Source of the DNA: Melioribacter roseus
GTDB taxonomy: Bacteria; Bacteroidota; Ignavibacteria; Ignavibacteriales; Melioribacteraceae
NCBI GenBank assembly: GCA_020724265.1
Contig: DYHH01000002.1
Span: 139,026 to 203,025 of the forward strand
DNA length: 64,000 nt
Reading direction: 5' to 3'
The first letter of the stretch is position 1. The number at the start of each line of letters is the position of its first letter. Below are positions 1 to 64,000 of this stretch, piece after piece. Below the pieces are notes generated by a model. That model was given only the letters and a program-made list of their open reading frames with translations. It ran no database searches and had not been told where the DNA came from. A program made the translations under genes and the position numbers.

Positions 1-1391
1 CTCAATTAGTCTGTGAAATGTATAACTCTATTAAAATCAGAAAAGCAGAAGTTTTCGATTATCCTGCTTTTTCAAACAGAATATTTAACAGCGATCCGCT
101 TCCTTATAATTTGACGGAAGACCTAGATTGGATGCTAAGGTATAAAATTGAAAGTATCGCGTTTCACAATAAAGATTTTTCATGGTATGAACCTGATGAA
201 GTACTACAAGAGAACCTAAAAATTTATAATAGATGGAAGAAAAATTTCGGCGGTGTTAATGCACTTTTGATTCTAAATCTTTATGCAGGCAAATTTGGCA
301 TTGAAGTAACAAACAATGAACATTTGGAGAGACTTAAAAGCTTTTTACAATTCTGCTATGAACACGGTGTAACAAGCTTTATGTTAAACGCCGATGATTC
401 ACCGCCATTTAAATTCGGGGAAGGATATTATCTTTCTTCAGAAAAAGATAAGGAAAAGTTCTCAACATTAGCGGAAGCACATTGCTGGCTCATGAACAAT
501 ATAAGTGATTGGGCTAAGCAGAATAAATATAAGATGAATTTATTGTATTGTCCGTCGTTCTATACTTACGAGGAAATGCATTATGGTGATATGCAATTAT
601 TTAAAGGAACACCCTGGGAAGACGCTGCTTTCAGTCCACTAAAAAGAGATCTTAAAATTATCGGAGAGAATATGAATCAGGATATTGAGATAATGTGGAC
701 AGGACCTTATGTATGTACAAGAACTTTAACCGATGAAGATTTGGAAGAGTGGACAAACAATTTACAAGGTAGAAAACCATTTCTTTTTGATAATTCAATT
801 TTTTCGGATTTGGAATTCACAGCGCGTACAATGTTTACTCCTTATGGTAATGAATTTCCCAAAAAATTTTCACAAAAAACCGGCGGCAACGGTATATTTA
901 TAAACGGTAACCCAGTGGGTGAATCAAGTCGCGCGGCTACCATGACAGCTAATGCATATCTATGGGAGGAAGACAAGTATAATAAGGATGAATCGATAGT
1001 TAAAGCAATGCAAAAGTTATATCATAGCTCAAATATTAATTTACTTCTCAAATACAAAGAAGTTGAACTTGAGTTAACAAAAAGTATTAGACAAAGAGAA
1101 TTATGGTTTGCATCTGATGAACTTTGGCAGTCTATAAGAAACACAAGATTTATAACAGAAAAAAATCCATTCTATTATCATCAAAATTATGGGAGACTAA
1201 AAGCGCTTCGGCTGCAAATTAAACATTCGGTTCCTGAACCGGAAGATTTTGATGAATTCAAAAACAAATGTATTGAGCTTGATAAGCAGAGAAGAGACTT
1301 GCTGGATGAGATAGAGGCAAAAGGATTTATAAAATTAAGTTACTCTCTTCAATCCGAAATGATACCATTACCAAACTTTAACAAAAATTGA
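1..1391 (+). CDS. GH84-like beta-N-acetylhexosaminidase, 5' end outside window
   Basis: This is the C-terminal part of a putative exo-acting N-acetylhexosaminidase related to GH84 (NAGidase). The reading frame is open to the left edge. The residues before the first Met (position 18) align with the middle of the next gene, so the ATG at 18 is probably internal and the true start lies upstream. Visible GH84-type landmarks are an Asp-Asp pair at 393-398 (the place of the catalytic acid and polarising Asp), a CPSFYT stretch, WTGPYV, and an FDN motif. The helical tail contains a W/F-rich segment shared with the neighbour. It is a tandem paralogue of the gene 4 bp downstream and probably co-transcribed with it. 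The domain call rests on motif similarity only; sequence divergence from classical GH84 is large, and specificity is unknown. Confidence 0.6.
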   Translation, partial: QLVCEMYNSIKIRKAEVFDYPAFSNRIFNSDPLPYNLTEDLDWMLRYKIESIAFHNKDFSWYEPDEVLQENLKIYNRWKKNFGGVNALLILNLYAGKFGIEVTNNEHLERLKSFLQFCYEHGVTSFMLNADDSPPFKFGEGYYLSSEKDKEKFSTLAEAHCWLMNNISDWAKQNKYKMNLLYCPSFYTYEEMHYGDMQLFKGTPWEDAAFSPLKRDLKIIGENMNQDIEIMWTGPYVCTRTLTDEDLEEWTNNLQGRKPFLFDNSIFSDLEFTARTMFTPYGNEFPKKFSQKTGGNGIFINGNPVGESSRAATMTANAYLWEEDKYNKDESIVKAMQKLYHSSNINLLLKYKEVELELTKSIRQRELWFASDELWQSIRNTRFITEKNPFYYHQNYGRLKALRLQIKHSVPEPEDFDEFKNKCIELDKQRRDLLDEIEAKGFIKLSYSLQSEMIPLPNFNKN

Positions 1392-1395
1392 TAAC

Positions 1396-3216
1396 ATGAA
1401 AACAAAAAAGATACTTTTAATCTCTATGATGGTGGTGATTCTTACCATGGATAGTCTCGGACAAACTATTGTAGATAAGAATAATAGTCTGTCCGTTCAA
1501 CCTGAACCGAAGCAGATAATCAATTTAAATAAATCTATCATCTTATCGGTTCCCGCAGAGATATTAATACCAATAAAAAATGACCAGGAACAAAACGCAT
1601 ATAATTACCTAGTCCACTTGTTCGATGAAAAATTTAATGAGAAAGTCAATTTTCGAAGTGAAGAGAACGAAATCCAATCTCACATTAAAATTTCTTTAAG
1701 TAAAATTATTGATACAGATGAAATTCCGAACGACCAATACTATAGAATAAGAACAAATCTTGAGAAAAATGAAGTTACGATAGAATATGTAAGTCAAACC
1801 GGACTGCTTTACGGAATAGTGACCTTTGCACATTTTTTCGAAGAGTCGGAAAATGAAATTCGGATAAATCTATTCGAAGTAATTGATTACCCGGATTTTA
1901 CCAGAAGAATAATGATTGCAAATCCGGGAAAGGAAGGTATCAAATCTGTACTTGATTTTGCTATTCGAAATAAAATCGAATCAATCGCTATTCCGCATAG
2001 ACAATACTCTTGGTACAAAATCGATGATGAATATAAAGAACTTTTTGAAAAAATAGGCAAATGGAAAAATAAATATGGCGCCCCCAGCATTATGCAGATG
2101 CATAATATATATGACGAAAAGCATATTGAAATTTCGAACAAGGATGATATTGATAGATTAATTGAAGTAATTGAAATGGGTGTGATTAACGGAGCCGATA
2201 AATTAATGATCCTTGCAGATGATACACCCCCTTTTAAATTCGGGGAAGGTTACATTTTGACATCTGGTAATGATAAACAAAAATTTAAACACATGGCTGA
2301 TGCGCATTGCTATCTTTTAAATGAAATAAAAGAGTGGTTTGAAGAATCTGATTATGTTAGTGAAATTTATTATTGCCCTCCTTTTTATACTTATGAAGAT
2401 ATGCATTACGGTGAAATGGAATTATATAAAGGCACTCCATGGGAGGCCGATGCTTTTGATCCATTATACAGAGATTTGAATTATCTCGGACTAAATATTC
2501 CGGCAGATGTTTTTATTTTATGGACAGGTCCTTATGTCAGAAGCAGAAATATTACCATAGAGGAAATTAACGATTGGACATATCATTTAAAGGGCATTGT
2601 TCCGTTTCTTGGAGATAACACACTTTATAGTCATCACCCCTTTATTACTACACCCATGTTCACTGCTTGGGATAACAATTTACCGGACGATTTTCATTTA
2701 AGAACTGCCGGTAACGGAATGATAATTAACGGCAATGTTAATTCAGAAGATTCGAAAGCATCTTTTATCACAGTAAATGATTATATGTGGAATTCAAAAT
2801 CGTACTCACCGGAAGTTTCTCTTAAAAAAGCGATGCATAGTTTATATGGTAAATATATTGCAGAACTTTTACTTGATCTTAAAGAGGTTGAATTAAATTT
2901 ACGCAAAACAATTGGTGAAAGAGAACTCTGGTTTGAAAGTGATAATTTGTGGAGTATAATTCGTAAAATAAGATTCATCCATACAAAAAATCCTTTTTAT
3001 TACCATTACAATTACACTCGCATGAAAGCTTTGCGATTACAATTAAAAAACTCAGTACCCGAGCCGACTGATAAAAATATATTTATAGAAAAATGTTTGA
3101 CTCTAGATAAAAAAAGAAAAGAAATTTTAGAAAAAATTGAAATTGAGAATCCCGGAATATTTGCCAATCTTAAAGAATTGTTGGTAGAATTACCGGACTT
3201 TGATTCAATCGAGTAA
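1396..3216 (+). CDS. Secreted GH84-like beta-N-acetylhexosaminidase
   Basis: A 606-residue protein with a signal peptide (about residues 1-22, cleavage before Gln in SLGQ). An alpha/beta N-terminal domain of the GH20b type (about 30-155) is followed by a TIM-barrel resembling GH84. The Asp-Asp pair at residues 275-276 sits where GH84 keeps its two catalytic aspartates. CPPFYTYED, WTGPYVRSRNIT and GDN further along match the CPTEY, WTG and DN landmarks of that family. Expected activity is release of terminal beta-N-acetylglucosamine or galactosamine in the periplasm or outside the cell. It lies 4 bp after a paralogue, suggesting recent tandem duplication. A NagB-containing fusion at 16728-19091 would process the amino sugar once inside. 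The family assignment is moderate; the exact glycan is unknown. Confidence 0.65.
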   Translation: MKTKKILLISMMVVILTMDSLGQTIVDKNNSLSVQPEPKQIINLNKSIILSVPAEILIPIKNDQEQNAYNYLVHLFDEKFNEKVNFRSEENEIQSHIKISLSKIIDTDEIPNDQYYRIRTNLEKNEVTIEYVSQTGLLYGIVTFAHFFEESENEIRINLFEVIDYPDFTRRIMIANPGKEGIKSVLDFAIRNKIESIAIPHRQYSWYKIDDEYKELFEKIGKWKNKYGAPSIMQMHNIYDEKHIEISNKDDIDRLIEVIEMGVINGADKLMILADDTPPFKFGEGYILTSGNDKQKFKHMADAHCYLLNEIKEWFEESDYVSEIYYCPPFYTYEDMHYGEMELYKGTPWEADAFDPLYRDLNYLGLNIPADVFILWTGPYVRSRNITIEEINDWTYHLKGIVPFLGDNTLYSHHPFITTPMFTAWDNNLPDDFHLRTAGNGMIINGNVNSEDSKASFITVNDYMWNSKSYSPEVSLKKAMHSLYGKYIAELLLDLKEVELNLRKTIGERELWFESDNLWSIIRKIRFIHTKNPFYYHYNYTRMKALRLQLKNSVPEPTDKNIFIEKCLTLDKKRKEILEKIEIENPGIFANLKELLVELPDFDSIE

Positions 3217-3270
3217 TATTTTTTAATAAATGAATACTGTTAAAAATAGAAATTAAGTATTGATTAAGAA

Positions 3271-4254
3271 ATGAATAAAATTAGATGGGGAATAATTGGT
3301 TGTGGTGATGTAACCGAGGTTAAAAGCGGTCCTGCTTTTAACTTAGTAGAGGATTCTGAATTAATTGCTGTTATGCGGAGAGATGCTTCTAAAGCTGAAG
3401 ATTATGCGAAAAGACACAACGTACCTAAATGGTATAGTGACGCAGATAAACTGATAAACGATAAAGACGTCAATGCAATTTATATTGCCACACCTCCATC
3501 TTCCCATGCCGAGTATACAATTAAAGCAGCTGAATCCGGCAAACCGGTCTATGTGGAAAAACCGATGGCCGCAAATTATAATGATTGTATTAAAATGGTT
3601 GATGTCTGTAAACGAAATAATGTACCTCTGTTTGTTGCTTATTATAGAAGAGAATTACCATACTTCAAAAAAATACAAGATCTAATTTCTGCTAATGAAA
3701 TTGGAGATGTTCGCATGGTAAACATTAAATTGTTTTCCTCAATTAAAGTGGAAGATTCAAAAAAGGAAAATTTACCGTGGCGTGTAATGCCCGAAATATC
3801 CGGCGGTGGATACTTTTATGATCTGGCTTCTCACCAGTTTGATTATTTAGATAATCTCTTTGGCTCGATAAAATTTGCAAAAGGTTTATCAGGTAACCAT
3901 GCCAAACTTTATCCGGCGGAAGATTACGTTACAGCAGTTTATGAATTTGAATCCGGAATTGCCGGAACTGGAAGCTGGTGTTTTACTACAGCTCCATTTA
4001 ATAATTATGAACGTACCGAAATTATCGGCTCAAAAGGTCGAATTGAATTTTCATTTTTTAGTCAGCAATCAATCACTCTTGAGAATCAAAATGGTATTAA
4101 ACATATTAATGAAGAATTTCCAAAACATATTCAGCTTCCGCTTATAACAACCGTTGTTGAGGATTTACTAAATCGGGGTAAATGCATAAGTACCGGAGAA
4201 TCAGCATCAAAAACAAATTGGGTGATGGATAAAATTTTGGGTAAGATTAGTTGA
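3271..4254 (+). CDS. Gfo/Idh/MocA family NAD(P)-dependent oxidoreductase
   Basis: A 327-residue cytoplasmic dehydrogenase. The N-terminal Rossmann fold shows WGIIGCGDV at residues 4-12, and the family signature EKPMA carries the conserved Lys of the active site. The C-terminal alpha/beta domain contains the GGGYFYDLASHQFDYL helix typical of sugar or inositol dehydrogenases. Members oxidise or reduce a hydroxyl of sugars, inositols, sugar acids or their derivatives, and some act in glycoside opening by transient oxidation. It sits 54 bp after the GH84-like genes and 10 bp before a GH28-like gene, so it probably acts on a product of this locus. The substrate cannot be told from sequence. Confidence 0.88.
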   Translation: MNKIRWGIIGCGDVTEVKSGPAFNLVEDSELIAVMRRDASKAEDYAKRHNVPKWYSDADKLINDKDVNAIYIATPPSSHAEYTIKAAESGKPVYVEKPMAANYNDCIKMVDVCKRNNVPLFVAYYRRELPYFKKIQDLISANEIGDVRMVNIKLFSSIKVEDSKKENLPWRVMPEISGGGYFYDLASHQFDYLDNLFGSIKFAKGLSGNHAKLYPAEDYVTAVYEFESGIAGTGSWCFTTAPFNNYERTEIIGSKGRIEFSFFSQQSITLENQNGIKHINEEFPKHIQLPLITTVVEDLLNRGKCISTGESASKTNWVMDKILGKIS

Positions 4255-4264
4255 TGGGAGTATT

Positions 4265-5953
4265 ATGAAACAATACATACGTAATTGCATAACATTAGTT
4301 TTTTTATTTCTATTTGTAACATTTTTGGGGTGTAACAATAATAACCGGACTCATAATGAAATTACTGCCGGGCATTGGTCAAAAGTAGAGGAAATATTAA
4401 AGAAAATTATTCCGCCGACTTTTCCGGATGTGGATTTTAATGTCGTTGAACTTGGTGCCGTAAATGATGGTATTACTGATAACCTGGATGTAATTCAATC
4501 TGCAATTGACAATTGTAGTGAACAAGGAGGTGGAAGAGTAGTATTACCTGAGGGAGATTACCTTGTTAATGGACCGCTTCATTTAAAATCAAATGTAAAT
4601 CTTCATTTAGAAGAAAATGCTGTTATTTACTTTGGTTATAATCCCGAGGACTATCTTCCATTAGTTGAAGTAAGGTGGGAAGGGACAAGATGTTTAAACT
4701 ATTCTCCTTTTATATATGCATATAAACAAAAGAACATTGCTGTTACAGGAAAGGGAACTATTGACGGGCAACAAAATAAATTTTGGATATTATGGAAGTT
4801 GATCCAAGATAATGACAAGATTCGTTTGAGAACCATGGGTAAAAATCTTGTCCCACTTGAAGAAAGAGTTTTTGGCAAAGGACATTTTTTACGCCCGACA
4901 TTAATTGAGCCGTACGATTGTGAAAATGTTTTAATTGAAGGAGTAACAGTACGGAACAGTCCGTTTTGGACTATTCATCCGGTCTTTTGTACTAATGTTA
5001 TAATTCGGGGAGTAAACATTCAACCCGGTCAATCAAATGATGACGGTGTGGATCCCGAATCAAGTAGTTACGTGTTGATTGAGGATTGTGATTTCTACAC
5101 CGAAGATGATAACATAGCAATAAAAGCAGGAAGAGATAATGATGCATGGATTGAAAATGGAGGACGTCCATCGGAAAATATTATTATAAGAAATAACAGG
5201 TTTCATCGAACTAATGCCGGTGCAATTTCAATAGGCAGTGAAATGTCCGGCGGTGTTAGAAATGTATTTTCAGAAAACAATATAATGAAAAATGTAGGAA
5301 GACCGTTTTATATAAAATCTAACACTGATCGCGGCGGTGTTGTTGAAAATATTTTTCATAGAAATACAAAAGTTGACACATGTGGTGAAATCGCCAGAAT
5401 TCAACTCGATTATAAAGGAGCAGTTGCCGGGGAAAATCCGGCAGATTTTAGAAACTTCTTCTTCGAAAATATTGAGATAAATTTTGCTTCGATTGGTATT
5501 AGATCATTGGGGCTGCCATTTAAAGTGATTGAAAATGTTTATTTTAATGATATTACTGTAATGGAATTAAAAAAGCCGAATGAAATATATTTTACGAAAA
5601 ATCTTAACCTAACTAATTTTCAGTATACTCACATAACTGCTTATGAGGATGAATATTATGAGCAAAGTACCGGAGGTGAAGAAAATCCAAACAGAATATA
5701 TTGGAAGGATTTACCCGAACCGGTTCAAAAATCGTTTTTGGAAGTGCTTAACCAAGAGATAGAAGAAATTAATAATGTAGCTAAGGAATATAAAGATGAA
5801 GTAAAAGAAGCATTCCAAGCTAACCCAATGATAAACAGTATTTCGGTTTATGATGAAACAGGACAAAAAGTTTATAGACTTCAGAAATTTTTTGGCTGGA
5901 CAAAAATTGATACCAGGATTGCTGAAAACGGCAGTATAATTGAAAACAATTGA
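4265..5953 (+). CDS. GH28-like right-handed beta-helix glycosidase, lipoprotein
   Basis: A 562-residue protein with a lipoprotein signal (TFLGC, Cys23). The pectate-lyase-superfamily start VNDGITDNLDVIQSAID is followed by beta-helix coils. Three regions resemble the GH28 active-site strings: NDDGVDPES (in place of NTDG), EDDNIAIKAG (the paired Asp) and GSEMSGG (in place of GHG), and an RIQLDY segment stands where RIK is usual. Polygalacturonases and related exo-enzymes hydrolyse galacturonate or rhamnogalacturonan links. The substitution at the GHG site leaves open another specificity. The last 120 residues form a charged helical tail after the helix domain. An SD (gggag) precedes the start, and the gene lies 10 bp after the dehydrogenase. 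Confidence 0.72.
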   Translation: MKQYIRNCITLVFLFLFVTFLGCNNNNRTHNEITAGHWSKVEEILKKIIPPTFPDVDFNVVELGAVNDGITDNLDVIQSAIDNCSEQGGGRVVLPEGDYLVNGPLHLKSNVNLHLEENAVIYFGYNPEDYLPLVEVRWEGTRCLNYSPFIYAYKQKNIAVTGKGTIDGQQNKFWILWKLIQDNDKIRLRTMGKNLVPLEERVFGKGHFLRPTLIEPYDCENVLIEGVTVRNSPFWTIHPVFCTNVIIRGVNIQPGQSNDDGVDPESSSYVLIEDCDFYTEDDNIAIKAGRDNDAWIENGGRPSENIIIRNNRFHRTNAGAISIGSEMSGGVRNVFSENNIMKNVGRPFYIKSNTDRGGVVENIFHRNTKVDTCGEIARIQLDYKGAVAGENPADFRNFFFENIEINFASIGIRSLGLPFKVIENVYFNDITVMELKKPNEIYFTKNLNLTNFQYTHITAYEDEYYEQSTGGEENPNRIYWKDLPEPVQKSFLEVLNQEIEEINNVAKEYKDEVKEAFQANPMINSISVYDETGQKVYRLQKFFGWTKIDTRIAENGSIIENN

Positions 5954-6016
5954 AAAAGTTGTTAAAAAAAGTATAAATAGTTAAAAAATATTTTTAAAAA
6001 GAAAAGGGAGAAGTTG

Positions 6017-6793
6017 ATGGAAAAATATCTATATCTCTCATTAACACCCGAAGCTTTGATTGCTTCAATGCTTCCCCCGGAAGAATTTGGAACTTACTTT
6101 GCTGTCGGTACCAAAAAAAGAACTCGGGGTCAAGCAATCTTTTTCGAGATCGATCGAGAAAAAGTTAATTCATATTTCCCTTTGGATTTAATTGACAAAA
6201 GATGTGTCCCGAATGCTAAGGGAGAACCAAAACGCTCAGTTTATCTTTCGATTTACAGGGTACTTGAACACATACCGCTTGAAGCATTTAAAAATTTGTA
6301 CTTAGCGACAGACGATGGAAGAGTTCTTGAATTAGAAAAAGGTGAATACGAAAAAAAGAGTAATGATAAGCTCCATCTTTATCAGCAGTTAAGTCCTGTA
6401 TCACCTCTAATTGCAAGTATTGCAAGCCCAAGAGAGTTTATCGAAATATTAACCGATCAAGAGCGACCGGTTTGGGTTCCTAAAATTGTATTCGTTGAAC
6501 TTGAATTAGGAGAATTAGCAAACAATCCTGAAACAGGCTCATTAAAGAATCTTCCTTATCCAAACATTCATCACTTAAGAGATTGTTTGATTAGTTTAAG
6601 TCATAATCCCGACAAGCCTTCGAAGACAGTTATTAGAACTTTTAAAGGAGAACTGTTTTATCGGATGTGTAAAAACGGATTTTTTGTCGGTGCTGCAGAT
6701 AAGTTTTTGTTTTACCCGTTTCCATCGTTGGAAGTTTTAAACGAAAAACACCATGTCTGGTGGAGATCGGCACTAAATATTGGATTCAGTTGA
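6017..6793 (+). CDS. Conserved protein of unknown function, 258 aa
   Basis: I do not assign a family. The protein is soluble, without a signal peptide or membrane segment, and mixed alpha/beta. It contains a basic TKKRTRGQAIFFEID segment near residue 35, a YLSIYRVLEHIP stretch near 75, and a Trp-Trp pair close to the C-terminus (VWWRSALNIG). The ATG at 6017 is preferred over a TTG one codon upstream because the purine-rich SD (aaaaggga) is well placed for it. It is flanked by a GH28-like gene and the membrane pyrophosphatase, 24 bp from the latter, so it is probably in the same transcript. Codon use does not look different from the neighbours. Confidence 0.75.
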   Translation: MEKYLYLSLTPEALIASMLPPEEFGTYFAVGTKKRTRGQAIFFEIDREKVNSYFPLDLIDKRCVPNAKGEPKRSVYLSIYRVLEHIPLEAFKNLYLATDDGRVLELEKGEYEKKSNDKLHLYQQLSPVSPLIASIASPREFIEILTDQERPVWVPKIVFVELELGELANNPETGSLKNLPYPNIHHLRDCLISLSHNPDKPSKTVIRTFKGELFYRMCKNGFFVGAADKFLFYPFPSLEVLNEKHHVWWRSALNIGFS

Positions 6794-6817
6794 TAAAATC
6801 TTGTGAGGTAAATTATT

Positions 6818-9013
6818 ATGAATAATAATCTATTCTGGTTAGTACCGTTAGGATCTATAGCGGCATTAGCTTTTGCGTATTATTTCTTTAAGCAAATGAT
6901 GAAAAGAAGTGAAGGCACAGACTTGATGAAAAAAATTGCATTGTATGTTAGAGAAGGTGCGATGGCTTATCTAAAACAACAGTATAAAGTTGTAATTATA
7001 TTTTTTATAATAATGACAATTTTGTTTTCAATACTTGCTTACGGATTCAATTTTCAAAATCCTTGGGTACCGTTTGCATTTATAACCGGGGGATTCTTTT
7101 CGGCGTTAGCAGGTTTCTTCGGAATGAAGACAGCTACTTATGCTTCTGCAAGAACAGCAAATGCTGCAAGAAATTCTTTGAATGACGGATTGCAAGTTGC
7201 ATTTAGAAGTGGTGCCGTAATGGGTTTGGTCGTGGTTGGTCTCGGACTACTTGACATTTCAATTTGGTTCTATGTTCTAAATTGGGTTTATCCATCTACA
7301 TTAACCGATGGTCATAACTTGATAGTCGTTACAACAACAATGCTGACATTTGGAATGGGTGCTTCTGCGCAAGCATTATTTGCAAGAGTCGGCGGAGGTA
7401 TTTTTACCAAAGCTGCAGATGTTGGCGGTGATTTGGTAGGTAAAGTTGAAGCCGGTATCCCGGAAGATGATCCGCGTAACCCAGCAACAATTGCAGATAA
7501 TGTCGGTGATAATGTTGGCGATGTTGCCGGTATGGGGGCTGACTTATATGAATCATACTGCGGATCAATACTTGCAACTGCTGCATTAGGTGCTGCCGCA
7601 TTTTTAAATGACACCGAAACTCAGTTTAATGCAGTTATTGCTCCAATGTTAGTCGCAGTTGTTGGTATTATTCTTTCCATTATCGGAATATTTATGGTTC
7701 GTACTCAAGAGAATGCTAATCAAAAACAATTGTTAGCTTCACTTTCGCGATCTATAAACTTTAGCTCGATACTTATTGTAATATTTTCTTTAGGAATTAT
7801 ACATCTGCTTGGGTTGAGAAATCCATGGGGAGTTTGGGGAGCTGTTGTTACCGGTTTAGTTACAGGTATTATAATAGGTAAAGGAACCGAGTATTATACA
7901 TCTGCATCATTCAAACCGACTAAGGCAATTGCAGATAGTTCTGCTACCGGTCCGGCTACTGTTATTATTTCCGGACTTGGAATGGGGATGATATCAACAA
8001 CAATTCCGGTTATTGCCGTAGTTGTTGGAATTGTTTTATCATATTTATTTGCTTCGGGATTTGTCTTTTCCAATGCTGCAATGGGTTTATACGGGATAGG
8101 AATCGCTGCGGTTGGTATGCTGTCAACACTTGGTTTAACTCTTGCAACAGATGCTTATGGTCCTATTGCTGATAATGCAGGTGGTAATGCAGAAATGAGT
8201 AATCTTGGTCCGGAAGTAAGATCAAGAACTGATGCACTTGATTCTTTAGGCAATACAACGGCGGCAACAGGTAAAGGATTTGCAATTGGGTCTGCGGCTT
8301 TAACCGCGTTGGCTTTACTTGCTTCGTATGTTGAAGAGTTAAAAATCGGTTTGCTAAGAATAGGTCAGGATGTAATTGAACTTGGCAACGGTGTTCTTAT
8401 AAATGTTAAAGAAGCACAGATCGCAGACTTTATGAAATATTATGAAGTCACTTTAATGAATCCGAAAGTATTGGTTGGAGTTTTCATTGGCTCAATGATG
8501 GCATTTGTGTTTTGTGGTTTAACTATGAATGCAGTTGGAAGAGCAGCACAAAAAATGGTTGATGAAGTAAGAAGACAATTTGCGGAAATACCAGGAATAC
8601 TTGATGGTAAGGCTACACCTGATTACGCGAGATGCGTTGAAATATCAACAAAAGGTGCTCAACTTGAAATGATTTTCCCTTCAGCGTTAGCAGTACTTGT
8701 TCCAATAGCAGTCGGAGTAATTTTTGGTGTATCGGGTGTTATGGGTTTACTCGTTGGAGGTTTAGGTGCCGGTTTTGTTCTGGCTGTATTTATGGCTAAT
8801 TCAGGCGGTGCATGGGATAATGCAAAGAAATATGTTGAGGAAGGAAATCTTGGTGGTAAAGGTTCTGCAAGTCATAAAGCGACAATTATTGGCGATACTG
8901 TTGGTGATCCTTTTAAAGATACATCGGGACCAAGTTTAAATATTCTTATTAAACTTATGAGTATGGTTGCAATTGTTATGTCGGGATTTACAGTTGCTTT
9001 TTCGGTTTTATAA
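6818..9013 (+). CDS. hppA: Membrane-bound ion-pumping pyrophosphatase, K+-dependent, probably Na+-type
   Basis: A 731-residue integral membrane pyrophosphatase that couples PPi hydrolysis to cation export. The substrate and Mg2+ site [21 protein letters not shown] is intact, followed by the NVGDNVGD repeats and, near the C-terminus, [14 protein letters not shown]. The segment [10 protein letters not shown] has Ala482 and Gly485 at the positions that mark K+-dependent enzymes; K+-independent ones have Lys and Thr. In the ion gate, [10 protein letters not shown] carries Glu245 where the Na+-pumping Thermotoga enzyme has its gate Glu, and Gly four residues later where proton-only plant-type enzymes have Glu. 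Na+ pumping is therefore likely, which fits the sodium symporters encoded nearby. It has a good SD (tgtgagg). Confidence 0.95.
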
Positions 9014-9053
9014 AAGATAAGTTGACATATTTCTTAATTCAAAGGGAACTTTG

Positions 9054-10379
9054 ATGTTATCTTTATTAATCTTGTTTTCAGTTATTGTACTGGTAATATT
9101 ACTTACAACAAAATATAAAGTACATCCTTTCATTTCGTTGTTAATAGCTGCTCTTTTAGTCGGATTTTTATCCGGTCTTGAACAAACAGCTTTGCTTGCT
9201 TCTATTACATCCGGATTTGGAAATACTTTGAAAAGTATTGGAATCATTATAGCATTCGGAACAATAATAGGTGCATACTTAGAGCATAGTGGTGGTGCTA
9301 AAACTCTTGCAGAAAAAATTCTAAAAATCGTTGGTAAAAGTAAATCGGCTCTTGCTATGAACTTTACGGGATTTGTTGTTTCAATTCCGGTTTTTTGTGA
9401 TTCCGGTTTTGTTGTATTATCGACGCTGAATAAATCCTTAAGTAAAAAAAGCGGCACCTCAATGGCGGTTTTAGCAATTGCACTTGCTACCGGTTTATAC
9501 GCAACACATGTTTTTGTTCCCCCCACTCCTGGTCCTTTAGCAGCTGCGGCAGCCTTAGATGCCGATATTGGTTTAATTATTATTTTAGGTCTAATTGTAG
9601 GCATTCCTACTGCTTTAGCTGGATTATTGTGGGGTAAACTGATAAATAATAAATTGTCGTATAAAACTAATAATGATTTTGTTAATGAAGAAAGACTAAC
9701 CGATAAATCACCACGTTTTATTGACTCAATAATCCCGATAATTTTACCAATCATTTTAATTGGTTTGAAGTCAATTGCTGATTATCCAACAAAGCCCTTC
9801 GGTGAAGAATTATTTTCTAAGATAATAGTTTTTGTAGGAGATCCTATTATTGCATTATTCATAGGTGTTTTCTTTGCAATGAGATTAAAGAAATTTGCTA
9901 ATGCAAGTAATAAAAAAGATTGGTTGGTTGAGGGATTAAAAAATGCAGGTATTATTATTCTTATTACAGGAGCCGGTGGAGCGTTTGGAAATGTATTAAG
10001 AGAAACAAATATCGGCAATACAATCGGAGATCTCTTTTCTGATTTTAGTATTGGTTTGCTGCTGCCTTTTATTATTGCGGCATTGCTAAAGACAGCACAA
10101 GGTTCATCTACTGTTTCTATTATTACTACGGCAGCTATAGTTGCCCCATTGCTTTCTTCGTTAGGATTGGATTCTGAGCAAGCAAAAGCTTTGACTGTTT
10201 TGGCAATTGGAGCCGGGGCTATGACAGTTTCTCATATAAACGACAGTTACTTTTGGGTTGTTTCGCAGTTTTCAGGTTTTAATACTTCTCAGGCACTAAA
10301 AGGATTTACATTAGCTACTTTGTTTCAAGGAATTGTAGGAATATTATTTGTAATGATTTTATCAATTATCATTCTCTAA
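9054..10379 (+). CDS. GntP-family sugar-acid permease
   Basis: A 441-residue, highly hydrophobic transporter with about a dozen membrane segments and the GntP-family layout. A Ser/Gly-rich FCDSGFVVLS stretch follows the fifth segment, the TPGPLAAAAAL stretch lies in the middle, and GAGAMTVSHINDSYFW lies near the C-terminus. The family imports gluconate and related sugar acids or hydroxy acids by cation symport. The start is the ATG at 9054; a TTG directly before it is in frame, but the SD aaaggga suits the ATG. A sugar-acid substrate fits the four-carbon acid sugar enzymes at 28793-31021, although those lie in a separate transcript. Confidence 0.88.
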   Translation: MLSLLILFSVIVLVILLTTKYKVHPFISLLIAALLVGFLSGLEQTALLASITSGFGNTLKSIGIIIAFGTIIGAYLEHSGGAKTLAEKILKIVGKSKSALAMNFTGFVVSIPVFCDSGFVVLSTLNKSLSKKSGTSMAVLAIALATGLYATHVFVPPTPGPLAAAAALDADIGLIIILGLIVGIPTALAGLLWGKLINNKLSYKTNNDFVNEERLTDKSPRFIDSIIPIILPIILIGLKSIADYPTKPFGEELFSKIIVFVGDPIIALFIGVFFAMRLKKFANASNKKDWLVEGLKNAGIIILITGAGGAFGNVLRETNIGNTIGDLFSDFSIGLLLPFIIAALLKTAQGSSTVSIITTAAIVAPLLSSLGLDSEQAKALTVLAIGAGAMTVSHINDSYFWVVSQFSGFNTSQALKGFTLATLFQGIVGILFVMILSIIIL

Positions 10380-10415
10380 TCTTTAAGGTAATTTTTTTTC
10401 TTATAGGAGGAATTG

Positions 10416-11207
10416 ATGAACAAGAAATTAAGAATTTGGCATGTTGGAAATTGGTGTGTTCATACAGGCCAAAGATATGTTGAATCTCCTTTTCAAGCTC
10501 CGAGCAAAGGTGTTGAAATTTTGAATTATGCTCAACCTCTTATTGATGCATTAAATGAAATTAAAGATGCAGATGTTATTACTGAACCGTCCTGGAATCT
10601 TTACAACATGTCACCGGAATTATTTGAAGAAAGATTAGCTTGGGCTACAACAATTATTTTTGCCGATGTTGAAACAAAATGTATGATGTTACACCCCGAT
10701 TTTTTTACAAGAGCAAAATGGGGTGATAAGCCGGTTACTTTCCCGGATCGATTTGATATATTGAAAAAATGGATTTCCGAAGGAGGACATTTTCATATGA
10801 ACGGCGGTTGGTACAGTTTCACCGGTGAATTAGGAAAAGGAGGATGGAGACGCAGCCGAATGCATTCAGTATTTCCCGTTGAATGTTTAGAATATGATGA
10901 CTTAATAGAATCGACAGATGGATATGAAGTTAAATGTAATGATCCTTCTAATCCAATAGTTAAGGGTATTGATTGGTCTTCAATTCCACCGTTGTTAGGT
11001 TTCAACGAGGTTAGAAAAAGAGAGGATGCAATTACGCTTTTAGAAATAAAGAATATTGATCAATGGCACCCTCTTCTCTCATACAGAAATTACGGAAAAG
11101 GTAAAATGAGCACTTGGATGACAGGCGCATCTCCGCATTGGGGAATTAATTTTATGAAATGGAAAGAATATCCTAAATTCTGGCAGCAATTATTTGAAAA
11201 TATATGA
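10416..11207 (+). CDS. Glutamine-amidotransferase-like (GATase1-fold) protein
   Basis: A 263-residue cytoplasmic protein that resembles the putative class I glutamine-amidotransferase-like family (PF07090 type). Its landmarks are RIWHVGNWC at the start, an EGGHFHMNGGWYSF segment that corresponds to the region around the GATase oxyanion loop, and the terminal GKGKMSTWMTGASPHWGINF stretch. Members occur widely in carbohydrate loci of FCB-group and Planctomycete bacteria, and none of the ones I know has a proven reaction. There is no clear Gly-x-Cys-x-Gly nucleophile elbow, so amidotransferase activity is doubtful. A strong SD (aggagg) precedes the ATG at 10416. It sits between two transporters. 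Confidence 0.7.
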   Translation: MNKKLRIWHVGNWCVHTGQRYVESPFQAPSKGVEILNYAQPLIDALNEIKDADVITEPSWNLYNMSPELFEERLAWATTIIFADVETKCMMLHPDFFTRAKWGDKPVTFPDRFDILKKWISEGGHFHMNGGWYSFTGELGKGGWRRSRMHSVFPVECLEYDDLIESTDGYEVKCNDPSNPIVKGIDWSSIPPLLGFNEVRKREDAITLLEIKNIDQWHPLLSYRNYGKGKMSTWMTGASPHWGINFMKWKEYPKFWQQLFENI

Positions 11208-11253
11208 ATTTAATACTACTATTTAATCATCTTACTTATTCTGGTTACTATTC

Positions 11254-13098
11254 ATGATCCTTCAAACTATAGACTGGATTGCAATTTTCGGCTTTATGCT
11301 TGTAGCATTATTCATCGGTATTTGGTCGTCAAAAAAAGCCAGTCGAAGTTCATCCGAGTATTTCTTATCAGGAAGAAACATGCCCTGGTATGTCTTGGGT
11401 GTCTCAATGGTAGCAACAACCTTTTCGATCGATACTCCGAATTTAGTTTCGGATATAACACGCCAAAACGGAATAGCCGGTAATTGGGTATGGTGGGCAT
11501 TTTTATTTACCGGCATGCTTACCGTTTTTGTCTATGCAAAACTTTGGCGCAGATCCGATGTAATGACAGATATCGAATTTTATGAAATTCGTTACAGCGG
11601 TAAACCTGCAGCTTTTTTAAGAGGATTTAGAGCGCTTTACTTAGGATTGTTTTTCAATATAGTTATCATGGCTTCAGTTACACTGGCTGCAATTAAAGTA
11701 GGCAATGTAATGCTGAACCTTTCTCCATTAGAAGTGATTTTAATTGCAGGTGGAGTTACGGTCATTTATAGTTCGCTTGGTGGATTATTAGGAGTTTTAA
11801 TCACTGATTTTATTTTGTTTATACTTGCAATGCTAGGATCAATTGCCGCAGCTTATTATGCTGTTAGTCTGCCGGAAATAGGGAGCTTATCAAGTTTATT
11901 TGCACATCCGAATGTTGCCGATAAACTTGATTTAATACCAGACTTCAATAATTGGGAATTAGCATTAACCGTATTTATTATACCGATTGCAGTTCAATGG
12001 TGGTCGGTTTGGTATCCCGGGGCTGAACCCGGTGGAGGCGGATACGTTGCTCAAAGAATGTTAGCTGCAAAAAATGAAAAACATGCTATGGGTGCAACTC
12101 TGTTTTTTAACTTTGCTCATTATGCTTTACGTCCCTGGCCCTGGATAATTGTCGCTTTGGCATCTTTAATAATCTATCCCGAATTAAGTATGATTAAAGA
12201 GGCACTCCCCCACGTTCAAGAATCAATAATTCGACACGATATGGCGTATCCGGCTATGCTTACAATACTTCCAAGTGGTTTACTTGGGCTTGTAATTGCA
12301 TCGCTGATAGCCGCGTATATGTCCACTATGTCTACAAGTTTGAATTGGGGTGCATCATATGTGGTTAATGATTTTTATAAAAGATTTTTGAAACCCGAAG
12401 CAAGTGAAAAGGAACTCGTTTTTATTGGAAGACTTTCAACCGTTTTTATGATGATAATTGCAAGCTCCTTTGCATTGTTCCTCGAAAGTTCACTTAATGC
12501 TTTTAATGTACTTCTGCAAATCGGCGCCGGAACAGGATTGCTCTTTATACTAAGATGGTTCTGGTGGCGTATAAACTCGTATAGTGAGATTACTGCAATG
12601 ATCGTTTCTTTTTTAATCGCACTTGGATTTTTATTTGTCGGGAATTATCACAATGAACAGATAAAAATTTTGATGGAAACAGGTATGGATAGAGCATCTG
12701 CGGCAATTCAAGTAGGGGCATTCAAAACACATGAGGAATTACTTATTGGAGTTACAATAACAACTATTAGCTGGTTGATAGTTACATTCACAACTAAGCC
12801 GGCAAACGAAGAAACCTTAATCAGGTTTTGCAAATTAGTTAATCCCGGCGGTGTGGGTTGGCGAAAGGTAATTAATAATGCTGAATTAAAAGGTCATACG
12901 TTTTCCGATGAAGATAAAAAATCAAATTTACCCCTTGGAATACTTGCAATGTTTTTAGGGATTGTTTCTGTTTACGGACTTCTCATATCCGTAGGATATT
13001 GGCTATATTCAAATTACTTATTAGCTTCAGTATTAACTATAATGGTGATAATCTCCTCTTCAATAATATTTAAGTTGTGGCCGAAGTTAAATAAATAG
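11254..13098 (+). CDS. Sodium:solute symporter (SSS family)
   Basis: A 614-residue transporter with the SSS fold, about 13 or more membrane helices. The N-terminal signature is WSSKKASRSSSEYFLSGRNM followed by WYVLGVSMVATTFSIDTPN. It probably takes up a sugar or acidic sugar with Na+. Its length, the extra C-terminal helices and the Trp-rich middle (WWSVWYPGAEPGGGG) place it in the longer SSS subgroup often found next to glycan catabolic genes. No obvious SD precedes the ATG. The next gene is on the other strand and the two converge with a 12-bp gap. It is the downstream gene of the first plus-strand block. Confidence 0.92.
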   Translation: MILQTIDWIAIFGFMLVALFIGIWSSKKASRSSSEYFLSGRNMPWYVLGVSMVATTFSIDTPNLVSDITRQNGIAGNWVWWAFLFTGMLTVFVYAKLWRRSDVMTDIEFYEIRYSGKPAAFLRGFRALYLGLFFNIVIMASVTLAAIKVGNVMLNLSPLEVILIAGGVTVIYSSLGGLLGVLITDFILFILAMLGSIAAAYYAVSLPEIGSLSSLFAHPNVADKLDLIPDFNNWELALTVFIIPIAVQWWSVWYPGAEPGGGGYVAQRMLAAKNEKHAMGATLFFNFAHYALRPWPWIIVALASLIIYPELSMIKEALPHVQESIIRHDMAYPAMLTILPSGLLGLVIASLIAAYMSTMSTSLNWGASYVVNDFYKRFLKPEASEKELVFIGRLSTVFMMIIASSFALFLESSLNAFNVLLQIGAGTGLLFILRWFWWRINSYSEITAMIVSFLIALGFLFVGNYHNEQIKILMETGMDRASAAIQVGAFKTHEELLIGVTITTISWLIVTFTTKPANEETLIRFCKLVNPGGVGWRKVINNAELKGHTFSDEDKKSNLPLGILAMFLGIVSVYGLLISVGYWLYSNYLLASVLTIMVIISSSIIFKLWPKLNK

Positions 13099-13110
13099 TT
13101 ACTCTTAATT

Positions 13111-13953
13111 TTATATTATTTTGGGTGTATACTGAGTATCGATAATATCACCACGTTTTAATCCCCAACAGGACTTATGATCTTTCGATCTATTGTCTTC
13201 GGAAGTAAAGGTTGCCCCGTCTTCAAAATAAATAACTGTCATAGCTTCTCTCATTTCTCTTGTCTTATTCGGGAATGCTTCGTGAAAAGTCAATCCGGAA
13301 TGAAAAGTAACATCACCGGCTTCAAGTGGTACGGTTATTCTGTTTTCTTCTTTAACCGACTCAGGAACGTGAGGTTGTTCAAATATATCTACATATTCTT
13401 TAATACCCCATTTATGTGAACCGGGAATAAAACGCATGCAGCCTTTTTCTTGCGGGACATCAACAAGTGCCATCCACATCGTAGTTGTAAGTTCTGAATC
13501 AATTGGCCAATAGCTTTCATCTTGATGACAATCGGTAATTCTACCGCCAGGTTCTTTATAGAGAGCTTGATCATGCCATAATCTAACGCCATTTACTTTC
13601 ATCAGATCTTTAGCAATTCCGGCAAATCTTTTACCAAAAACAAAATCCTTTACTGCAGGGAAATCCCAAGCCAAATATCCACATTGCAGGAACGACTGTT
13701 CAAATTGAGATTTCTCTTCTAACTTTCTTTTATCGGGTTCTGTTCTAGCTTTAACTGCTTCACCAATTATTTTCCGAACATATTTTAATGCATTCCCCTC
13801 CAATACTTTATTAAGTTTAATAAAACCGTTTTCAGAATATTCTTCCAGTTGAATACTTGAGAGATTATATGGAGTATTATATGCTTGTTTTATTTCAGAG
13901 GGTGTTTCTTCAAACAGCACCGGATAATTTTCTTTTAGGATATTCAATCCCAT
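13111..13953 (-). CDS. Phytanoyl-CoA dioxygenase (PhyH) family Fe(II)/2-oxoglutarate oxygenase
   Basis: A 280-residue non-haem iron dioxygenase. The facial triad appears as HQDES (His and Asp, about residues 139-141) and the distal His in FHSGLTFHEAFPN, with the 2-oxoglutarate-binding Arg expected in NKTREMREA. Family members hydroxylate or demethylate small molecules with O2 and 2-oxoglutarate. The gene diverges from the corrinoid methyl-transfer operon, with a shared 120-bp control region that holds a perfect inverted repeat. That suggests, without proving, joint control and perhaps a related (for example methylated) substrate. An O2-dependent enzyme beside corrinoid enzymes implies use under varied oxygen supply. 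Confidence 0.85.
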   Translation of the reverse strand: MGLNILKENYPVLFEETPSEIKQAYNTPYNLSSIQLEEYSENGFIKLNKVLEGNALKYVRKIIGEAVKARTEPDKRKLEEKSQFEQSFLQCGYLAWDFPAVKDFVFGKRFAGIAKDLMKVNGVRLWHDQALYKEPGGRITDCHQDESYWPIDSELTTTMWMALVDVPQEKGCMRFIPGSHKWGIKEYVDIFEQPHVPESVKEENRITVPLEAGDVTFHSGLTFHEAFPNKTREMREAMTVIYFEDGATFTSEDNRSKDHKSCWGLKRGDIIDTQYTPKII

Positions 13954-14008
13954 TTGATTTCTCCTTGTTAAAAATGTTATTAAAAAATTATTTTAATCAT
14001 TTTATTAA

Positions 14009-14030
14009 TTGCAATTTTTGTAAATTGCAA
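14009..14030. promoter_or_regulatory. Perfect inverted repeat, candidate operator in divergent control region
   Basis: The 120-bp gap between the PhyH-like gene and the methyltransferase gene contains TTGCAATTT, a 4-base spacer TTGT, then AAATTGCAA: nine-base arms with no mismatch. Its central position between divergent starts suggests a dimeric regulator site serving both. No regulator gene lies directly beside it, and the site differs from the LacI-type palindrome at 19337. Confidence 0.5.
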
Positions 14031-14073
14031 AGAGATTTACTTAATCGTTAACTGTAACACTTAATATAATGAA

Positions 14074-15213
14074 ATGACACCAAAAGAGCGAATAAAAGCA
14101 GCAATGGATTTGAATCCTGTGGATAAAATTCCATTGATGTGCCAAATGAGTATCGGTCATATGCTTGTTCAATTGGATGTTTCTCCTATAGAATTTTGGT
14201 TCGATAAAAATGTGTATGCCGATTCTCTTATAAAACTTAGAGATATTTATGATTTTGATGGAATATTGGTTAGTCTTTATGGTCAAAAAGAAAATTGGCA
14301 AGAAGATATCTCTGATATTTCTTTAGAAGATGAAAATAAGATTGTAAAAATAAACAATGGCGATCAAATCATCTTTCCTCTCAACGATTTGCCACATTAT
14401 AATTTTGCTTCGCCAAAAGAGGAAAAATCAATTGATGAAATATCTTTAAGTGATTTGCCGGAGTTTCTTGATTATATTCCGGTTTCAAACGATCTACCTT
14501 TTTTTATTGATCCCACTGACAAATTCGGCGTTTTAGAAAACTTGGTTTCCAAAGTCGGTGATAATTACTCCATTCATGGAGAAATAACTTCTCCCTTCGA
14601 TTATTTACTTGATTACTTAGGTCACCAAAATGCATTACTTTCACTTCTTGATAACCCGCAAAAATGTAAAATGATTTTAAATCACTTTACAGATTTACTT
14701 GTTGATTTATTAAAAGAAATGTGCGACACAGGAATTGATGCAATTAAAATTTCTTCACCTTTTGCAGGTGCAGGGTTTATTTCTCCCGATGATTACAGAG
14801 AATTTGTTTTGCCTTATGAAAAAGTGATAGTACAAACAATCAATTCCAAAAATGTACATTCTTATATTCACACCTGCGGTTCGATAGGGGATAGATTAGA
14901 ATTAATGTTTGATTCCGGAACAAATGGTATTGAATGCTTAGACCCGCCTCCCTTAGGTAATGTTGAATTGGAAGATGCTGTTAGTAGGATTGGAAACAGA
15001 GGATTTATAAAAGGAAATATTGATTCTGTACATTGTCTTCTTAATGGGGATGAAAAAGAAATTCGTGAAGATATTCTTAACAGAATCAAAACCGGTTCTA
15101 AACAGCCGGGATTTATATTGAGTACAGCTTGTTCAATTGCTCCACACGTAAAAAGAGAAAACATACAATTATTAAGAAGGATAGTAGATGAATGGAACCT
15201 CAAGCAAAGTTAA
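14074..15213 (+). CDS. URO-D-type corrinoid methyltransferase (MtaA/CmuA-like)
   Basis: A 379-residue protein of the uroporphyrinogen decarboxylase superfamily. It opens with the typical MTPKERIKAAMDLNPVDKIP. It is unlikely to be a true HemE: it carries the zinc-ligand set of MtaA/CmuA methyltransferases, His266 and Cys268 in HTCGS and Cys353 in STACS, and it is followed directly by a corrinoid protein and a homocysteine methyltransferase. The expected role is methyl transfer between a methylated substrate (or carrier) and the cob(I)alamin of the partner protein. Its 3' end overlaps the next gene by 22 bp, indicating translational coupling. Which methyl donor is used cannot be read from sequence. 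Confidence 0.85.
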   Translation: MTPKERIKAAMDLNPVDKIPLMCQMSIGHMLVQLDVSPIEFWFDKNVYADSLIKLRDIYDFDGILVSLYGQKENWQEDISDISLEDENKIVKINNGDQIIFPLNDLPHYNFASPKEEKSIDEISLSDLPEFLDYIPVSNDLPFFIDPTDKFGVLENLVSKVGDNYSIHGEITSPFDYLLDYLGHQNALLSLLDNPQKCKMILNHFTDLLVDLLKEMCDTGIDAIKISSPFAGAGFISPDDYREFVLPYEKVIVQTINSKNVHSYIHTCGSIGDRLELMFDSGTNGIECLDPPPLGNVELEDAVSRIGNRGFIKGNIDSVHCLLNGDEKEIREDILNRIKTGSKQPGFILSTACSIAPHVKRENIQLLRRIVDEWNLKQS

Positions 15214-15833
15214 ATGAACTTTCGGATTTTGTAATTACCGGAAAACATATTGATGCAGAAAAAATTACACAAGAGTTGATTTCAGCGGGTGTAACTGCAA
15301 GAACTATATTAGATGAAGGGTTGATGAAAGGAATGAATATAGTCGGACAACGATTTAGAGACCAACAAATGTTTGTTCCGCAGGTATTAGTTGCTGCAAG
15401 AGCAATGAAATTTTCGATGAAGATTTTAGAACCGCTGATGATAGGTCAAGAAAGTAATTCTAAGGGCAAAGTATTGATTGGTACTGTAAAAGGAGATGTG
15501 CATGATATTGGTAAAAATTTAGTTGCAATAATGCTGCAAGGTGCCGGATATGAAGTTGTGGATATTGGGATTGGATGTTCAGCCGAAAAATTTTTTGAAG
15601 AATATCAAAAAAACAAACCTGATGTTATTGGCATGTCTGCCTTGCTTACAACTACTATGATTTATATGAAAGAGGTGATCAATTATTTTAATAATGAAAA
15701 TGTAAAAGTACCTTTAATTATTGGTGGTGCTCCGATTAATAAAAAGTTTGCAGAAGAAATTGGTGCTGATGGTTTTGGTAGAAGTGCTTATGAAGCTGTT
15801 CAAGTCGTCGACTCTCTCATTACAAAAAATTGA
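15192..15833 (+). CDS. Methyltransferase cognate corrinoid protein
   Basis: A 213-residue B12-binding shuttle. The N-terminal helical cap (about 1-85) has the MKGMNIVGQRFRDQQMFVP pattern. The Rossmann-like domain carries DVHDIGKN with the lower axial ligand His104, then the GIGCSAEKF and GGAPINK loops that hold the cobalamin tail. In this family the cobalt accepts a methyl group from a substrate-specific methyltransferase and passes it on. It overlaps the URO-D-type gene upstream and is followed at once by the homocysteine methyltransferase. The three form a complete methyl-transfer chain: donor enzyme, corrinoid carrier, acceptor enzyme. A reductive activator for the cobalt was not seen in the window. 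Confidence 0.95.
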   Translation: MEPQAKLNELSDFVITGKHIDAEKITQELISAGVTARTILDEGLMKGMNIVGQRFRDQQMFVPQVLVAARAMKFSMKILEPLMIGQESNSKGKVLIGTVKGDVHDIGKNLVAIMLQGAGYEVVDIGIGCSAEKFFEEYQKNKPDVIGMSALLTTTMIYMKEVINYFNNENVKVPLIIGGAPINKKFAEEIGADGFGRSAYEAVQVVDSLITKN

Positions 15834-15841
15834 ATTCAGAT

Positions 15842-16723
15842 ATGATAACAATAGATAATTTATTCCAAAATAAACCCGTCCTTTTTGACGGAGCTATGGG
15901 AACTTCAATTCAAGCATTGAATTTGAAAGATGTTGATCCTCCTGAAATGTTGAATCTAAAATACTCTCATATTCTCGAAGAAATTCATAAAAAGTATATT
16001 GAAGCAGGTGCACAAGTTATTGAAACCAACACATTCGGCGGTTCGCGTTCTCGCTTGGAAATTTCCGGTTTAGCAGATAAAGTAAATGAAATAAACTCAA
16101 TTGCAGTAAAAACCGCAAAAGCTGCTGCTAACTCTGATGCATATATTGCAGGCTCTGTAGGTCCTTCTGGCTTTTTAATAGAACCATATGGTGAAACACC
16201 TCGTTCATTAGTATATGAAAATTTTGCTGAGCAAATTCAATTACTGATTGATAACGGAGCTGATTTAATATTGATTGAAACTATGATCTCACTTGATGAG
16301 GCTTTAATTGCGCTAGAAGCCGCGAAGAAAACAGGGAGTAGATGTACTGGAGTTACTCTTACTTTCGAAAAAGGTCTTCAAGGATTTAGAACTTCATTCG
16401 GAGAATCACCCGAAGAAGCGGCGGCGAAACTATATGAATATGGCGCCGACTTTATTGGTTCAAATTGCGGACATGGATTAGAAGATATGAAAAGTGTAGC
16501 CGAAGAATTAAGAAAAGTAAGCAATCTACCTTTACTTATTCAACCGAATGCAGGTTTGCCAAAAGTTTCGGATGGGAAAATTGAATACGACGAAACACCC
16601 GATATGTATGCCGAGCTTGTTGAGAGTTTAATTGAACTTGGTATTGAATTTATCGGCGGATGCTGCGGAACAACTTACGAACATATTCACGAAGGATCGA
16701 AAGTTATAAAAAGTCATAGATAA
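15842..16723 (+). CDS. Homocysteine S-methyltransferase family protein (BHMT/MetH N-domain type)
   Basis: A 293-residue TIM-barrel. The N-terminus shows LFDGAMGTSIQ, and the three zinc thiolates are visible as Cys209 in GSNCGHG and the Cys274-Cys275 pair in GGCCGTT. Such domains activate homocysteine on zinc and methylate it to methionine. Here the methyl group probably comes from the corrinoid protein encoded just upstream, so methionine is the likely product. The ATG at 15842 is chosen; a TTG at 15830 overlapping the previous stop codon is an alternative that adds four residues. There is a 4-bp gap to the next gene. Confidence 0.9.
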   Translation: MITIDNLFQNKPVLFDGAMGTSIQALNLKDVDPPEMLNLKYSHILEEIHKKYIEAGAQVIETNTFGGSRSRLEISGLADKVNEINSIAVKTAKAAANSDAYIAGSVGPSGFLIEPYGETPRSLVYENFAEQIQLLIDNGADLILIETMISLDEALIALEAAKKTGSRCTGVTLTFEKGLQGFRTSFGESPEEAAAKLYEYGADFIGSNCGHGLEDMKSVAEELRKVSNLPLLIQPNAGLPKVSDGKIEYDETPDMYAELVESLIELGIEFIGGCCGTTYEHIHEGSKVIKSHR

Positions 16724-16727
16724 AGTT

Positions 16728-19091
16728 ATGTTACCTAAACATACCAACGGATTTAGGATTGAAGAAATCTCTAATGTAGAAAAATTTTATTTAGAAAAGT
16801 CCGGTAAAAAATTAATTTACCAACCCACAGAAAAAATTCCGGTTATTCAAGTAGAAAATTTCCCCATGTTGGGCAAACTTACTGCTCAAAGGTTTATAGA
16901 GTGGTCGATTAAAAATCCAGGTGGAGTTATATCGTTGCCGACAGGCAAAACTCCCGAACATTTTATAAAATGGGTTACTTATTATTTAAGGAATTGGGAT
17001 AAGTCTGAAGTTAAAGAAGATCTCAACCTTGTGGGAATTGATACTTCGACAAAACCTGATATGTTCAGTCTCCATTTTGTGCAGATCGATGAATTTTATC
17101 CTATTGATTCTCTTCAGCACAATAGTTTTTATTTCTATATACAACGGTATTATTTAACCAACTTTAATCTTGATCCACAAAAGGCGTTATTAATTAATGT
17201 AAATAAAATTCCGACAGCAGAGAATTTACCTCTAAATCAAATTTTCCCTGAACAAAAAGTAGATCTTTCACTACGAACAAAACTACCTTCAACCAAATTG
17301 GAAAGATTACAAAAAACAACAATTGAATTTGTTGATGAGTTTTGCACAAACTATGAGAGAAGAATTCGTGAATTGGGGGGTATAGGATTTTTCTTGGGCG
17401 GAATTGGACCAGACGGGCACATAGGGTTTAACGTACAAGGAAGCGATCACTTTTCTACAACTCGCTTAACTGAAATTAATTACCAAACCCAGGCAGCTGC
17501 CTCAACTGACTTAGGAGGTATTGAAAATGCCAGAAATAGATTGGTAATTACTATCGGATTAAGTACAATAGTATATAATCAGGATTCAACTGCTGTTATT
17601 ATGGCTGCCGGAGAATCAAAATCAAGAGTAGTTCGTGATGCAATTGAAAAATCCACTTCAAATTTATATCCTGCTACGATTCTTCAAAAATTAAAAAATG
17701 CTCGATTCTATTTAACCGAAGGAGCCGCTCTCCGGTTAAAGGAAAGACGATTTAATAAGATGATTCAAGAAAATCCTATTTCGAATGAATCTATTGAAAG
17801 AAACATCATTAATCTTGCGGTCAATAAAAAGAAAAGGGTACTTGATTTAGATGAAACGAATTATCAAGAAGATAAATTTTGTTTGGCAATACTTAAAAAT
17901 ACAAATCAGACATATCAGCAATTAAATGAAAAAGTAAATGAAAATATACTTCAAAGAATAAATAAGGGGCTGAAGCAATTTAAGAGTGAAACTTTTCTAC
18001 ATACAGGTCCACATCATGATGATATTATGGCTGGTTATCTACCGCTAATTGTTCATTTGGTAAGAGAACCTCTTAATAAGCATTACTTTGCAACTATGAC
18101 TAGCGGATTCACCGCCGTTACAAATTCTTACATGTTGAATGTACTGTATGCTATTAAACGATTTATTTCAGAATTGGAATTTCGAGAAAGATTCACTACA
18201 AATTATTTTGAATTTGATAATGTTGAGGGAAAAAATAGGGATGTAAATTTATATCTCGATGGAATTGCTTACCGTAGTAGAACATTGAAAGACGAAGCAA
18301 TAGCAAGGAGAATGGTTAGAAATTTAATAGAAATATATAATGAAGATACACCACTTCAAATTGAGCAAAGAGTCAATAAACTAATTCAATATTTTAAAAA
18401 TCAGTACCCTGGAAAGAAGGATGTCTCCAATGTACAGAAACTAAAAGGTATGCTTAGAGAATTTGAAGAAGAACTTGTTTGGGCACACTTTGGAATTAAT
18501 ACCCAGTCGATATTCCATCTACGACTCGGCTTTTACAAAGGAAAGATTTTTAATGAAAGCCCCGAATTAAATAGAGATGTTATTCCAATTCTTAATTTGT
18601 TTAGAGAAATAAATCCATCAATAATTACGGTGACTTTGGATCCGGAGGGAACAGGTCCGGATACACATTACAAAGTATTACAAGCAACTGCCGAAGCATT
18701 AAAAATTTATCAAGAAGAAACTGATGTGTCTAACTTAAAAGTATGGGGATATCGAAATGTATGGAACCGTTTTCATCCTGCAGAAGCTAATTTGTATGTC
18801 CCGGTAAGCTTAAATTCCTTTGCAATTATGGATAGTGTATTTAAGTATAGCTATGGTTCTCAAAGAGAAGCGAGCTTCCCAAGTTATGAACTTGATGGCC
18901 CGTTTTCAAGATTAGCTCAGAATATCCAAGTGGAGCAATATCAAACAATTAGAACATGCTTGGGTAGAGACTACTTCCTCAAGAATAATATTCCACGAAT
19001 ACGTGCCGCGCATGGAATGATATATATAAAAGAAATGACAACGGAAGAATTTTATGCTCATACAAGAGAACTGAAGCGATTGATTGAATAA
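16728..19091 (+). CDS. Glucosamine-6-phosphate deaminase domain fused to PIG-L/LmbE deacetylase-like domain
   Basis: A 787-residue two-domain cytoplasmic enzyme. Residues about 70-350 are NagB-like: SLPTGKTPEHF, then FVQIDEFYPI, then GIGPDGHIGFN near residue 225 with the catalytic Asp/His. Residues about 415-785 are PIG-L/LmbE-like, with the zinc-site string PHHDDIMAGY near 429 in place of the usual PHPDDE. The pairing is known from Bacteroidota and suggests N-deacetylation and deamination of an amino sugar or its phosphate. It fits the GH84-like hexosaminidases at 1-3216. It is the last gene of the corrinoid operon, 4 bp after the homocysteine methyltransferase, which links amino sugar use with methyl transfer. 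The activity of the second domain is not proven for such fusions. Confidence 0.85.
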   Translation: MLPKHTNGFRIEEISNVEKFYLEKSGKKLIYQPTEKIPVIQVENFPMLGKLTAQRFIEWSIKNPGGVISLPTGKTPEHFIKWVTYYLRNWDKSEVKEDLNLVGIDTSTKPDMFSLHFVQIDEFYPIDSLQHNSFYFYIQRYYLTNFNLDPQKALLINVNKIPTAENLPLNQIFPEQKVDLSLRTKLPSTKLERLQKTTIEFVDEFCTNYERRIRELGGIGFFLGGIGPDGHIGFNVQGSDHFSTTRLTEINYQTQAAASTDLGGIENARNRLVITIGLSTIVYNQDSTAVIMAAGESKSRVVRDAIEKSTSNLYPATILQKLKNARFYLTEGAALRLKERRFNKMIQENPISNESIERNIINLAVNKKKRVLDLDETNYQEDKFCLAILKNTNQTYQQLNEKVNENILQRINKGLKQFKSETFLHTGPHHDDIMAGYLPLIVHLVREPLNKHYFATMTSGFTAVTNSYMLNVLYAIKRFISELEFRERFTTNYFEFDNVEGKNRDVNLYLDGIAYRSRTLKDEAIARRMVRNLIEIYNEDTPLQIEQRVNKLIQYFKNQYPGKKDVSNVQKLKGMLREFEEELVWAHFGINTQSIFHLRLGFYKGKIFNESPELNRDVIPILNLFREINPSIITVTLDPEGTGPDTHYKVLQATAEALKIYQEETDVSNLKVWGYRNVWNRFHPAEANLYVPVSLNSFAIMDSVFKYSYGSQREASFPSYELDGPFSRLAQNIQVEQYQTIRTCLGRDYFLKNNIPRIRAAHGMIYIKEMTTEEFYAHTRELKRLIE

Positions 19092-19243
19092 TAAGTGGAA
19101 TAAACTACTTTGACATTTTAAAATTATTGAAAACATGTGCAGGTTTTTAATGTTGTTGCGGGTTATAGTGCTAAATTATTTAGAATAATCCATCAGTTTA
19201 AAAAGAAAATTCCAGAAAAATAAATCAGATAAATCGAATTTAC

Positions 19244-19272
19244 TTGACATTATTATCCAAATAAGTTATTAT
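19244..19272 (+). promoter_or_regulatory. Candidate sigma-70-type promoter of the LacI-family gene
   Basis: TTGACA at 19244-19249 is followed after 17 bases by TATTAT at 19267-19272. Transcription would start near 19279, giving a leader of about 75 bases that ends in the palindrome at 19337-19354. The wider 260-bp gap (19092-19354) shows no ORF or hairpin terminator. FCB bacteria often use a different -33/-7 consensus, so this match is suggestive only. Confidence 0.4.
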
Positions 19273-19336
19273 GAAATCGTTTTTATTGTAGTTCTTGTTT
19301 TAATTTGCTAACTCATTGTTAAATAACACTTTAATA

Positions 19337-19354
19337 AATGTAAACGTTTACATT
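19337..19354. promoter_or_regulatory. LacI-family operator palindrome touching the start codon
   Basis: AATGTAAACGTTTACATT is an 18-base perfect palindrome with the central CG typical of LacI/GalR operators. It ends at the base before the ATG (19355) of the LacI-family gene, occupying the place where an SD would be. Binding there would block transcription and, in the mRNA, the hairpin could also hide the start. Autoregulation is the natural reading. No second copy was noticed in the other intergenic regions. Confidence 0.75.
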
Positions 19355-20362
19355 ATGAAGAGCGAACCTAACCTAAAAACAGTTGCAAAGATGGCAAATG
19401 TCTCCATTGCCACTGTATCAAGAGCAATTAACTATCCTGATAAAGTTGACCCTTCCACACTTTCTAGAATAAATAAAATAATCAAAGAGATTAATTACAG
19501 GCCCAATAGGGTTGCACAAAGATTACGAATAAAAGGGGGACATCGAAAGATTTTTGGCTTGCTCGTCCCCGATATTCAAAACCCATTTTATGTGGATGTA
19601 ATTAGGGGGGTGGAAGATTATGCTTACAGCAGAAACTATGCTTTGCTCATGTGCAACTTTGCTCAAAGTAAAGATAAAGAAACAATGTACTTGAATATCA
19701 TGAAATCCGAATCAGTTGATGGGATGATTGTTGCTCCTTATGATGAATTTGATAAAGAAGTAATTGACTTGTTACAGAAAGGCTTTCCAATCGTATGTGT
19801 TGATAGAGGTTTGGGTGATTATCAAGATGTAGATATAATTCTTGTAGATAACGAGAAAGGTGCATATGAAGCAGTAAGCCTTATGATCAAGAAAGGGCAT
19901 AAACGTATCGCGTATATCGGTGGGTTGCCTTCAATTCCAACAAGTCAGCAGCGTAAAGACGGATATGTTAAAGCATTACAAAAAAATAATATCACGATTG
20001 ATGATTCTTTAATCAAGTTCGGAGATTCAAAGCATGAAAGCGGAAAAGAAATTGCTCGTAAGCTGCTTAGTTTGAAAAACCCGCCAACAGCAATTTTTAC
20101 CGGTAATAATCTAATAACATTAGGGGCTTTAGAATCTATTCATGCAAGTGGTAAAAAAATTCCGCAAGATGTAGCAATTATCGGTTTTGATGATATGCCT
20201 TGGTCAATATCATTAAATCCACCGTTAACGGCAGTTAGACAACCCGGTTATGAAATCGGAAAAAGAGCTGCGGATATGCTGTATCAAAGAATTATGGACC
20301 CAGATAGAGCTTACTCTAAGGTAATGTTAAACACGATATTGATTGAAAGAAACTCATGCTAA
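19355..20362 (+). CDS. LacI/GalR-family transcriptional regulator
   Basis: A 335-residue repressor. The N-terminal HTH (about 6-28) reads LKTVAKMANVSIATVSRAIN, with the hinge helix RPNRVAQRLR after it. The periplasmic-binding-protein-like effector domain begins near residue 64 (FGLLVPDIQNPFY). The ATG at 19355 is preferred over an in-frame TTG at 19316, because it gives the usual short lead before the HTH and because the extra 13 codons would run through the operator palindrome. The effector is expected to be a sugar. It probably controls itself, the propeller protein 35 bp downstream and the TonB receptor, and perhaps the long downstream run. Confidence 0.95.
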   Translation: MKSEPNLKTVAKMANVSIATVSRAINYPDKVDPSTLSRINKIIKEINYRPNRVAQRLRIKGGHRKIFGLLVPDIQNPFYVDVIRGVEDYAYSRNYALLMCNFAQSKDKETMYLNIMKSESVDGMIVAPYDEFDKEVIDLLQKGFPIVCVDRGLGDYQDVDIILVDNEKGAYEAVSLMIKKGHKRIAYIGGLPSIPTSQQRKDGYVKALQKNNITIDDSLIKFGDSKHESGKEIARKLLSLKNPPTAIFTGNNLITLGALESIHASGKKIPQDVAIIGFDDMPWSISLNPPLTAVRQPGYEIGKRAADMLYQRIMDPDRAYSKVMLNTILIERNSC

Positions 20363-20397
20363 CCTAGGTACTAATGAAGAAATAAAAAGGGAGAGTA

Positions 20398-22203
20398 ATG
20401 GAAAAAACAAACATAAACCCCACAAAAAGTTTGTTGCTGGTATTTGTTCTGCTCTTATTACAATCATATACGTTTTCTCAGCAACTCGTAATAACTCCTG
20501 ATCCTGTTTACATGGGAAAAATTCCAATCACAAGTGACGCAGAAAGAGAAGTACTTATTATTAATTCAAGCGCACAAACTGCAAACATTACTAGCATTTC
20601 AATTTCTGGCAATGATGTAGCCTATTTTTCAATTCCTAATAATCCCGGTTCTGCAAGTTTAGGCCCGCTACAGAGACTGTATATTAATATATCCTATGAT
20701 CCTCCAGCAACAGGAGAACATCATGCACAGTTAATAATTCAAGGAAACTTTGGTTCCCATACTATTAACATTACAGGTTATGGGACTTCCGTGAATCCGG
20801 ATATAACCTTCGAGAGAATTCTTGGAACTAGCGAATCCGAATCTGCAGCAAGTGTAAAAGAAACCCATGATGGATATATAATAACCGGAAATTATAAACC
20901 TGACGATGAGGACTACAGTTATTTACTAGTTAAGAAAACAGACTTATATGGAAAAACAGTTTGGTTTAAAACATTCGGGACGGATAGAGATCCTGATGGT
21001 GGTGCCGATATAATTGTTGCAAATGACGGGAACTATGTTGTGCTGGGTAATACCGAAAGTTACGGTGCCGGTAGAATAGATTTTTATTTACTCAAGCTTG
21101 ATCCAAATGGGAATTTGATATGGAGTAAAACCTATGGCGGACAATATGATGAATCTGCGAGTGAAGTATTGCAAACTTCGGATGGTGGATTCATTATGTG
21201 CGGAAATACCAAACTTTCGGCAAGCGGCAGTAGAGATGCATACATTGTTCGTGCAGACGCTCAAGGCAATCAACTATGGGCTAAAAATTATGGCGGTGCT
21301 GGAGGAGAAAATGCATCGAGTATAATTGAAACTTCGGATGGTGGATTCATTTTTGCAGGTTCAACAACAAGTAACGGTACCGATGATTTTCAAATATTGA
21401 TTGTGAAAATTGATGCAAACGGTAACGAAGTTTGGTCAAAAACTCACGGCGGATCTGAATGGGAAGAAGCAGCTTCGATTTCACAGACAAGCGATGGCGG
21501 ATATATTTTATCCGGTTATACTCTTAGCAAAGGTGCGGGTGCTAAAGATGCATATTTGATTAAAGTAAACGCAACAGGTGATGTAATTTGGGATAAAGTT
21601 TTTGGTGATGTTCATGCAGATGAATTTACAGATGCAAAAGAAACTCCCGATGGAGGGTTTATTGCTGTTGGTTATTCCGTTACCTTTTTCTCCCAGCAAA
21701 ACCAATTTAGAGATTTATTCATTGTAAAAACAAATTCATCCGGTGACCTTGTTTGGAGTAAACTAATCGGATCGGTTAAAAACGAAGGGGCATCGTCTGT
21801 AAGAGTTACTGCTGATGGCGGGTTTGTTATATCAGGATTTACCGATAGTTATAGTAAATCAAATAATATTTACCTGCTGAAGTTTAATGGTGCGGGCGAA
21901 ATTACAAATGTTTTTGAAGATGGTGAAGAAAAACTTCTTCAAAGTTTTGTGCTAAATCAAAATTATCCTAATCCGTTTAACGGGCAAACCACAATAATGT
22001 TTACTATTAACTCTCCACAGGAAATTTCTCTTGTACTTTATGATTTATTAGGAAGAGAAATAAAAGTGTTGAAACAAGGCTGGTTTAATCCCGGTGATTA
22101 TGATGTAACAATCGATTCGGATTATTTGTCTTCCGGAATTTATTTCTACAGTCTTAGAGCAGGTAAGAAAATTCAAACAAGAAAAATGACATTAATTAGA
22201 TAA
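20398..22203 (+). CDS. T9SS-secreted protein with abnormal-spindle-like domain and seven propeller repeats
   Basis: A 601-residue secreted protein. The signal peptide ends at TFSQ. Residues about 28-125 form an Ig-like choice-of-anchor/ASPM-type domain (YMGKIPITSDAEREVLIIN). Then come seven repeats of about 50 residues, each with a W-x-K-x-G start and a TxDGGFI(x)GY core, consistent with a seven-bladed beta-propeller. The C-terminal 85 residues are a type IX sorting domain: NQNYPNPFN, then SSGIYFYSL, then a basic end. It is therefore exported to the surface or medium. No catalytic motif is visible, and binding of a glycan or protein is plausible. A good SD (aaaaggga) is present. It lies between the LacI gene and a TonB receptor, in the position often held by a SusD-like protein. 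Confidence 0.85.
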   Translation: MEKTNINPTKSLLLVFVLLLLQSYTFSQQLVITPDPVYMGKIPITSDAEREVLIINSSAQTANITSISISGNDVAYFSIPNNPGSASLGPLQRLYINISYDPPATGEHHAQLIIQGNFGSHTINITGYGTSVNPDITFERILGTSESESAASVKETHDGYIITGNYKPDDEDYSYLLVKKTDLYGKTVWFKTFGTDRDPDGGADIIVANDGNYVVLGNTESYGAGRIDFYLLKLDPNGNLIWSKTYGGQYDESASEVLQTSDGGFIMCGNTKLSASGSRDAYIVRADAQGNQLWAKNYGGAGGENASSIIETSDGGFIFAGSTTSNGTDDFQILIVKIDANGNEVWSKTHGGSEWEEAASISQTSDGGYILSGYTLSKGAGAKDAYLIKVNATGDVIWDKVFGDVHADEFTDAKETPDGGFIAVGYSVTFFSQQNQFRDLFIVKTNSSGDLVWSKLIGSVKNEGASSVRVTADGGFVISGFTDSYSKSNNIYLLKFNGAGEITNVFEDGEEKLLQSFVLNQNYPNPFNGQTTIMFTINSPQEISLVLYDLLGREIKVLKQGWFNPGDYDVTIDSDYLSSGIYFYSLRAGKKIQTRKMTLIR

Positions 22204-22267
22204 ATAAATTATGAAGGTTCACTACCAACTACTAAATCAAAAAAACATCATTAAAAAGGGAGGAAAA

Positions 22268-25066
22268 ATGAAAGCAGAATTTTTTACAAAAAAAAGCTTT
22301 CTATTCCTGTTGTTAACTTTATTATTAACTTCATTAACATTTGCTCAAGGTACCGGAAGAATAGCTGGCCGTGTAACAGATGCTCAAACCGGCGAAGCCT
22401 TACCTTCTGCGAATGTTTTTATTGAAGGAACAAACATTGGTGTATCTACTGATAGATTTGGTAACTATCGTGTAGATAAAGTACCTGTTGGTACCCACAC
22501 ACTTAAATCCACGTACATCGGTTATGAAATATTCAGTACTCAAGTGGAAGTTCAAGCAAACAGAACATTGGATTTGGATATTCAACTTAACATTACCGCA
22601 GTACAAACAGAAGATATTGTTGTTGAAGGTCTAAGACAAGGTCAGGTTAAAGCGCTTAATCAGCAAATGGCTGCTGAAAACATTAAGAATCTTATCTCAC
22701 GTGAAGAAATGGAAAAGTTTCCCGATATGAACACTGCAGAAGTATTACAACGAATGCCCGGTGTTGCAATCTCTCGAAGTCAAGGTGAAGGTAGATTTGT
22801 TAATATTAGAGGTACTGAAGCACGTCTTTCAACTGTAACGGTTAATGGACAAAAGCTTGCTTCACCTCAGGATGAAGAAAGATTTATTGGTCTTGATGTT
22901 ATTAATGCAAGCCAACTGGCTGCAATTGAAGTTACAAAATCTTTAACACCAGATATGGACGGTGACGCAATTGGTGGTACTGTGAATCTTATAACCCGTA
23001 GTGCATTTGATTATGAAAAACCGGTATTAAAAGTTGACGCTGGCGGCGGCTATGCAGAATTAGGTAATAAACCTTTATACCGTGGTTCGGTTCTATATAG
23101 CACACAATTAGGTGAAACTAAAAATTGGGGAATTACTCTTAACGGTAACTGGTATAGGAGTAATATTGTTACACATTCCAACGAATTTGATTGGGATAAT
23201 ATTGATGATGTCAACGGTAACGAAATACCTTTTGCATTGGCTGATTCAAGAATGTATCATTATTCAACTCAAAGAGATCATTTCGGTTTTAGTGCTGATC
23301 TTGAATACAGAATTAATAACAGCAACAAGTTCTTCTTACGCGGTATGTTTAATAGAAGAACTGATGACCAAACAAGAGATATGATAAGATGGAGATTTAA
23401 TGCAGGTGATTACTTAAATGCTACAACTGTTTCTCGCGCAAGATTGGCATTTGAAATGCAAAACAGAAACGAAATCCAAGATATTATGTCATTCTCTGCC
23501 GGTGGTTTAAATACATTTGGCAACTGGGATTTGGATTATACTTTGAGCTATAGTACTGCAAAAGAAACCAAAACAGATCCAGGTCAAATTAAATCCGAGT
23601 GGCAGTTGAATAAAAGACTTGATGTTATTATGGATTTGAGTGATGTCGATTTTCCAAAATACGATGTTACCAATATGGATGATGATTATCATCTTGACGC
23701 TGCAAACTGGGAAATTGATAACCAAGACTTTAGAGAAGTAGAAACAAACAATAACAAATTACTTGGTTCTTTTAACCTGAAATATCCTTTTAGAGGAAGC
23801 GGTTTCCAAGCAGAATTGAAATTCGGTGGAAAATTGCAAATGGATAACAAAGATAGAGTAGGTACACGGTCAAGATATCGATGGAGAGGTGCTGAAAAAT
23901 TCTTTATGTCTAGCGTTACTTCCGGCGAAATAATAAATGATTTCTTAGACGGCACTTATGTATTTGGACCAATGGTCGATCCTGATAAATATTGGGAATT
24001 CTTCAATCAGTATCGTGGCTTAAATGACGGATTAAGAGAAGATCTAAGACCTGATGACAATGATGGTTTAGGTGGAAGATACGATGCTTCCGAAAATATT
24101 TATGCTGGATACTTAATGACAACTTTCGATCTTGGAGACTTTACTGCTTTGGTTGGTTTACGTAACGAATATACACAGACAACTTACGAAGGTACTGAAC
24201 TCCGATATGATGACAACGGTGATTTCTTGAGCAGCACAAAAGTAAGTAACGAGAACAGTTACAATAATATTTTCCCTTATGTTCACTTAAAATACAAAAT
24301 TACTCCTTTTACAAATATTAGAGCAGCATTCACGGGAAGTATAGCAAGACCAAACTACTTTGACTTAGCTCCATATCGTTGGATTTATCCTGAAGATTTA
24401 GAAATCCTCGAAGGTAATCCTGACCTTGAAGCTACTACAAGCTTGAACTTTGATGTTATGTTCGATCACTATTTCCAAGGTATTGGCATTATTTCTGCGG
24501 GCTTCTTCTACAAATCATTAGACAAAGTTGCTTATCCACAAGTCTTCTTCCAAGAAGGTGGAATATTTGATGGTTACGAAATCGAAAAACCGGTTAACGG
24601 CGGAAGCGCTAAGCTTTATGGTATTGAAATTAATTGGATGCAGCAATTTACATTCTTGCCCGGTTTCTTAAGCGGCTTTGGTATTTTTGCAAACTATACA
24701 TACACAAAATCCGAAGCTGAACTTGAGTATAGAGATTGGAGTACTTTACCGGGGCAAGCCGGCGACGTTGGTAACGTCGGGTTGAGTTATGAAAAAGGAA
24801 AATTGTCTGCTCGACTTAGCTTTAATTATCAATCAGAGGTACTCAATCAAGTCGGAAAGAATGCTGATTACGATAGATATATGGACAAGAGATTGCAGGT
24901 TGATTTCTCAGGTAATTATGAAATTATTAGCGGCTTAAACTTCTATTTAGATTTGATAAATCTTACAAACGCACCTGAACGCCAATACTTCGGTGTAACG
25001 TCAAGACCAAGATTGAATGAGTTTTACTCTTGGTCATTAAGATCAGGTATTAAATTAAGTTTATAA
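22268..25066 (+). CDS. TonB-dependent outer-membrane receptor
   Basis: A 932-residue receptor. The signal peptide ends at TFAQ, a carboxypeptidase-regulatory-like domain follows (about 29-115, GRIAGRVTDAQTGEALPSA), then a plug domain (VLQRMPGVAISRSQGEGRFVN, then the DMDGDAIGGTVNL stretch), then a long beta-barrel rich in aromatic alternation. It should import an oligosaccharide or other ligand using TonB energy. The start is the ATG at 22268, which has a strong SD (gggagg); an in-frame ATG at 22211 would add 19 polar residues and spoil the signal peptide. No SusD-like lipoprotein is encoded next to it. A hairpin terminator follows. Confidence 0.93.
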   Translation: MKAEFFTKKSFLFLLLTLLLTSLTFAQGTGRIAGRVTDAQTGEALPSANVFIEGTNIGVSTDRFGNYRVDKVPVGTHTLKSTYIGYEIFSTQVEVQANRTLDLDIQLNITAVQTEDIVVEGLRQGQVKALNQQMAAENIKNLISREEMEKFPDMNTAEVLQRMPGVAISRSQGEGRFVNIRGTEARLSTVTVNGQKLASPQDEERFIGLDVINASQLAAIEVTKSLTPDMDGDAIGGTVNLITRSAFDYEKPVLKVDAGGGYAELGNKPLYRGSVLYSTQLGETKNWGITLNGNWYRSNIVTHSNEFDWDNIDDVNGNEIPFALADSRMYHYSTQRDHFGFSADLEYRINNSNKFFLRGMFNRRTDDQTRDMIRWRFNAGDYLNATTVSRARLAFEMQNRNEIQDIMSFSAGGLNTFGNWDLDYTLSYSTAKETKTDPGQIKSEWQLNKRLDVIMDLSDVDFPKYDVTNMDDDYHLDAANWEIDNQDFREVETNNNKLLGSFNLKYPFRGSGFQAELKFGGKLQMDNKDRVGTRSRYRWRGAEKFFMSSVTSGEIINDFLDGTYVFGPMVDPDKYWEFFNQYRGLNDGLREDLRPDDNDGLGGRYDASENIYAGYLMTTFDLGDFTALVGLRNEYTQTTYEGTELRYDDNGDFLSSTKVSNENSYNNIFPYVHLKYKITPFTNIRAAFTGSIARPNYFDLAPYRWIYPEDLEILEGNPDLEATTSLNFDVMFDHYFQGIGIISAGFFYKSLDKVAYPQVFFQEGGIFDGYEIEKPVNGGSAKLYGIEINWMQQFTFLPGFLSGFGIFANYTYTKSEAELEYRDWSTLPGQAGDVGNVGLSYEKGKLSARLSFNYQSEVLNQVGKNADYDRYMDKRLQVDFSGNYEIISGLNFYLDLINLTNAPERQYFGVTSRPRLNEFYSWSLRSGIKLSL

Positions 25067-25135
25067 TCTAAAGAGATAGTTGTTCTTTACTAGAAAGTAG
25101 TTGAATAATTCTTGTTCTTCTTCTGGGTCCTCCTA

Positions 25136-25165
25136 AAAGCCGCGGTAATGGGGTTCCGCGGCTTT
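25136..25165 (+). terminator. Hairpin terminator after the TonB receptor gene
   Basis: AAAGCCGCGG, a 10-base loop, then CCGCGGCTTT form a perfect 10-bp stem, strikingly GC-rich for this region, followed by ATTAAAA. It lies in the 135-bp gap between the receptor and the first sulfatase and separates the regulator/receptor unit from the long downstream run. The trailing T-tract is short, so attenuation or partial read-through is possible. Confidence 0.75.
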
Positions 25166-25201
25166 ATTAAAAGTTGAGAAAGTGAAATAAAAGGAAAAAT
25201 T

Positions 25202-26671
25202 ATGCAAAGAAGAGATTTTCTTTCGGGTATTGGAAAAGCTGGAATTGGATTAGCCGGGGTTTCCTTATTTGGAAATATGTTACAAAGCTGTTCACCTCCT
25301 AAAAGAGATAAATGGAATGTAGTTTTTATCCTTGCCGATGATATGGCTTGGAATCAAGTTAACTATCATGGATTTGGATTTTACGAAACTCCTAATATAG
25401 ACAGAATTGCAAAAGCCGGTATGCAGTTTACCGATGCTTATTCTGCCGCACCTGTTTGTTCACCTACCAGGGCAAGTATCATGACAGGTAAGAATCCTGC
25501 ACGTCTTCATATTACTGATTATATACCGGGGGCTCCATATCCGTATGCAAGACTTTTAAATCCGGAATTACCCGAAGTTTTCAAAACAGTGGGTTTGCCT
25601 CTTGATGAAAGAACTTTAGCTGAATTATTTAAAGATCATGGTTACGCGACAGGTCATTTCGGTAAATGGCATTTGAGTAAAGATAAAGATTATGAACTCG
25701 GCAGACCCGGAGATCCGGGTTCGCAAGGTTTTGATGATGTATTTACTTGCGATAAACCAGAATTTGGTGAGCCACCTAATGATGCACACAAAGCTGTTGC
25801 AATTACTGAGCATTCATTAAGATTTATTGAAGAAAATAAAAATAAACCCTTCTTCTGCTATGTTTCACATTCAGTTGTGCATAGACCATTAATTGAAAAA
25901 CCGGAATTAATTCAAAAATACAAAGACAAGCCTTACTCAAAAGACCCTGTAAATAATCCCATTATGGGGGCAATGATTGAAAGAATGGATACCGGTATAG
26001 GTAGAATATTAGATAAACTTGATGAACTTAATCTTACGGATAATACTATTGTAATATTTTATTCAGATAATGGTGGCTTTGAACAGCAGCAAAAACAAGA
26101 TCCTTTAAGGGGCGGCAAAGCAATGCTTTTCGAAGGCGGTATTAAAGTGCCTCTTTGTATTAAATGGCCAGGTGTTATTAATCCCGGAACAGTATGTAAT
26201 GCTGTTGTTACTTCCGATGACTTCTTCCCGACTTTTGCAGAATTACTTAGCGAGAAGAATTTACCGGATGATATAGACGGTGTTAGTTTAATGCCGTTAT
26301 TAAAGCAACAAAGCGGAATAGATAGAGAGTATATTTGCTGGCATTATCCGCATTACCATCATTTAGGTTATAAACCTGCCGGTGCAATCAGACAAGGTAA
26401 TTATAAATTAATTGAGTGGTTTGAAGAAAGCAAAACAGGTAAAGAAAAACCTTACCAACTTTTCAATGTTGAAAATGATCCGAGTGAAGTCAATGACCTT
26501 AAAGAATATTTGCCCGAGTTAGCGGAAGAACTTTTTGAAAAATTAAAAGCTTGGCGAAAGAAACTCGGAGCGCAAGAGATGCCTGTTAATCCCAATTATG
26601 ATCCTTCCAAAGCTGATTGGAGATTTATTGATCGTAAAGGTTACACAATTGTTGATGGTGTTGTTAGATAA
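25202..26671 (+). CDS. Sulfatase (S1 family, Cys-type), exported
   Basis: A 489-residue sulfatase. The N-terminus has a twin-arginine-like MQRRDFLSGIG start and a possible lipobox (LQSC, Cys30). The formylglycine site is CSPTR with Cys86, the Cys-type that both FGE and anaerobic maturases can convert. Other landmarks are ILADDMAWN (calcium ligands), the GHFGKWHL histidine/lysine motif, HSVVHRPL, and FYSDNGGFE. It should remove sulfate esters from a glycan outside the cytoplasm. It is the first gene after the hairpin terminator and starts a twenty-gene plus-strand run. The sulfatase subfamily and regiospecificity are not determinable here. The maturase encoded at 55184 is a likely activator. 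Confidence 0.95.
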   Translation: MQRRDFLSGIGKAGIGLAGVSLFGNMLQSCSPPKRDKWNVVFILADDMAWNQVNYHGFGFYETPNIDRIAKAGMQFTDAYSAAPVCSPTRASIMTGKNPARLHITDYIPGAPYPYARLLNPELPEVFKTVGLPLDERTLAELFKDHGYATGHFGKWHLSKDKDYELGRPGDPGSQGFDDVFTCDKPEFGEPPNDAHKAVAITEHSLRFIEENKNKPFFCYVSHSVVHRPLIEKPELIQKYKDKPYSKDPVNNPIMGAMIERMDTGIGRILDKLDELNLTDNTIVIFYSDNGGFEQQQKQDPLRGGKAMLFEGGIKVPLCIKWPGVINPGTVCNAVVTSDDFFPTFAELLSEKNLPDDIDGVSLMPLLKQQSGIDREYICWHYPHYHHLGYKPAGAIRQGNYKLIEWFEESKTGKEKPYQLFNVENDPSEVNDLKEYLPELAEELFEKLKAWRKKLGAQEMPVNPNYDPSKADWRFIDRKGYTIVDGVVR

Positions 26672-26690
26672 AAATAATAGAGAATTCGAA

Positions 26691-27836
26691 ATGAGAACTA
26701 TTTCTGTTTATTATCCTAAAAAATTTGTCTTTGGAAATGGATGCAGTGAGGAATTTGTACATGACTTCATTGGCTTTGGTTACAATAAATTATTATTGGT
26801 TACTGCTGTACCACTTCTCAAATTAATTGAACCGATTGCAAGTGAAATTAATAAAGCCGGGAAAGAAGTATTTATTTACGATAGCGTTAATGCGGAACCA
26901 ACCATTGAAGACTTAGACAAAGCATTGGAATTTGCAAGAAGTAAAAATATAAATAGTGTGGTAGGTATCGGAGGAGGGAGCGTATTAGATTTAGCTAAAT
27001 TAATTGCGGCAATGCTTCACAATAGTCAAACTATTCATGAAGTATTCGGTATCGGTAATTTGCGGAAAAGAGAAATCTATTTAGCTTGTCTGCCAACAAC
27101 TTCGGGAACCGGCAGCGAGGTATCACCAAATGCTATCCTACTTGATAAAAGTGATAACCTTAAAAAAGGTGTAGTGAGTCAATATCTTGTACCCGATGGA
27201 GCATATGTTAACCCTTTATTAACAAAATCTGTCCCTCCTCCCATTACCGCTGCTACCGGAATTGATGCCCTTATTCATTGTATTGAAGAATACACTAACA
27301 AATTTGCACATCCCGTAATTGATGTATATGCTCTTGAAGGGATTAGACTGATTTCAAGTTATTTGAAACGAGCTTATGATAATGGTGATGACGAGGAAGC
27401 CCGCGAAAAAGTAGCACTTGGAAGTTTATACGGTGGACTCGGTTTAGGTCCGGTTAATACTGCTGCGGTTCATGCACTTTCATATCCGCTTGGTGGTGAA
27501 TTTCATATACCGCATGGTCTATCAAATGCAGTACTGCTTCCTTATGTAATGAAATTTAATATGGGGGCGTCAGTAGACCGCTATGCAGGTGTTGCGTTAG
27601 CTCTTAGTGCAGCTGAGGGTAAAGATAATTTTCATACGGCACAAAATGGTGTTGATAAAATTTTCGAACTGTGTGAGCAGCTTAATATTGAAGTTAAACT
27701 CTCGGCTTTGAACATTCCAAAAGATGCAATAAGTAGAATGGCAGAAGGAGCAATGAAAGTTGAAAGATTGCTGAAAAACAATCCGCGTACATTAACATTT
27801 GATGACGCAGTACAAATTTATAATGATGCTTACTGA
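26691..27836 (+). CDS. Iron-containing alcohol dehydrogenase
   Basis: A 381-residue group III (Fe-ADH) enzyme. It shows the NAD-binding GGGSVLDLAKLIA, the TTSGTGSEVSPNA signature and the metal-ligand region HALSYPLGGEFHIPHG with conserved His residues. Such enzymes interconvert small aldehydes and alcohols, for example lactaldehyde/propanediol or succinic semialdehyde. In this operon it could reduce an aldehyde released by the aldolase-family enzymes (27852 or 47077). The ATG at 26691 gives a normal N-terminus; an in-frame start further upstream overlaps the sulfatase gene and is unlikely. There is a 19-bp gap to the sulfatase. Confidence 0.93.
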   Translation: MRTISVYYPKKFVFGNGCSEEFVHDFIGFGYNKLLLVTAVPLLKLIEPIASEINKAGKEVFIYDSVNAEPTIEDLDKALEFARSKNINSVVGIGGGSVLDLAKLIAAMLHNSQTIHEVFGIGNLRKREIYLACLPTTSGTGSEVSPNAILLDKSDNLKKGVVSQYLVPDGAYVNPLLTKSVPPPITAATGIDALIHCIEEYTNKFAHPVIDVYALEGIRLISSYLKRAYDNGDDEEAREKVALGSLYGGLGLGPVNTAAVHALSYPLGGEFHIPHGLSNAVLLPYVMKFNMGASVDRYAGVALALSAAEGKDNFHTAQNGVDKIFELCEQLNIEVKLSALNIPKDAISRMAEGAMKVERLLKNNPRTLTFDDAVQIYNDAY

Positions 27837-27851
27837 AAAAAGAGAGAAATA

Positions 27852-28778
27852 ATGCAGAAAAAAAAGAAAAAATATTCGGGAATTATTGTACCGATGATTA
27901 CTCCATTTAAAGATGATGGGAAAATCGATGAAAGAGCGGTCGAAAATTTATTAAACTATTTTATTAACCACAAAAGCGACGTATTGATATTTGGCACAAC
28001 AGGTGAAACAGCATCAATACAACAAAATCAAAAAACCAAATCATTTGAAAATATTGTCAAAAAATATGAAGGTAAACTTAAAATATATGCAGGCGTTTCA
28101 GACAATTCATTTGAAGATGCAGTCTCAGCTGCTAACACATATCTCGATTTAGGAGCTGAAGCTGTTGTTGTCTTACTCCCTGGTTATTATCCCATTACTT
28201 CGGATCAAATGCTAAACTACTACGAAAAATTTGCTGATCAAATAAAAGGGAAGATGTTTATATATAATATTCCAGCAACAACTCACTTATCAATTCCAAT
28301 AGAAGTAATTGAAAAACTTAGTCATCATGAAAATATTATCGGAGTGAAAGATTCCGAAAGAGATTTAGAGCGAATGAAAAAATCAATTGAGTTATGGAAA
28401 GAAAGAGAAGACTTCTCTCATTTTGTTGGTTGGGGTGCTCAATGTTTTAATTCATTAATGCATGGTTCTGACGGCATTGTACCGAGTACCGGCAATTTTG
28501 ATCTCTCGTTTTATAATAAATTACTTATTGCTGTTGATGAATCGAATTCTAAAGACGGTGAAAATTTTCAAGATATAACTATGGAGATTTCTGCTGTTTA
28601 TCAAAAAGATAAAATTCTTAGTCAATCCTTACCTGCATTAAAAGTAATGATGAATGAAGCCGGTTTGTGCGGTACAAATGTTTTGCTGCCTTTTACTCAA
28701 CTACCGAAGAATGAAGAAAAACAAATCAGAGTGCAGACCAGAGAATTAATTGATAAATATAATCTAACCTGGAATTAA
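27852..28778 (+). CDS. DapA/NanA-family aldolase (dihydrodipicolinate synthase family)
   Basis: A 308-residue class I lyase with complete active-site landmarks: GTTGE with Thr49-Thr50, YNIP with Tyr138 and GVKDSE with the Schiff-base Lys166. The family makes or cleaves bonds next to pyruvate (dihydrodipicolinate, N-acetylneuraminate, 2-keto-3-deoxy sugar acids, and others). The neighbours, an Fe-ADH, a PdxA-like dehydrogenase and a DUF1537 kinase, argue for a catabolic role on a sugar acid and not lysine synthesis. An N-terminal run of lysines precedes the barrel. A second, altered copy lies at 48976. Confidence 0.92.
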   Translation: MQKKKKKYSGIIVPMITPFKDDGKIDERAVENLLNYFINHKSDVLIFGTTGETASIQQNQKTKSFENIVKKYEGKLKIYAGVSDNSFEDAVSAANTYLDLGAEAVVVLLPGYYPITSDQMLNYYEKFADQIKGKMFIYNIPATTHLSIPIEVIEKLSHHENIIGVKDSERDLERMKKSIELWKEREDFSHFVGWGAQCFNSLMHGSDGIVPSTGNFDLSFYNKLLIAVDESNSKDGENFQDITMEISAVYQKDKILSQSLPALKVMMNEAGLCGTNVLLPFTQLPKNEEKQIRVQTRELIDKYNLTWN

Positions 28779-28792
28779 GGAGTCTCAGCCGA

Positions 28793-29836
28793 ATGAAGAA
28801 TAATAAACCTATAATCGGTATAACAATGGGAGACCCTTCAAGTATCGGTCCTGAAATTACCGTCAAAACGTTAAATCATAAAAAAGTTCATGAGATTTGT
28901 TGCCCGGTTATTGTGGGTGATGCAAAAGTTATTGAGAAAGCAGTTTCTGATCTTAAACTAAATAAGAAAGTAAAAAGAATTAAAGATATAAATGAAGCCG
29001 ATTATTTTTTTGATACATTAAATGTATTCGATTTGGATCTGGTTGATGTTGCTAAATTAAAAATTGGTCAAGTCTCCAAAGAATCAGGCGAAGCAGCTTT
29101 CCAATCAGTTAAAAAAGTAATAGAACTTGCATTGAATAAAAATGTTGATGCAACAGTTACCGGTCCGCTTCATAAAGAATCAATTAATCTTGCCGGGCAT
29201 AAATTCTCCGGGCATACCGAAATTTATGCACATTATACCAACACAAAAAAATATGCAATGTTGTTAGTTGAAGAAGACTTGCGTGTAATTCATGTTTCTA
29301 CTCATGTATCTCTTCGCAAGGCATGTGATTCAGTAAAGAAAGACAGAATTATTGAAGTAACCGAATTGATAAATGATGCGTGTAAACAGTTTGGTATTAA
29401 AAGTCCGCGGATAGCTGTTGCCGCATTAAATCCTCATGCTGGAGACGGAGGATTGTTCGGTGATGAAGAAATTAAAGAAATAATTCCTGCCATTAAAGAA
29501 CTACAGAAAAAAGGAATAAATGCAGAAGGACCTTATCCGGCTGATACTTTATTTGCTATTGCAAAAGGAGGAACATTTGACGGATGCGTGGCTATGTATC
29601 ATGATCAAGGACATATTCCTTTTAAGCTGGTTGGCTTTAATTGGGATAAAGAAACAAACAAAATGAAAAGTGTGAGAGGAGTTAATATCACATTAGGTTT
29701 ACCGATAATAAGAACTTCGGTTGATCACGGAACGGCTTTTGAAATTGCCGGTAAAGGAATTGCAAGCGAAGATGCGATGATGCTTGCAATTGAATATGCT
29801 GTGCAAATGGTTAATTACAAATATTCTAATAAATAA
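28793..29836 (+). CDS. PdxA-family dehydrogenase, probably four-carbon acid sugar phosphate dehydrogenase (PdxA2-like)
   Basis: A 347-residue NAD-dependent, metal-using oxidative decarboxylase. Typical strings are GITMGDPSSIGPEI, VTGPLHKESI, GHTEIYAHYT and MYHDQGHIPFKL, with the metal-binding histidines kept. PdxA itself acts in pyridoxal phosphate synthesis, but the gene 12 bp downstream encodes a DUF1537 kinase. That pair is established for catabolism of threonate and erythronate: the kinase phosphorylates the four-carbon acid at C4, and PdxA2 oxidises and decarboxylates it to dihydroxyacetone phosphate. That role is preferred here. The choice between threonate and erythronate isomers is open. 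Confidence 0.9.
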   Translation: MKNNKPIIGITMGDPSSIGPEITVKTLNHKKVHEICCPVIVGDAKVIEKAVSDLKLNKKVKRIKDINEADYFFDTLNVFDLDLVDVAKLKIGQVSKESGEAAFQSVKKVIELALNKNVDATVTGPLHKESINLAGHKFSGHTEIYAHYTNTKKYAMLLVEEDLRVIHVSTHVSLRKACDSVKKDRIIEVTELINDACKQFGIKSPRIAVAALNPHAGDGGLFGDEEIKEIIPAIKELQKKGINAEGPYPADTLFAIAKGGTFDGCVAMYHDQGHIPFKLVGFNWDKETNKMKSVRGVNITLGLPIIRTSVDHGTAFEIAGKGIASEDAMMLAIEYAVQMVNYKYSNK

Positions 29837-29848
29837 CGGAAAACTAAA

Positions 29849-31021
29849 ATGATTGCAGTTATTGCAGATGATTTTACCGGAGCAGCCGAAATTGCAGGCT
29901 TGGGTTTACGTTATGGACTTAAAGTTGAAATTGAATCTCATCTTTTTACCGAATCAAATGCTGATTTATTAATTATTGCAACAGATACAAGATCTAAAGA
30001 AGAAAGTGAAGCTTATGAAGAAGTTTTTATAATTACACAGAAGTTAAAGAACATTGGCTGTGATTGGGTTTATAAAAAAACCGATTCTGTTTTCAGGGGA
30101 CATATTTATAATGAACTGAAGGCAATGCTTGATGCTAATGGTGTTAAAAAAGCATTGCTTGTTCCGGCTAACCCCGAAATCGGGAGAAAGATTAAAAACG
30201 GAATTTATTTTGTTGATAATAAATTTATTCACGAAACTAATTTTGCCGAAGATCCCGAATATCCTGTAACAACATCCGACGTTAAAACCTTAATGCGGAC
30301 TAATGATCGAGACAATATCAAATTATTAAATGCTAAAAGTGAAATATATGAATGGGGAATATCAATCGGTGAAGCTGTTTCAGAAGAAGACTTAAATGAT
30401 TGGGCAACAAAAATTGATAATACAATTATTCCAGCCGGCGGAGCAGGTTTCTTTAAAGCCTTACTTGAAGTAAAAGGATACAAAAGAAAAATCTTAGTTA
30501 ATGGTGAAAATAATAGTTTCGGAGAGAAATTTTTATTCGTTTGCGGGAGTGCTTTCTCTAAAGGTAAAGCTGCATTTACCAATCTGCAGAATTGTAAAAG
30601 AAAAACTTTTCCAATGCCCGATGCAGTTTTTAATAATACATCACAATCAAAAGATTTTTTTAAGACTTGGGAAAAAAATGTTATCAGTGCATTTGACGAT
30701 AACAATTTTGTTATTCTGGAAATCGATCAACCAGTTGTAAGAGATAAAAAATTTGCAAAAAGATTGCGCGAAGATATGGCAAGGTTAGTCGAGCATGTAC
30801 TTAATAAAGTAGAAGTAAATGAATTATTAATTGACGGAGGAGCAACTGTTTATTCTATTGCCGAAAGGGTAGGATTAAACAAGTTTTTTCCCGTTCAAGA
30901 GATAGCACCGGGCGTAATTAGAATGAAAGTTCAGAGTAGAAATGATTTCCATATAACAATCAAACCCGGCAGTTATCCGTGGCCGGAATCTTTACTCGAT
31001 ATACCTTGTGAAGAAAAGTAA
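29849..31021 (+). CDS. Four-carbon acid sugar kinase (DUF1537 family)
   Basis: A 390-residue ATP-dependent kinase. The N-terminal domain opens with the family signature IAVIADDFTGAAEIAG and contains DTRSKEESEAY and YKKTDSVFRG. The C-terminal nucleotide-binding domain shows LLIDGGATVYSIAERVG and a Gly-rich RMKVQSRNDFHITIKPGSYP end. The family phosphorylates threonate, erythronate or related 3-oxo acids and works with PdxA2-type dehydrogenases, which is exactly the upstream neighbour. It probably supplies dihydroxyacetone phosphate to central metabolism from an acid fragment of the glycan. Confidence 0.92.
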   Translation: MIAVIADDFTGAAEIAGLGLRYGLKVEIESHLFTESNADLLIIATDTRSKEESEAYEEVFIITQKLKNIGCDWVYKKTDSVFRGHIYNELKAMLDANGVKKALLVPANPEIGRKIKNGIYFVDNKFIHETNFAEDPEYPVTTSDVKTLMRTNDRDNIKLLNAKSEIYEWGISIGEAVSEEDLNDWATKIDNTIIPAGGAGFFKALLEVKGYKRKILVNGENNSFGEKFLFVCGSAFSKGKAAFTNLQNCKRKTFPMPDAVFNNTSQSKDFFKTWEKNVISAFDDNNFVILEIDQPVVRDKKFAKRLREDMARLVEHVLNKVEVNELLIDGGATVYSIAERVGLNKFFPVQEIAPGVIRMKVQSRNDFHITIKPGSYPWPESLLDIPCEEK

Positions 31022-31053
31022 TTAGATTCTAACCTTTAACTTAAGGAGCAGTA

Positions 31054-32637
31054 ATGTACGACCAAACATTAAGCTGGCTTGATTATCTCGTAATATTAAT
31101 TTCTCTATTGGTATCGCTTTCTGTCGGTGCATATTTTGCCAAGAAACAAACAACTACCAACAATTATTATGCAGCCGGTGGTAATATTCCATCATGGGCA
31201 GTAGGAATGTCTATCCTTGCAACTTTAATAAGCAGTGTTACATTTTTAGCTTATCCAGGTGCTGGTTTTGCCGGTAATTGGATTCTGCTTGTACAAGGTA
31301 TTATGGTTGTTGCTGTTCTTGTGTTTTTAGTATGGTTTGTTGTACCTCTATATAGAAAAGTTATAGGTATTAGTGCTTATGAATATTTTGAAAAAAGATT
31401 TGGTTTTTTTGCAAGAATATACAGCTCCCTCTCCTTTGCATTAACTCATTTTTCCAAAATGGGAACCGTCTTCTTTTTAATGGGATTAGCTATTGCAAGT
31501 ATGACCGGTTTTAATTCTTATTTGGTTGTATGGATAATTGGGTTTATAGTCATATATATAACTTTAAAAGGTGGTATTGAAGCCGTAATCTGGTTGGATG
31601 TAATTCAAGGCTTTATGCTGATCTTCGGTGGGCTACTCTGTGTAACCGTTATTTTCCTTTCAGTTGAAGGGGGACCTTCAACGATATTCAATATTGCATT
31701 TGAAAATAACAAAATTGACTTTTCACCGTATGAGTGGGATTTCACCAAACTCACATTTGTTGTGATGGTTTTAAACGGCATCTTTTATGGTATTCAAAAA
31801 TATGGCACCGATCAAACTATAGTCCAAAGATATTTAACAGCAAAATCCGAAAAGGGTGCAGTTAGAGCAGCAATGATGGGTGTTGTGCTCAGCTTACCTG
31901 TATGGGCTCTTTTTATGTTTATCGGAACTGCCTTATTTTCTTATTATGAATCGATGCCTGGAATTCTTCCGGACATGAAATCTGAGGAAGTCTTTCCCTA
32001 TTTTATTATGACCCAACTACCTGTTGGCGTTACAGGGTTAATTCTTTCCGCACTAATAGCTGCGGCTATTTCAAGTCTTGATTCGGATCTTAATTGTTTA
32101 TCAGCAATTGCTGTTGAAGATTATTATATAAGATTGAAAAAAAACACTAACGATCAGCAACGTTTAAAGTTTGGTAAACTTGTAGTCATTGTCTCGGGAA
32201 TAGCTGCTTTACTTATTGCTTCAATTTATGTGTATACAGGCAGCGAAGGGGTCTTAGGTATTGTATTCGGTTTATATGCAATCTTCTCAGGAGGCATTGC
32301 GGGAATTTTCCTTTTAGGAATTTTCTCGAGAAGAGCTAATAAACAAGGTCTTTATATTGCTATTGGTGTTTGCGTTTTATTTACAGCTTATGCAGTTCTT
32401 ACCTCACTTAAAATCGATGGGGTTCCATTAATTGACCTCGGTGATATGAATTTTACTCATCATAGCTATATGCTAGGTGTTTATACACATATTATCATTT
32501 TAGTTGTCGGTTACGTTGCTAGTTTATTCTTTAAGACCGAACCGGTTCACGAAGACCTAACTATTTATGCTTGGTACGACAAAGTAAAAGTAGATCGTAA
32601 CGAAAGAAGAAATAACAAATTAAACAACAAGAAATAA
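31054..32637 (+). CDS. Sodium:solute symporter (SSS family)
   Basis: A 527-residue Na+-coupled transporter with the SSS signature near the N-terminus: AYFAKKQTTTNNYYAAGGNIPSWAVGMSILATLISSVTFL. It has about 13 membrane helices and a QKYGTDQTIVQRYLTAKSEKGA loop that is strongly conserved in the SGLT-like subgroup, including sialic-acid and sugar carriers. A clear SD (aaggag) lies before the ATG. Its place after the acid sugar kinase suggests uptake of the corresponding acid or of a monosaccharide from the periplasm. It is distinct in length and sequence from the symporter at 11254. Confidence 0.93.
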   Translation: MYDQTLSWLDYLVILISLLVSLSVGAYFAKKQTTTNNYYAAGGNIPSWAVGMSILATLISSVTFLAYPGAGFAGNWILLVQGIMVVAVLVFLVWFVVPLYRKVIGISAYEYFEKRFGFFARIYSSLSFALTHFSKMGTVFFLMGLAIASMTGFNSYLVVWIIGFIVIYITLKGGIEAVIWLDVIQGFMLIFGGLLCVTVIFLSVEGGPSTIFNIAFENNKIDFSPYEWDFTKLTFVVMVLNGIFYGIQKYGTDQTIVQRYLTAKSEKGAVRAAMMGVVLSLPVWALFMFIGTALFSYYESMPGILPDMKSEEVFPYFIMTQLPVGVTGLILSALIAAAISSLDSDLNCLSAIAVEDYYIRLKKNTNDQQRLKFGKLVVIVSGIAALLIASIYVYTGSEGVLGIVFGLYAIFSGGIAGIFLLGIFSRRANKQGLYIAIGVCVLFTAYAVLTSLKIDGVPLIDLGDMNFTHHSYMLGVYTHIIILVVGYVASLFFKTEPVHEDLTIYAWYDKVKVDRNERRNNKLNNKK

Positions 32638-32638
32638 T

Positions 32639-33517
32639 ATGAAAAACAATATCATAAATACCCTTTTAATATTCCTATTAGTTCTGTCAGCTATTATATC
32701 GGCTCAAGAACAAAATGGTAATTTCAATATTGTAGTTCTCTCGGATGTTCATATTAGTAATGATCAATCAAAGGATAAAAGACTACTTGATTTAATTGAA
32801 AAAATTAATTCAGAGGAAATACCTAACGTCAAATTTGTTGTAGTAACAGGAGATTTTGTATCTGCAGTTTATACTGCAAACAAAGAACGCATCGATGGAA
32901 ACAGTCGTCTTGTTAAAGGTATTTCGATTATGAATAATCTCAAAGTTCCTTATTACATAGCTTTGGGAAATCATGATTATAAAATAGATAATGACCGCGA
33001 TTCCGATGCATATTTTCCCGAATCGGAAATCCTTGAAATGGAGAAGTTGTGGAAAGGTGTTGCCGGCTTTGACAAATACTTTGTTGTTGAAGAGAGCGGC
33101 TGGAATTTTATTTTTCTTAACAGTATGGGAGGGAGATATCTTCACCGTGCCTTTGACGATGAACAAATGACTTGGTTTGAAAATATTTTGAATCAAGAAA
33201 AGCCATCTGTATTATTTTTCCATCACCCGATTGAAACAGATAATCTCCCGAAAATTTTCAGCAAAGGATTTAAAGATTTAATCACCCCGGAAAATGAACC
33301 GAAGTTTTTTGAACTAGTCAATCAGTATAAAAATAATATCAAAGGAATTTTCTTTGGTCATGTGCACATATGGGCTAAAGATATTCTCTATAAAACAATT
33401 CCAACATATTTAACTAATTCATTCGGTGACCAGAAGGGTATGCCGTTTCATTTATTGAAAATTGACTTAAAGAATAATCAAATCACAGTTGATAAAGTTC
33501 ACTTGAATAATGAGTAA
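32639..33517 (+). CDS. Secreted calcineurin-like metallophosphoesterase
   Basis: A 292-residue exported phosphoesterase. The signal peptide ends at ISAQ. All metal-site blocks are present: SDVHIS, VTGDF, ALGNHDY, FHHP and FGHVHIW. Such enzymes hydrolyse phosphomono- or diesters with two metals, and many secreted ones have no known substrate. The start overlaps nearly with the symporter stop (1 bp gap), so the two are translationally linked. In a glycan locus it may remove a phosphate substituent, but that is inference. A second, unrelated phosphatase (PhoD-like) closes this operon at 51037. Confidence 0.9.
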   Translation: MKNNIINTLLIFLLVLSAIISAQEQNGNFNIVVLSDVHISNDQSKDKRLLDLIEKINSEEIPNVKFVVVTGDFVSAVYTANKERIDGNSRLVKGISIMNNLKVPYYIALGNHDYKIDNDRDSDAYFPESEILEMEKLWKGVAGFDKYFVVEESGWNFIFLNSMGGRYLHRAFDDEQMTWFENILNQEKPSVLFFHHPIETDNLPKIFSKGFKDLITPENEPKFFELVNQYKNNIKGIFFGHVHIWAKDILYKTIPTYLTNSFGDQKGMPFHLLKIDLKNNQITVDKVHLNNE

Positions 33518-33526
33518 GGGTAAATA

Positions 33527-35956
33527 ATGATTTTTGAAAAGAAAATTTATAATGCAGTACTACTATTGTCATTATTAATGCTATCGAGGTTTTCATTTGC
33601 ACAAGAAGTAATTGCATTTTGGCCTTTCGATGAACAGCAAGGCGTTTATCCGAGCTCGGCTCTAACAGATTTTTCCGATAATGATTATCCTTTGGTAATC
33701 GGACCGGGAGGTAAAATCGTAGAAGGTAAGTTCGGTAATGCTCTCTATCCGGCACAGCAAGTAAAATTTGATTTTGTTGAGATTGAAGACGAAGTAAAAT
33801 TTGGTTTAACACCGGTTCCTATTCCCGAAGGGAGAATTGTTGAACCAATGAACTGGTTTAATGCTAACTTTTGTGCATTAATGACTAGCGGTGAAAATCA
33901 TTTAAGAAAACAAGTAGGTTTTCCTCAAGTTACTAAAACAAAATTGAATTTGGGAAATTTCGATTGGACGATTGAACTATGGTTCTATCCGACAGAAATT
34001 GCAAATTCTAAAGGTACGTTATTTGAAATCGGAAGCGGTCCACGAGGTGAAAATAAGATTTATACTGCTCTTAAATTAAACGAAGATTTGAAGAACTTTG
34101 CATTTTATAATCAACCCGGAGAAGTTGATGTAAAAATCTTAACCAAACTTACACTAAATGAATGGCATCATTTAGTTTTCCAATACGATGCTTCCAAAAA
34201 ACAAATCACTCACTTTGTAAACGGAGCACTGAAATCAACTTTGGAGAATGTTGATATTCAAGCATTGCCTTTTGGGGATGAAGATTATATGAGTATCGGA
34301 AGAAACGGTTTATGGGATGAACCTCTTCAAGGAAAGATTGATGAGCTTAGATTTATTGATGGAATAATATATAAAAACAATTTCACTCCTCCCGGTAGTT
34401 ATTCGTATGTCAATGATAGAGCAAGAAATAAAGATTTAATTAAAGGACCGGAATTACTTTTCGATAAAAAGCAGTCAATCCCAATTAATTTAGGAAATCG
34501 TAAACACTTGTTTATTGATGATGCATTACTTCAAGAAAAAGGAAATACAAAGTTTGTTGTAAATCCTCCTTCAATGGATGAAATTGTTTTAACGAATATT
34601 GAAGGAGCTTTTAGAAAACATTTAAGTGTTGTTGAAGACGATGAAGGTAAAATTAGAATTTATACAACAGTTGACGATGATTATTTAGCGGTATGGATTT
34701 CAGACGACGGAATAAACTTTACAGCTCCGGATCTTCCCAACGGGAAATATAAAAGTCATACAAATATAGTTCTTCACGCAAACGTTGGGATGGGAATTGT
34801 TTTTTTTGATCCGAATGCTCCTAAAGAAGAACGATGGAAATATATAAGTGATTATCACAGAAGAGCAGTTTCACTTTTTTATTCCGAAGACGGTTTAGAA
34901 TTTGAGCGGTATAAACAGCCGGTACTTCCTTTCCGTTCTGGCTCTCAGGCAAATATTTTTTATGATGATCAGAAACAAGTTTATACGGCATTTCACCGTT
35001 CCGATTTCGGAAGAACAAAGACTAATGATACTCAGCGCGATTTTGTAATGACTGAAACAAAAGATTTACTTCAGCCTTGGCCTTTCGAACCGATTACTAC
35101 CGAAGAAACTAAAAGAAGAGCGGAGGGGAAAAGAGTTGCAGATTTAATTCCTTGGTATCTTGATAATGGTCCGTTAACTCCGGGTGGATTTGCTATGGAG
35201 TATCCTTGGATTTTTTCTCCTTTAGATTCACTTGATCCGAGAGAGACGGATATTTATGTGCCCAAAGCAATTAAATATCCTTGGGCACCGGATACATACG
35301 TTGCATTCCCTGTTATGTATTTTCATTACGAAGATTCTGTTCCGGATGAAAGAATGATTCTTTATTCTCCGGAAAGAAAATTAGGTTCCGGTCCGCTTGA
35401 AACACAATTCTCTTCAAGCCGCAACGGTGTTGATTGGATTCGATATCCGAGACCTGCTTATGTTGGAATAGGTGAGCATAAAGGTATTGATTTTAAAACG
35501 GCTTACATCGCTTACGGAATGGTAAAGAAAGGTAATCAAATTTGGCAGTATACATTTAATGAACCGCATTATCATTCACCGTGGATTAAGTACGACGACA
35601 AAAGATCAGTAATAAAATTAATTCAACGGTTGGATGGATTTGTATCAATCGACTCTCCGTATGAAAAGGAAACGACAGTTGTTACAAAACCTTTGGTCTT
35701 TGAGGGAAATAAACTTGTACTTAATATCGATACCGATGCAACCGGTTATGCGCAAGTCGGTTTAATTGACGAAAACGGTAAACCGATTAAAGGTTTCTCT
35801 GTAGATGAATGTATTTATATAAATGGAGATTTTATTGAAAAAGAAGTCGAGTGGATGGAAAAAGGAACAGATGTTTCGGAATTAGCCGGTAAAATAGTTC
35901 AAGTAGTTTTGAGAATGAGGGGTTCTAAGCTATACGCGATGCAATTTGTGGAATGA
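33527..35956 (+). CDS. Secreted LamG domain plus beta-propeller (GH32/GH43-like fold) protein
   Basis: An 809-residue exported protein. After the signal peptide (SFAQ) an N-terminal concanavalin-like LamG domain spans about residues 20-290 (FDWTIELWFYPTE, then NEWHHLVFQYDASKKQITHFVNG). The rest, from NRKHLFIDDALLQ near residue 324, looks like a five-bladed propeller of the type seen in GH32/GH43-clan proteins of Planctomycetes and FCB bacteria. Its DDxxL strand lies where those enzymes keep the nucleophile. A small C-terminal beta-domain follows (NIDTDATGYAQVGLIDENG). No confirmed CAZy family or reaction. It is a close paralogue of the next gene. Confidence 0.75.
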   Translation: MIFEKKIYNAVLLLSLLMLSRFSFAQEVIAFWPFDEQQGVYPSSALTDFSDNDYPLVIGPGGKIVEGKFGNALYPAQQVKFDFVEIEDEVKFGLTPVPIPEGRIVEPMNWFNANFCALMTSGENHLRKQVGFPQVTKTKLNLGNFDWTIELWFYPTEIANSKGTLFEIGSGPRGENKIYTALKLNEDLKNFAFYNQPGEVDVKILTKLTLNEWHHLVFQYDASKKQITHFVNGALKSTLENVDIQALPFGDEDYMSIGRNGLWDEPLQGKIDELRFIDGIIYKNNFTPPGSYSYVNDRARNKDLIKGPELLFDKKQSIPINLGNRKHLFIDDALLQEKGNTKFVVNPPSMDEIVLTNIEGAFRKHLSVVEDDEGKIRIYTTVDDDYLAVWISDDGINFTAPDLPNGKYKSHTNIVLHANVGMGIVFFDPNAPKEERWKYISDYHRRAVSLFYSEDGLEFERYKQPVLPFRSGSQANIFYDDQKQVYTAFHRSDFGRTKTNDTQRDFVMTETKDLLQPWPFEPITTEETKRRAEGKRVADLIPWYLDNGPLTPGGFAMEYPWIFSPLDSLDPRETDIYVPKAIKYPWAPDTYVAFPVMYFHYEDSVPDERMILYSPERKLGSGPLETQFSSSRNGVDWIRYPRPAYVGIGEHKGIDFKTAYIAYGMVKKGNQIWQYTFNEPHYHSPWIKYDDKRSVIKLIQRLDGFVSIDSPYEKETTVVTKPLVFEGNKLVLNIDTDATGYAQVGLIDENGKPIKGFSVDECIYINGDFIEKEVEWMEKGTDVSELAGKIVQVVLRMRGSKLYAMQFVE

Positions 35957-35985
35957 TTAATATAAAATAAATCTATGGTGCAAAT

Positions 35986-38493
35986 ATGAAGAGAACAGCT
36001 TTTTTTTTATTCATCGGTAGTATTATATTTTTAAGTTTATCATGCAGCCCACCAAAAAGTGATAATAACACAATCTCTTTGTGGTTATTTGATGAACAAA
36101 TTGATTTTTATCCAAGCCATGTATTAGAAAACTCATCAGAAAATAATATACCTCTTGTTTTAGGATTAGGCGGACAAATTGTTGAAGGTAAATTCGGCAA
36201 TGCGCTTGAACCTATTGCACAACCTGAAATTGAATTACCTCACGGTGAACTTAAGTTTGGACTTGAAAAACTTGAACCAGCTAACGGAAGAACCGTAGAA
36301 CCATTGACATGGTACAACGCAAATTTTGCAGCGCTAATGACAAGCGGCGAAAAACATCTTCGCAAAGAAGTTGGATTTGAACAAGTTACGAAGACCAAAC
36401 TAAATCTCGGTGATTTCGATTGGACAATCGAATTTTGGTTTTACCCGAATAAGAAAACAGGAAACGAGGGAGTAGTTTTTGAAATCGGTACTGGACCGAG
36501 AGGCGAAAATGATAAAGTAACTCGTTTAAGTCTTTCATCCGGGCAAAATGAGTTTTTATTTGTTAATCAACCTTCCAATACACATGCAAGTATTTTAACT
36601 GATCTTCAGTTTGAAGAATGGAATCATTTGGCATTTGTTTACTCTGCTTCAAAGAAACAGCTCAACCACTTTGTTAACGGAATATTTTCAAGCTCCAGGA
36701 ATAATCTTAATATAAAAGCTTTAGAAGTTGGGAAAGAAGATTATATGTCAATTGCCAGAAATGGTATGTGGCAGAATCCTCTTCAAGGTAAGATTGATGA
36801 GTTGAGATTTTCGGAGGGTTTGATTTACACGTCCGATTTTGAAGTTCCTTCTAGCTTTTCAAAAATTTATCAAACTGATTATACACCGGATGAACTTATT
36901 GTTGGACCGCCATTAATCTTTGATGATAACTCTAAAGATAAGTTCCCTATTTTATTGGGAGATAGAAAGCATTTATTTATCGATGATGCATTTCTTCAAG
37001 AGATTGATGATGATGCGAAGTTCACAGTTAATCCCCCTCGTAAAGCTGAATTAGTAATTGGTAATCTTGATGGACCTTTCAGGAAACATTTAACAGCTGT
37101 TGAAGACGAAGAAGGTATTATAAGAATTTACAATTCAGCTGAAGATGATTATTTAATTGTTCATACATCAAAAGACGGAATTAATTTTGAAGCCCCGAAT
37201 ACAGGCATTAGTCATAGAGGAAAAAATAATATTGTAATTCCCGAACCGGTTGGAGGTAAAGGTCATCCTTTCATCGATCCGAATGGTAAAGGAGATCAAA
37301 AATGGAAGTACATATCAAGTTATCATAACAGGGGTGTTTATTTATACACATCACCGGACGGTTACTCATGGACACGTCAAAAATCTGCATTAATTCCTTT
37401 TAGAAGTGGTACACAGTCATGTACTTTTTATGATGACCAAAGACAAATTTATGTATCCACACATAGAACTGGAATTTTTAATACACCGGGCGGTGCAACT
37501 CAAAGAAGCACAGTTGTAACTCAAACAGATAATCTGTATAAACCAATAATTTACGAACCTCTTTTACAAGAAGATTATTCTAAACTGAATGAAAAATATC
37601 GAATTAGACAACCGCAGCCTTGGTGGCTGGATAACGGTCCGTTAACTCCGGGTGACTTTGGATTGGAATTTCCACATACTTTTGATCCCGAAGAAGCAGA
37701 CCCGGTAGGTACTGATATTTATATTACAAAAGCTCACAAGTACGAACATGCACCTGATACATATCTCGCATTTCCAATTGTCTATTTTCATTATGAAATG
37801 GACGGCCCGCTAACACGACAAATTTTAATTGATTCTGCACGTGGCAGAGGCTCCGGTCCTATCGAAACACAAATTGCAGTTAGCCGCGACGGCTTAAACT
37901 GGAAAAGATATTATCAACCTGCTTATGTCGGAACCGGATTACATGAAGGCATTGATATAAAAACGGCATATATATCGCATGGCTTAATTAGAAGAGGTGA
38001 TGAAATTTGGCAGTATTATTTTGGCGAACCGCATTATCATTCCGCATGGCAGAAGTTTGATGATAAAAGAGCTGTGTTCAGATTAGTTCAAAGATTAGAC
38101 GGCTTTATTTCGATAGACAGTCCATATGAAAAAGAAGTTACTATCAAAACAAAACCATTTGTCTTCAGTGGGAATAGGTTAGTGTTGAACATTGATACGG
38201 ATGCCGTTGGCTATACACAAGTAGGATTTTTGGACGAAAATGGCAAACCCATAAAAGGTTATTCGCTTGACGAATGTATTTACATTAACGGTGATTACAT
38301 TGCTGAAGAAGTTGAATGGATTAAGAACATGGATCAGTTTGAAGACATTGGAATTGGTGAAGGTGAATCACCCGAAATTTTAAAAGAGGTTAAAACTACA
38401 AAAGATGTTTCATCATTGGAAGGAAAAGTTGTGCAATTAGTTTTCAAAATGAGAAGTACAAAACTTTATTCAATGCAGTTTTTGAACAAATAG
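35986..38493 (+). CDS. Lipoprotein LamG plus beta-propeller protein, paralogue of preceding gene
   Basis: An 835-residue protein with the same architecture as the gene 29 bp upstream: LamG domain (FDWTIEFWFYPNK near residue 140), a DRKHLFIDDAFLQ start of the propeller, FRSGTQSCTFYDDQRQIY, the GPLTPGDFGLEFP loop, and the C-terminal NIDTDAVGYTQVG module. It differs in having a lipobox (LSLSC, Cys20) instead of a plain signal peptide, and an insert of about 20 acidic residues in the C-terminal module. One copy is therefore membrane-anchored and the other soluble, suggesting division of labour after duplication. Function is not known. Confidence 0.75.
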   Translation: MKRTAFFLFIGSIIFLSLSCSPPKSDNNTISLWLFDEQIDFYPSHVLENSSENNIPLVLGLGGQIVEGKFGNALEPIAQPEIELPHGELKFGLEKLEPANGRTVEPLTWYNANFAALMTSGEKHLRKEVGFEQVTKTKLNLGDFDWTIEFWFYPNKKTGNEGVVFEIGTGPRGENDKVTRLSLSSGQNEFLFVNQPSNTHASILTDLQFEEWNHLAFVYSASKKQLNHFVNGIFSSSRNNLNIKALEVGKEDYMSIARNGMWQNPLQGKIDELRFSEGLIYTSDFEVPSSFSKIYQTDYTPDELIVGPPLIFDDNSKDKFPILLGDRKHLFIDDAFLQEIDDDAKFTVNPPRKAELVIGNLDGPFRKHLTAVEDEEGIIRIYNSAEDDYLIVHTSKDGINFEAPNTGISHRGKNNIVIPEPVGGKGHPFIDPNGKGDQKWKYISSYHNRGVYLYTSPDGYSWTRQKSALIPFRSGTQSCTFYDDQRQIYVSTHRTGIFNTPGGATQRSTVVTQTDNLYKPIIYEPLLQEDYSKLNEKYRIRQPQPWWLDNGPLTPGDFGLEFPHTFDPEEADPVGTDIYITKAHKYEHAPDTYLAFPIVYFHYEMDGPLTRQILIDSARGRGSGPIETQIAVSRDGLNWKRYYQPAYVGTGLHEGIDIKTAYISHGLIRRGDEIWQYYFGEPHYHSAWQKFDDKRAVFRLVQRLDGFISIDSPYEKEVTIKTKPFVFSGNRLVLNIDTDAVGYTQVGFLDENGKPIKGYSLDECIYINGDYIAEEVEWIKNMDQFEDIGIGEGESPEILKEVKTTKDVSSLEGKVVQLVFKMRSTKLYSMQFLNK

Positions 38494-38531
38494 TATGTAT
38501 TGATTTTTTATAAAATCTAAAGGTGCTGTTT

Positions 38532-39665
38532 ATGAAAATATTCTATCATTTAGTAATAGGAATGTTTTTTTTGTTGAGTTGTCTATTTGCGCAATCATCT
38601 GAAATTGAACATACAATAGCTGCAATTCAAAAAGATCATTTTCACGGGTGGCCTGCAAATAACGGTGTTTGGGTTTGGAACAATGAAATATTGGTTGGAC
38701 TTACACAAGTGGAATATGAAGTTGCAGACGGACATAATATAAAAGAAGGAGCGCCTCATTTAAGTCTTCTTTCAAGAAGTAAAGACGGCGGAAGAACATG
38801 GACTATGTTTGACCCTAATAATTATGTTGGTGATGGCGGCACAAAATCAAAATTGCAATCACCAATTAATTTCAAACACAAAGATTTTGCAATGCGGATA
38901 GAAGGTACTACGTATCATGGAAACACAGATCCTGAAGGCAGCTTCTTTTATTCCTATGATAGAGGAAATACATGGTATGGTCCTTATTATCTCGGCGATA
39001 TTCATAAGCATAAAAGATTTGAAGCACGCATGCTTACTCCAAGAACGGATTACATTGTATTAAACGAAAAGGAATGCATAATATTTATTTCATCACGAAT
39101 TGAAGGAACCGGTTTATCTGATAACATCTCCGTGATTAAAACTAACGATGGTGGTTTAACTTTTGAATTAATCGCTCCTTGGGTCGTTCCATGTGAAGAC
39201 CCGTATAGAAATGCAATGCCGAATACAGTTCAAATTTCCAATGATGAGTACGTAATGGTTGTAAGGAGAAGAAATATTTCGGACAGAAACCATTGCTGGA
39301 TTGATGCATACAAATCAATTAACGGCGGATATAACTGGGAATTTTTAAGCAAGGTGGGAGATACAGGCGAGCATAACGGAAATCCTCCGGCATTGGTTAG
39401 ACTTGATGATGGGAGGTTATGCGCAATCTACGGAAATCGAACAAAACTTCAGATACTTGGAAGATACAGCAATGATAACGGTAAATCTTGGGAACCCGAA
39501 TTTATAATTCGTGATGATTTTATTAAAACGGAAACCGGAAGAATGAGAGACCTTGGGTATCCTAGAATTGTTCAAACCGAAGAAGGTAATTTAGTTGCAA
39601 TTTACTATTGGGCAACAAATGAAAATCCACAGCAGCATATAGCTGTGTCAATTTGGAATCCATGA
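38532..39665 (+). CDS. Secreted sialidase-like (BNR/Asp-box) six-bladed propeller protein
   Basis: About 377 residues. The signal peptide ends at LFAQ. Five Asp-boxes (S-x-D-x-G-x-T-W type) are visible: SKDGGRTWTMF, SYDRGNTWYG, TNDGGLTF, SINGGYNW and SNDNGKSWEP. They mark the sialidase-type propeller. Catalytic assignment to GH33 is not supported: the arginine triad cannot be mapped by eye. The opening FHGWPANNGVWVWNNEILVG is shared with the propeller half of the protein at 43855. The ATG at 38532 is chosen, with SD aaagg; a GTG three codons upstream is in frame. Confidence 0.75.
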   Translation: MKIFYHLVIGMFFLLSCLFAQSSEIEHTIAAIQKDHFHGWPANNGVWVWNNEILVGLTQVEYEVADGHNIKEGAPHLSLLSRSKDGGRTWTMFDPNNYVGDGGTKSKLQSPINFKHKDFAMRIEGTTYHGNTDPEGSFFYSYDRGNTWYGPYYLGDIHKHKRFEARMLTPRTDYIVLNEKECIIFISSRIEGTGLSDNISVIKTNDGGLTFELIAPWVVPCEDPYRNAMPNTVQISNDEYVMVVRRRNISDRNHCWIDAYKSINGGYNWEFLSKVGDTGEHNGNPPALVRLDDGRLCAIYGNRTKLQILGRYSNDNGKSWEPEFIIRDDFIKTETGRMRDLGYPRIVQTEEGNLVAIYYWATNENPQQHIAVSIWNP

Positions 39666-39701
39666 TAGATATCTCAAACATTTATTAGTGCTTGGAGAAA
39701 T

Positions 39702-41669
39702 ATGAAAACGAAAATTACATTAATTCTTTTTATAGCTTTTGTAATTGTGGAAAACTTAATAGCTCAGCAAATAATGCCTCCACCGTACGAAGAATGCTTA
39801 ACAGAAAATATAAAGTATGTCGGTGAGATAACAACAAATAAATATTTCTATGATGGGAAGTTACCGCACGCAGTTGGTTCTCATCACTTTCAAGTGTTTA
39901 GAGCTAACAGAGCACATCCAAGTGAAGCTGGTGTTGTTGGCTGGACATACAATCATCAACCTTATCTTGCTTACTGGAATGATAAATTTTATTTGCAATT
40001 TTTATCAGGTTTAATTGCCGAGCATACACCACCGACAAGAATATCTATTACAACTTCACATGACGGAATGCAATGGAGTGATCCTGTTGTTGTATTTCCC
40101 GAATATTTACTTCCTGAAATTAATGATGACGGTGAAATAATTCCTGAAGGAAGCTATGCAGTTTATCATCAAAGAATGGGTTGGTATGTTGCACCAAACG
40201 GGAAATTATTTACTCTTGGGTTTGTCGGTTACTGTGCTACACCACGTCGTTCTCCAAATGCGGGTAACGGTCTTGGCAGAGTTGTACGCGAAGTTAAAGC
40301 TGATGGTTCATTCGGTGAAATATATTTTATTCGGTATAACAGACATGCCGGTTGGAACGAATCAAATACAAACTATCCTTTCTACAAAGAAAGTAATGAT
40401 AAAGAATTTATTGATGCTTGTGAAAGCTTATTATCAGATAAATTAGTAACTCTGCAATGGTGGGAAGAAGACCGTGGAAAAGACGGCTTCTTTATTATGG
40501 ATCCTTCTCAAGTTCCTGATGGAGATACATTCTCAAAGAAAATTACTACTGCTGCCGGTGCAGGTAAAGCATTTAATTTTTACAGAAGACCGGATAATGT
40601 AATAGTCGGTTTATGGAAAAATCAATACTCATCATTAAGTCCCGATAACGGAGAAACTTGGTCCCCTATTGTAAAGAATACATCATTGCTTACAACAGGA
40701 GCAAAAACATGGGGACAAAAAACCGAGGATGGAAGGTATGTAATTGTTCATAACCACTCAGCAACAAAACGAAACCGCTTTCCTATGACTGCATTAGTTG
40801 GTGAGGACGGTTATAAATATGATAGAATATTTGCACTAAGAGGAGAAGTTCCAACTCGTCGTTATCAAGGTCTTCATAAAAATCCGGGCGAACAATATTT
40901 TAGAGGAATTATTGAAGGTAACGGTAATCCTCCCGGTGATGAGTTATGGATGACTTACAGTGTTAATAAAGAAGATATTTGGGTAACGAAAACACATGTA
41001 CCAATTATCGGAAGTGTAACTGAAGAAGTAAACGAAAATTTTGAAAACATAAATTCACTTAGCGATTTGAAGCTATGGAATATTTATGTTCCTGCGTGGG
41101 CGCCGATTTCTATTAAGTATGATAAAGAAAGAAAAAGTAAATACTTGGAATTAAGAGACGAAGAACCTTACGATTATTCATTTGTTGAAAGAATTTTCCC
41201 GGCTTCTTCAAAGAAAAATATTGAATTCAAATTTCAAGGAGAAAAATTACCTCAAGGTCACGCCCCCGAAATTGAAGTACAAGATCAAAAAGGAAATAGA
41301 GTATTAAAACTAAGAATAGATACCGACTGGCTCTCGTTCGATATTGAGAAAGTGCATACCGATCCGGTAAAAATTGATCCTAAACAATGGAATCATGTTA
41401 AACTCGAAATAGATTGTGAAAAGAGCTCTTATACGGTAAAAATAAATGGAAAGCAATACCCGAAAGAAATCTCCTTTTCTGATAAAGCCGAAGTCGTTGA
41501 AAGAATAGTTTTTAGAACCGGTCCATATAGAAATTTTGTGCCGGCTCAAGTTGCCGAGACAGGAATAGGAAGACAACCCGGTTTTGATCTCGATGATCAA
41601 CCTGGTGCTGATTATAAATCACCTTTAATAATTCTTAACATTGATGATGTTATTACAAGCGGAGAATGA
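39702..41669 (+). CDS. Large secreted propeller-type protein with C-terminal concanavalin-like domain
   Basis: A 655-residue exported protein (signal peptide ends LIAQ). Residues about 25-440 look like a propeller related to exo-sialidase/PL24-GH145-type folds. Landmarks are GWTYNHQPYLAYWNDKFYLQ, an Asp-box SHDGMQWSD, HQRMGWYVAPNGK with a His, and SPDNGETWSP. Residues about 450-640 form a jelly-roll (LamG-like) domain. The specific family was not recognised with confidence; such proteins recur in polysaccharide loci and could be lyases or glycosidases. The stop codon lies 1 bp before the cupin start, so the two are coupled. Confidence 0.7.
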   Translation: MKTKITLILFIAFVIVENLIAQQIMPPPYEECLTENIKYVGEITTNKYFYDGKLPHAVGSHHFQVFRANRAHPSEAGVVGWTYNHQPYLAYWNDKFYLQFLSGLIAEHTPPTRISITTSHDGMQWSDPVVVFPEYLLPEINDDGEIIPEGSYAVYHQRMGWYVAPNGKLFTLGFVGYCATPRRSPNAGNGLGRVVREVKADGSFGEIYFIRYNRHAGWNESNTNYPFYKESNDKEFIDACESLLSDKLVTLQWWEEDRGKDGFFIMDPSQVPDGDTFSKKITTAAGAGKAFNFYRRPDNVIVGLWKNQYSSLSPDNGETWSPIVKNTSLLTTGAKTWGQKTEDGRYVIVHNHSATKRNRFPMTALVGEDGYKYDRIFALRGEVPTRRYQGLHKNPGEQYFRGIIEGNGNPPGDELWMTYSVNKEDIWVTKTHVPIIGSVTEEVNENFENINSLSDLKLWNIYVPAWAPISIKYDKERKSKYLELRDEEPYDYSFVERIFPASSKKNIEFKFQGEKLPQGHAPEIEVQDQKGNRVLKLRIDTDWLSFDIEKVHTDPVKIDPKQWNHVKLEIDCEKSSYTVKINGKQYPKEISFSDKAEVVERIVFRTGPYRNFVPAQVAETGIGRQPGFDLDDQPGADYKSPLIILNIDDVITSGE

Positions 41670-41670
41670 A

Positions 41671-42444
41671 ATGATTAATCGATTATATACTGAAGGACAA
41701 AAATTAGATGTAGCCGGACTTAATGAAATAACGGTTCTGATTGATAGAAGCGAAACCGAATTGACTGAAGTTGGATGGAATTGCTGGGCACCAAATCAAG
41801 ATGGACCTCCTCACAAACATAATGACAAAAGCCAGATATTTTATGTGACAAACGGTGTGGGTAAAATTCATTTAGGTAAAGATATATTTGATGCTAAACC
41901 CGGTTCGCTTGCTTATGTACCTGCAGGATTAGTTCATCAAACAATTACAACTACAGATGAACGATTATGTTACATTCTTTTCAATGTATTCTTAAATCCG
42001 CAAAAAGAAGGACACTTAACTTTTGCTGATCATATTGAAAAAGTGAAACGAATAAGAAAACAGCAAGCACTCTCCGGTAAAGTTGAGGTGGACAATGAAG
42101 AAACAAATTTTGAAATCAGACCGGCAAAATTTATTGAGGATATTAATTTTTTTCGCAAAGAAGAAAATTCAGATTCACCTATAACGTTAGTTGATGAAAC
42201 CGATAATCGGTTGGATCTAAAGTTAGTTACACATAGTCCGGGTGCGGTAGTCAATAGCGATATTCTAAAAAATACAGAACAAACAATATTTGTCTTAAAT
42301 GGTAATGCATCAATAACTATCGAAAACGAAACAGAAGAAATTAAACCGGGAAATATTCTCTTTATACCGAGTAACATCAAATACGAAATGAAAATAAGTA
42401 ATGACGAATTGATTTACTTATGTCTGAGCGCTTTAACAAACTAA
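41671..42444 (+). CDS. Bicupin protein
   Basis: A 257-residue cytoplasmic protein with two cupin barrels. The first has the metal motif PPHKHNDKSQIFYVTNG (two His, a Gln at the usual Glu place) and GSLAYVPAGLVHQ with the third His. The second (about 165-257) has GAVVNSDILKNTEQTIFVLNG and lacks the His pair, so it is probably structural. Bicupins of this type include isomerases, dioxygenases and lyases of sugar acids. The start is the ATG at 41671, preceded by ggag inside the upstream gene. No signal peptide, so it acts after uptake. Confidence 0.8.
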   Translation: MINRLYTEGQKLDVAGLNEITVLIDRSETELTEVGWNCWAPNQDGPPHKHNDKSQIFYVTNGVGKIHLGKDIFDAKPGSLAYVPAGLVHQTITTTDERLCYILFNVFLNPQKEGHLTFADHIEKVKRIRKQQALSGKVEVDNEETNFEIRPAKFIEDINFFRKEENSDSPITLVDETDNRLDLKLVTHSPGAVVNSDILKNTEQTIFVLNGNASITIENETEEIKPGNILFIPSNIKYEMKISNDELIYLCLSALTN

Positions 42445-42456
42445 AAAATAAATAAG

Positions 42457-43800
42457 ATGAAAATAATCATTCAATTTGTATCCGAAATATTTACAAGAAC
42501 AATTTCATTTATCAGATTCAGGATTTTTATTTTTTTCATTCTCTTTTTTCTTCTAATAAGTTGTTCGACAAAAGAAACAAGTAAATCGCCTAACATTGTT
42601 TTTATTTTAGTTGATGATATGGGAACAGAAGTACTGGGATGCTATGGCGGCACCACATATCAAACTCCCAATATTAATCAATTAGCATTAACAGGAATTC
42701 AATTTAATCATTGCTACAGCTCCCCCGTGTGTTCTCCTTCGCGTCAGAATCTTTTAACCGGCAGGTATGGATTTAGAACCGGTCAAGAATGGGGACATCT
42801 TCCCCAAAATGAAATTACATTCGGTCATATTTTGAAAGATGCCGGTTATAAAACTGCAATCGCCGGAAAATGGCAAATGGCTTTACTAAAGGATGATCCA
42901 AATCATATAGCCGATTCAGGGTTTGATGAAAGCTGTGTATTTGGCTGGCATGAAGGTCCTCGTTATTATGAACCGATGATTTATCAGAATGGAAAAGTTA
43001 GAGATGATGTAAAGGATAAGTATGGTCCGGATGTATATTTAGAATTTCTGATTGATTTCATAACACAGAATAAAGACGATAAGTTTCTTGCATATTATTC
43101 AATGGCATTAGCGCATGAGATCAGTAATGATTTGTCTACACCTCCTCCAACTGGTCCAACCGGCGAATATCAATCTTATAAAGAATTGGCTGAATATGTT
43201 GACGTTCAAGTCGGGCGATTGATAAAATCTTTGGATGAATTAAAGCTGCTTGATGATACAATTATAATATTTACAACAGATAACGGAACGCCGTATCACT
43301 TCATAACAAAATATGAAAACGGTGAATATGTGCGCGAACCGGTTTTCTCTGAAATAAGTGATTCACTTGTGAGAGGTGGTAAAGGATTTATGACTAATGC
43401 AGGCACACATGTACCTCTAATAGTTAATTGGAGAGGAGTAACCAAACCGGGCACAAAAAATAATTCATTAATTGACTTTAGTGATTTTCTCCCGACTTTA
43501 GCTGAGTTAGCCGGAGCAAATCTTCCTGGTGATAGAATAATTGACGGTAGAAGTTTTGTGTCAGCCATAACAGATAATAAAGAAAATATTAGAGATTGGG
43601 TTTATGTAGAATGGGCGGGAGAATCATGGATCAGAAATCATAATTGGAAACTCTACAATAATGGTAATCTATATGATATGAGATATGATCCCTCGGAGAA
43701 AAAACCGATCAAAATAGAATTTGATAATGATGAGTCTAATATGATTAGATTATTCTTTGAATCAGAATTGGAAAAGATGTTTGCTAAGGTTCATAAATAA
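42457..43800 (+). CDS. Sulfatase (S1 family, Cys-type), lipoprotein
   Basis: A 447-residue sulfatase with a long hydrophobic leader ending in a lipobox (LLISC, Cys36). The formylglycine site is CSPSR with Cys92. Further landmarks are ILVDDMGTE (calcium), AIAGKWQM (catalytic Lys; the usual His after GKW is Gln here), ALAHE and FTTDNG. The N-terminal leader is unusually long for a lipoprotein signal, and the first Met may not be the start. It is the second sulfatase of the operon and differs clearly from the one at 25202, so two differently placed sulfate esters may be removed. Confidence 0.92.
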   Translation: MKIIIQFVSEIFTRTISFIRFRIFIFFILFFLLISCSTKETSKSPNIVFILVDDMGTEVLGCYGGTTYQTPNINQLALTGIQFNHCYSSPVCSPSRQNLLTGRYGFRTGQEWGHLPQNEITFGHILKDAGYKTAIAGKWQMALLKDDPNHIADSGFDESCVFGWHEGPRYYEPMIYQNGKVRDDVKDKYGPDVYLEFLIDFITQNKDDKFLAYYSMALAHEISNDLSTPPPTGPTGEYQSYKELAEYVDVQVGRLIKSLDELKLLDDTIIIFTTDNGTPYHFITKYENGEYVREPVFSEISDSLVRGGKGFMTNAGTHVPLIVNWRGVTKPGTKNNSLIDFSDFLPTLAELAGANLPGDRIIDGRSFVSAITDNKENIRDWVYVEWAGESWIRNHNWKLYNNGNLYDMRYDPSEKKPIKIEFDNDESNMIRLFFESELEKMFAKVHK

Positions 43801-43854
43801 ATATAGTTCAATATATCGATTGAATAAAACAAATTATTATTTGTGAGGAAATAA

Positions 43855-45459
43855 ATGAAAATTAATAACAGTATTAAAAATTCATTGTTGTTCACGCTTT
43901 CTTTAATATTAATAAGTTGTGCTGGAAAAAATGAATTCAAAAATGGTTTAGTTGGAGTTTATTATAGCAATCCTGACTTAACAACACCGAAAATATTCTC
44001 GGTTGTTGACAAACTTGAACACCGATGGGGCAAGGAAAATGGGTTTGCTACAGAATGGGGCTTGGAATGGATTGGTTATCTCGTTGCACCGACTGACGGC
44101 GAAGTCACAATTCACATTGAAACAAATAAGCATGCAAAATTTATATTAGGTGATGATGTTTTAAATGTGGGCAATTCTGCTGATGAAAATAATATAACAA
44201 TTACAATGAACAAGAACGAAAAAATCCCGCTGGAAATTTATTATATGCATTACGGTGGCGGTGAGGGCTATTTTAATGTTTATTGGAGTTGGAATGGAAA
44301 TGAAAAAACAATTATTTCAAAACCATACTTGCTTTACTCTTATGAAAATGAGGAAAAATGGATTTGGGCTAAAGAACCAGATAAAAATGAAGTAGATAAA
44401 GATCAGTTCATTTATGTTGATACTCACAATATTATTGTTGCCGATGAACCAGGTTACTTCCTTGGATGGCCAGCGAATAATGGGATATGGAGTTGGGGTA
44501 ACGAGATCTTGGTCGGATTTATAAAAGCTCCCTTTGTTTTCGATGTACTTCATCATTCTTTTGACAAAAAAAATCAAACAGCTTTGTTAGCGCGAAGTTT
44601 GGACGGCGGTCAAACATGGAGTATTGAAGACCCTGACAATTATGTTATGGACGGCGGTATTCTTATAAGTCTGAAAGAGAGCATAGATTATTCTCATCCC
44701 GATCTTGCGATAAGACATGAACACGATAAGTTTTATTATTCATATAACCGTGGTAAAATTTGGCAAGGACCTTTTACTTTTACCGGGATAGATATGGGTG
44801 AATTAACGGCACGAACCGACTATAATATTGTCGATCAAAAAACTTGTTTGTTATTTCTTTCGCATATTGATAATAGTGTAAAAGCTAATCTTCCCGATAG
44901 AGCATTTACTGCAAAAACAACCGACGGCGGAAAATCTTTTGAGTTTATTTCTTGGATGACCGAGACAGACACAATTAGATCGGTAATGTCATCAACGGTA
45001 AGATTAAATAAAGATCATTTGATCTCGGCTATGCGAAGAAGATATGACCCCGACCAAAGCATCAAACCGCTTCCACAAGAAAATTGGATCGACGTTTATG
45101 AATCTTTTGATAACGGTAATTCGTGGAAATTTCTTTCTAAAGTTGCCGATACGGATAATGGAACAAGAAATGGAAATCCTCCAAGTCTTGTATTACTGCA
45201 AGACGGAAGGCTATGTGTAACTTATGGTTATCGGACTGTGCCTTATGGAATAAGGGCAAAAATAAGTAATGATAGAGGCAAAACATGGAGCAAAGAAATT
45301 ATTCTTCGTGACGATGCAATTGATAAGGATGTCGGCTATACGCAATCGGTTGTAAGACCTGATGGAAAAATTGTTACTATTTATTATTTCACAACTGAAG
45401 CTAATATCGAACAACATATAGCAGCTACAATTTGGAATCCGGATGAAGTCAAATTTTAA
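43855..45459 (+). CDS. Lipoprotein PA14 domain fused to sialidase-like propeller
   Basis: A 534-residue lipoprotein (LISC, Cys22). Residues about 28-160 form a PA14-type carbohydrate-binding beta-barrel (GLVGVYYSNPDLTTPK, later GGGEGYFNVYWSWNG). Residues about 185-530 form a propeller with five Asp-boxes, beginning with GYFLGWPANNGIWSWGNEILVG, which mirrors the start of the protein at 38532. The two are paralogues, one free and one anchored with a binding module. The enzymatic role is not known; hydrolysis of a terminal acidic sugar is one possibility. A good SD (gtgagg) is present. Confidence 0.78.
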   Translation: MKINNSIKNSLLFTLSLILISCAGKNEFKNGLVGVYYSNPDLTTPKIFSVVDKLEHRWGKENGFATEWGLEWIGYLVAPTDGEVTIHIETNKHAKFILGDDVLNVGNSADENNITITMNKNEKIPLEIYYMHYGGGEGYFNVYWSWNGNEKTIISKPYLLYSYENEEKWIWAKEPDKNEVDKDQFIYVDTHNIIVADEPGYFLGWPANNGIWSWGNEILVGFIKAPFVFDVLHHSFDKKNQTALLARSLDGGQTWSIEDPDNYVMDGGILISLKESIDYSHPDLAIRHEHDKFYYSYNRGKIWQGPFTFTGIDMGELTARTDYNIVDQKTCLLFLSHIDNSVKANLPDRAFTAKTTDGGKSFEFISWMTETDTIRSVMSSTVRLNKDHLISAMRRRYDPDQSIKPLPQENWIDVYESFDNGNSWKFLSKVADTDNGTRNGNPPSLVLLQDGRLCVTYGYRTVPYGIRAKISNDRGKTWSKEIILRDDAIDKDVGYTQSVVRPDGKIVTIYYFTTEANIEQHIAATIWNPDEVKF

Positions 45460-45489
45460 ATAGTCTCGAATAATCATGGAGAAATTTTA

Positions 45490-47058
45490 ATGAAAGCAAA
45501 AATTGTAGTTTTATTCTTATTAACAGTTGTTTGTTTCTATGCTAAAGTGAAAGGACCAACAACCATTCAAGTTGACCTTGGTTTATATTCACAAATATTA
45601 TTTGTTTCTGATAATGGTTCTGATGAAAAGAATAGCGGAACTAAAGATAATCCATTTAAAACGATTCAATATGCGGTCTCGAAAACAAATAATTTAACTG
45701 AATCTACTAAAACAGCTATAATAGTTGCCGAAGGTATTTACGAAGGAGAAACAATTCACTTAAAACAGTTTATTGATCTTTATGGCGGCTTCAACAAAGA
45801 TAATTGGGAAAGAGATCTTGAGTTATACAATTCTGAAATAAATATTAAAAACGAACAACGAGCAATAATTACTTCTGATAATAATATTATTGATGGATTT
45901 ACAATCAGTAACGCAGTGTTCAGGGGTAAAGGTGCTGCAATATTTTGTGACGGTACTTCACCTATAATTTCAAATAACATATTCATTAATAACAAAACAT
46001 TAAAACCACTTGATTGGAATCCGAAATACTGGCATGATACAGCTAATGACGGTGGTGCAATTTACGGTAAAGACGGAGCATCTCCTTTAATCAATAATAA
46101 TTTATTCGTAAGCAACAAAACCGAAAACGGAAGAGGTGCTGCTGTTGCGTTTGATAATAAATGTGATCCGAAGATTATTGACAATGTTTTCTTTAAAAAT
46201 GAAACCGGCTTAGACGATCCGATGCGAAGCAGTGATGGCGGAGCTGTTTCAATTTTCAGATGGTGTAAGGGTTTAATAGAAGGAAATATTTTTCTTAGCA
46301 ATTATGCCGGTGCAAAGAATGATGCCGGAGGTGTTTTTATTGCTCTATGGAGCTCAACTATAGTAAAAGATAATATATTTGTCGATAACGAATGTACTGA
46401 CGATGCCGGAGCTTTGTTTGTCGGGGGACAAGAACATCGCTATGATGCACCGCTCGATCCATTCCCTTCAAAAGAAGATTTTTATGTTACAATAGATAAC
46501 AACTATTTCGTGGGCAACCGTAATCCATCAATGAATTCCGGTGCAATGCGGTTTACCATGGAAAGTAGGGGAGAATTTACAAATAACGTGGTTGCCCATA
46601 ATAATGGCGTCTATTTTCAACGAAGTGAAACTAAAATAACAGATAATATTATTCTCGATAATATGCTTGTCATAGAAACCAAAGAATATCTTGATAAGAC
46701 TATTATAAAAGACAATTTCATTTGGGCAAATTTTACAGTGTACGAAACAGAGGCATTAGTTGAAAATAACTATATGCTCAATGCTGATAAGTTTCCCGGG
46801 AATATAAATAAACCACTTGATTTGAATAATGACGGAATCAAACTAAGAGTTTTATCTGCATACTATCTCAAAGATAAAATCCATACAGAATTAATTGCTG
46901 CTTTTAATGTTAATGATGATCTAACGAATAGAATTATAAAATCTGGTGATAGATGGAGTGTTATTAAGTCACACAAAAATGGTGTAATTCAACTATGGGG
47001 AAACTTTTCGGCAATTACTTCTTTGCAAGTTTTACCGACATATACTTTGAAAAAATAA
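45490..47058 (+). CDS. Secreted right-handed parallel beta-helix protein (DUF1565-like start)
   Basis: A 522-residue exported protein. The signal sequence (about 1-20) is followed by SDNGSDEKNSGTKDNPFKTIQYAVSK, the usual entry of DUF1565/beta-helix proteins, then many coils with Asn-rich turns (SNNIFINN, INNNLFVSNK, VKDNIFVDN). Such folds are common to polysaccharide lyases of families such as PL6 and to GH28/GH110-like enzymes, but no catalytic signature could be fixed. An interrupted set of GGAIYG, GGAVSIF and GGVFIAL loops may line the groove. Upstream SD ggag is present. Role: probable glycan binding or cleavage. Confidence 0.78.
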   Translation: MKAKIVVLFLLTVVCFYAKVKGPTTIQVDLGLYSQILFVSDNGSDEKNSGTKDNPFKTIQYAVSKTNNLTESTKTAIIVAEGIYEGETIHLKQFIDLYGGFNKDNWERDLELYNSEINIKNEQRAIITSDNNIIDGFTISNAVFRGKGAAIFCDGTSPIISNNIFINNKTLKPLDWNPKYWHDTANDGGAIYGKDGASPLINNNLFVSNKTENGRGAAVAFDNKCDPKIIDNVFFKNETGLDDPMRSSDGGAVSIFRWCKGLIEGNIFLSNYAGAKNDAGGVFIALWSSTIVKDNIFVDNECTDDAGALFVGGQEHRYDAPLDPFPSKEDFYVTIDNNYFVGNRNPSMNSGAMRFTMESRGEFTNNVVAHNNGVYFQRSETKITDNIILDNMLVIETKEYLDKTIIKDNFIWANFTVYETEALVENNYMLNADKFPGNINKPLDLNNDGIKLRVLSAYYLKDKIHTELIAAFNVNDDLTNRIIKSGDRWSVIKSHKNGVIQLWGNFSAITSLQVLPTYTLKK

Positions 47059-47076
47059 AATAATGGAGAGAAAATT

Positions 47077-48054
47077 ATGCGAATGATTAAACTAAGACAA
47101 CTACTTGTCATTATTATAATTACTTTTCTGACCAATTCATTAATTGCTCAAGAAGATTATGTTGATAAGAACTATCAACCCAAAAGAATAAATAAAAGTA
47201 TCGAACTATTCGAAGCCGGACAACAAGTTTACTATCGATATACAAATGCTGCGGAAGGTTATAAAGAAGGTTTGGAAATGGCTCAAACCTGGGCTGATTA
47301 TATAGTTTATGATATGGAACACCGCCCGCTTGATTTCAGCAGATTGAGAGATTTTATGAAAGGTTTGGTTGATGGTGGCCCTACTCCAAGCGGACATAGA
47401 ACTCCTGCAGTAATTGTAGTACTTCCCGTATTAGGTTTAGATGAAAATTCATTTATGGGTGGCTCATGGATGGTTCAACAGGCTTTATTACAAGGCGTTC
47501 ATGGAGTTCATCTTCCGAGAGCTCGAGATCCTCAAGCAGTAATTAGATATGTGCAAGCTGCTCGTTATCCTATTCACAAACAAAAAATCGATGAAATTGG
47601 TGAAGGAGTTCGCGGATGGGGAAGTCACAAATTTGCAGCCTGGGTTTGGGGAGTTTCCGAAGAAGAATATTTGACAAAAGCAGATGTTTGGCCTCTAAAT
47701 CCTGAAGGTGAACTTATGCTCGGTGTTAAAATTGAAGATCCGCAAGCGCTTGAAAATGCTGAAGTAACACTAAAAACTCCCGGGCTTGCGTTCGCAGAAC
47801 ATGGACCAAGAGATTTTGGATTTTCACTCGGTTACCTTGAAGGAAGAGCTGACCCGCCTGTTCCCGAAGGTGTTTCTGCAGCAGGGGATAGTGTTCTTGC
47901 TCTTTGTAAAAAATATGGACTTTACTTCTTAGATAATGTACTTCCGGATAATGTAAAAGATAGAGTAGATAAGGGTGTAATGATTGGTGCAGGCAGCAAT
48001 AAAGAAGCTGCAGAAGTTGGAAGAAGATACACTAAAAGAAAAATGCCATGGTAA
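47077..48054 (+). CDS. HpcH/HpaI-family aldolase carrying a signal peptide
   Basis: A 325-residue class II pyruvate aldolase relative. Family marks are YIVYDMEHRPLDF (base region), QALLQGVHGVHLPRARDP and MLGVKIEDPQALENAE with the Glu/Asp metal ligands expected there. Known members cleave 4-hydroxy-2-oxo acids to pyruvate and an aldehyde, in the cytoplasm. Here residues 1-25 form a clear signal peptide (LLVIIIITFLTNSLIAQ, Q-rule site), and the start is fixed by an SD (ggagag). That makes it a probable periplasmic protein, which is unusual. It is followed by an FAH-family gene that also has a signal peptide. Confidence 0.85.
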   Translation: MRMIKLRQLLVIIIITFLTNSLIAQEDYVDKNYQPKRINKSIELFEAGQQVYYRYTNAAEGYKEGLEMAQTWADYIVYDMEHRPLDFSRLRDFMKGLVDGGPTPSGHRTPAVIVVLPVLGLDENSFMGGSWMVQQALLQGVHGVHLPRARDPQAVIRYVQAARYPIHKQKIDEIGEGVRGWGSHKFAAWVWGVSEEEYLTKADVWPLNPEGELMLGVKIEDPQALENAEVTLKTPGLAFAEHGPRDFGFSLGYLEGRADPPVPEGVSAAGDSVLALCKKYGLYFLDNVLPDNVKDRVDKGVMIGAGSNKEAAEVGRRYTKRKMPW

Positions 48055-48084
48055 TTTTATTACAATTCTTATTTGATAATTGTT

Positions 48085-48969
48085 TTGAAGAAATCATTAA
48101 ATAATACTTACTCTTTAATTTTTTTAATAATAGTGATTACTGCAATGGATATTACGGCACAAAGTGAAAAATTCTGCAGATTTGAAAAAGATGGCAGTTC
48201 ATATTACGGTAAATATGAAGAAAATATTATTCATCAACTTGAAAGAGAACCTTGGTTTGGAATTGAACATACCGGGATCACTTATGAATTATCAGAAGTA
48301 AAATTGTTATATCCAAGTGAACCGAAAAAAATTATCGGTTTGGTTAAAGCTTACAAACAAGCTTGGGAAAATAAAAATCCGCCTAGTTTTGTTAGATGGT
48401 TTTTAAAACCCGCATCTTCCGCAGCTTCTGATTATGATAGTGTTTTTCTTCCTTCTGCTTTTGATCAAATAAAAGTCGAGTGTGAACTTACAATTATTAT
48501 AGGCAAGGAAATTAAAGATGCAGATCAAGAAGAAGCTGAAGCAGCAATATTCGGTTACACTGTTGGCAATGATATTATGGGTTATGATGAATCGTTTGTA
48601 AAATATACCGGAGATACTCTTGAGTATAAGGATCCGTCGCTTGCAGCAGCATTGAAAATCAGCGATCGGTTTGCTCCTTACGGGCCGCTGATTTATACAA
48701 ATTATAATTGGCAAGACCGTAATTTTTCACTAAGTATTCGTAACTCGGATAGCAACAAAGAAGTAATTTATAATGACAACACAAATAACCTTCTTTACAC
48801 GCCGGCTAAAATTGTTTCGAATCTTTCCAAAATTTTAACTCTTTACCCCGGAGACGTAATTATGACCGGTACTTCAAAATCTTTTGTTGCAGGTAGTGGT
48901 GATATAGTAACCGTTGAAATTGAAGGTCTCGGTAAACTAACAAATTACATTTCTGTTAAAAGAAATTAG
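48085..48969 (+). CDS. Fumarylacetoacetate-hydrolase-family protein carrying a signal peptide
   Basis: About 294 residues. From residue 28 it is a standard FAH-family protein: the short N-terminal domain CRFEKDGSSYYGKYEE, then VECELTIIIGKE (metal-binding Glu), GYTVGNDIMGYDE, and the end TLYPGDVIMTGTSKSF with GDIVTVEIEGLGKL. The family hydrolyses or decarboxylates beta-diketo or 2-oxo acids. The first residues KKSLNNTYSLIFLIIVITA then MDITAQ form a signal peptide. No ATG is available before Met24 of that leader; TTG codons at 48085 or 48073 are the possible starts, and no SD is visible, so the start is uncertain. It is paired with the exported aldolase 30 bp upstream. Confidence 0.8.
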   Translation: MKKSLNNTYSLIFLIIVITAMDITAQSEKFCRFEKDGSSYYGKYEENIIHQLEREPWFGIEHTGITYELSEVKLLYPSEPKKIIGLVKAYKQAWENKNPPSFVRWFLKPASSAASDYDSVFLPSAFDQIKVECELTIIIGKEIKDADQEEAEAAIFGYTVGNDIMGYDESFVKYTGDTLEYKDPSLAAALKISDRFAPYGPLIYTNYNWQDRNFSLSIRNSDSNKEVIYNDNTNNLLYTPAKIVSNLSKILTLYPGDVIMTGTSKSFVAGSGDIVTVEIEGLGKLTNYISVKRN

Positions 48970-48975
48970 AAAATA

Positions 48976-49902
48976 ATGAATAGCAGCGTTGAAAATATCC
49001 AAGGAATTATAGGAGTTATAAATACACCCTTTACTGAAGATAATAAAATTGATGTCGAATCACTTAATAGATATGTCGAAAATTCTATAACTAAAAAGGT
49101 AGTAGGATTCCTTGTTTTAGGATTAGCAGCAGAGGTAAATAAACTTTCAGTTGATGAAAAAATATTAATTGTAAATACTGTTATCAAGAAAGTAAATAAA
49201 AGAGTACCTGTAATATGCGGTACAACTGCATCATCACAAAAAAAAAGAATCGACTTAGTTAAAGAATTCTCCGATTTGGGCTGCGATGGAATACTTGTTA
49301 ACATCCCATATGAAAATGAAGATTCTTACATGTCGGATGTGAGAGAATTATCTAAGAACATTACCGGATTTATGATGCTGCAAGATTGGGATTTTCATGG
49401 TTACGGAATTCCGATAAATGTTATTACAAGACTTTTTAATGAATTAGAAAATTTCAAATGCCTCAAAATTGAAGTAGTACCCGCCGGAGTTAAATATTCA
49501 CAAGTTAGGAATGCAACAAACGGAAGAATTCATCTTTCCGGCGGATGGGCTGGAACACAGATGATTGAAGCACTTGATAGAAATGTTGACGCTTTTATGC
49601 CTACAATCTTACATGATGTGTACGGAATGATTTATCGCTTACACAGAAATGGTAAAAGAGAAGAAGCAAAGTTTATATTTAACAAACTACTGCCTATTAT
49701 TTCTTTCTCGCATCAGCATTTAGATATATCAATTCATTTTAATAAAAGACTGTTGTTCAAACAAAAAATTTTTTCTACTGCTAAAGTTCGGCAACCTATT
49801 ATATCATTTGATCAACACCATGAAAAAATTGCAGACGAACTGATTAAGTATGCAATTAAACTAAGTGAAAACATTGTAGAGAGTAGCAAATGGAAAAATT
49901 AA
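48976..49902 (+). CDS. DapA-family protein with altered active site
   Basis: A 308-residue relative of dihydrodipicolinate synthase/N-acetylneuraminate lyase. The Schiff-base lysine is kept (Lys164 in LKIEVVPAG), but the usual GTTGE is GLAAEV, and the YNxP segment that carries the catalytic Tyr is replaced by LQDWDFHGYG. The proton-relay Thr and Tyr are therefore missing at their normal places. It may catalyse a different pyruvate-independent aldol or dehydration reaction, or be specialised for a bulky acid. It lacks a signal peptide. It starts 6 bp after the FAH gene and overlaps the next one by 13 bp. Confidence 0.85.
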   Translation: MNSSVENIQGIIGVINTPFTEDNKIDVESLNRYVENSITKKVVGFLVLGLAAEVNKLSVDEKILIVNTVIKKVNKRVPVICGTTASSQKKRIDLVKEFSDLGCDGILVNIPYENEDSYMSDVRELSKNITGFMMLQDWDFHGYGIPINVITRLFNELENFKCLKIEVVPAGVKYSQVRNATNGRIHLSGGWAGTQMIEALDRNVDAFMPTILHDVYGMIYRLHRNGKREEAKFIFNKLLPIISFSHQHLDISIHFNKRLLFKQKIFSTAKVRQPIISFDQHHEKIADELIKYAIKLSENIVESSKWKN

Positions 49903-50972
49903 AATATTATATCGCTTTAGGAGCTCCTCCTATTCGAACTCCGGCAACAGGCGATGAACCATTCATGCGCCCCGAAGTCGGATTTAATCCCTCTTGGTTT
50001 TATAAGTTTTGTGAAATTGACTTTTCTGAAAAATGGCATACAGATGTTGAGTATAGATTGAAATGTCATGAAATAATGAGAGCCGAAATAAAGAAAAGAT
50101 TTCCCGGATACAATATTGGCGGTGTCTTGAATGATGAACCGTATGATCTGTTAACCGGTGTTTACGGTATCGGAATTATGGATTCGATTTTCGGAAGACC
50201 TTTACAGTATTATAATGATAAATGGCCTGCCCCAATAGGTGCTCATTTAAGCGATGAAGAAATTTTATCACTCCAAGCTCCTGATCTTTCAAACAACAGA
50301 TTTTTGATGAACATAATGGAACAGATTGATGAAATTTATAAATATACCGGAAGCGCACGTGGATTCTTAAACTGGCAAGGGAATCTGAACTCTGCATTCC
50401 GATTTAGAGGCGAAGCGATATTTATTGATTTGATGGAGGAGAATGAAATTATTGATAGGTTATTAACAATTATATCGGATACTTATTTGGAGGGAGTAAA
50501 AAGAATTTATGCAAAGCAGAAAGAATATAACATTGATTATGATTTTTCTACAATTGCTAATTGTACTGTTAACATGGTTGGTCCGGATATATATGGCTCC
50601 CGGCTACTGAAGTATGATCAAAAAATTGCAAATGAATTTCCAATAATCGGTGTACATAATTGTGCATGGACGGTAACACCCTATCTTGATTTATATTCTC
50701 AAATTCCGAATGTGGCATATATTGATATGGGTATTGATTCCGACTTAAAAAAAGCGCGTGAAATTTTTCCTGATGCAAGAAGAAATTGTCTTTATAAATC
50801 AATTGATCTAAAAGATAAATCCAACGAAGAAATTAGAAATGATTTTGTTTTTATTGCAGAGAATCTTGCACCATGCGATGTAGGTATGCCGGATATTGAA
50901 GATGATGTCCCCGATGAAAAAATAAAATTCGCAATTGATCTATGTAAAGAATTATCTGATAAATATTCTTGA
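49890..50972 (+). CDS. URO-D-superfamily methyltransferase-like protein (second copy)
   Basis: A 360-residue divergent member of the URO-D superfamily. The zinc-ligand pattern of corrinoid methyltransferases can be followed: His256 and Cys258 in HNCAWT, and Cys329 in APCDVGMPDIEDD. The N-terminal part (PEVGFNPSWFYKFCEIDFSEKW) is typical of a family often annotated as methyltransferase/URO-D in glycan and methylamine loci. No corrinoid protein is encoded next to it. It could feed the carrier at 15192. It overlaps the DapA-like gene, so both probably act in one pathway. True HemE function is unlikely. Confidence 0.78.
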   Translation: MEKLKYYIALGAPPIRTPATGDEPFMRPEVGFNPSWFYKFCEIDFSEKWHTDVEYRLKCHEIMRAEIKKRFPGYNIGGVLNDEPYDLLTGVYGIGIMDSIFGRPLQYYNDKWPAPIGAHLSDEEILSLQAPDLSNNRFLMNIMEQIDEIYKYTGSARGFLNWQGNLNSAFRFRGEAIFIDLMEENEIIDRLLTIISDTYLEGVKRIYAKQKEYNIDYDFSTIANCTVNMVGPDIYGSRLLKYDQKIANEFPIIGVHNCAWTVTPYLDLYSQIPNVAYIDMGIDSDLKKAREIFPDARRNCLYKSIDLKDKSNEEIRNDFVFIAENLAPCDVGMPDIEDDVPDEKIKFAIDLCKELSDKYS

Positions 50973-51036
50973 TTGATATAATACGAATGTTCTTTAAGGG
51001 ATGTTTTTATTTTTATAAAACAGGAGATTGTGTAAG

Positions 51037-52731
51037 ATGAGACACTCAATTATTATTTGGATAGTATTAATTATTGTTCTTGTATTCGGATGTAAACAAG
51101 AAGAAGAATATGAATTTAAATCCGAAAGCGAGTATGGACAATTTGCCCCTCCCGATGCATGGGAAGAAGATCCTAATTTTGCTTATTACGGAAGCGAAAA
51201 TGAATGGACTCGAAGAATGTTTTCAGACAATGCCGTGGCCAAATTCTACAAAAGAAAAGGTCAAAGACAAATGCTGTCGATAATTGACGGAAATTACGAA
51301 GAGGCTATTTCTTTATGCAAAAAAACGCTTTTAGAAACACCCCACGATTTAGAATCATATTTCAATTTAACTGCAGTGTTTACTCAACTAAATAGATTAG
51401 ATTCCGCAATAAAGTATATGAATTTTGCTCTTAAAAATAGTCTTCCCTTTACAAGGTTTCTTGCGGGACCTCGTGAACTTTTCGAACCTCTGTATTCAAC
51501 AAAAGAATTTCAAAAACTCAAATCAGAAAAGAATTTCAAAATTGTTCATGGACCGATGACGGGGGCAGTAACTTTTTCAAGCGCTAAAATTTGGTTAAGA
51601 ACTTCAGACGAATCAGACATAGAGATTCTTGTTCTCGATGATACTAAAGAAGTCGGCAGGTTTTCAGGTATATCGGAAAAGAAGAACGATTATGTTGCTG
51701 TAATCACTGCATATAATTTGCAACCAGATACCGAATATAAATTTAAGATATCTGTTGATGGAACGGAAATACCAGGAATGCACCAGTTAAGAACTTATGC
51801 TCAAAGTTATGAAGACAATAACATATTTATTGCTTTTGGTGGCGGTGCAGGCTATACAGATGAACATGAAAAAATGTGGTCAACTCTCGCTAAATATAAT
51901 CTTGATGCATTCTTGTTCTTAGGTGATAACGTTTATGTTGATTTACCTGAAATGCCTAATGCATTTCATAATTACACATATTACAGACGGCAATCTCGAC
52001 CTGAATACCGAACATTTTTAGAAACCACAAATGTCTATGCAATATGGGATGATCATGATGCAGCAATAGATGATATATGGATGGGTCCTTACATAGACAA
52101 ACCAAATTGGAAACTCCCGATGTTTCGACATTTCGAACGGCAATGGGTAAATCCTTTTAATGGAACTGAAGATTATCCAGGTTGTTATTTCAATTTTAAT
52201 ATCGGTGAAGTTGAATTTTTTATGATGGACACAAGATTTTATCGTACTAATCCTTATAAAAATGATCGAACTATGCTTGGTCAGGTTCAAAAGGAATGGC
52301 TGAAAGAGAAAGTCCTGAATTCTAAAGCCAGAATAAAAGTATTAGTCTCGTCTGTACCTTGGGATTTTAGAGCCAAACCGGGGAGTAAAGATACTTGGGG
52401 AGGTTTTGAAACCGAAAGAGAAGAAATTTTTAACTTCCTTACCGAAAATAATATTGAAGGAGTTATCCTGCTTTCTGCCGATCGGCACAGAACAGATGCA
52501 TGGAAAATTGAAAGAGAAAACGATTATCCGCTTTATGAATTTCAAAGTTCACGTTTAACCAACATCCATACTCACGAAATTATGCCCGAAGCACTTATTG
52601 CTTACAATGAAAAATGTTCTTTTGGTTTGCTGGAATTCGACTTTATAAATGAGAGGATTGTTTTTGATATTATCAGTATTGATAACGAAAAGCAGGGAAC
52701 AGTTGAAATAGATATTAATGAATTAAAGTAA
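51037..52731 (+). CDS. PhoD-like alkaline phosphatase/phosphodiesterase lipoprotein with TPR-like N-terminus
   Basis: About 564 residues. The lipobox is VFGC, followed by KQEEEYE, an acidic run similar to surface-export signals of some Bacteroidota lipoproteins. Residues about 75-140 look like TPR helices. The PhoD N-domain (HGPMTGAVTFSSAKIWLRT) and metallo-core follow: FLFLGDNVYVD, AIWDDHDAAIDD, and SADRHRTDAW. It hydrolyses phosphomono- or diesters outside the cytoplasm. The ATG at 51037 is preferred because the SD aggag is too close to the TTG at 51028. It is the last clear gene of the twenty-gene run. Confidence 0.88.
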   Translation: MRHSIIIWIVLIIVLVFGCKQEEEYEFKSESEYGQFAPPDAWEEDPNFAYYGSENEWTRRMFSDNAVAKFYKRKGQRQMLSIIDGNYEEAISLCKKTLLETPHDLESYFNLTAVFTQLNRLDSAIKYMNFALKNSLPFTRFLAGPRELFEPLYSTKEFQKLKSEKNFKIVHGPMTGAVTFSSAKIWLRTSDESDIEILVLDDTKEVGRFSGISEKKNDYVAVITAYNLQPDTEYKFKISVDGTEIPGMHQLRTYAQSYEDNNIFIAFGGGAGYTDEHEKMWSTLAKYNLDAFLFLGDNVYVDLPEMPNAFHNYTYYRRQSRPEYRTFLETTNVYAIWDDHDAAIDDIWMGPYIDKPNWKLPMFRHFERQWVNPFNGTEDYPGCYFNFNIGEVEFFMMDTRFYRTNPYKNDRTMLGQVQKEWLKEKVLNSKARIKVLVSSVPWDFRAKPGSKDTWGGFETEREEIFNFLTENNIEGVILLSADRHRTDAWKIERENDYPLYEFQSSRLTNIHTHEIMPEALIAYNEKCSFGLLEFDFINERIVFDIISIDNEKQGTVEIDINELK

Positions 52732-52734
52732 ACT

Positions 52735-52920
52735 ATGATGATATGTAAAAGTTATATAACAAAGGAATGGATTTATTCTTTAGACCTAAATTTGATAATG
52801 ATTTATGATCCAACCGATACGACTCAAATCCTATTTGAAGTTGAATATCGTAATAAAATATTAATCGAGGCGATTGAAATCGGATATTATACAACACCGG
52901 ATATTTGTAAAGTATTTTAG
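52735..52920 (+). CDS. Possible small protein, 61 aa, unrecognised
   Basis: A short reading frame directly after the PhoD-like gene, with two ATG codons at its start and no clear SD. It would encode a mainly beta, acidic peptide with a TPDICKVF end. It has no recognised domain. It may be a real small gene, a decayed remnant or chance. Confidence 0.22.
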   Translation: MMICKSYITKEWIYSLDLNLIMIYDPTDTTQILFEVEYRNKILIEAIEIGYYTTPDICKVF

Positions 52921-52980
52921 AAATTTAAAATAAGAGTGGCCCTATTTAATAATGATTATTGAAAAGAACATTTATTACAA

Positions 52981-53592
52981 TTGAAAAGCAATAAGAAAAC
53001 ACTTCATGTTGTTGGGGATAGTATCTCACTTCATTATGGTCCCTATCTCGAAAAGTATATTGAAAATAGTTTAACTTATTCGAGAAAAGAAGGGAAGCTG
53101 GGTAATCTTGATTTCCCAGAAGGTGCAAATGCTGGCGATTCTTCAATGGTACTTAACTATCTGAATAAATGTAAGTTAGAAAATTTGCAATGGGACATTC
53201 TACTAATTAATTGTGGTCTTCACGATATTAAAATTTATGAGGAACTGCATCAAATCAATATTAGTCAATACAAATATAATTTGGAACAAATTTTTTATTT
53301 AACAAATTTCTTAAGCAACAAGACAATCTGGATTAATACAACTCAGGTAATTGATAATCTTCATAATTCATTAAAAAGTGAGTTTAAAAGATTCAATAAA
53401 GATGTTGAAAAATATAATGAGGTAGCCAAGAAAATAGCTATCTCAAACCATATCCCAATTATTGATCTTAATGGATTTTGCAAATCATTAGGAGGTCAAG
53501 AAATATATCAAGATCATGTCCACTTTATACATGAGATACAAAAACTACAGGCAGCTTACATTGCCGGGCATATTAAAAGTTTATGTTTTTAG
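52981..53592 (+). CDS. SGNH/GDSL-family hydrolase
   Basis: A 203-residue cytoplasmic-type esterase fold. Block I is VVGDSISLHYG with the nucleophile Ser, block III is INCGLHDIK (G-x-N-D replaced by G-L-H-D), and block V is DHVHF with the Asp and His of the triad. The family removes acetyl or other acyl groups, often from sugars. There is no signal peptide. The frame is open upstream only to a TGA at 52960, and no ATG lies before the conserved region, so a TTG at 52981 is the probable start. Codon use seems similar to its surroundings. It may be separate from the operon upstream. Confidence 0.8.
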   Translation: MKSNKKTLHVVGDSISLHYGPYLEKYIENSLTYSRKEGKLGNLDFPEGANAGDSSMVLNYLNKCKLENLQWDILLINCGLHDIKIYEELHQINISQYKYNLEQIFYLTNFLSNKTIWINTTQVIDNLHNSLKSEFKRFNKDVEKYNEVAKKIAISNHIPIIDLNGFCKSLGGQEIYQDHVHFIHEIQKLQAAYIAGHIKSLCF

Positions 53593-53909
53593 CTGCATAT
53601 TTTTTAAGTAGATACTGAGTGTAAATTTATTGAGTCAGTTTTTATCTAAACTCAGATCGATGTATAAGAGGCATTAAGAAACAACATTTCTTATTAGTGG
53701 AGTTATAAAGTAGGTTAAAATCAAATAACGAAATAAAAAGTAGTTCCTTTTTTATATAGTGTAATAAATAGATTCCTAAAAGTTATTTGGATTTTTTCGA
53801 TAATATATCAGAAAAACTATTTAATAGTAAATTAGTAACCACTTGTTTTTTATAATGAAAAGAAAAATATTTTTTATCAATCTTATTTATAGAATATTTT
53901 AAGATAACA
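53593..53909. other. Gene-free gap of about 317 bp
   Basis: Very AT-rich spacer between the SGNH hydrolase and the next plus-strand gene. No ORF with a plausible start, no strong hairpin and no tRNA were seen. The region probably holds the promoter for the downstream gene, but no confident -33/-7 or -35/-10 pair could be picked. Confidence 0.5.
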
Positions 53910-55139
53910 ATGAGCAAAATAATAGTATTATTCATAATTTTAATTCTTCCTCAACTCAAATCGGAAGAAAAAACTCAATCGAATTTTGATCAACCTATAA
54001 AAGTATTTTATGACGGCGGCGGCTCGTTTTTTAATTTTTTAAGAAACGAAATTAACTTCGTTCACTTTGTAAGAGAGCCTACAATTGCTGAAGTACATTT
54101 ACAAATTAATTCGCTGCCCACCGGGGACGGAGGAAGAGAATATACTTTCTTCTTTAAAGGATTAAATGGATTTAAGAATTTGGATGATACTTTAAAAACT
54201 ACAGTATCCGGTTTCGCAACTGTTACACAGCGGGAAGAACAGTTGGCTAAATTTATTAAACTTGGTTTACTACGGTACGTTAGTAAAACTCCGTATGCGG
54301 AGTTAATTCTAATAAATTATAGCGGAGATATTCCTTCAATTTCACAAAAAGATATTTGGAATAGTTGGATTTTCGGTATCGGGTTCAATAGTTTTTTTAA
54401 AGGGGAAGAATCTAAAAAAGATTTCTATTGGGAAGCTGACTTCGATATTGATCGCATAACGGAAGAATCGAAAATTAGAATTAATGGTAAGTATTCTAAC
54501 GAATTAAAAGAATTTTATGATAATGATGTAAAGTCTACCAGCAGCAAGAAAGCAAAACAATTAGACTTGTTATATGTGAAATCAGTTTCGGATCATTTCT
54601 CTGCCGGAGTTTATACCGAAATAAAATCCAAGACTTATGAAAATATTCAAACTGGATTTAGTTTTGAACCGGCTGTAGAATACAATTATTTTCCGTATAG
54701 TGAATCACTTAGAAAAAACTTCACTTTCCTTTATAAAATCGGTTATACCAGCAATAATTATTTTGAAGAAACTATTTACCAGAAAAAAAATGAAAAACTT
54801 TATAAGCAATCCTTAACCGTAAACTATGAGTTACATGAAGTTTGGGGAGATGCCAATTTTAATTTAGAGGGTTCTAATTACCTGCACGACGTAAAGAAAA
54901 ATAGAGTTGAATTCCGAACAAGATTTTCATTCAGATTAGCAGGATCATTTTATTTTAATATTAGAGCAGGTTTATCCTACGTTAATGACCAGCTATATTT
55001 ACCTGCTGGCGAAGCAACGTTGGAAGAAATATTATTAAATCAAAAAAAGCTATCTTCACAATATGAGTACTCGCTTAGGTTTGGTGTAAGCTATACTTTC
55101 GGTTCAATTTATAATTCTGTCGTCAACACACGTTTTTAA
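53910..55139 (+). CDS. Probable outer-membrane beta-barrel protein, unknown function
   Basis: A 409-residue exported protein (hydrophobic leader, cleavage near LKSEE). The N-terminal third (about 20-165) is a small alpha/beta domain, with VFYDGGGSFFNFLRNEINFVHFVREP resembling periplasmic anchoring domains of some Bacteroidota barrels. From about residue 165 the sequence alternates aromatic and polar residues in long strands (FSAGVYTEIKSKTYENIQTG, then FYFNIRAGLSYVNDQLYLP), and it ends in Phe, which is the usual barrel signal. No family recognised. It stands alone between two spacers. Confidence 0.7.
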   Translation: MSKIIVLFIILILPQLKSEEKTQSNFDQPIKVFYDGGGSFFNFLRNEINFVHFVREPTIAEVHLQINSLPTGDGGREYTFFFKGLNGFKNLDDTLKTTVSGFATVTQREEQLAKFIKLGLLRYVSKTPYAELILINYSGDIPSISQKDIWNSWIFGIGFNSFFKGEESKKDFYWEADFDIDRITEESKIRINGKYSNELKEFYDNDVKSTSSKKAKQLDLLYVKSVSDHFSAGVYTEIKSKTYENIQTGFSFEPAVEYNYFPYSESLRKNFTFLYKIGYTSNNYFEETIYQKKNEKLYKQSLTVNYELHEVWGDANFNLEGSNYLHDVKKNRVEFRTRFSFRLAGSFYFNIRAGLSYVNDQLYLPAGEATLEEILLNQKKLSSQYEYSLRFGVSYTFGSIYNSVVNTRF

Positions 55140-55183
55140 GTAGAAAACTAATTCATATTTTATATCATTTTTTTTGCTCATTC

Positions 55184-56491
55184 ATGAACATGCTTAATAA
55201 AAAAGCATTCCATATAATGGCTAAACCGATGGGAGCAATATGCAATCTTGATTGTACATATTGTTTCTATTTGGAAAAGGAAAATCTTTATCCCGGCAGT
55301 AATTTTAGAATGCCCGAACAAGTACTTGAAGAATTCATAAAACAAAAAATAGAAGCCAACGATACTCCGGGTGTAAATTTTGCTTGGCAAGGAGGCGAAC
55401 CGACTTTACTCGGCATTGCATATTTTGAAAAAGTCGTTGAACTTCAAAAAAAATATTCAAACGGAAAAAAGATTGAAAATACATTTCAAACAAACGGAAT
55501 ATTACTCGATGATAAATGGTGTGAATTCTTTAATAGGAATAATTTTTTAATAGGACTTTCAATTGATGGTCCAAAAGATCTTCATGATAAATATAGGGTT
55601 AATAAAGGAGGTAAACCAAGTTTCGATCAAGTTGTTACAGGAATTGAATTGCTGAAAAAACATGAAGTAGAATTTAACACACTTACAGTTGTGCATGATT
55701 TGAATTCACGATACCCGCTTGAAGTATATAACTTTCTTAAAGAAATCGGAAGCGGATTTATGCAGTTTATTCCTATTGTTGAAAGAAAAGCCGTTTCATC
55801 TACCAATGTTAATTTAACATTAGTTTCACCCGATTATAAAGGTAATGCTGAAGTTACTGATTGGTCGGTAAAGTCTGAAGAATACGGAAATTTTTTAATT
55901 AAAATATTTGATGAGTGGGTTAGAAAAGATGCCGGTAAATATTTTGTCCAGATTTTTGATATAGCACTTGAAGCATGGTACGGGCAAGAACCGGGTTTAT
56001 GCGTATTTAGAGAAACTTGCGGGGATGCAATGGCAATTGAACATAACGGGGATTTATATTCATGCGATCATTATGTTTATCCCGAAAACAAACTCGGCAA
56101 CATAATGGAAGAACATTTATCAATATTAGTTAACAAACCTCAGCAGCAAAAATTCGGGGTTGATAAATTGATGAATCTTCCTAAATACTGTTTAGATTGT
56201 GAAGTAAGGTTTGTTTGCAACGGTGAATGTCCTAAACATAGATTTACAAAAACACCTGACGGAGAAGACGGATTAAATTATTTGTGTGCGGGATATAAAA
56301 AGTTTTTCACTTATATCGATCCGTATATGAAGTTTATGGCAAACGAGTTAAAACACGAACGTGCTCCGGCAAATGTAATGAAATGGGCAAAAGAAAAAGA
56401 TGCCGGATTCCCGAACATGAATGTCGGCAGGAATGATTTATGTCCATGCGGAAGCGGTAAAAAGTTTAAGTTGTGCTGTGGAAATATTTAA
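55184..56491 (+). CDS. Anaerobic sulfatase-maturating enzyme (radical SAM) with SEC-C tail
   Basis: A 435-residue radical SAM enzyme. The 4Fe-4S/SAM site is CNLDCTYC (Cys20, Cys24, Cys27 by the first ATG), followed by FAWQGGEPTLLG. The SPASM-type auxiliary cluster region follows: CGDAMAIEHNGDLYSCDHY, then CLDCEVRFVCNGECPKHR. The last 20 residues add a SEC-C zinc motif, DLCPCGSGKKFKLCCG. It converts the active-site Cys or Ser of sulfatases to formylglycine without oxygen. Both sulfatases in the window have Cys-type sites, so it can serve them. ATG codons at 55184 and 55190 are both possible. Confidence 0.93.
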   Translation: MNMLNKKAFHIMAKPMGAICNLDCTYCFYLEKENLYPGSNFRMPEQVLEEFIKQKIEANDTPGVNFAWQGGEPTLLGIAYFEKVVELQKKYSNGKKIENTFQTNGILLDDKWCEFFNRNNFLIGLSIDGPKDLHDKYRVNKGGKPSFDQVVTGIELLKKHEVEFNTLTVVHDLNSRYPLEVYNFLKEIGSGFMQFIPIVERKAVSSTNVNLTLVSPDYKGNAEVTDWSVKSEEYGNFLIKIFDEWVRKDAGKYFVQIFDIALEAWYGQEPGLCVFRETCGDAMAIEHNGDLYSCDHYVYPENKLGNIMEEHLSILVNKPQQQKFGVDKLMNLPKYCLDCEVRFVCNGECPKHRFTKTPDGEDGLNYLCAGYKKFFTYIDPYMKFMANELKHERAPANVMKWAKEKDAGFPNMNVGRNDLCPCGSGKKFKLCCGNI

Positions 56492-56530
56492 AGATTGTTC
56501 GTGAATGAATTCAAATACATCCAGAGCTAT

Positions 56531-58342
56531 TTACAAAGCCTCTTTCTCCATACTTTTATATCTGTAATACCAATTATAAAATAGATTTGTAAATGGTGCT
56601 GCGGTTGTTTGTCCCCCGAAACCGTACATTCTATAAATTAACGCCGGAATATCTGTTACGTTTATACTCTTCAGTACTTCCCTGTTAATATTCAGGTCAT
56701 ACTTATTTGCCAATTCAATGGTTTTATTTCGTAATATGTTCTCAAGTTTTTTATAGTATAATATTTCTTTATGAACATCGACTTGAAGTTTGTTTTTCTC
56801 AACTGCGGTAAGTTCTCTTTCTTCAACCTCGTGTAATATCAAAATAGAATATCCTTCAGCCCGGGTTATCGGTCCGTACACCTCATTTTCGGTCATATTA
56901 TTTATAATACTTGCTAAATCTTGAAAAGATGAAAGCGGCACAAGTGAATCAGTTTTTATAATTAACTGACCCGGGAAATTTATCTCCGCAACAGCTTGAT
57001 TAACATCGGAAACTGATTCTACTTTTATCAGAAACTCTCTCACGTGATCAAGCTCTTGCAATTTTACTTCTGTTACCGAAACAAATTTTGTTGCAATTGT
57101 TGAGTCAACTAAAGTAGATATATAATGTGCTAACTCGGGTTCAGTTACTTCGGCACTTTTGTTATATGTGTTCCTCAAATACTGCGATAAATAATTATCC
57201 CTCCACATTTTTAGCTCACTAAATACTTCGTCCGAATTATGCAAACCTCTTTTATATCCTTCTCTTGTAATAATTTCGTCACGAATATAATTTCGAATAA
57301 CTTTACTTAATGAATTTTCTACCGTGCTGCTATCTAAAGCAGAAGCTTTAAAATTTGTGAACGATAAGTAATATAGAAATTCTTTAAAAGTAATCGGGTC
57401 TGTTTCGAACTTAATGAAGTTTTGATTTAATGAATCCTCGCTTATAGTTTTTATTATTTTTTTTACATCGTCATCATATAAATAGTATGTTTTCAATTCT
57501 TTGTTGGAATAGGTATTCTTAAGCGAGCTAATTAATGTATCCGAGAGAATTTTAAAAAGATTTACATCGACATTTACAACTTTATCCGACAATATTTGCG
57601 AAAGGTATTCCTCCATATACTTTTGCTTTTTGCGGTCAAGCAAATTTCTTGCAGCTTGCATTCGTGCTTCGGTAAGTGTTCCTAACTCGATTGCTTTTAA
57701 ATCTGATTTCTCCTTCAAATAATAAATCACCCAGCCAATTTCGGTTTGCACCGGTTTTGTGTACTCATCGATATTCAAATTAAATAATGAATCTTCAATA
57801 CTGTTTTGCATCTGACCGTATGTCAGTTTAACCGGTTCTAACTGCTCTAACTTTTCAAACCTACCTGTTAATAATGAATCAATTGACACGGTTGATAAAA
57901 GTGAATAGAGTGAATCAATTTCTCTTTTTGAACTTGAATAAAGAAAGTTAAGGCCCAACCTGTAGCTTTTTTTGTTTAGTACATCGTTTATCTCTTCTTC
58001 GCTTAAGTTAATTTTACTTTCAATTTCTTTCTTAAAGAGAAGATCACGAACAAGCATCTTTTCAAGATTTGAAATATAGTATCGGTAAGAACTAATAGTA
58101 TCCAACTGTAAAGCAGCTGCTTCCTTAGCCCATAATTTTTCCGCTATAAGAGTATAAGCAAAATGGGTTTTCTGTGAGTCCACATCAAAAGAGGAACTAA
58201 TTCTTGGTGTAAATTCAAATCTTAGTTTGAATTCTTTAGAATCAATTATATCATCACCAATCCGGGCAACAACTCTATCCTGAGGAAGAATTACTGATAA
58301 TGATATAAAATAAATTAATAATACTAAGTGGGTTTTTTTCAT
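56531..58342 (-). CDS. Exported parvulin-type peptidyl-prolyl isomerase / chaperone (SurA/PpiD-like)
   Basis: A 603-residue periplasmic folding factor (signal peptide ends ILPQ). The N-terminal helical region resembles the SurA chaperone domain (RVVARIGDDIIDSKEFKLRFEF). One parvulin-like module occupies about residues 125-215 (YGQMQNSIEDSLFNLNIDEYTKPVQTEIGWVIYYL), and a second, weaker one about 410-510 (VSVTEVKLQELDHVREFLIKV, then EGYSILILHE). It probably assists outer-membrane protein folding. It is the only minus-strand gene of this part and converges with the maturase gene. Not obviously linked to glycan use. Confidence 0.82.
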   Translation of the reverse strand: MKKTHLVLLIYFISLSVILPQDRVVARIGDDIIDSKEFKLRFEFTPRISSSFDVDSQKTHFAYTLIAEKLWAKEAAALQLDTISSYRYYISNLEKMLVRDLLFKKEIESKINLSEEEINDVLNKKSYRLGLNFLYSSSKREIDSLYSLLSTVSIDSLLTGRFEKLEQLEPVKLTYGQMQNSIEDSLFNLNIDEYTKPVQTEIGWVIYYLKEKSDLKAIELGTLTEARMQAARNLLDRKKQKYMEEYLSQILSDKVVNVDVNLFKILSDTLISSLKNTYSNKELKTYYLYDDDVKKIIKTISEDSLNQNFIKFETDPITFKEFLYYLSFTNFKASALDSSTVENSLSKVIRNYIRDEIITREGYKRGLHNSDEVFSELKMWRDNYLSQYLRNTYNKSAEVTEPELAHYISTLVDSTIATKFVSVTEVKLQELDHVREFLIKVESVSDVNQAVAEINFPGQLIIKTDSLVPLSSFQDLASIINNMTENEVYGPITRAEGYSILILHEVEERELTAVEKNKLQVDVHKEILYYKKLENILRNKTIELANKYDLNINREVLKSINVTDIPALIYRMYGFGGQTTAAPFTNLFYNWYYRYKSMEKEAL

Positions 58343-58454
58343 CGCAATATTTTTCTTTTTAACTATTAGGCAAAAATATGTAATTAATAATATTAAATTA
58401 CCTCCCGAATTTAATTTTTCATAAATTTATGTCAATCAAAAATGGCTGATTCGA

Positions 58455-59786
58455 ATGACTGAGAATATGCGAAATATAATAAAATATTTTAAGCCGGTTA
58501 ATTTTATATGGCTTTTGGGAATTATAGTTTTGATTGTAGTTTATTTTTATGGAGATAAAAATCTTGATTATACAGAAAAAAACTCAAATCTAGTTGAGAT
58601 TCATTATGCCGATGCAATAACGCCCGCGCACCGTAACCTAATAAATAAATTTAATGATCAATACGCCGGCAGAATTAAAGTAATTCCTATTGACTTGCCT
58701 TTCACAAAATTCAGTACTAATGAACGAAAAGAACTACTTGCCAGGTCTCTAAGAAGTAAAAGTGAAAAGATTGATCTATTCGCAGTCGACATTGTATGGG
58801 GTTATCGTTTCGCCAAGTGGGCTGAGAATTTAACGCCTTATTTTTCGCAAGAGTTATTGGATAAAATTATTGAACCGATATTTCCCACTTGTTATTTCAA
58901 TGATTCCTTAATTGCATTTCCTCATATTATTGATCAAGGTACACTCTATTATAGAGAAGATATATTAAAAACGTTGCCTGATTCCGAAATTATTCTATCT
59001 AAGATTCAAGAATCCATTTCATGGGAAGATTTAATAGAATTAGGCTTACGGTTGCAGAATAAATATCCTAATTTTTATTTATTTGCTGCTTCCGATTATG
59101 AGGGGCTAATTTGTTCTTTTTCTGAACTACTTCTTAATCTTGATAGAGATTATTTCCAAGACGAAATAATTGACCTTACCAAACCGGAAGCAGTTAAAGC
59201 CCTGAAAACTTTACAGTATTTTATTCATACTTATCAAATTACTCCTAGAATAGTAACGGGCTTTACAGAATTTCCATGCCATGAATTTTATCTTGCAAAC
59301 GACGGTGTTTTTCTCCGATCATGGCCGACCTTTATTTCAGAGCATTTTAATATTTATGGAAATCTTGATCCGGAAGTAATTAAGAGAGCACCGTTACCTC
59401 ATTTTAGTGGTAATAAACCTGCTTCAGTATTCGGCGGATGGAATTTGATGGTTTCTAAATTTTCTAATAATAAACCGGAGGTTATTGAGTTTATTAAATT
59501 TTTACTTCAGCATGATTCTCAAAAAGAATTGTTTGAAGTAAATGGTTCCCTCCCTGTTCTTAAGTCTGTTTATGAAGATTCGACAGTTAAAAACTACGAT
59601 GTATTGAAGTTTTACAAAGATCAATTTGAGTATGGTGTTCATCGCCCGTTATTGGAAGACTATACCAGAATTAGTAATATAATTTCATATTATGTTCATC
59701 ATACTTTAACTGGGGATATTTCCGTAGAAACTGCTTTAGCGCAAGCAACAAAAATGATAAATTCAAACGAAGTGATTTTCAAATAA
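58455..59786 (+). CDS. Membrane-anchored extracellular solute-binding protein (ABC type 1 fold)
   Basis: A 443-residue protein with a single N-terminal hydrophobic helix (about 15-33) that lacks a signal peptidase site, so it is probably tethered to the inner membrane facing the periplasm. The rest is a family 1 solute-binding protein: ITPAHRNLINKFNDQYAGRIKV, VDIVWGYRFAKWAENLTPYF, DQGTLYYREDIL, and VFGGWNLMVSKFSNN. These normally bind sugars for an ABC importer. No permease or ATPase gene is near. Instead it is followed by a histidine kinase (13 bp) and a response regulator, so a sensory role is likely. An alternative start at 58467 exists. Confidence 0.88.
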   Translation: MTENMRNIIKYFKPVNFIWLLGIIVLIVVYFYGDKNLDYTEKNSNLVEIHYADAITPAHRNLINKFNDQYAGRIKVIPIDLPFTKFSTNERKELLARSLRSKSEKIDLFAVDIVWGYRFAKWAENLTPYFSQELLDKIIEPIFPTCYFNDSLIAFPHIIDQGTLYYREDILKTLPDSEIILSKIQESISWEDLIELGLRLQNKYPNFYLFAASDYEGLICSFSELLLNLDRDYFQDEIIDLTKPEAVKALKTLQYFIHTYQITPRIVTGFTEFPCHEFYLANDGVFLRSWPTFISEHFNIYGNLDPEVIKRAPLPHFSGNKPASVFGGWNLMVSKFSNNKPEVIEFIKFLLQHDSQKELFEVNGSLPVLKSVYEDSTVKNYDVLKFYKDQFEYGVHRPLLEDYTRISNIISYYVHHTLTGDISVETALAQATKMINSNEVIFK

Positions 59787-59799
59787 AGATCATGTCGCT

Positions 59800-61299
59800 A
59801 TGCAAAAGTTTTTCGAAAATATAAAAAGATACAGACTGGAGCTTAGGCATATTACAGTTCTATTTGTTGTGCTTGTGTTTTTTCAAATAATTTTATCCAT
59901 TATTCAAAAACAATCGCTTCAGAACTTTTTGGATAAGACTCAAAATTGGTATCAACAGGATTCTGCAGAAAGGATAGCGCATTTGGCAACAACATCTCTC
60001 GAATTAATTCTAGAAAATGTAGATATCCGAAAAATTGAATCGGATTACGAACAAAGAAAAATTGTTCAGTCTTTTAATATAATTTTTAGCCAGCAGATGC
60101 TTCAAAAAAATGTGGAAGATATCTGTCTTATTATTTCGGTTGCGGGAGAAGATTATGCATTTGACGACGGAAATGATCTATTCTATTATTTACATGACCG
60201 CGTTTTGCCAACCAGTGATCAAACAGAAAAACATAAAACGGCACTTAATTATTTTAGTGAAATTAAAGACGCAATACGACTTGAAGAAAGGATTTACAGC
60301 AGGATTGAAGAGCATGAAACTTTTCATACATTCGTTCCGTTTGTGCCAAACGGAGAATATCAGGGAGTCCTTTACATAAGGAAAAAACCGGATTTCGAAA
60401 ATATAACCGGTGAAATAATTTCGAGTTATGAAGAGACCGCGCTAATTTATTCATCACTAATATTATTCGGGCTGCTCGCTATGTATTATCTTTCCTCATA
60501 TACATTAAAAGAGCGTAACGAAGCACAGCGATTATTATATGAAGAAAACGAGAAGCACTTAAAGGAACAAATTATTCATGAAAAAGAATCTTTATTTACA
60601 AAAAGAATATATCATACGCACCATAAAGCTGAAAAGGTAATGGGATTTATTAAGGAAGATTTAAAGAAAATTGCCGAAGAAAATTCTCCCGAAATAATAG
60701 ACCGCGTTACAAAATATTCTAACTTTATTTCTCGTGTTATCTATGATATGAAATGGTATGACCCACCGATTCATAGCTTACGCGGACCAATATTTAATAC
60801 AAATTTGAATGTGCTGATAAATTTTCTGGTAAATCAAATCTTTTTAAGAATATCTTCAAGAACAGAAACATTCAATTTCAAACTCGATCTAGATAAAGAT
60901 GTTCCCAATGTTAATATTAATGAATTTGTAGTTTGGGAAATATTGGAACCTCTTATTCAAAATTGTATTGACCATGCCGGTGTTGAAAAAATACTTATAA
61001 CAATTAAAACCTCTTATGATTCTCAAAGCAATTTAACAACAATCTCAATATCGGATAACGGCAGAGGATTTCCTGAAGAATTACTTAAAAAAAATTCTTT
61101 TGGACAAAAAAACATCTTTTCCGAAAGCGTTACTACTAAAAAATATGAAAATCAAAACAGCGGATATGGTTGCTACATTGCATATCAAATAGCAGTTAAA
61201 AGATGCGGATGGAAATTAGATGCAGCGAATATGGACTCCGGCAGTGCAATGTTTTTAATAACGATTGATAACAAGGGAATAAATGGACAGTTCAAATAA
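59800..61299 (+). CDS. Sensor histidine kinase
   Basis: A 499-residue membrane sensor. Two transmembrane helices (about 17-37 and 213-235) flank a periplasmic domain of roughly 175 residues with no recognised fold. A cytoplasmic coiled segment leads to the phosphoacceptor region, which has an unusual string YHTHHKAEKVMG (His272, His274, His275) instead of a standard H-box. The ATPase domain shows the N-box LIQNCIDHAG, the G1-box SISDNGRGF and the G2-box NSGYGCYIAY. It should phosphorylate the regulator encoded next, whose start it overlaps by 17 bp. The periplasmic domain probably reads the tethered binding protein upstream. Confidence 0.88.
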   Translation: MQKFFENIKRYRLELRHITVLFVVLVFFQIILSIIQKQSLQNFLDKTQNWYQQDSAERIAHLATTSLELILENVDIRKIESDYEQRKIVQSFNIIFSQQMLQKNVEDICLIISVAGEDYAFDDGNDLFYYLHDRVLPTSDQTEKHKTALNYFSEIKDAIRLEERIYSRIEEHETFHTFVPFVPNGEYQGVLYIRKKPDFENITGEIISSYEETALIYSSLILFGLLAMYYLSSYTLKERNEAQRLLYEENEKHLKEQIIHEKESLFTKRIYHTHHKAEKVMGFIKEDLKKIAEENSPEIIDRVTKYSNFISRVIYDMKWYDPPIHSLRGPIFNTNLNVLINFLVNQIFLRISSRTETFNFKLDLDKDVPNVNINEFVVWEILEPLIQNCIDHAGVEKILITIKTSYDSQSNLTTISISDNGRGFPEELLKKNSFGQKNIFSESVTTKKYENQNSGYGCYIAYQIAVKRCGWKLDAANMDSGSAMFLITIDNKGINGQFK

Positions 61300-62737
61300 A
61301 ATTAATCTGCTTTTAATTGAAGACGAAGATTTTGATGTTAGACGCGTAAAAAACACGATTAAAATTTTCGCTGAAAGTTTTCACTTACGGAAAGTAGTAA
61401 GTAACGGTGCCGATGCATTAAAAATTTTAGAAGAAGAATCGGATGTTTATGATGTCATAATAATGGATTATCAAATCGCCGGTGCAATTCGCGGTGAAGA
61501 ACTTATAAAAAGAATTAAAAAGATCAACCCTACTTTGCAAATTATTGTAATAACAAAACTAACAATAAACATAACCGATTTTGAATTCGCTAAAAATTTA
61601 GTTGATGCCGGAGCTTTCTGGTACTGCACAAAATACCCGGGTGATATAGAAGACTATATTTATCAACCGACTGATTTCTTGATGAGTGTTTTCAATGCAT
61701 TTGAAAAAAAGAAACTGCAGACTCAAACCTATCAATCAAATAAAAAGCTTATTAAAAATATTGAGAGTATACTTCAGCAGAAAAAAATTATCGGCAGTTC
61801 TCAATCTATTGTTGAATTAAAAAAGAAAATTGAGAAATTAGCTGAAAGTGATTTTAGTATTTTAATCAGCGGTGCGTCAGGTACGGGCAAGGAATTGGTT
61901 GCCAATAATATTCATTATAGAAGTAAACGACGATTTGAAAATTTTGTCCCAATTAATTGCGGAAGTATTCCACAAGAATTAGTTGAAAGTGAGTTGTTCG
62001 GTTATGAAAAAGGAGCCTTTACCGGGGCGGCTGCCAGTAAAGCCGGCTTATTTGAAATAGCTAACAAAGGAACGATCTTCTTAGACGAGATATCTGAATT
62101 ACCTTTAAATGCACAAGTAAAACTGCTTCGTGTTATTCAAGAAGGTGAGATTGAGAAAATCGGGCGTACCCAAAAAATTAAAGTTGATGTTAGAATAATG
62201 GCTGCAACTAATAAAGTTTTGGAAAAATCAGTTGAAGAAGGAAAGTTTAGAGAAGATCTTTATTACCGGCTCAATGTTGTTCCTGTATTCATTCCTTCGT
62301 TAAAAGAGCGTACCGATGATATACCAATTCTTGTAAATCACTTTCTAGAAGTTTTCTGTCTTGATATGGGTAAACCGGTATTAAAAATAGATGAAAATGT
62401 TGTTGAAAAGTTAACTCAATATAATTGGCCCGGAAATGTAAGAGAATTAAAGAATGTTGTACAAAGAATGATTTTTAATGCAACCGACGGGATTACGATT
62501 GATATTTTTGAACAGTCTTTATTGAAATTTACCGATGATAAAAAACTTTCGAAAACAATTTTCAATTTCGGAGGGCTTGATAAAATTAAAAATATGAAAA
62601 ATCTTGAAAAGGAATTTAAAATCGAGTACATAAAATATGTACGAAATAATTCATCGTCCGATGCCGAAGCTGCCGAGAAACTTGGTTTAGCCCCTTCAAA
62701 TTTTCATAGGTTGTGTAAAGACCTTGGAATTAAGTAG
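61283..62737 (+). CDS. Sigma-54-dependent response regulator (receiver, AAA+, Fis-type HTH)
   Basis: A 484-residue NtrC-type activator. The receiver domain (about 5-130) has the acidic pocket IEDEDFD and phosphoacceptor Asp62 in IIMDYQ. The AAA+ module (about 175-405) shows Walker A GASGTGKE at 197-204, GAFTGA at 244-249, which contacts sigma-54, then FLDEISELP (Walker B) and the NWPGNVRELKN sensor-2 region. The C-terminal Fis-type HTH reads DAEAAEKLGLAPSNFHRLCKDLG. It should switch on sigma-54 promoters when phosphorylated by the adjacent kinase. The glycosidase gene 128 bp downstream is a plausible target. Confidence 0.96.
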   Translation: MDSSNKINLLLIEDEDFDVRRVKNTIKIFAESFHLRKVVSNGADALKILEEESDVYDVIIMDYQIAGAIRGEELIKRIKKINPTLQIIVITKLTINITDFEFAKNLVDAGAFWYCTKYPGDIEDYIYQPTDFLMSVFNAFEKKKLQTQTYQSNKKLIKNIESILQQKKIIGSSQSIVELKKKIEKLAESDFSILISGASGTGKELVANNIHYRSKRRFENFVPINCGSIPQELVESELFGYEKGAFTGAAASKAGLFEIANKGTIFLDEISELPLNAQVKLLRVIQEGEIEKIGRTQKIKVDVRIMAATNKVLEKSVEEGKFREDLYYRLNVVPVFIPSLKERTDDIPILVNHFLEVFCLDMGKPVLKIDENVVEKLTQYNWPGNVRELKNVVQRMIFNATDGITIDIFEQSLLKFTDDKKLSKTIFNFGGLDKIKNMKNLEKEFKIEYIKYVRNNSSSDAEAAEKLGLAPSNFHRLCKDLGIK

Positions 62738-62815
62738 CACTTATCAATTTGATAATGCACTCAACTCAAATTTATTTTCTTAGCTTCAATTTATTCTCTA
62801 AATCAATAAATCTAA

Positions 62816-62832
62816 CTGGAATAATATTTGTA
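62816..62832 (+). promoter_or_regulatory. Weak -24/-12 (sigma-54-like) promoter candidate
   Basis: CTGGAATAATATTTGTA has GG and, ten bases later, GT where sigma-54 promoters have GC. The TGG and TTG parts match, the -12 C does not. It lies about 35 bp before the GH5 gene and directly after a sigma-54 activator gene, which is why it is listed. The match may be chance in AT-rich DNA. Confidence 0.25.
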
Positions 62833-62865
62833 CTTATTCTTTGTTATAAAAAAACCGGGTTAACA

Positions 62866-64000
62866 ATGAATTATAAAATACTTTTACTCCTATTATCTCT
62901 TGTTACTAACATCTTTGCTCAAGGATTTTTAAAAGTTGATGGAAAAAAAATTATTAACGATAACGGTGAAATAATTCTTAAAGGAATCGGTTTAGGCGGT
63001 TGGATGCTTATGGAAGGTTATATGTTTAAAACTTCCGAGTTTGCTAATGCAGAGTATCAAATAAAAGAAAAAATTATTGATTTGATCGGAGAAGATAAGA
63101 CCGAAGAATTTTTTGATTACTTTCATCAAAATTTTATTACCGAAGCAGATATTGATAGAATAGCTCAATGGGGTTTCAATTCAATTCGATTACCCATGCA
63201 CTACAACAAATTAACTCCGGAAGATCAGCCGGGAGTTTACTTAGAAAAAGGATTTAAATACATTGATGATCTTCTTAACTGGTGCGAAAAAAATGAACTT
63301 TATTTAATCCTGGATTTGCATGCAGCACCCGGCGGGCAAAGTGATGAACCGATTAGTGATTACAATCCTAACAAACCGTCACTTTGGGAAAGTGAGTTTA
63401 ATAAAGAAAGAACGATTAATCTCTGGCGCGAAATTGCAAGACGTTATTCCGAGAAAGAATGGATAGGAGGTTATGACTTAATCAATGAAACCAAATGGGA
63501 TCTTGGTAACAACAACGCACCGTTACGAGACTTAATGATTAGAATCACCGAAGCAATTCGTGAAGTCGATTCAAATCATATTGTTTTTATAGAAGGGAAT
63601 TGGTTTGCAACTAATTTTATCGGCTTACCTCCTGCATGGGATGATAACTTAGTATGGAGCTTTCATAAATACTGGAATGAAAATAGTCAATCTGCAATTC
63701 AATCATATCTTACATTACGAGAACAAACAAACAGACCGCTTTGGCTTGGTGAATCGGGTGAAAACTCAAATGTTTGGTTTACACGCTGCATTAAATTAAT
63801 GGAAGATAATAATATCGGATGGGCATGGTGGCCCCTCAAAAAAATTGAATCTATTGCCGGCCCGCTTTCTGCAAAGATGACAAACGGATATAAAAAATTA
63901 CTTGATTATTGGAAAGGAAGCGGAAGCAAACCCTCACAAACCGATGCGTTTAATTATTTAATTGAACAAGTAGATCAGCTCAAGTTAGAAAATTGTACTT
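62866..64000 (+). CDS. Secreted GH5-family glycosidase, 3' end outside window
   Basis: The first 378 codons of a secreted glycosidase, open at the right edge. The signal peptide ends at IFAQ (about residue 19). The TIM-barrel shows the cellulase-family marks LKGIGLGGWM, GFNSIRLPMHY, YLILDLHAAPGG, the acid/base in YDLINETKW (Asn-Glu), WSFHKYWNE and the nucleophile in WLGESGE. GH5 enzymes cut beta-1,4- or beta-1,3-linked glucans, mannans or related chains. No SD stands out before the ATG. It follows the sensing cassette and may be controlled by it. The frame runs on past 64000, so further domains may follow. Confidence 0.9.
   Translation, partial: MNYKILLLLLSLVTNIFAQGFLKVDGKKIINDNGEIILKGIGLGGWMLMEGYMFKTSEFANAEYQIKEKIIDLIGEDKTEEFFDYFHQNFITEADIDRIAQWGFNSIRLPMHYNKLTPEDQPGVYLEKGFKYIDDLLNWCEKNELYLILDLHAAPGGQSDEPISDYNPNKPSLWESEFNKERTINLWREIARRYSEKEWIGGYDLINETKWDLGNNNAPLRDLMIRITEAIREVDSNHIVFIEGNWFATNFIGLPPAWDDNLVWSFHKYWNENSQSAIQSYLTLREQTNRPLWLGESGENSNVWFTRCIKLMEDNNIGWAWWPLKKIESIAGPLSAKMTNGYKKLLDYWKGSGSKPSQTDAFNYLIEQVDQLKLENCT

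Follow-up and report, generated by a model that had tools for sequence, protein, structure and literature searches.

Two adjacent genes of Melioribacter roseus appear to encode exported variants of two known superfamilies, the HpcH/HpaI aldolases and the fumarylacetoacetate hydrolase (FAH)-type enzymes; such variants were rare in the groups of genomes sampled, and their reaction is putative. Both families are normally cytoplasmic. The genes lie on the same strand of a 64,000-nucleotide stretch of contig DYHH01000002.1 (hereafter the window), with an HpcH/HpaI-family open reading frame (ORF) at 47077-48054 followed by an FAH-family ORF at 48073-48969. Both ORFs were present as a first-pass annotation had given them, with leaders ending in NSLIA before QEDY and in MDITA before QSEK, respectively. 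Its observation that both proteins start with a leader was confirmed by our sequence comparisons, firmly for the aldolase and less firmly for the FAH protein. The two genes and their leaders are as follows.

47077..48054, + strand: HpcH/HpaI-fold protein with N-terminal leader (325 aa, ATG start)
47077..47148, + strand: aldolase leader, MRMIKLRQLL...NSLIA before QED; no alternative start ahead of the conserved domain
48073..48969, + strand: FAH-fold protein with N-terminal leader (298 aa, TTG start)
48073..48159, + strand: FAH leader ending ITA before QSEK; alternative ATG at 48145

The aldolase N-terminus reads MRMIKLRQLLVIIIITFLTNSLIA followed by QED, and the FAH N-terminus, when read from the TTG, is MIIVLKKSLNNTYSLIFLIIVITAMDITA followed by QSEK. 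In Pfam searches the aldolase ORF matched PF03328 (HpcH_HpaI) with 32.6 bits, above the cut-off of 25, and the FAH ORF matched PF01557 (FAA_hydrolase) with 130.4 bits (cut-off 23.9) as well as PF10370 (Rv2993c-like_N) with 42.2 bits (cut-off 21.3).

The aldolase carries a conserved leader

Judged by sequence, the aldolase leader is real and a predicted export signal. The traits of a Sec signal peptide, namely a basic start, a hydrophobic core and small residues before the cut, were recognized in a hydrophobicity scan and by eye. In-frame ATG codons occur at residues 1 and 3, and the next possible starts are only the TTG/ATG at residues 66/68, beyond the RINK motif. Since the stretch from the leader to the domain has no start codon, the start of the window aldolase is not mis-called, and the claim of the first-pass annotation for this protein stands. 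Some start codon just ahead of the domain was present in 7 of the 12 leader-bearing close aldolases, unlike in the window.

We counted leaders in 46 frames with a readable N-terminus, with four fragments set aside (L011, L065 (G793:C69), L047 and the second frame of L007). A leader was found in 17 of the 18 frames scoring at least 266 bits with family profile A3, which itself includes leader columns, versus a leader-like stretch in 1 of the 28 generic HpcH/HpaI frames (at most 89 bits with A3), at a hydrophobicity threshold of 2.0 that was chosen post hoc with the data already seen and that L005 (2.01) and L023 (2.06) barely exceed. The single generic case, L046, has a hydrophobic stretch that is reachable only from a GTG, and its plausible ATG comes after the stretch. 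Among the close aldolases with a readable N-terminus (window, L002-L006, L050-L055 and L007), 12 of 13 have the leader, as do all five outer relatives (L023, L024, L056, L057 and L064). The exception in both counts is L007, a leaderless Burkholderiales protein of 49% identity, which may be damaged or mis-assembled because its reading frame breaks near the end. In a phylogenetic tree, midpoint-rooted for drawing only and with L068 (a cut duplicate of L003) counted as unlabelled, 16 leader-bearing genes and the leaderless L007 formed one clade (support 95/82), with L023 just outside it, among the rest.

The FAH protein probably carries a leader as well

In the window, an FAH protein started at the ATG at 48145 (residue 25) would be leaderless, and the leader requires the TTG. 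Structural alignments of the predicted model place the beginning of the FAH fold at residue 31-32. Six of the eight members of the FAH clade have a leader, which is ATG-started in L002, L004, L015, L070 and L071; L003 and L050 are leaderless and start just ahead of the domain. The in-frame stretch upstream of the window ATG was the most hydrophobic of 39 comparable extensions; one other besides the window passed a value of 2.9, and among the AT-rich cases these two make up 2 of 9. We accepted the window leader because five relatives start with ATG and have a leader in this position, and we regard it as probable. The signal peptide that had been assigned to this protein is thus found in most of its clade, but the window copy needs a TTG with an ATG after the leader, and two members lack it altogether.

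Two further observations concern this gene family. In L003, where the FAH leader is missing, a serine-hydrolase (beta-lactamase-type) gene that looks broken by eye lies between the aldolase and FAH genes (8976-9711). In L092 (6886-8790, G183), a leader-bearing FAH domain and a long extra C-terminal part share a single 634-aa frame.

Both active sites depart from the canonical pattern

The active-site positions, all placed by alignment, are as follows.

47320..47322, + strand: His82, aligned with the catalytic His of HpaI-type aldolases
47419..47424, + strand: Val115-Leu116, position of the HpaI-type pyruvate-carboxylate Arg
47734..47736, + strand: Glu220, aligned with Glu153 of YfaU
47812..47814, + strand: Asp246, aligned with Asp179 of YfaU
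48478..48486, + strand: Glu136 and Glu138, FAH metal ligands
48571..48573, + strand: Asp167, third FAH metal ligand

For the aldolase, the mapping was made with sequence and profile alignments only; its AlphaFold model (from 6 sequences) reached a pLDDT of 37. We take the His82 position to be that of the catalytic His, and those of Glu220 and Asp246 to be the metal ligands, of HpaI/YfaU-type aldolases. All three residues were placed by alignment against 4mf4 and YfaU, and they were kept in 12 of 12 exported close aldolases. The Arg which presumably holds the pyruvate carboxylate in HpaI-type aldolases was replaced by V, S, I or N in the same 12 proteins and by T in L007. The position of the missing Arg corresponds to V115 in the alignments with 4mf4, L023 and L024 and to L116 in that with YfaU; none of the 12 has an Arg anywhere in 114-117. 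The loss does not follow from export, because all five outer leader-bearing relatives keep the Arg.

The window protein thus resembles the class II pyruvate aldolases of the HpcH/HpaI family (HpaI, YfaU/RhmA, DDG aldolase) in its PF03328 match and its aligned metal-center His, Glu and Asp, but differs from them by its leader, an inserted GGPTPSGHRTP, the missing carboxylate Arg, and scores far below the cut-offs of the HpaI/YfaU-type NCBIfam equivalogs (30.2 vs 368.8 for TIGR02311 and 19.3 vs 441 for PRK10128). GGPTPSGH and other long motifs were invariant among six aligned aldolases.

For the FAH protein, the best predicted model reached a pLDDT of 74.4 (the other four 61-46), and its residues 31-298 matched 4pfz in a fold search (Z 29.6, 2.4 A over 244 residues). 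Glu136, Glu138 and Asp167, an E-x-E plus Asp set that we take to be the FAH metal ligands, did not vary among the eight clade members. The His-x-x-Glu motif, presumably the His-Glu dyad in the lid of FAH hydrolases, was absent in the sequence alignment from all eight; the model is weakest (pLDDT <50) in and around residues 93-106 (the dyad loop) and 184-199 (an insertion), and so this absence is read from the sequences. Among five outer FAH sequences, the dyad was present in L072 and L073 and absent in L074, L075 and L078. The window clade shares fold, Rv2993c-like N-domain and E-E-D site with the FAH superfamily (HpcE/HpaG, Cg1458, FAHD1, diketo-deoxyrhamnonate hydrolase, 2-keto-3-deoxy-arabinonate dehydratase), and differs from it by a leader in 6 of 8 members, the missing HxxE in all eight, and an insertion between Asp167 and Lys195.

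The invariant metal ligands of both proteins, together with long motifs such as GGPTPSGH, suggest catalysis. Since neither L007 nor any of the 12 exported close members has the HpaI Arg, pyruvate-aldolase activity is not assured. The earlier description of the two proteins as full-length enzyme domains was right as to superfamily membership, but both are non-canonical, the aldolase without its HpaI Arg and the FAH protein without its dyad.

The two genes do not form an obligate pair

The FAH clade was present in 5 of the 12 exported-aldolase genomes (window, G070, G395, G396 and G777), in each of them as the next gene downstream of the aldolase (with a gap of 736 bp in G395), and no close FAH was found in the other seven. 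Members of the FAH clade also occurred without an adjoining aldolase in G395 (as a second copy, L015), G775 and G766. The association was weak in the 82-genome KSB1 group, where the FAH gene was found in 2 of 8 genomes with the aldolase versus 2 of 74 without it (p 0.046). An obligate aldolase-FAH pair was therefore rejected, since FAH accompanies a minority of the aldolases and also stands alone. The pair of leader-bearing genes that the first-pass annotation proposed to look for in other genomes does recur, but mostly the aldolase is without FAH, and the FAH protein is leaderless in two of the five genomes that have both genes.

In searches of four groups of genomes, relatives of the aldolase at 1e-20 were found in 2 of 395 genomes of the phylum of the window and in 2 of 337 genomes of the Opitutales phylum, one of which (G598) has only an outer relative. 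The aldolase was further found below 1e-140 in 8 of 82 KSB1-group genomes, plus a fragment in G793, and in 1 of 350 genomes of the Burkholderiales class, namely the search's own center genome. A scan of the whole contig collection, for close relatives only, yielded five loci (L003-L007). Exported HpcH/HpaI or FAH proteins were not found in the titles and abstract openings of the literature matches listed.

A beta-helix gene is the constant neighbor of the aldolase

The constant partner of the exported aldolase is a DUF1565-type gene, rather than the FAH gene. The neighbors concerned are as follows.

45490..47058, + strand: DUF1565 beta-helix protein with a hydrophobic N-terminus; upstream neighbor of the aldolase
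33527..38493, + strand: two LamG proteins (33527-35956 and 35986-38493); this family adjoins the DUF1565-type gene elsewhere
48976..49902, + strand: second DHDPS-family protein; after the FAH gene in the window, L003 and L079
49890..50972, + strand: 360-aa protein; after the DHDPS-family gene in the window, L003 and L079

A DUF1565-type beta-helix gene, assigned by Pfam for the window, L006 and L084 and via blastp clustering for the other loci, lies upstream of the aldolase on the same strand in all 12 leader-bearing close aldolase loci. The gap between the two genes is 8-364 bp in eleven loci; in the twelfth, L084, the DUF1565 gene ends at 6264 and the aldolase frame opens at 6325. The DUF1565 protein had no solved relative by sequence. 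Immediately before the DUF1565-type gene, 7 of the 12 loci have a LamG-family gene, and three more have one elsewhere in the stretch. For two of the five outer aldolases the adjoining gene was identified with Pfam, and both lie next to glycan genes (apiosidase-like by L024, BNR by L057). The proposed link of the leader-bearing proteins to glycan loci was supported.

Several other genes of the window deserve mention. The C-terminal ~500 residues of the two LamG proteins are without a Pfam family. The 360-aa protein at 49890-50972 had neither a Pfam match nor a solved relative by sequence, and looks URO-D-like by eye. A 409-aa protein (53910-55139) with a leader by eye and no Pfam match has a relative in L004 beside the aldolase-FAH pair. 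Finally, an NAGidase-like gene with a leader (1396-3216, Pfam) adjoins a gene that is similar by eye (18-1391) and begins at the window edge.

Candidate substrates and a candidate cytoplasmic pathway

Two further regions of the window bear on the possible substrate.

39702..41669, + strand: BT1020-like N-terminal propeller plus sialidase-like CBM; leader by eye
26598..31021, + strand: Fe-ADH, DHDPS-family aldolase, PdxA-family dehydrogenase and threonate-kinase-like gene; proposed cytoplasmic pathway

Residues 35-635 of the protein encoded at 39702-41669 align with residues 26-595 of 5mqr (E 1.8e-124), and the protein matched PF24067 with 324 bits. The aligned region is the N-terminal half of BT1020 (5mqr), which we take to be the GH143 Dha hydrolase of RG-II degradation. 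Through this match the window protein is a GH143 homolog with a putative role as Dha hydrolase; it resembles the BT1020-type RG-II degradation of Bacteroides in this half, but is without the second half of BT1020. Exported aldolase and FAH enzymes are not known from the RG-II degradation system.

PF24067 was found in 8 of the 12 exported-aldolase genomes, in seven of them on the same contig within 13 kb, and was not found in G070, G785, G787 and G795, of which G070 has the complete pair. In the KSB1 group, the BT1020-like gene occurred in 5 of 8 genomes with the aldolase versus 5 of 74 without it (Fisher p 4e-4), or 5 of 9 versus 5 of 73 when the fragment genome G793 was counted (p 9e-4), in both cases with genome kinship not controlled.

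Kdo aldolase activity is known (EC 4.1.2.23), and solved relatives of both folds include enzymes of 2-keto-3-deoxy sugar acids (YfaU; diketo-deoxyrhamnonate hydrolase and 2-keto-3-deoxy-arabinonate dehydratase). RG-II contains Dha and Kdo (PMC12282258), Dha and 5-O-methyl-Kdo occur in prasinophyte scales and in the Tetraselmis theca (PMC10762512), and Mesostigma scales contain Kdo, 5-O-methyl-Kdo and Dha (PMC1413533). We favor 3-deoxy-2-keto sugar acids as the substrate class. Dha as the sole substrate was weakened in that PF24067 was not found in four genomes and that the four pathway genes were seen in only 2 of the 12 loci. Inside the glycan locus, genes for a URO-D-type methyltransferase, a corrinoid protein and a homocysteine methyltransferase-like protein stand in a row at 14074-16723; as a speculation, this corrinoid methyl-transfer set could serve a methylated sugar acid.

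The four pathway families recur in L006, after the aldolase and with two other genes between, and were not seen in the other ten aldolase stretches, several of which are short. By this route, Dha (C7) might be cleaved into pyruvate and a C4 uronic acid, which would be reduced to a tetronate and then taken by kinase and dehydrogenase to dihydroxyacetone phosphate. The adjacent PdxA-family and kinase genes are reminiscent of the D-threonate/erythronate kinase-dehydrogenase pathway, whose enzymes we take to be OtnK/DtnK and PdxA2. They differ from it in that both fall below the threonate equivalog cut-offs (328.3 vs 583 for PdxA with the D-threonate model), and in the Fe-ADH and DHDPS-family aldolase alongside; PdxA passes the general vitamin B6 model TIGR00557 (360.6 vs 290.35).

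Discussion

The best explanation, which we hold tentatively, is that both proteins work outside the cytoplasm and act, with the help of a metal, on 3-deoxy-2-keto sugar acids. As their conserved leaders suggest, both would cross the inner membrane and act in the periplasm or at the cell surface, alongside the neighboring leader-bearing glycan-degrading enzymes. The HpcH/HpaI-fold protein would be a metal-dependent lyase/aldolase in which, going by the alignment, the metal is bound by Glu220 and Asp246, with His82 as the base. From the genomic context, its substrate may be a Dha- or Kdo-type 3-deoxy-2-keto sugar acid, either freed from or still terminal on an oligosaccharide produced by the beta-helix, LamG and BT1020-like proteins, and another mode of binding the keto-acid end would have to stand in for the lost Arg. 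Where present, the FAH-fold protein could carry out metal-enolate chemistry (dehydration, isomerization or decarboxylation) on the same type of compound; we do not propose hydrolysis, because its His-Glu dyad is gone. In the cytoplasm, the Fe-ADH, DHDPS-family aldolase, PdxA-like and threonate-kinase-like enzymes would then pass the products via a C4 sugar acid to glycolysis.

This explanation is weakened by the match of PdxA to the ordinary pdxA model and by the finding of the pathway genes in only one further locus. The cluster already has a cytoplasmic DHDPS-family aldolase for Dha cleavage, which leaves extracytoplasmic cleavage unexplained by the context, and BT1020-like genes also occur in five KSB1-group genomes without the aldolase. 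One possible reason for cleavage outside the cytoplasm would be that the residue still caps an oligosaccharide. The narrower claim, that outside the cytoplasm the exported Arg-less HpcH/HpaI-fold enzyme cleaves a C-C bond of Dha, Kdo or 5-O-methyl-Kdo, perhaps at such a cap and with an exported dyad-less FAH partner, is more doubtful. Periplasmic C-C bond chemistry on a keto-acid fragment, as the first reading had it, survives as our best guess, helped by the neighboring BT1020-like gene, but with the residues missing from both active sites canonical activities are not to be assumed.

Other explanations were weighed. The aldolase might act on unsaturated-uronate products (4-deoxy-5-keto uronate) of the DUF1565-type beta-helix protein as a polysaccharide lyase. 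4-deoxy-5-keto uronate when opened is a 2-keto-3-deoxy acid, many beta-helix proteins are lyases, and the DUF1565-type gene is more constant than the BT1020-like gene (12/12 loci vs 8/12 genomes); enolase-family and aldehyde dehydrogenase genes near L004 (Pfam) and L005 (blastp clusters) would suit uronate-type acids too. However, with no solved relative by sequence the lyase role is putative, and no unsaturated-uronyl hydrolase was named among the 25 Pfam-scanned window proteins, although one may have been missed because these are 25 of 46 ORFs of at least 150 aa. We consider this unlikely. A similarly small chance goes to the view that both proteins are exported yet are no longer such enzymes, and work in the glycan system as metal-containing proteins for binding, sensing or scaffolding: the lost HpaI Arg and FAH dyad would fit, but the invariance of His82, Glu220 and Asp246 (12/12), of the FAH E-E-D set (8/8) and of GGPTPSGH-type motifs suggests catalysis.

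The location of the proteins could also be read differently. That the aldolase alone is exported, with a cytoplasmic window FAH protein starting at ATG 48145, is improbable to the same degree; it draws on the need for a TTG, on the FAH proteins of G395 and G777 that begin just ahead of the domain, and on the one other of the 39 control extensions that is nearly as hydrophobic, and it is opposed by the five relatives with ATG-started leaders in the same place and by the top rank of the window stretch in that comparison. That both are ordinary cytoplasmic catabolic enzymes with mis-called starts is hardly credible: the usual location of the two families would speak for it, but the window aldolase has no start between leader and domain, and leaders recur in 17 of the 18 high-scoring frames.

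If these proposals hold, glycans would be broken down outside the cytoplasm by C-C bond cleavage as well as by hydrolysis, elimination and the removal of sulfate, and one could then test what becomes of the Dha and Kdo of RG-II or green-algal scales. Two large families of metabolic enzymes would then have been recruited for export with remodelled active sites.
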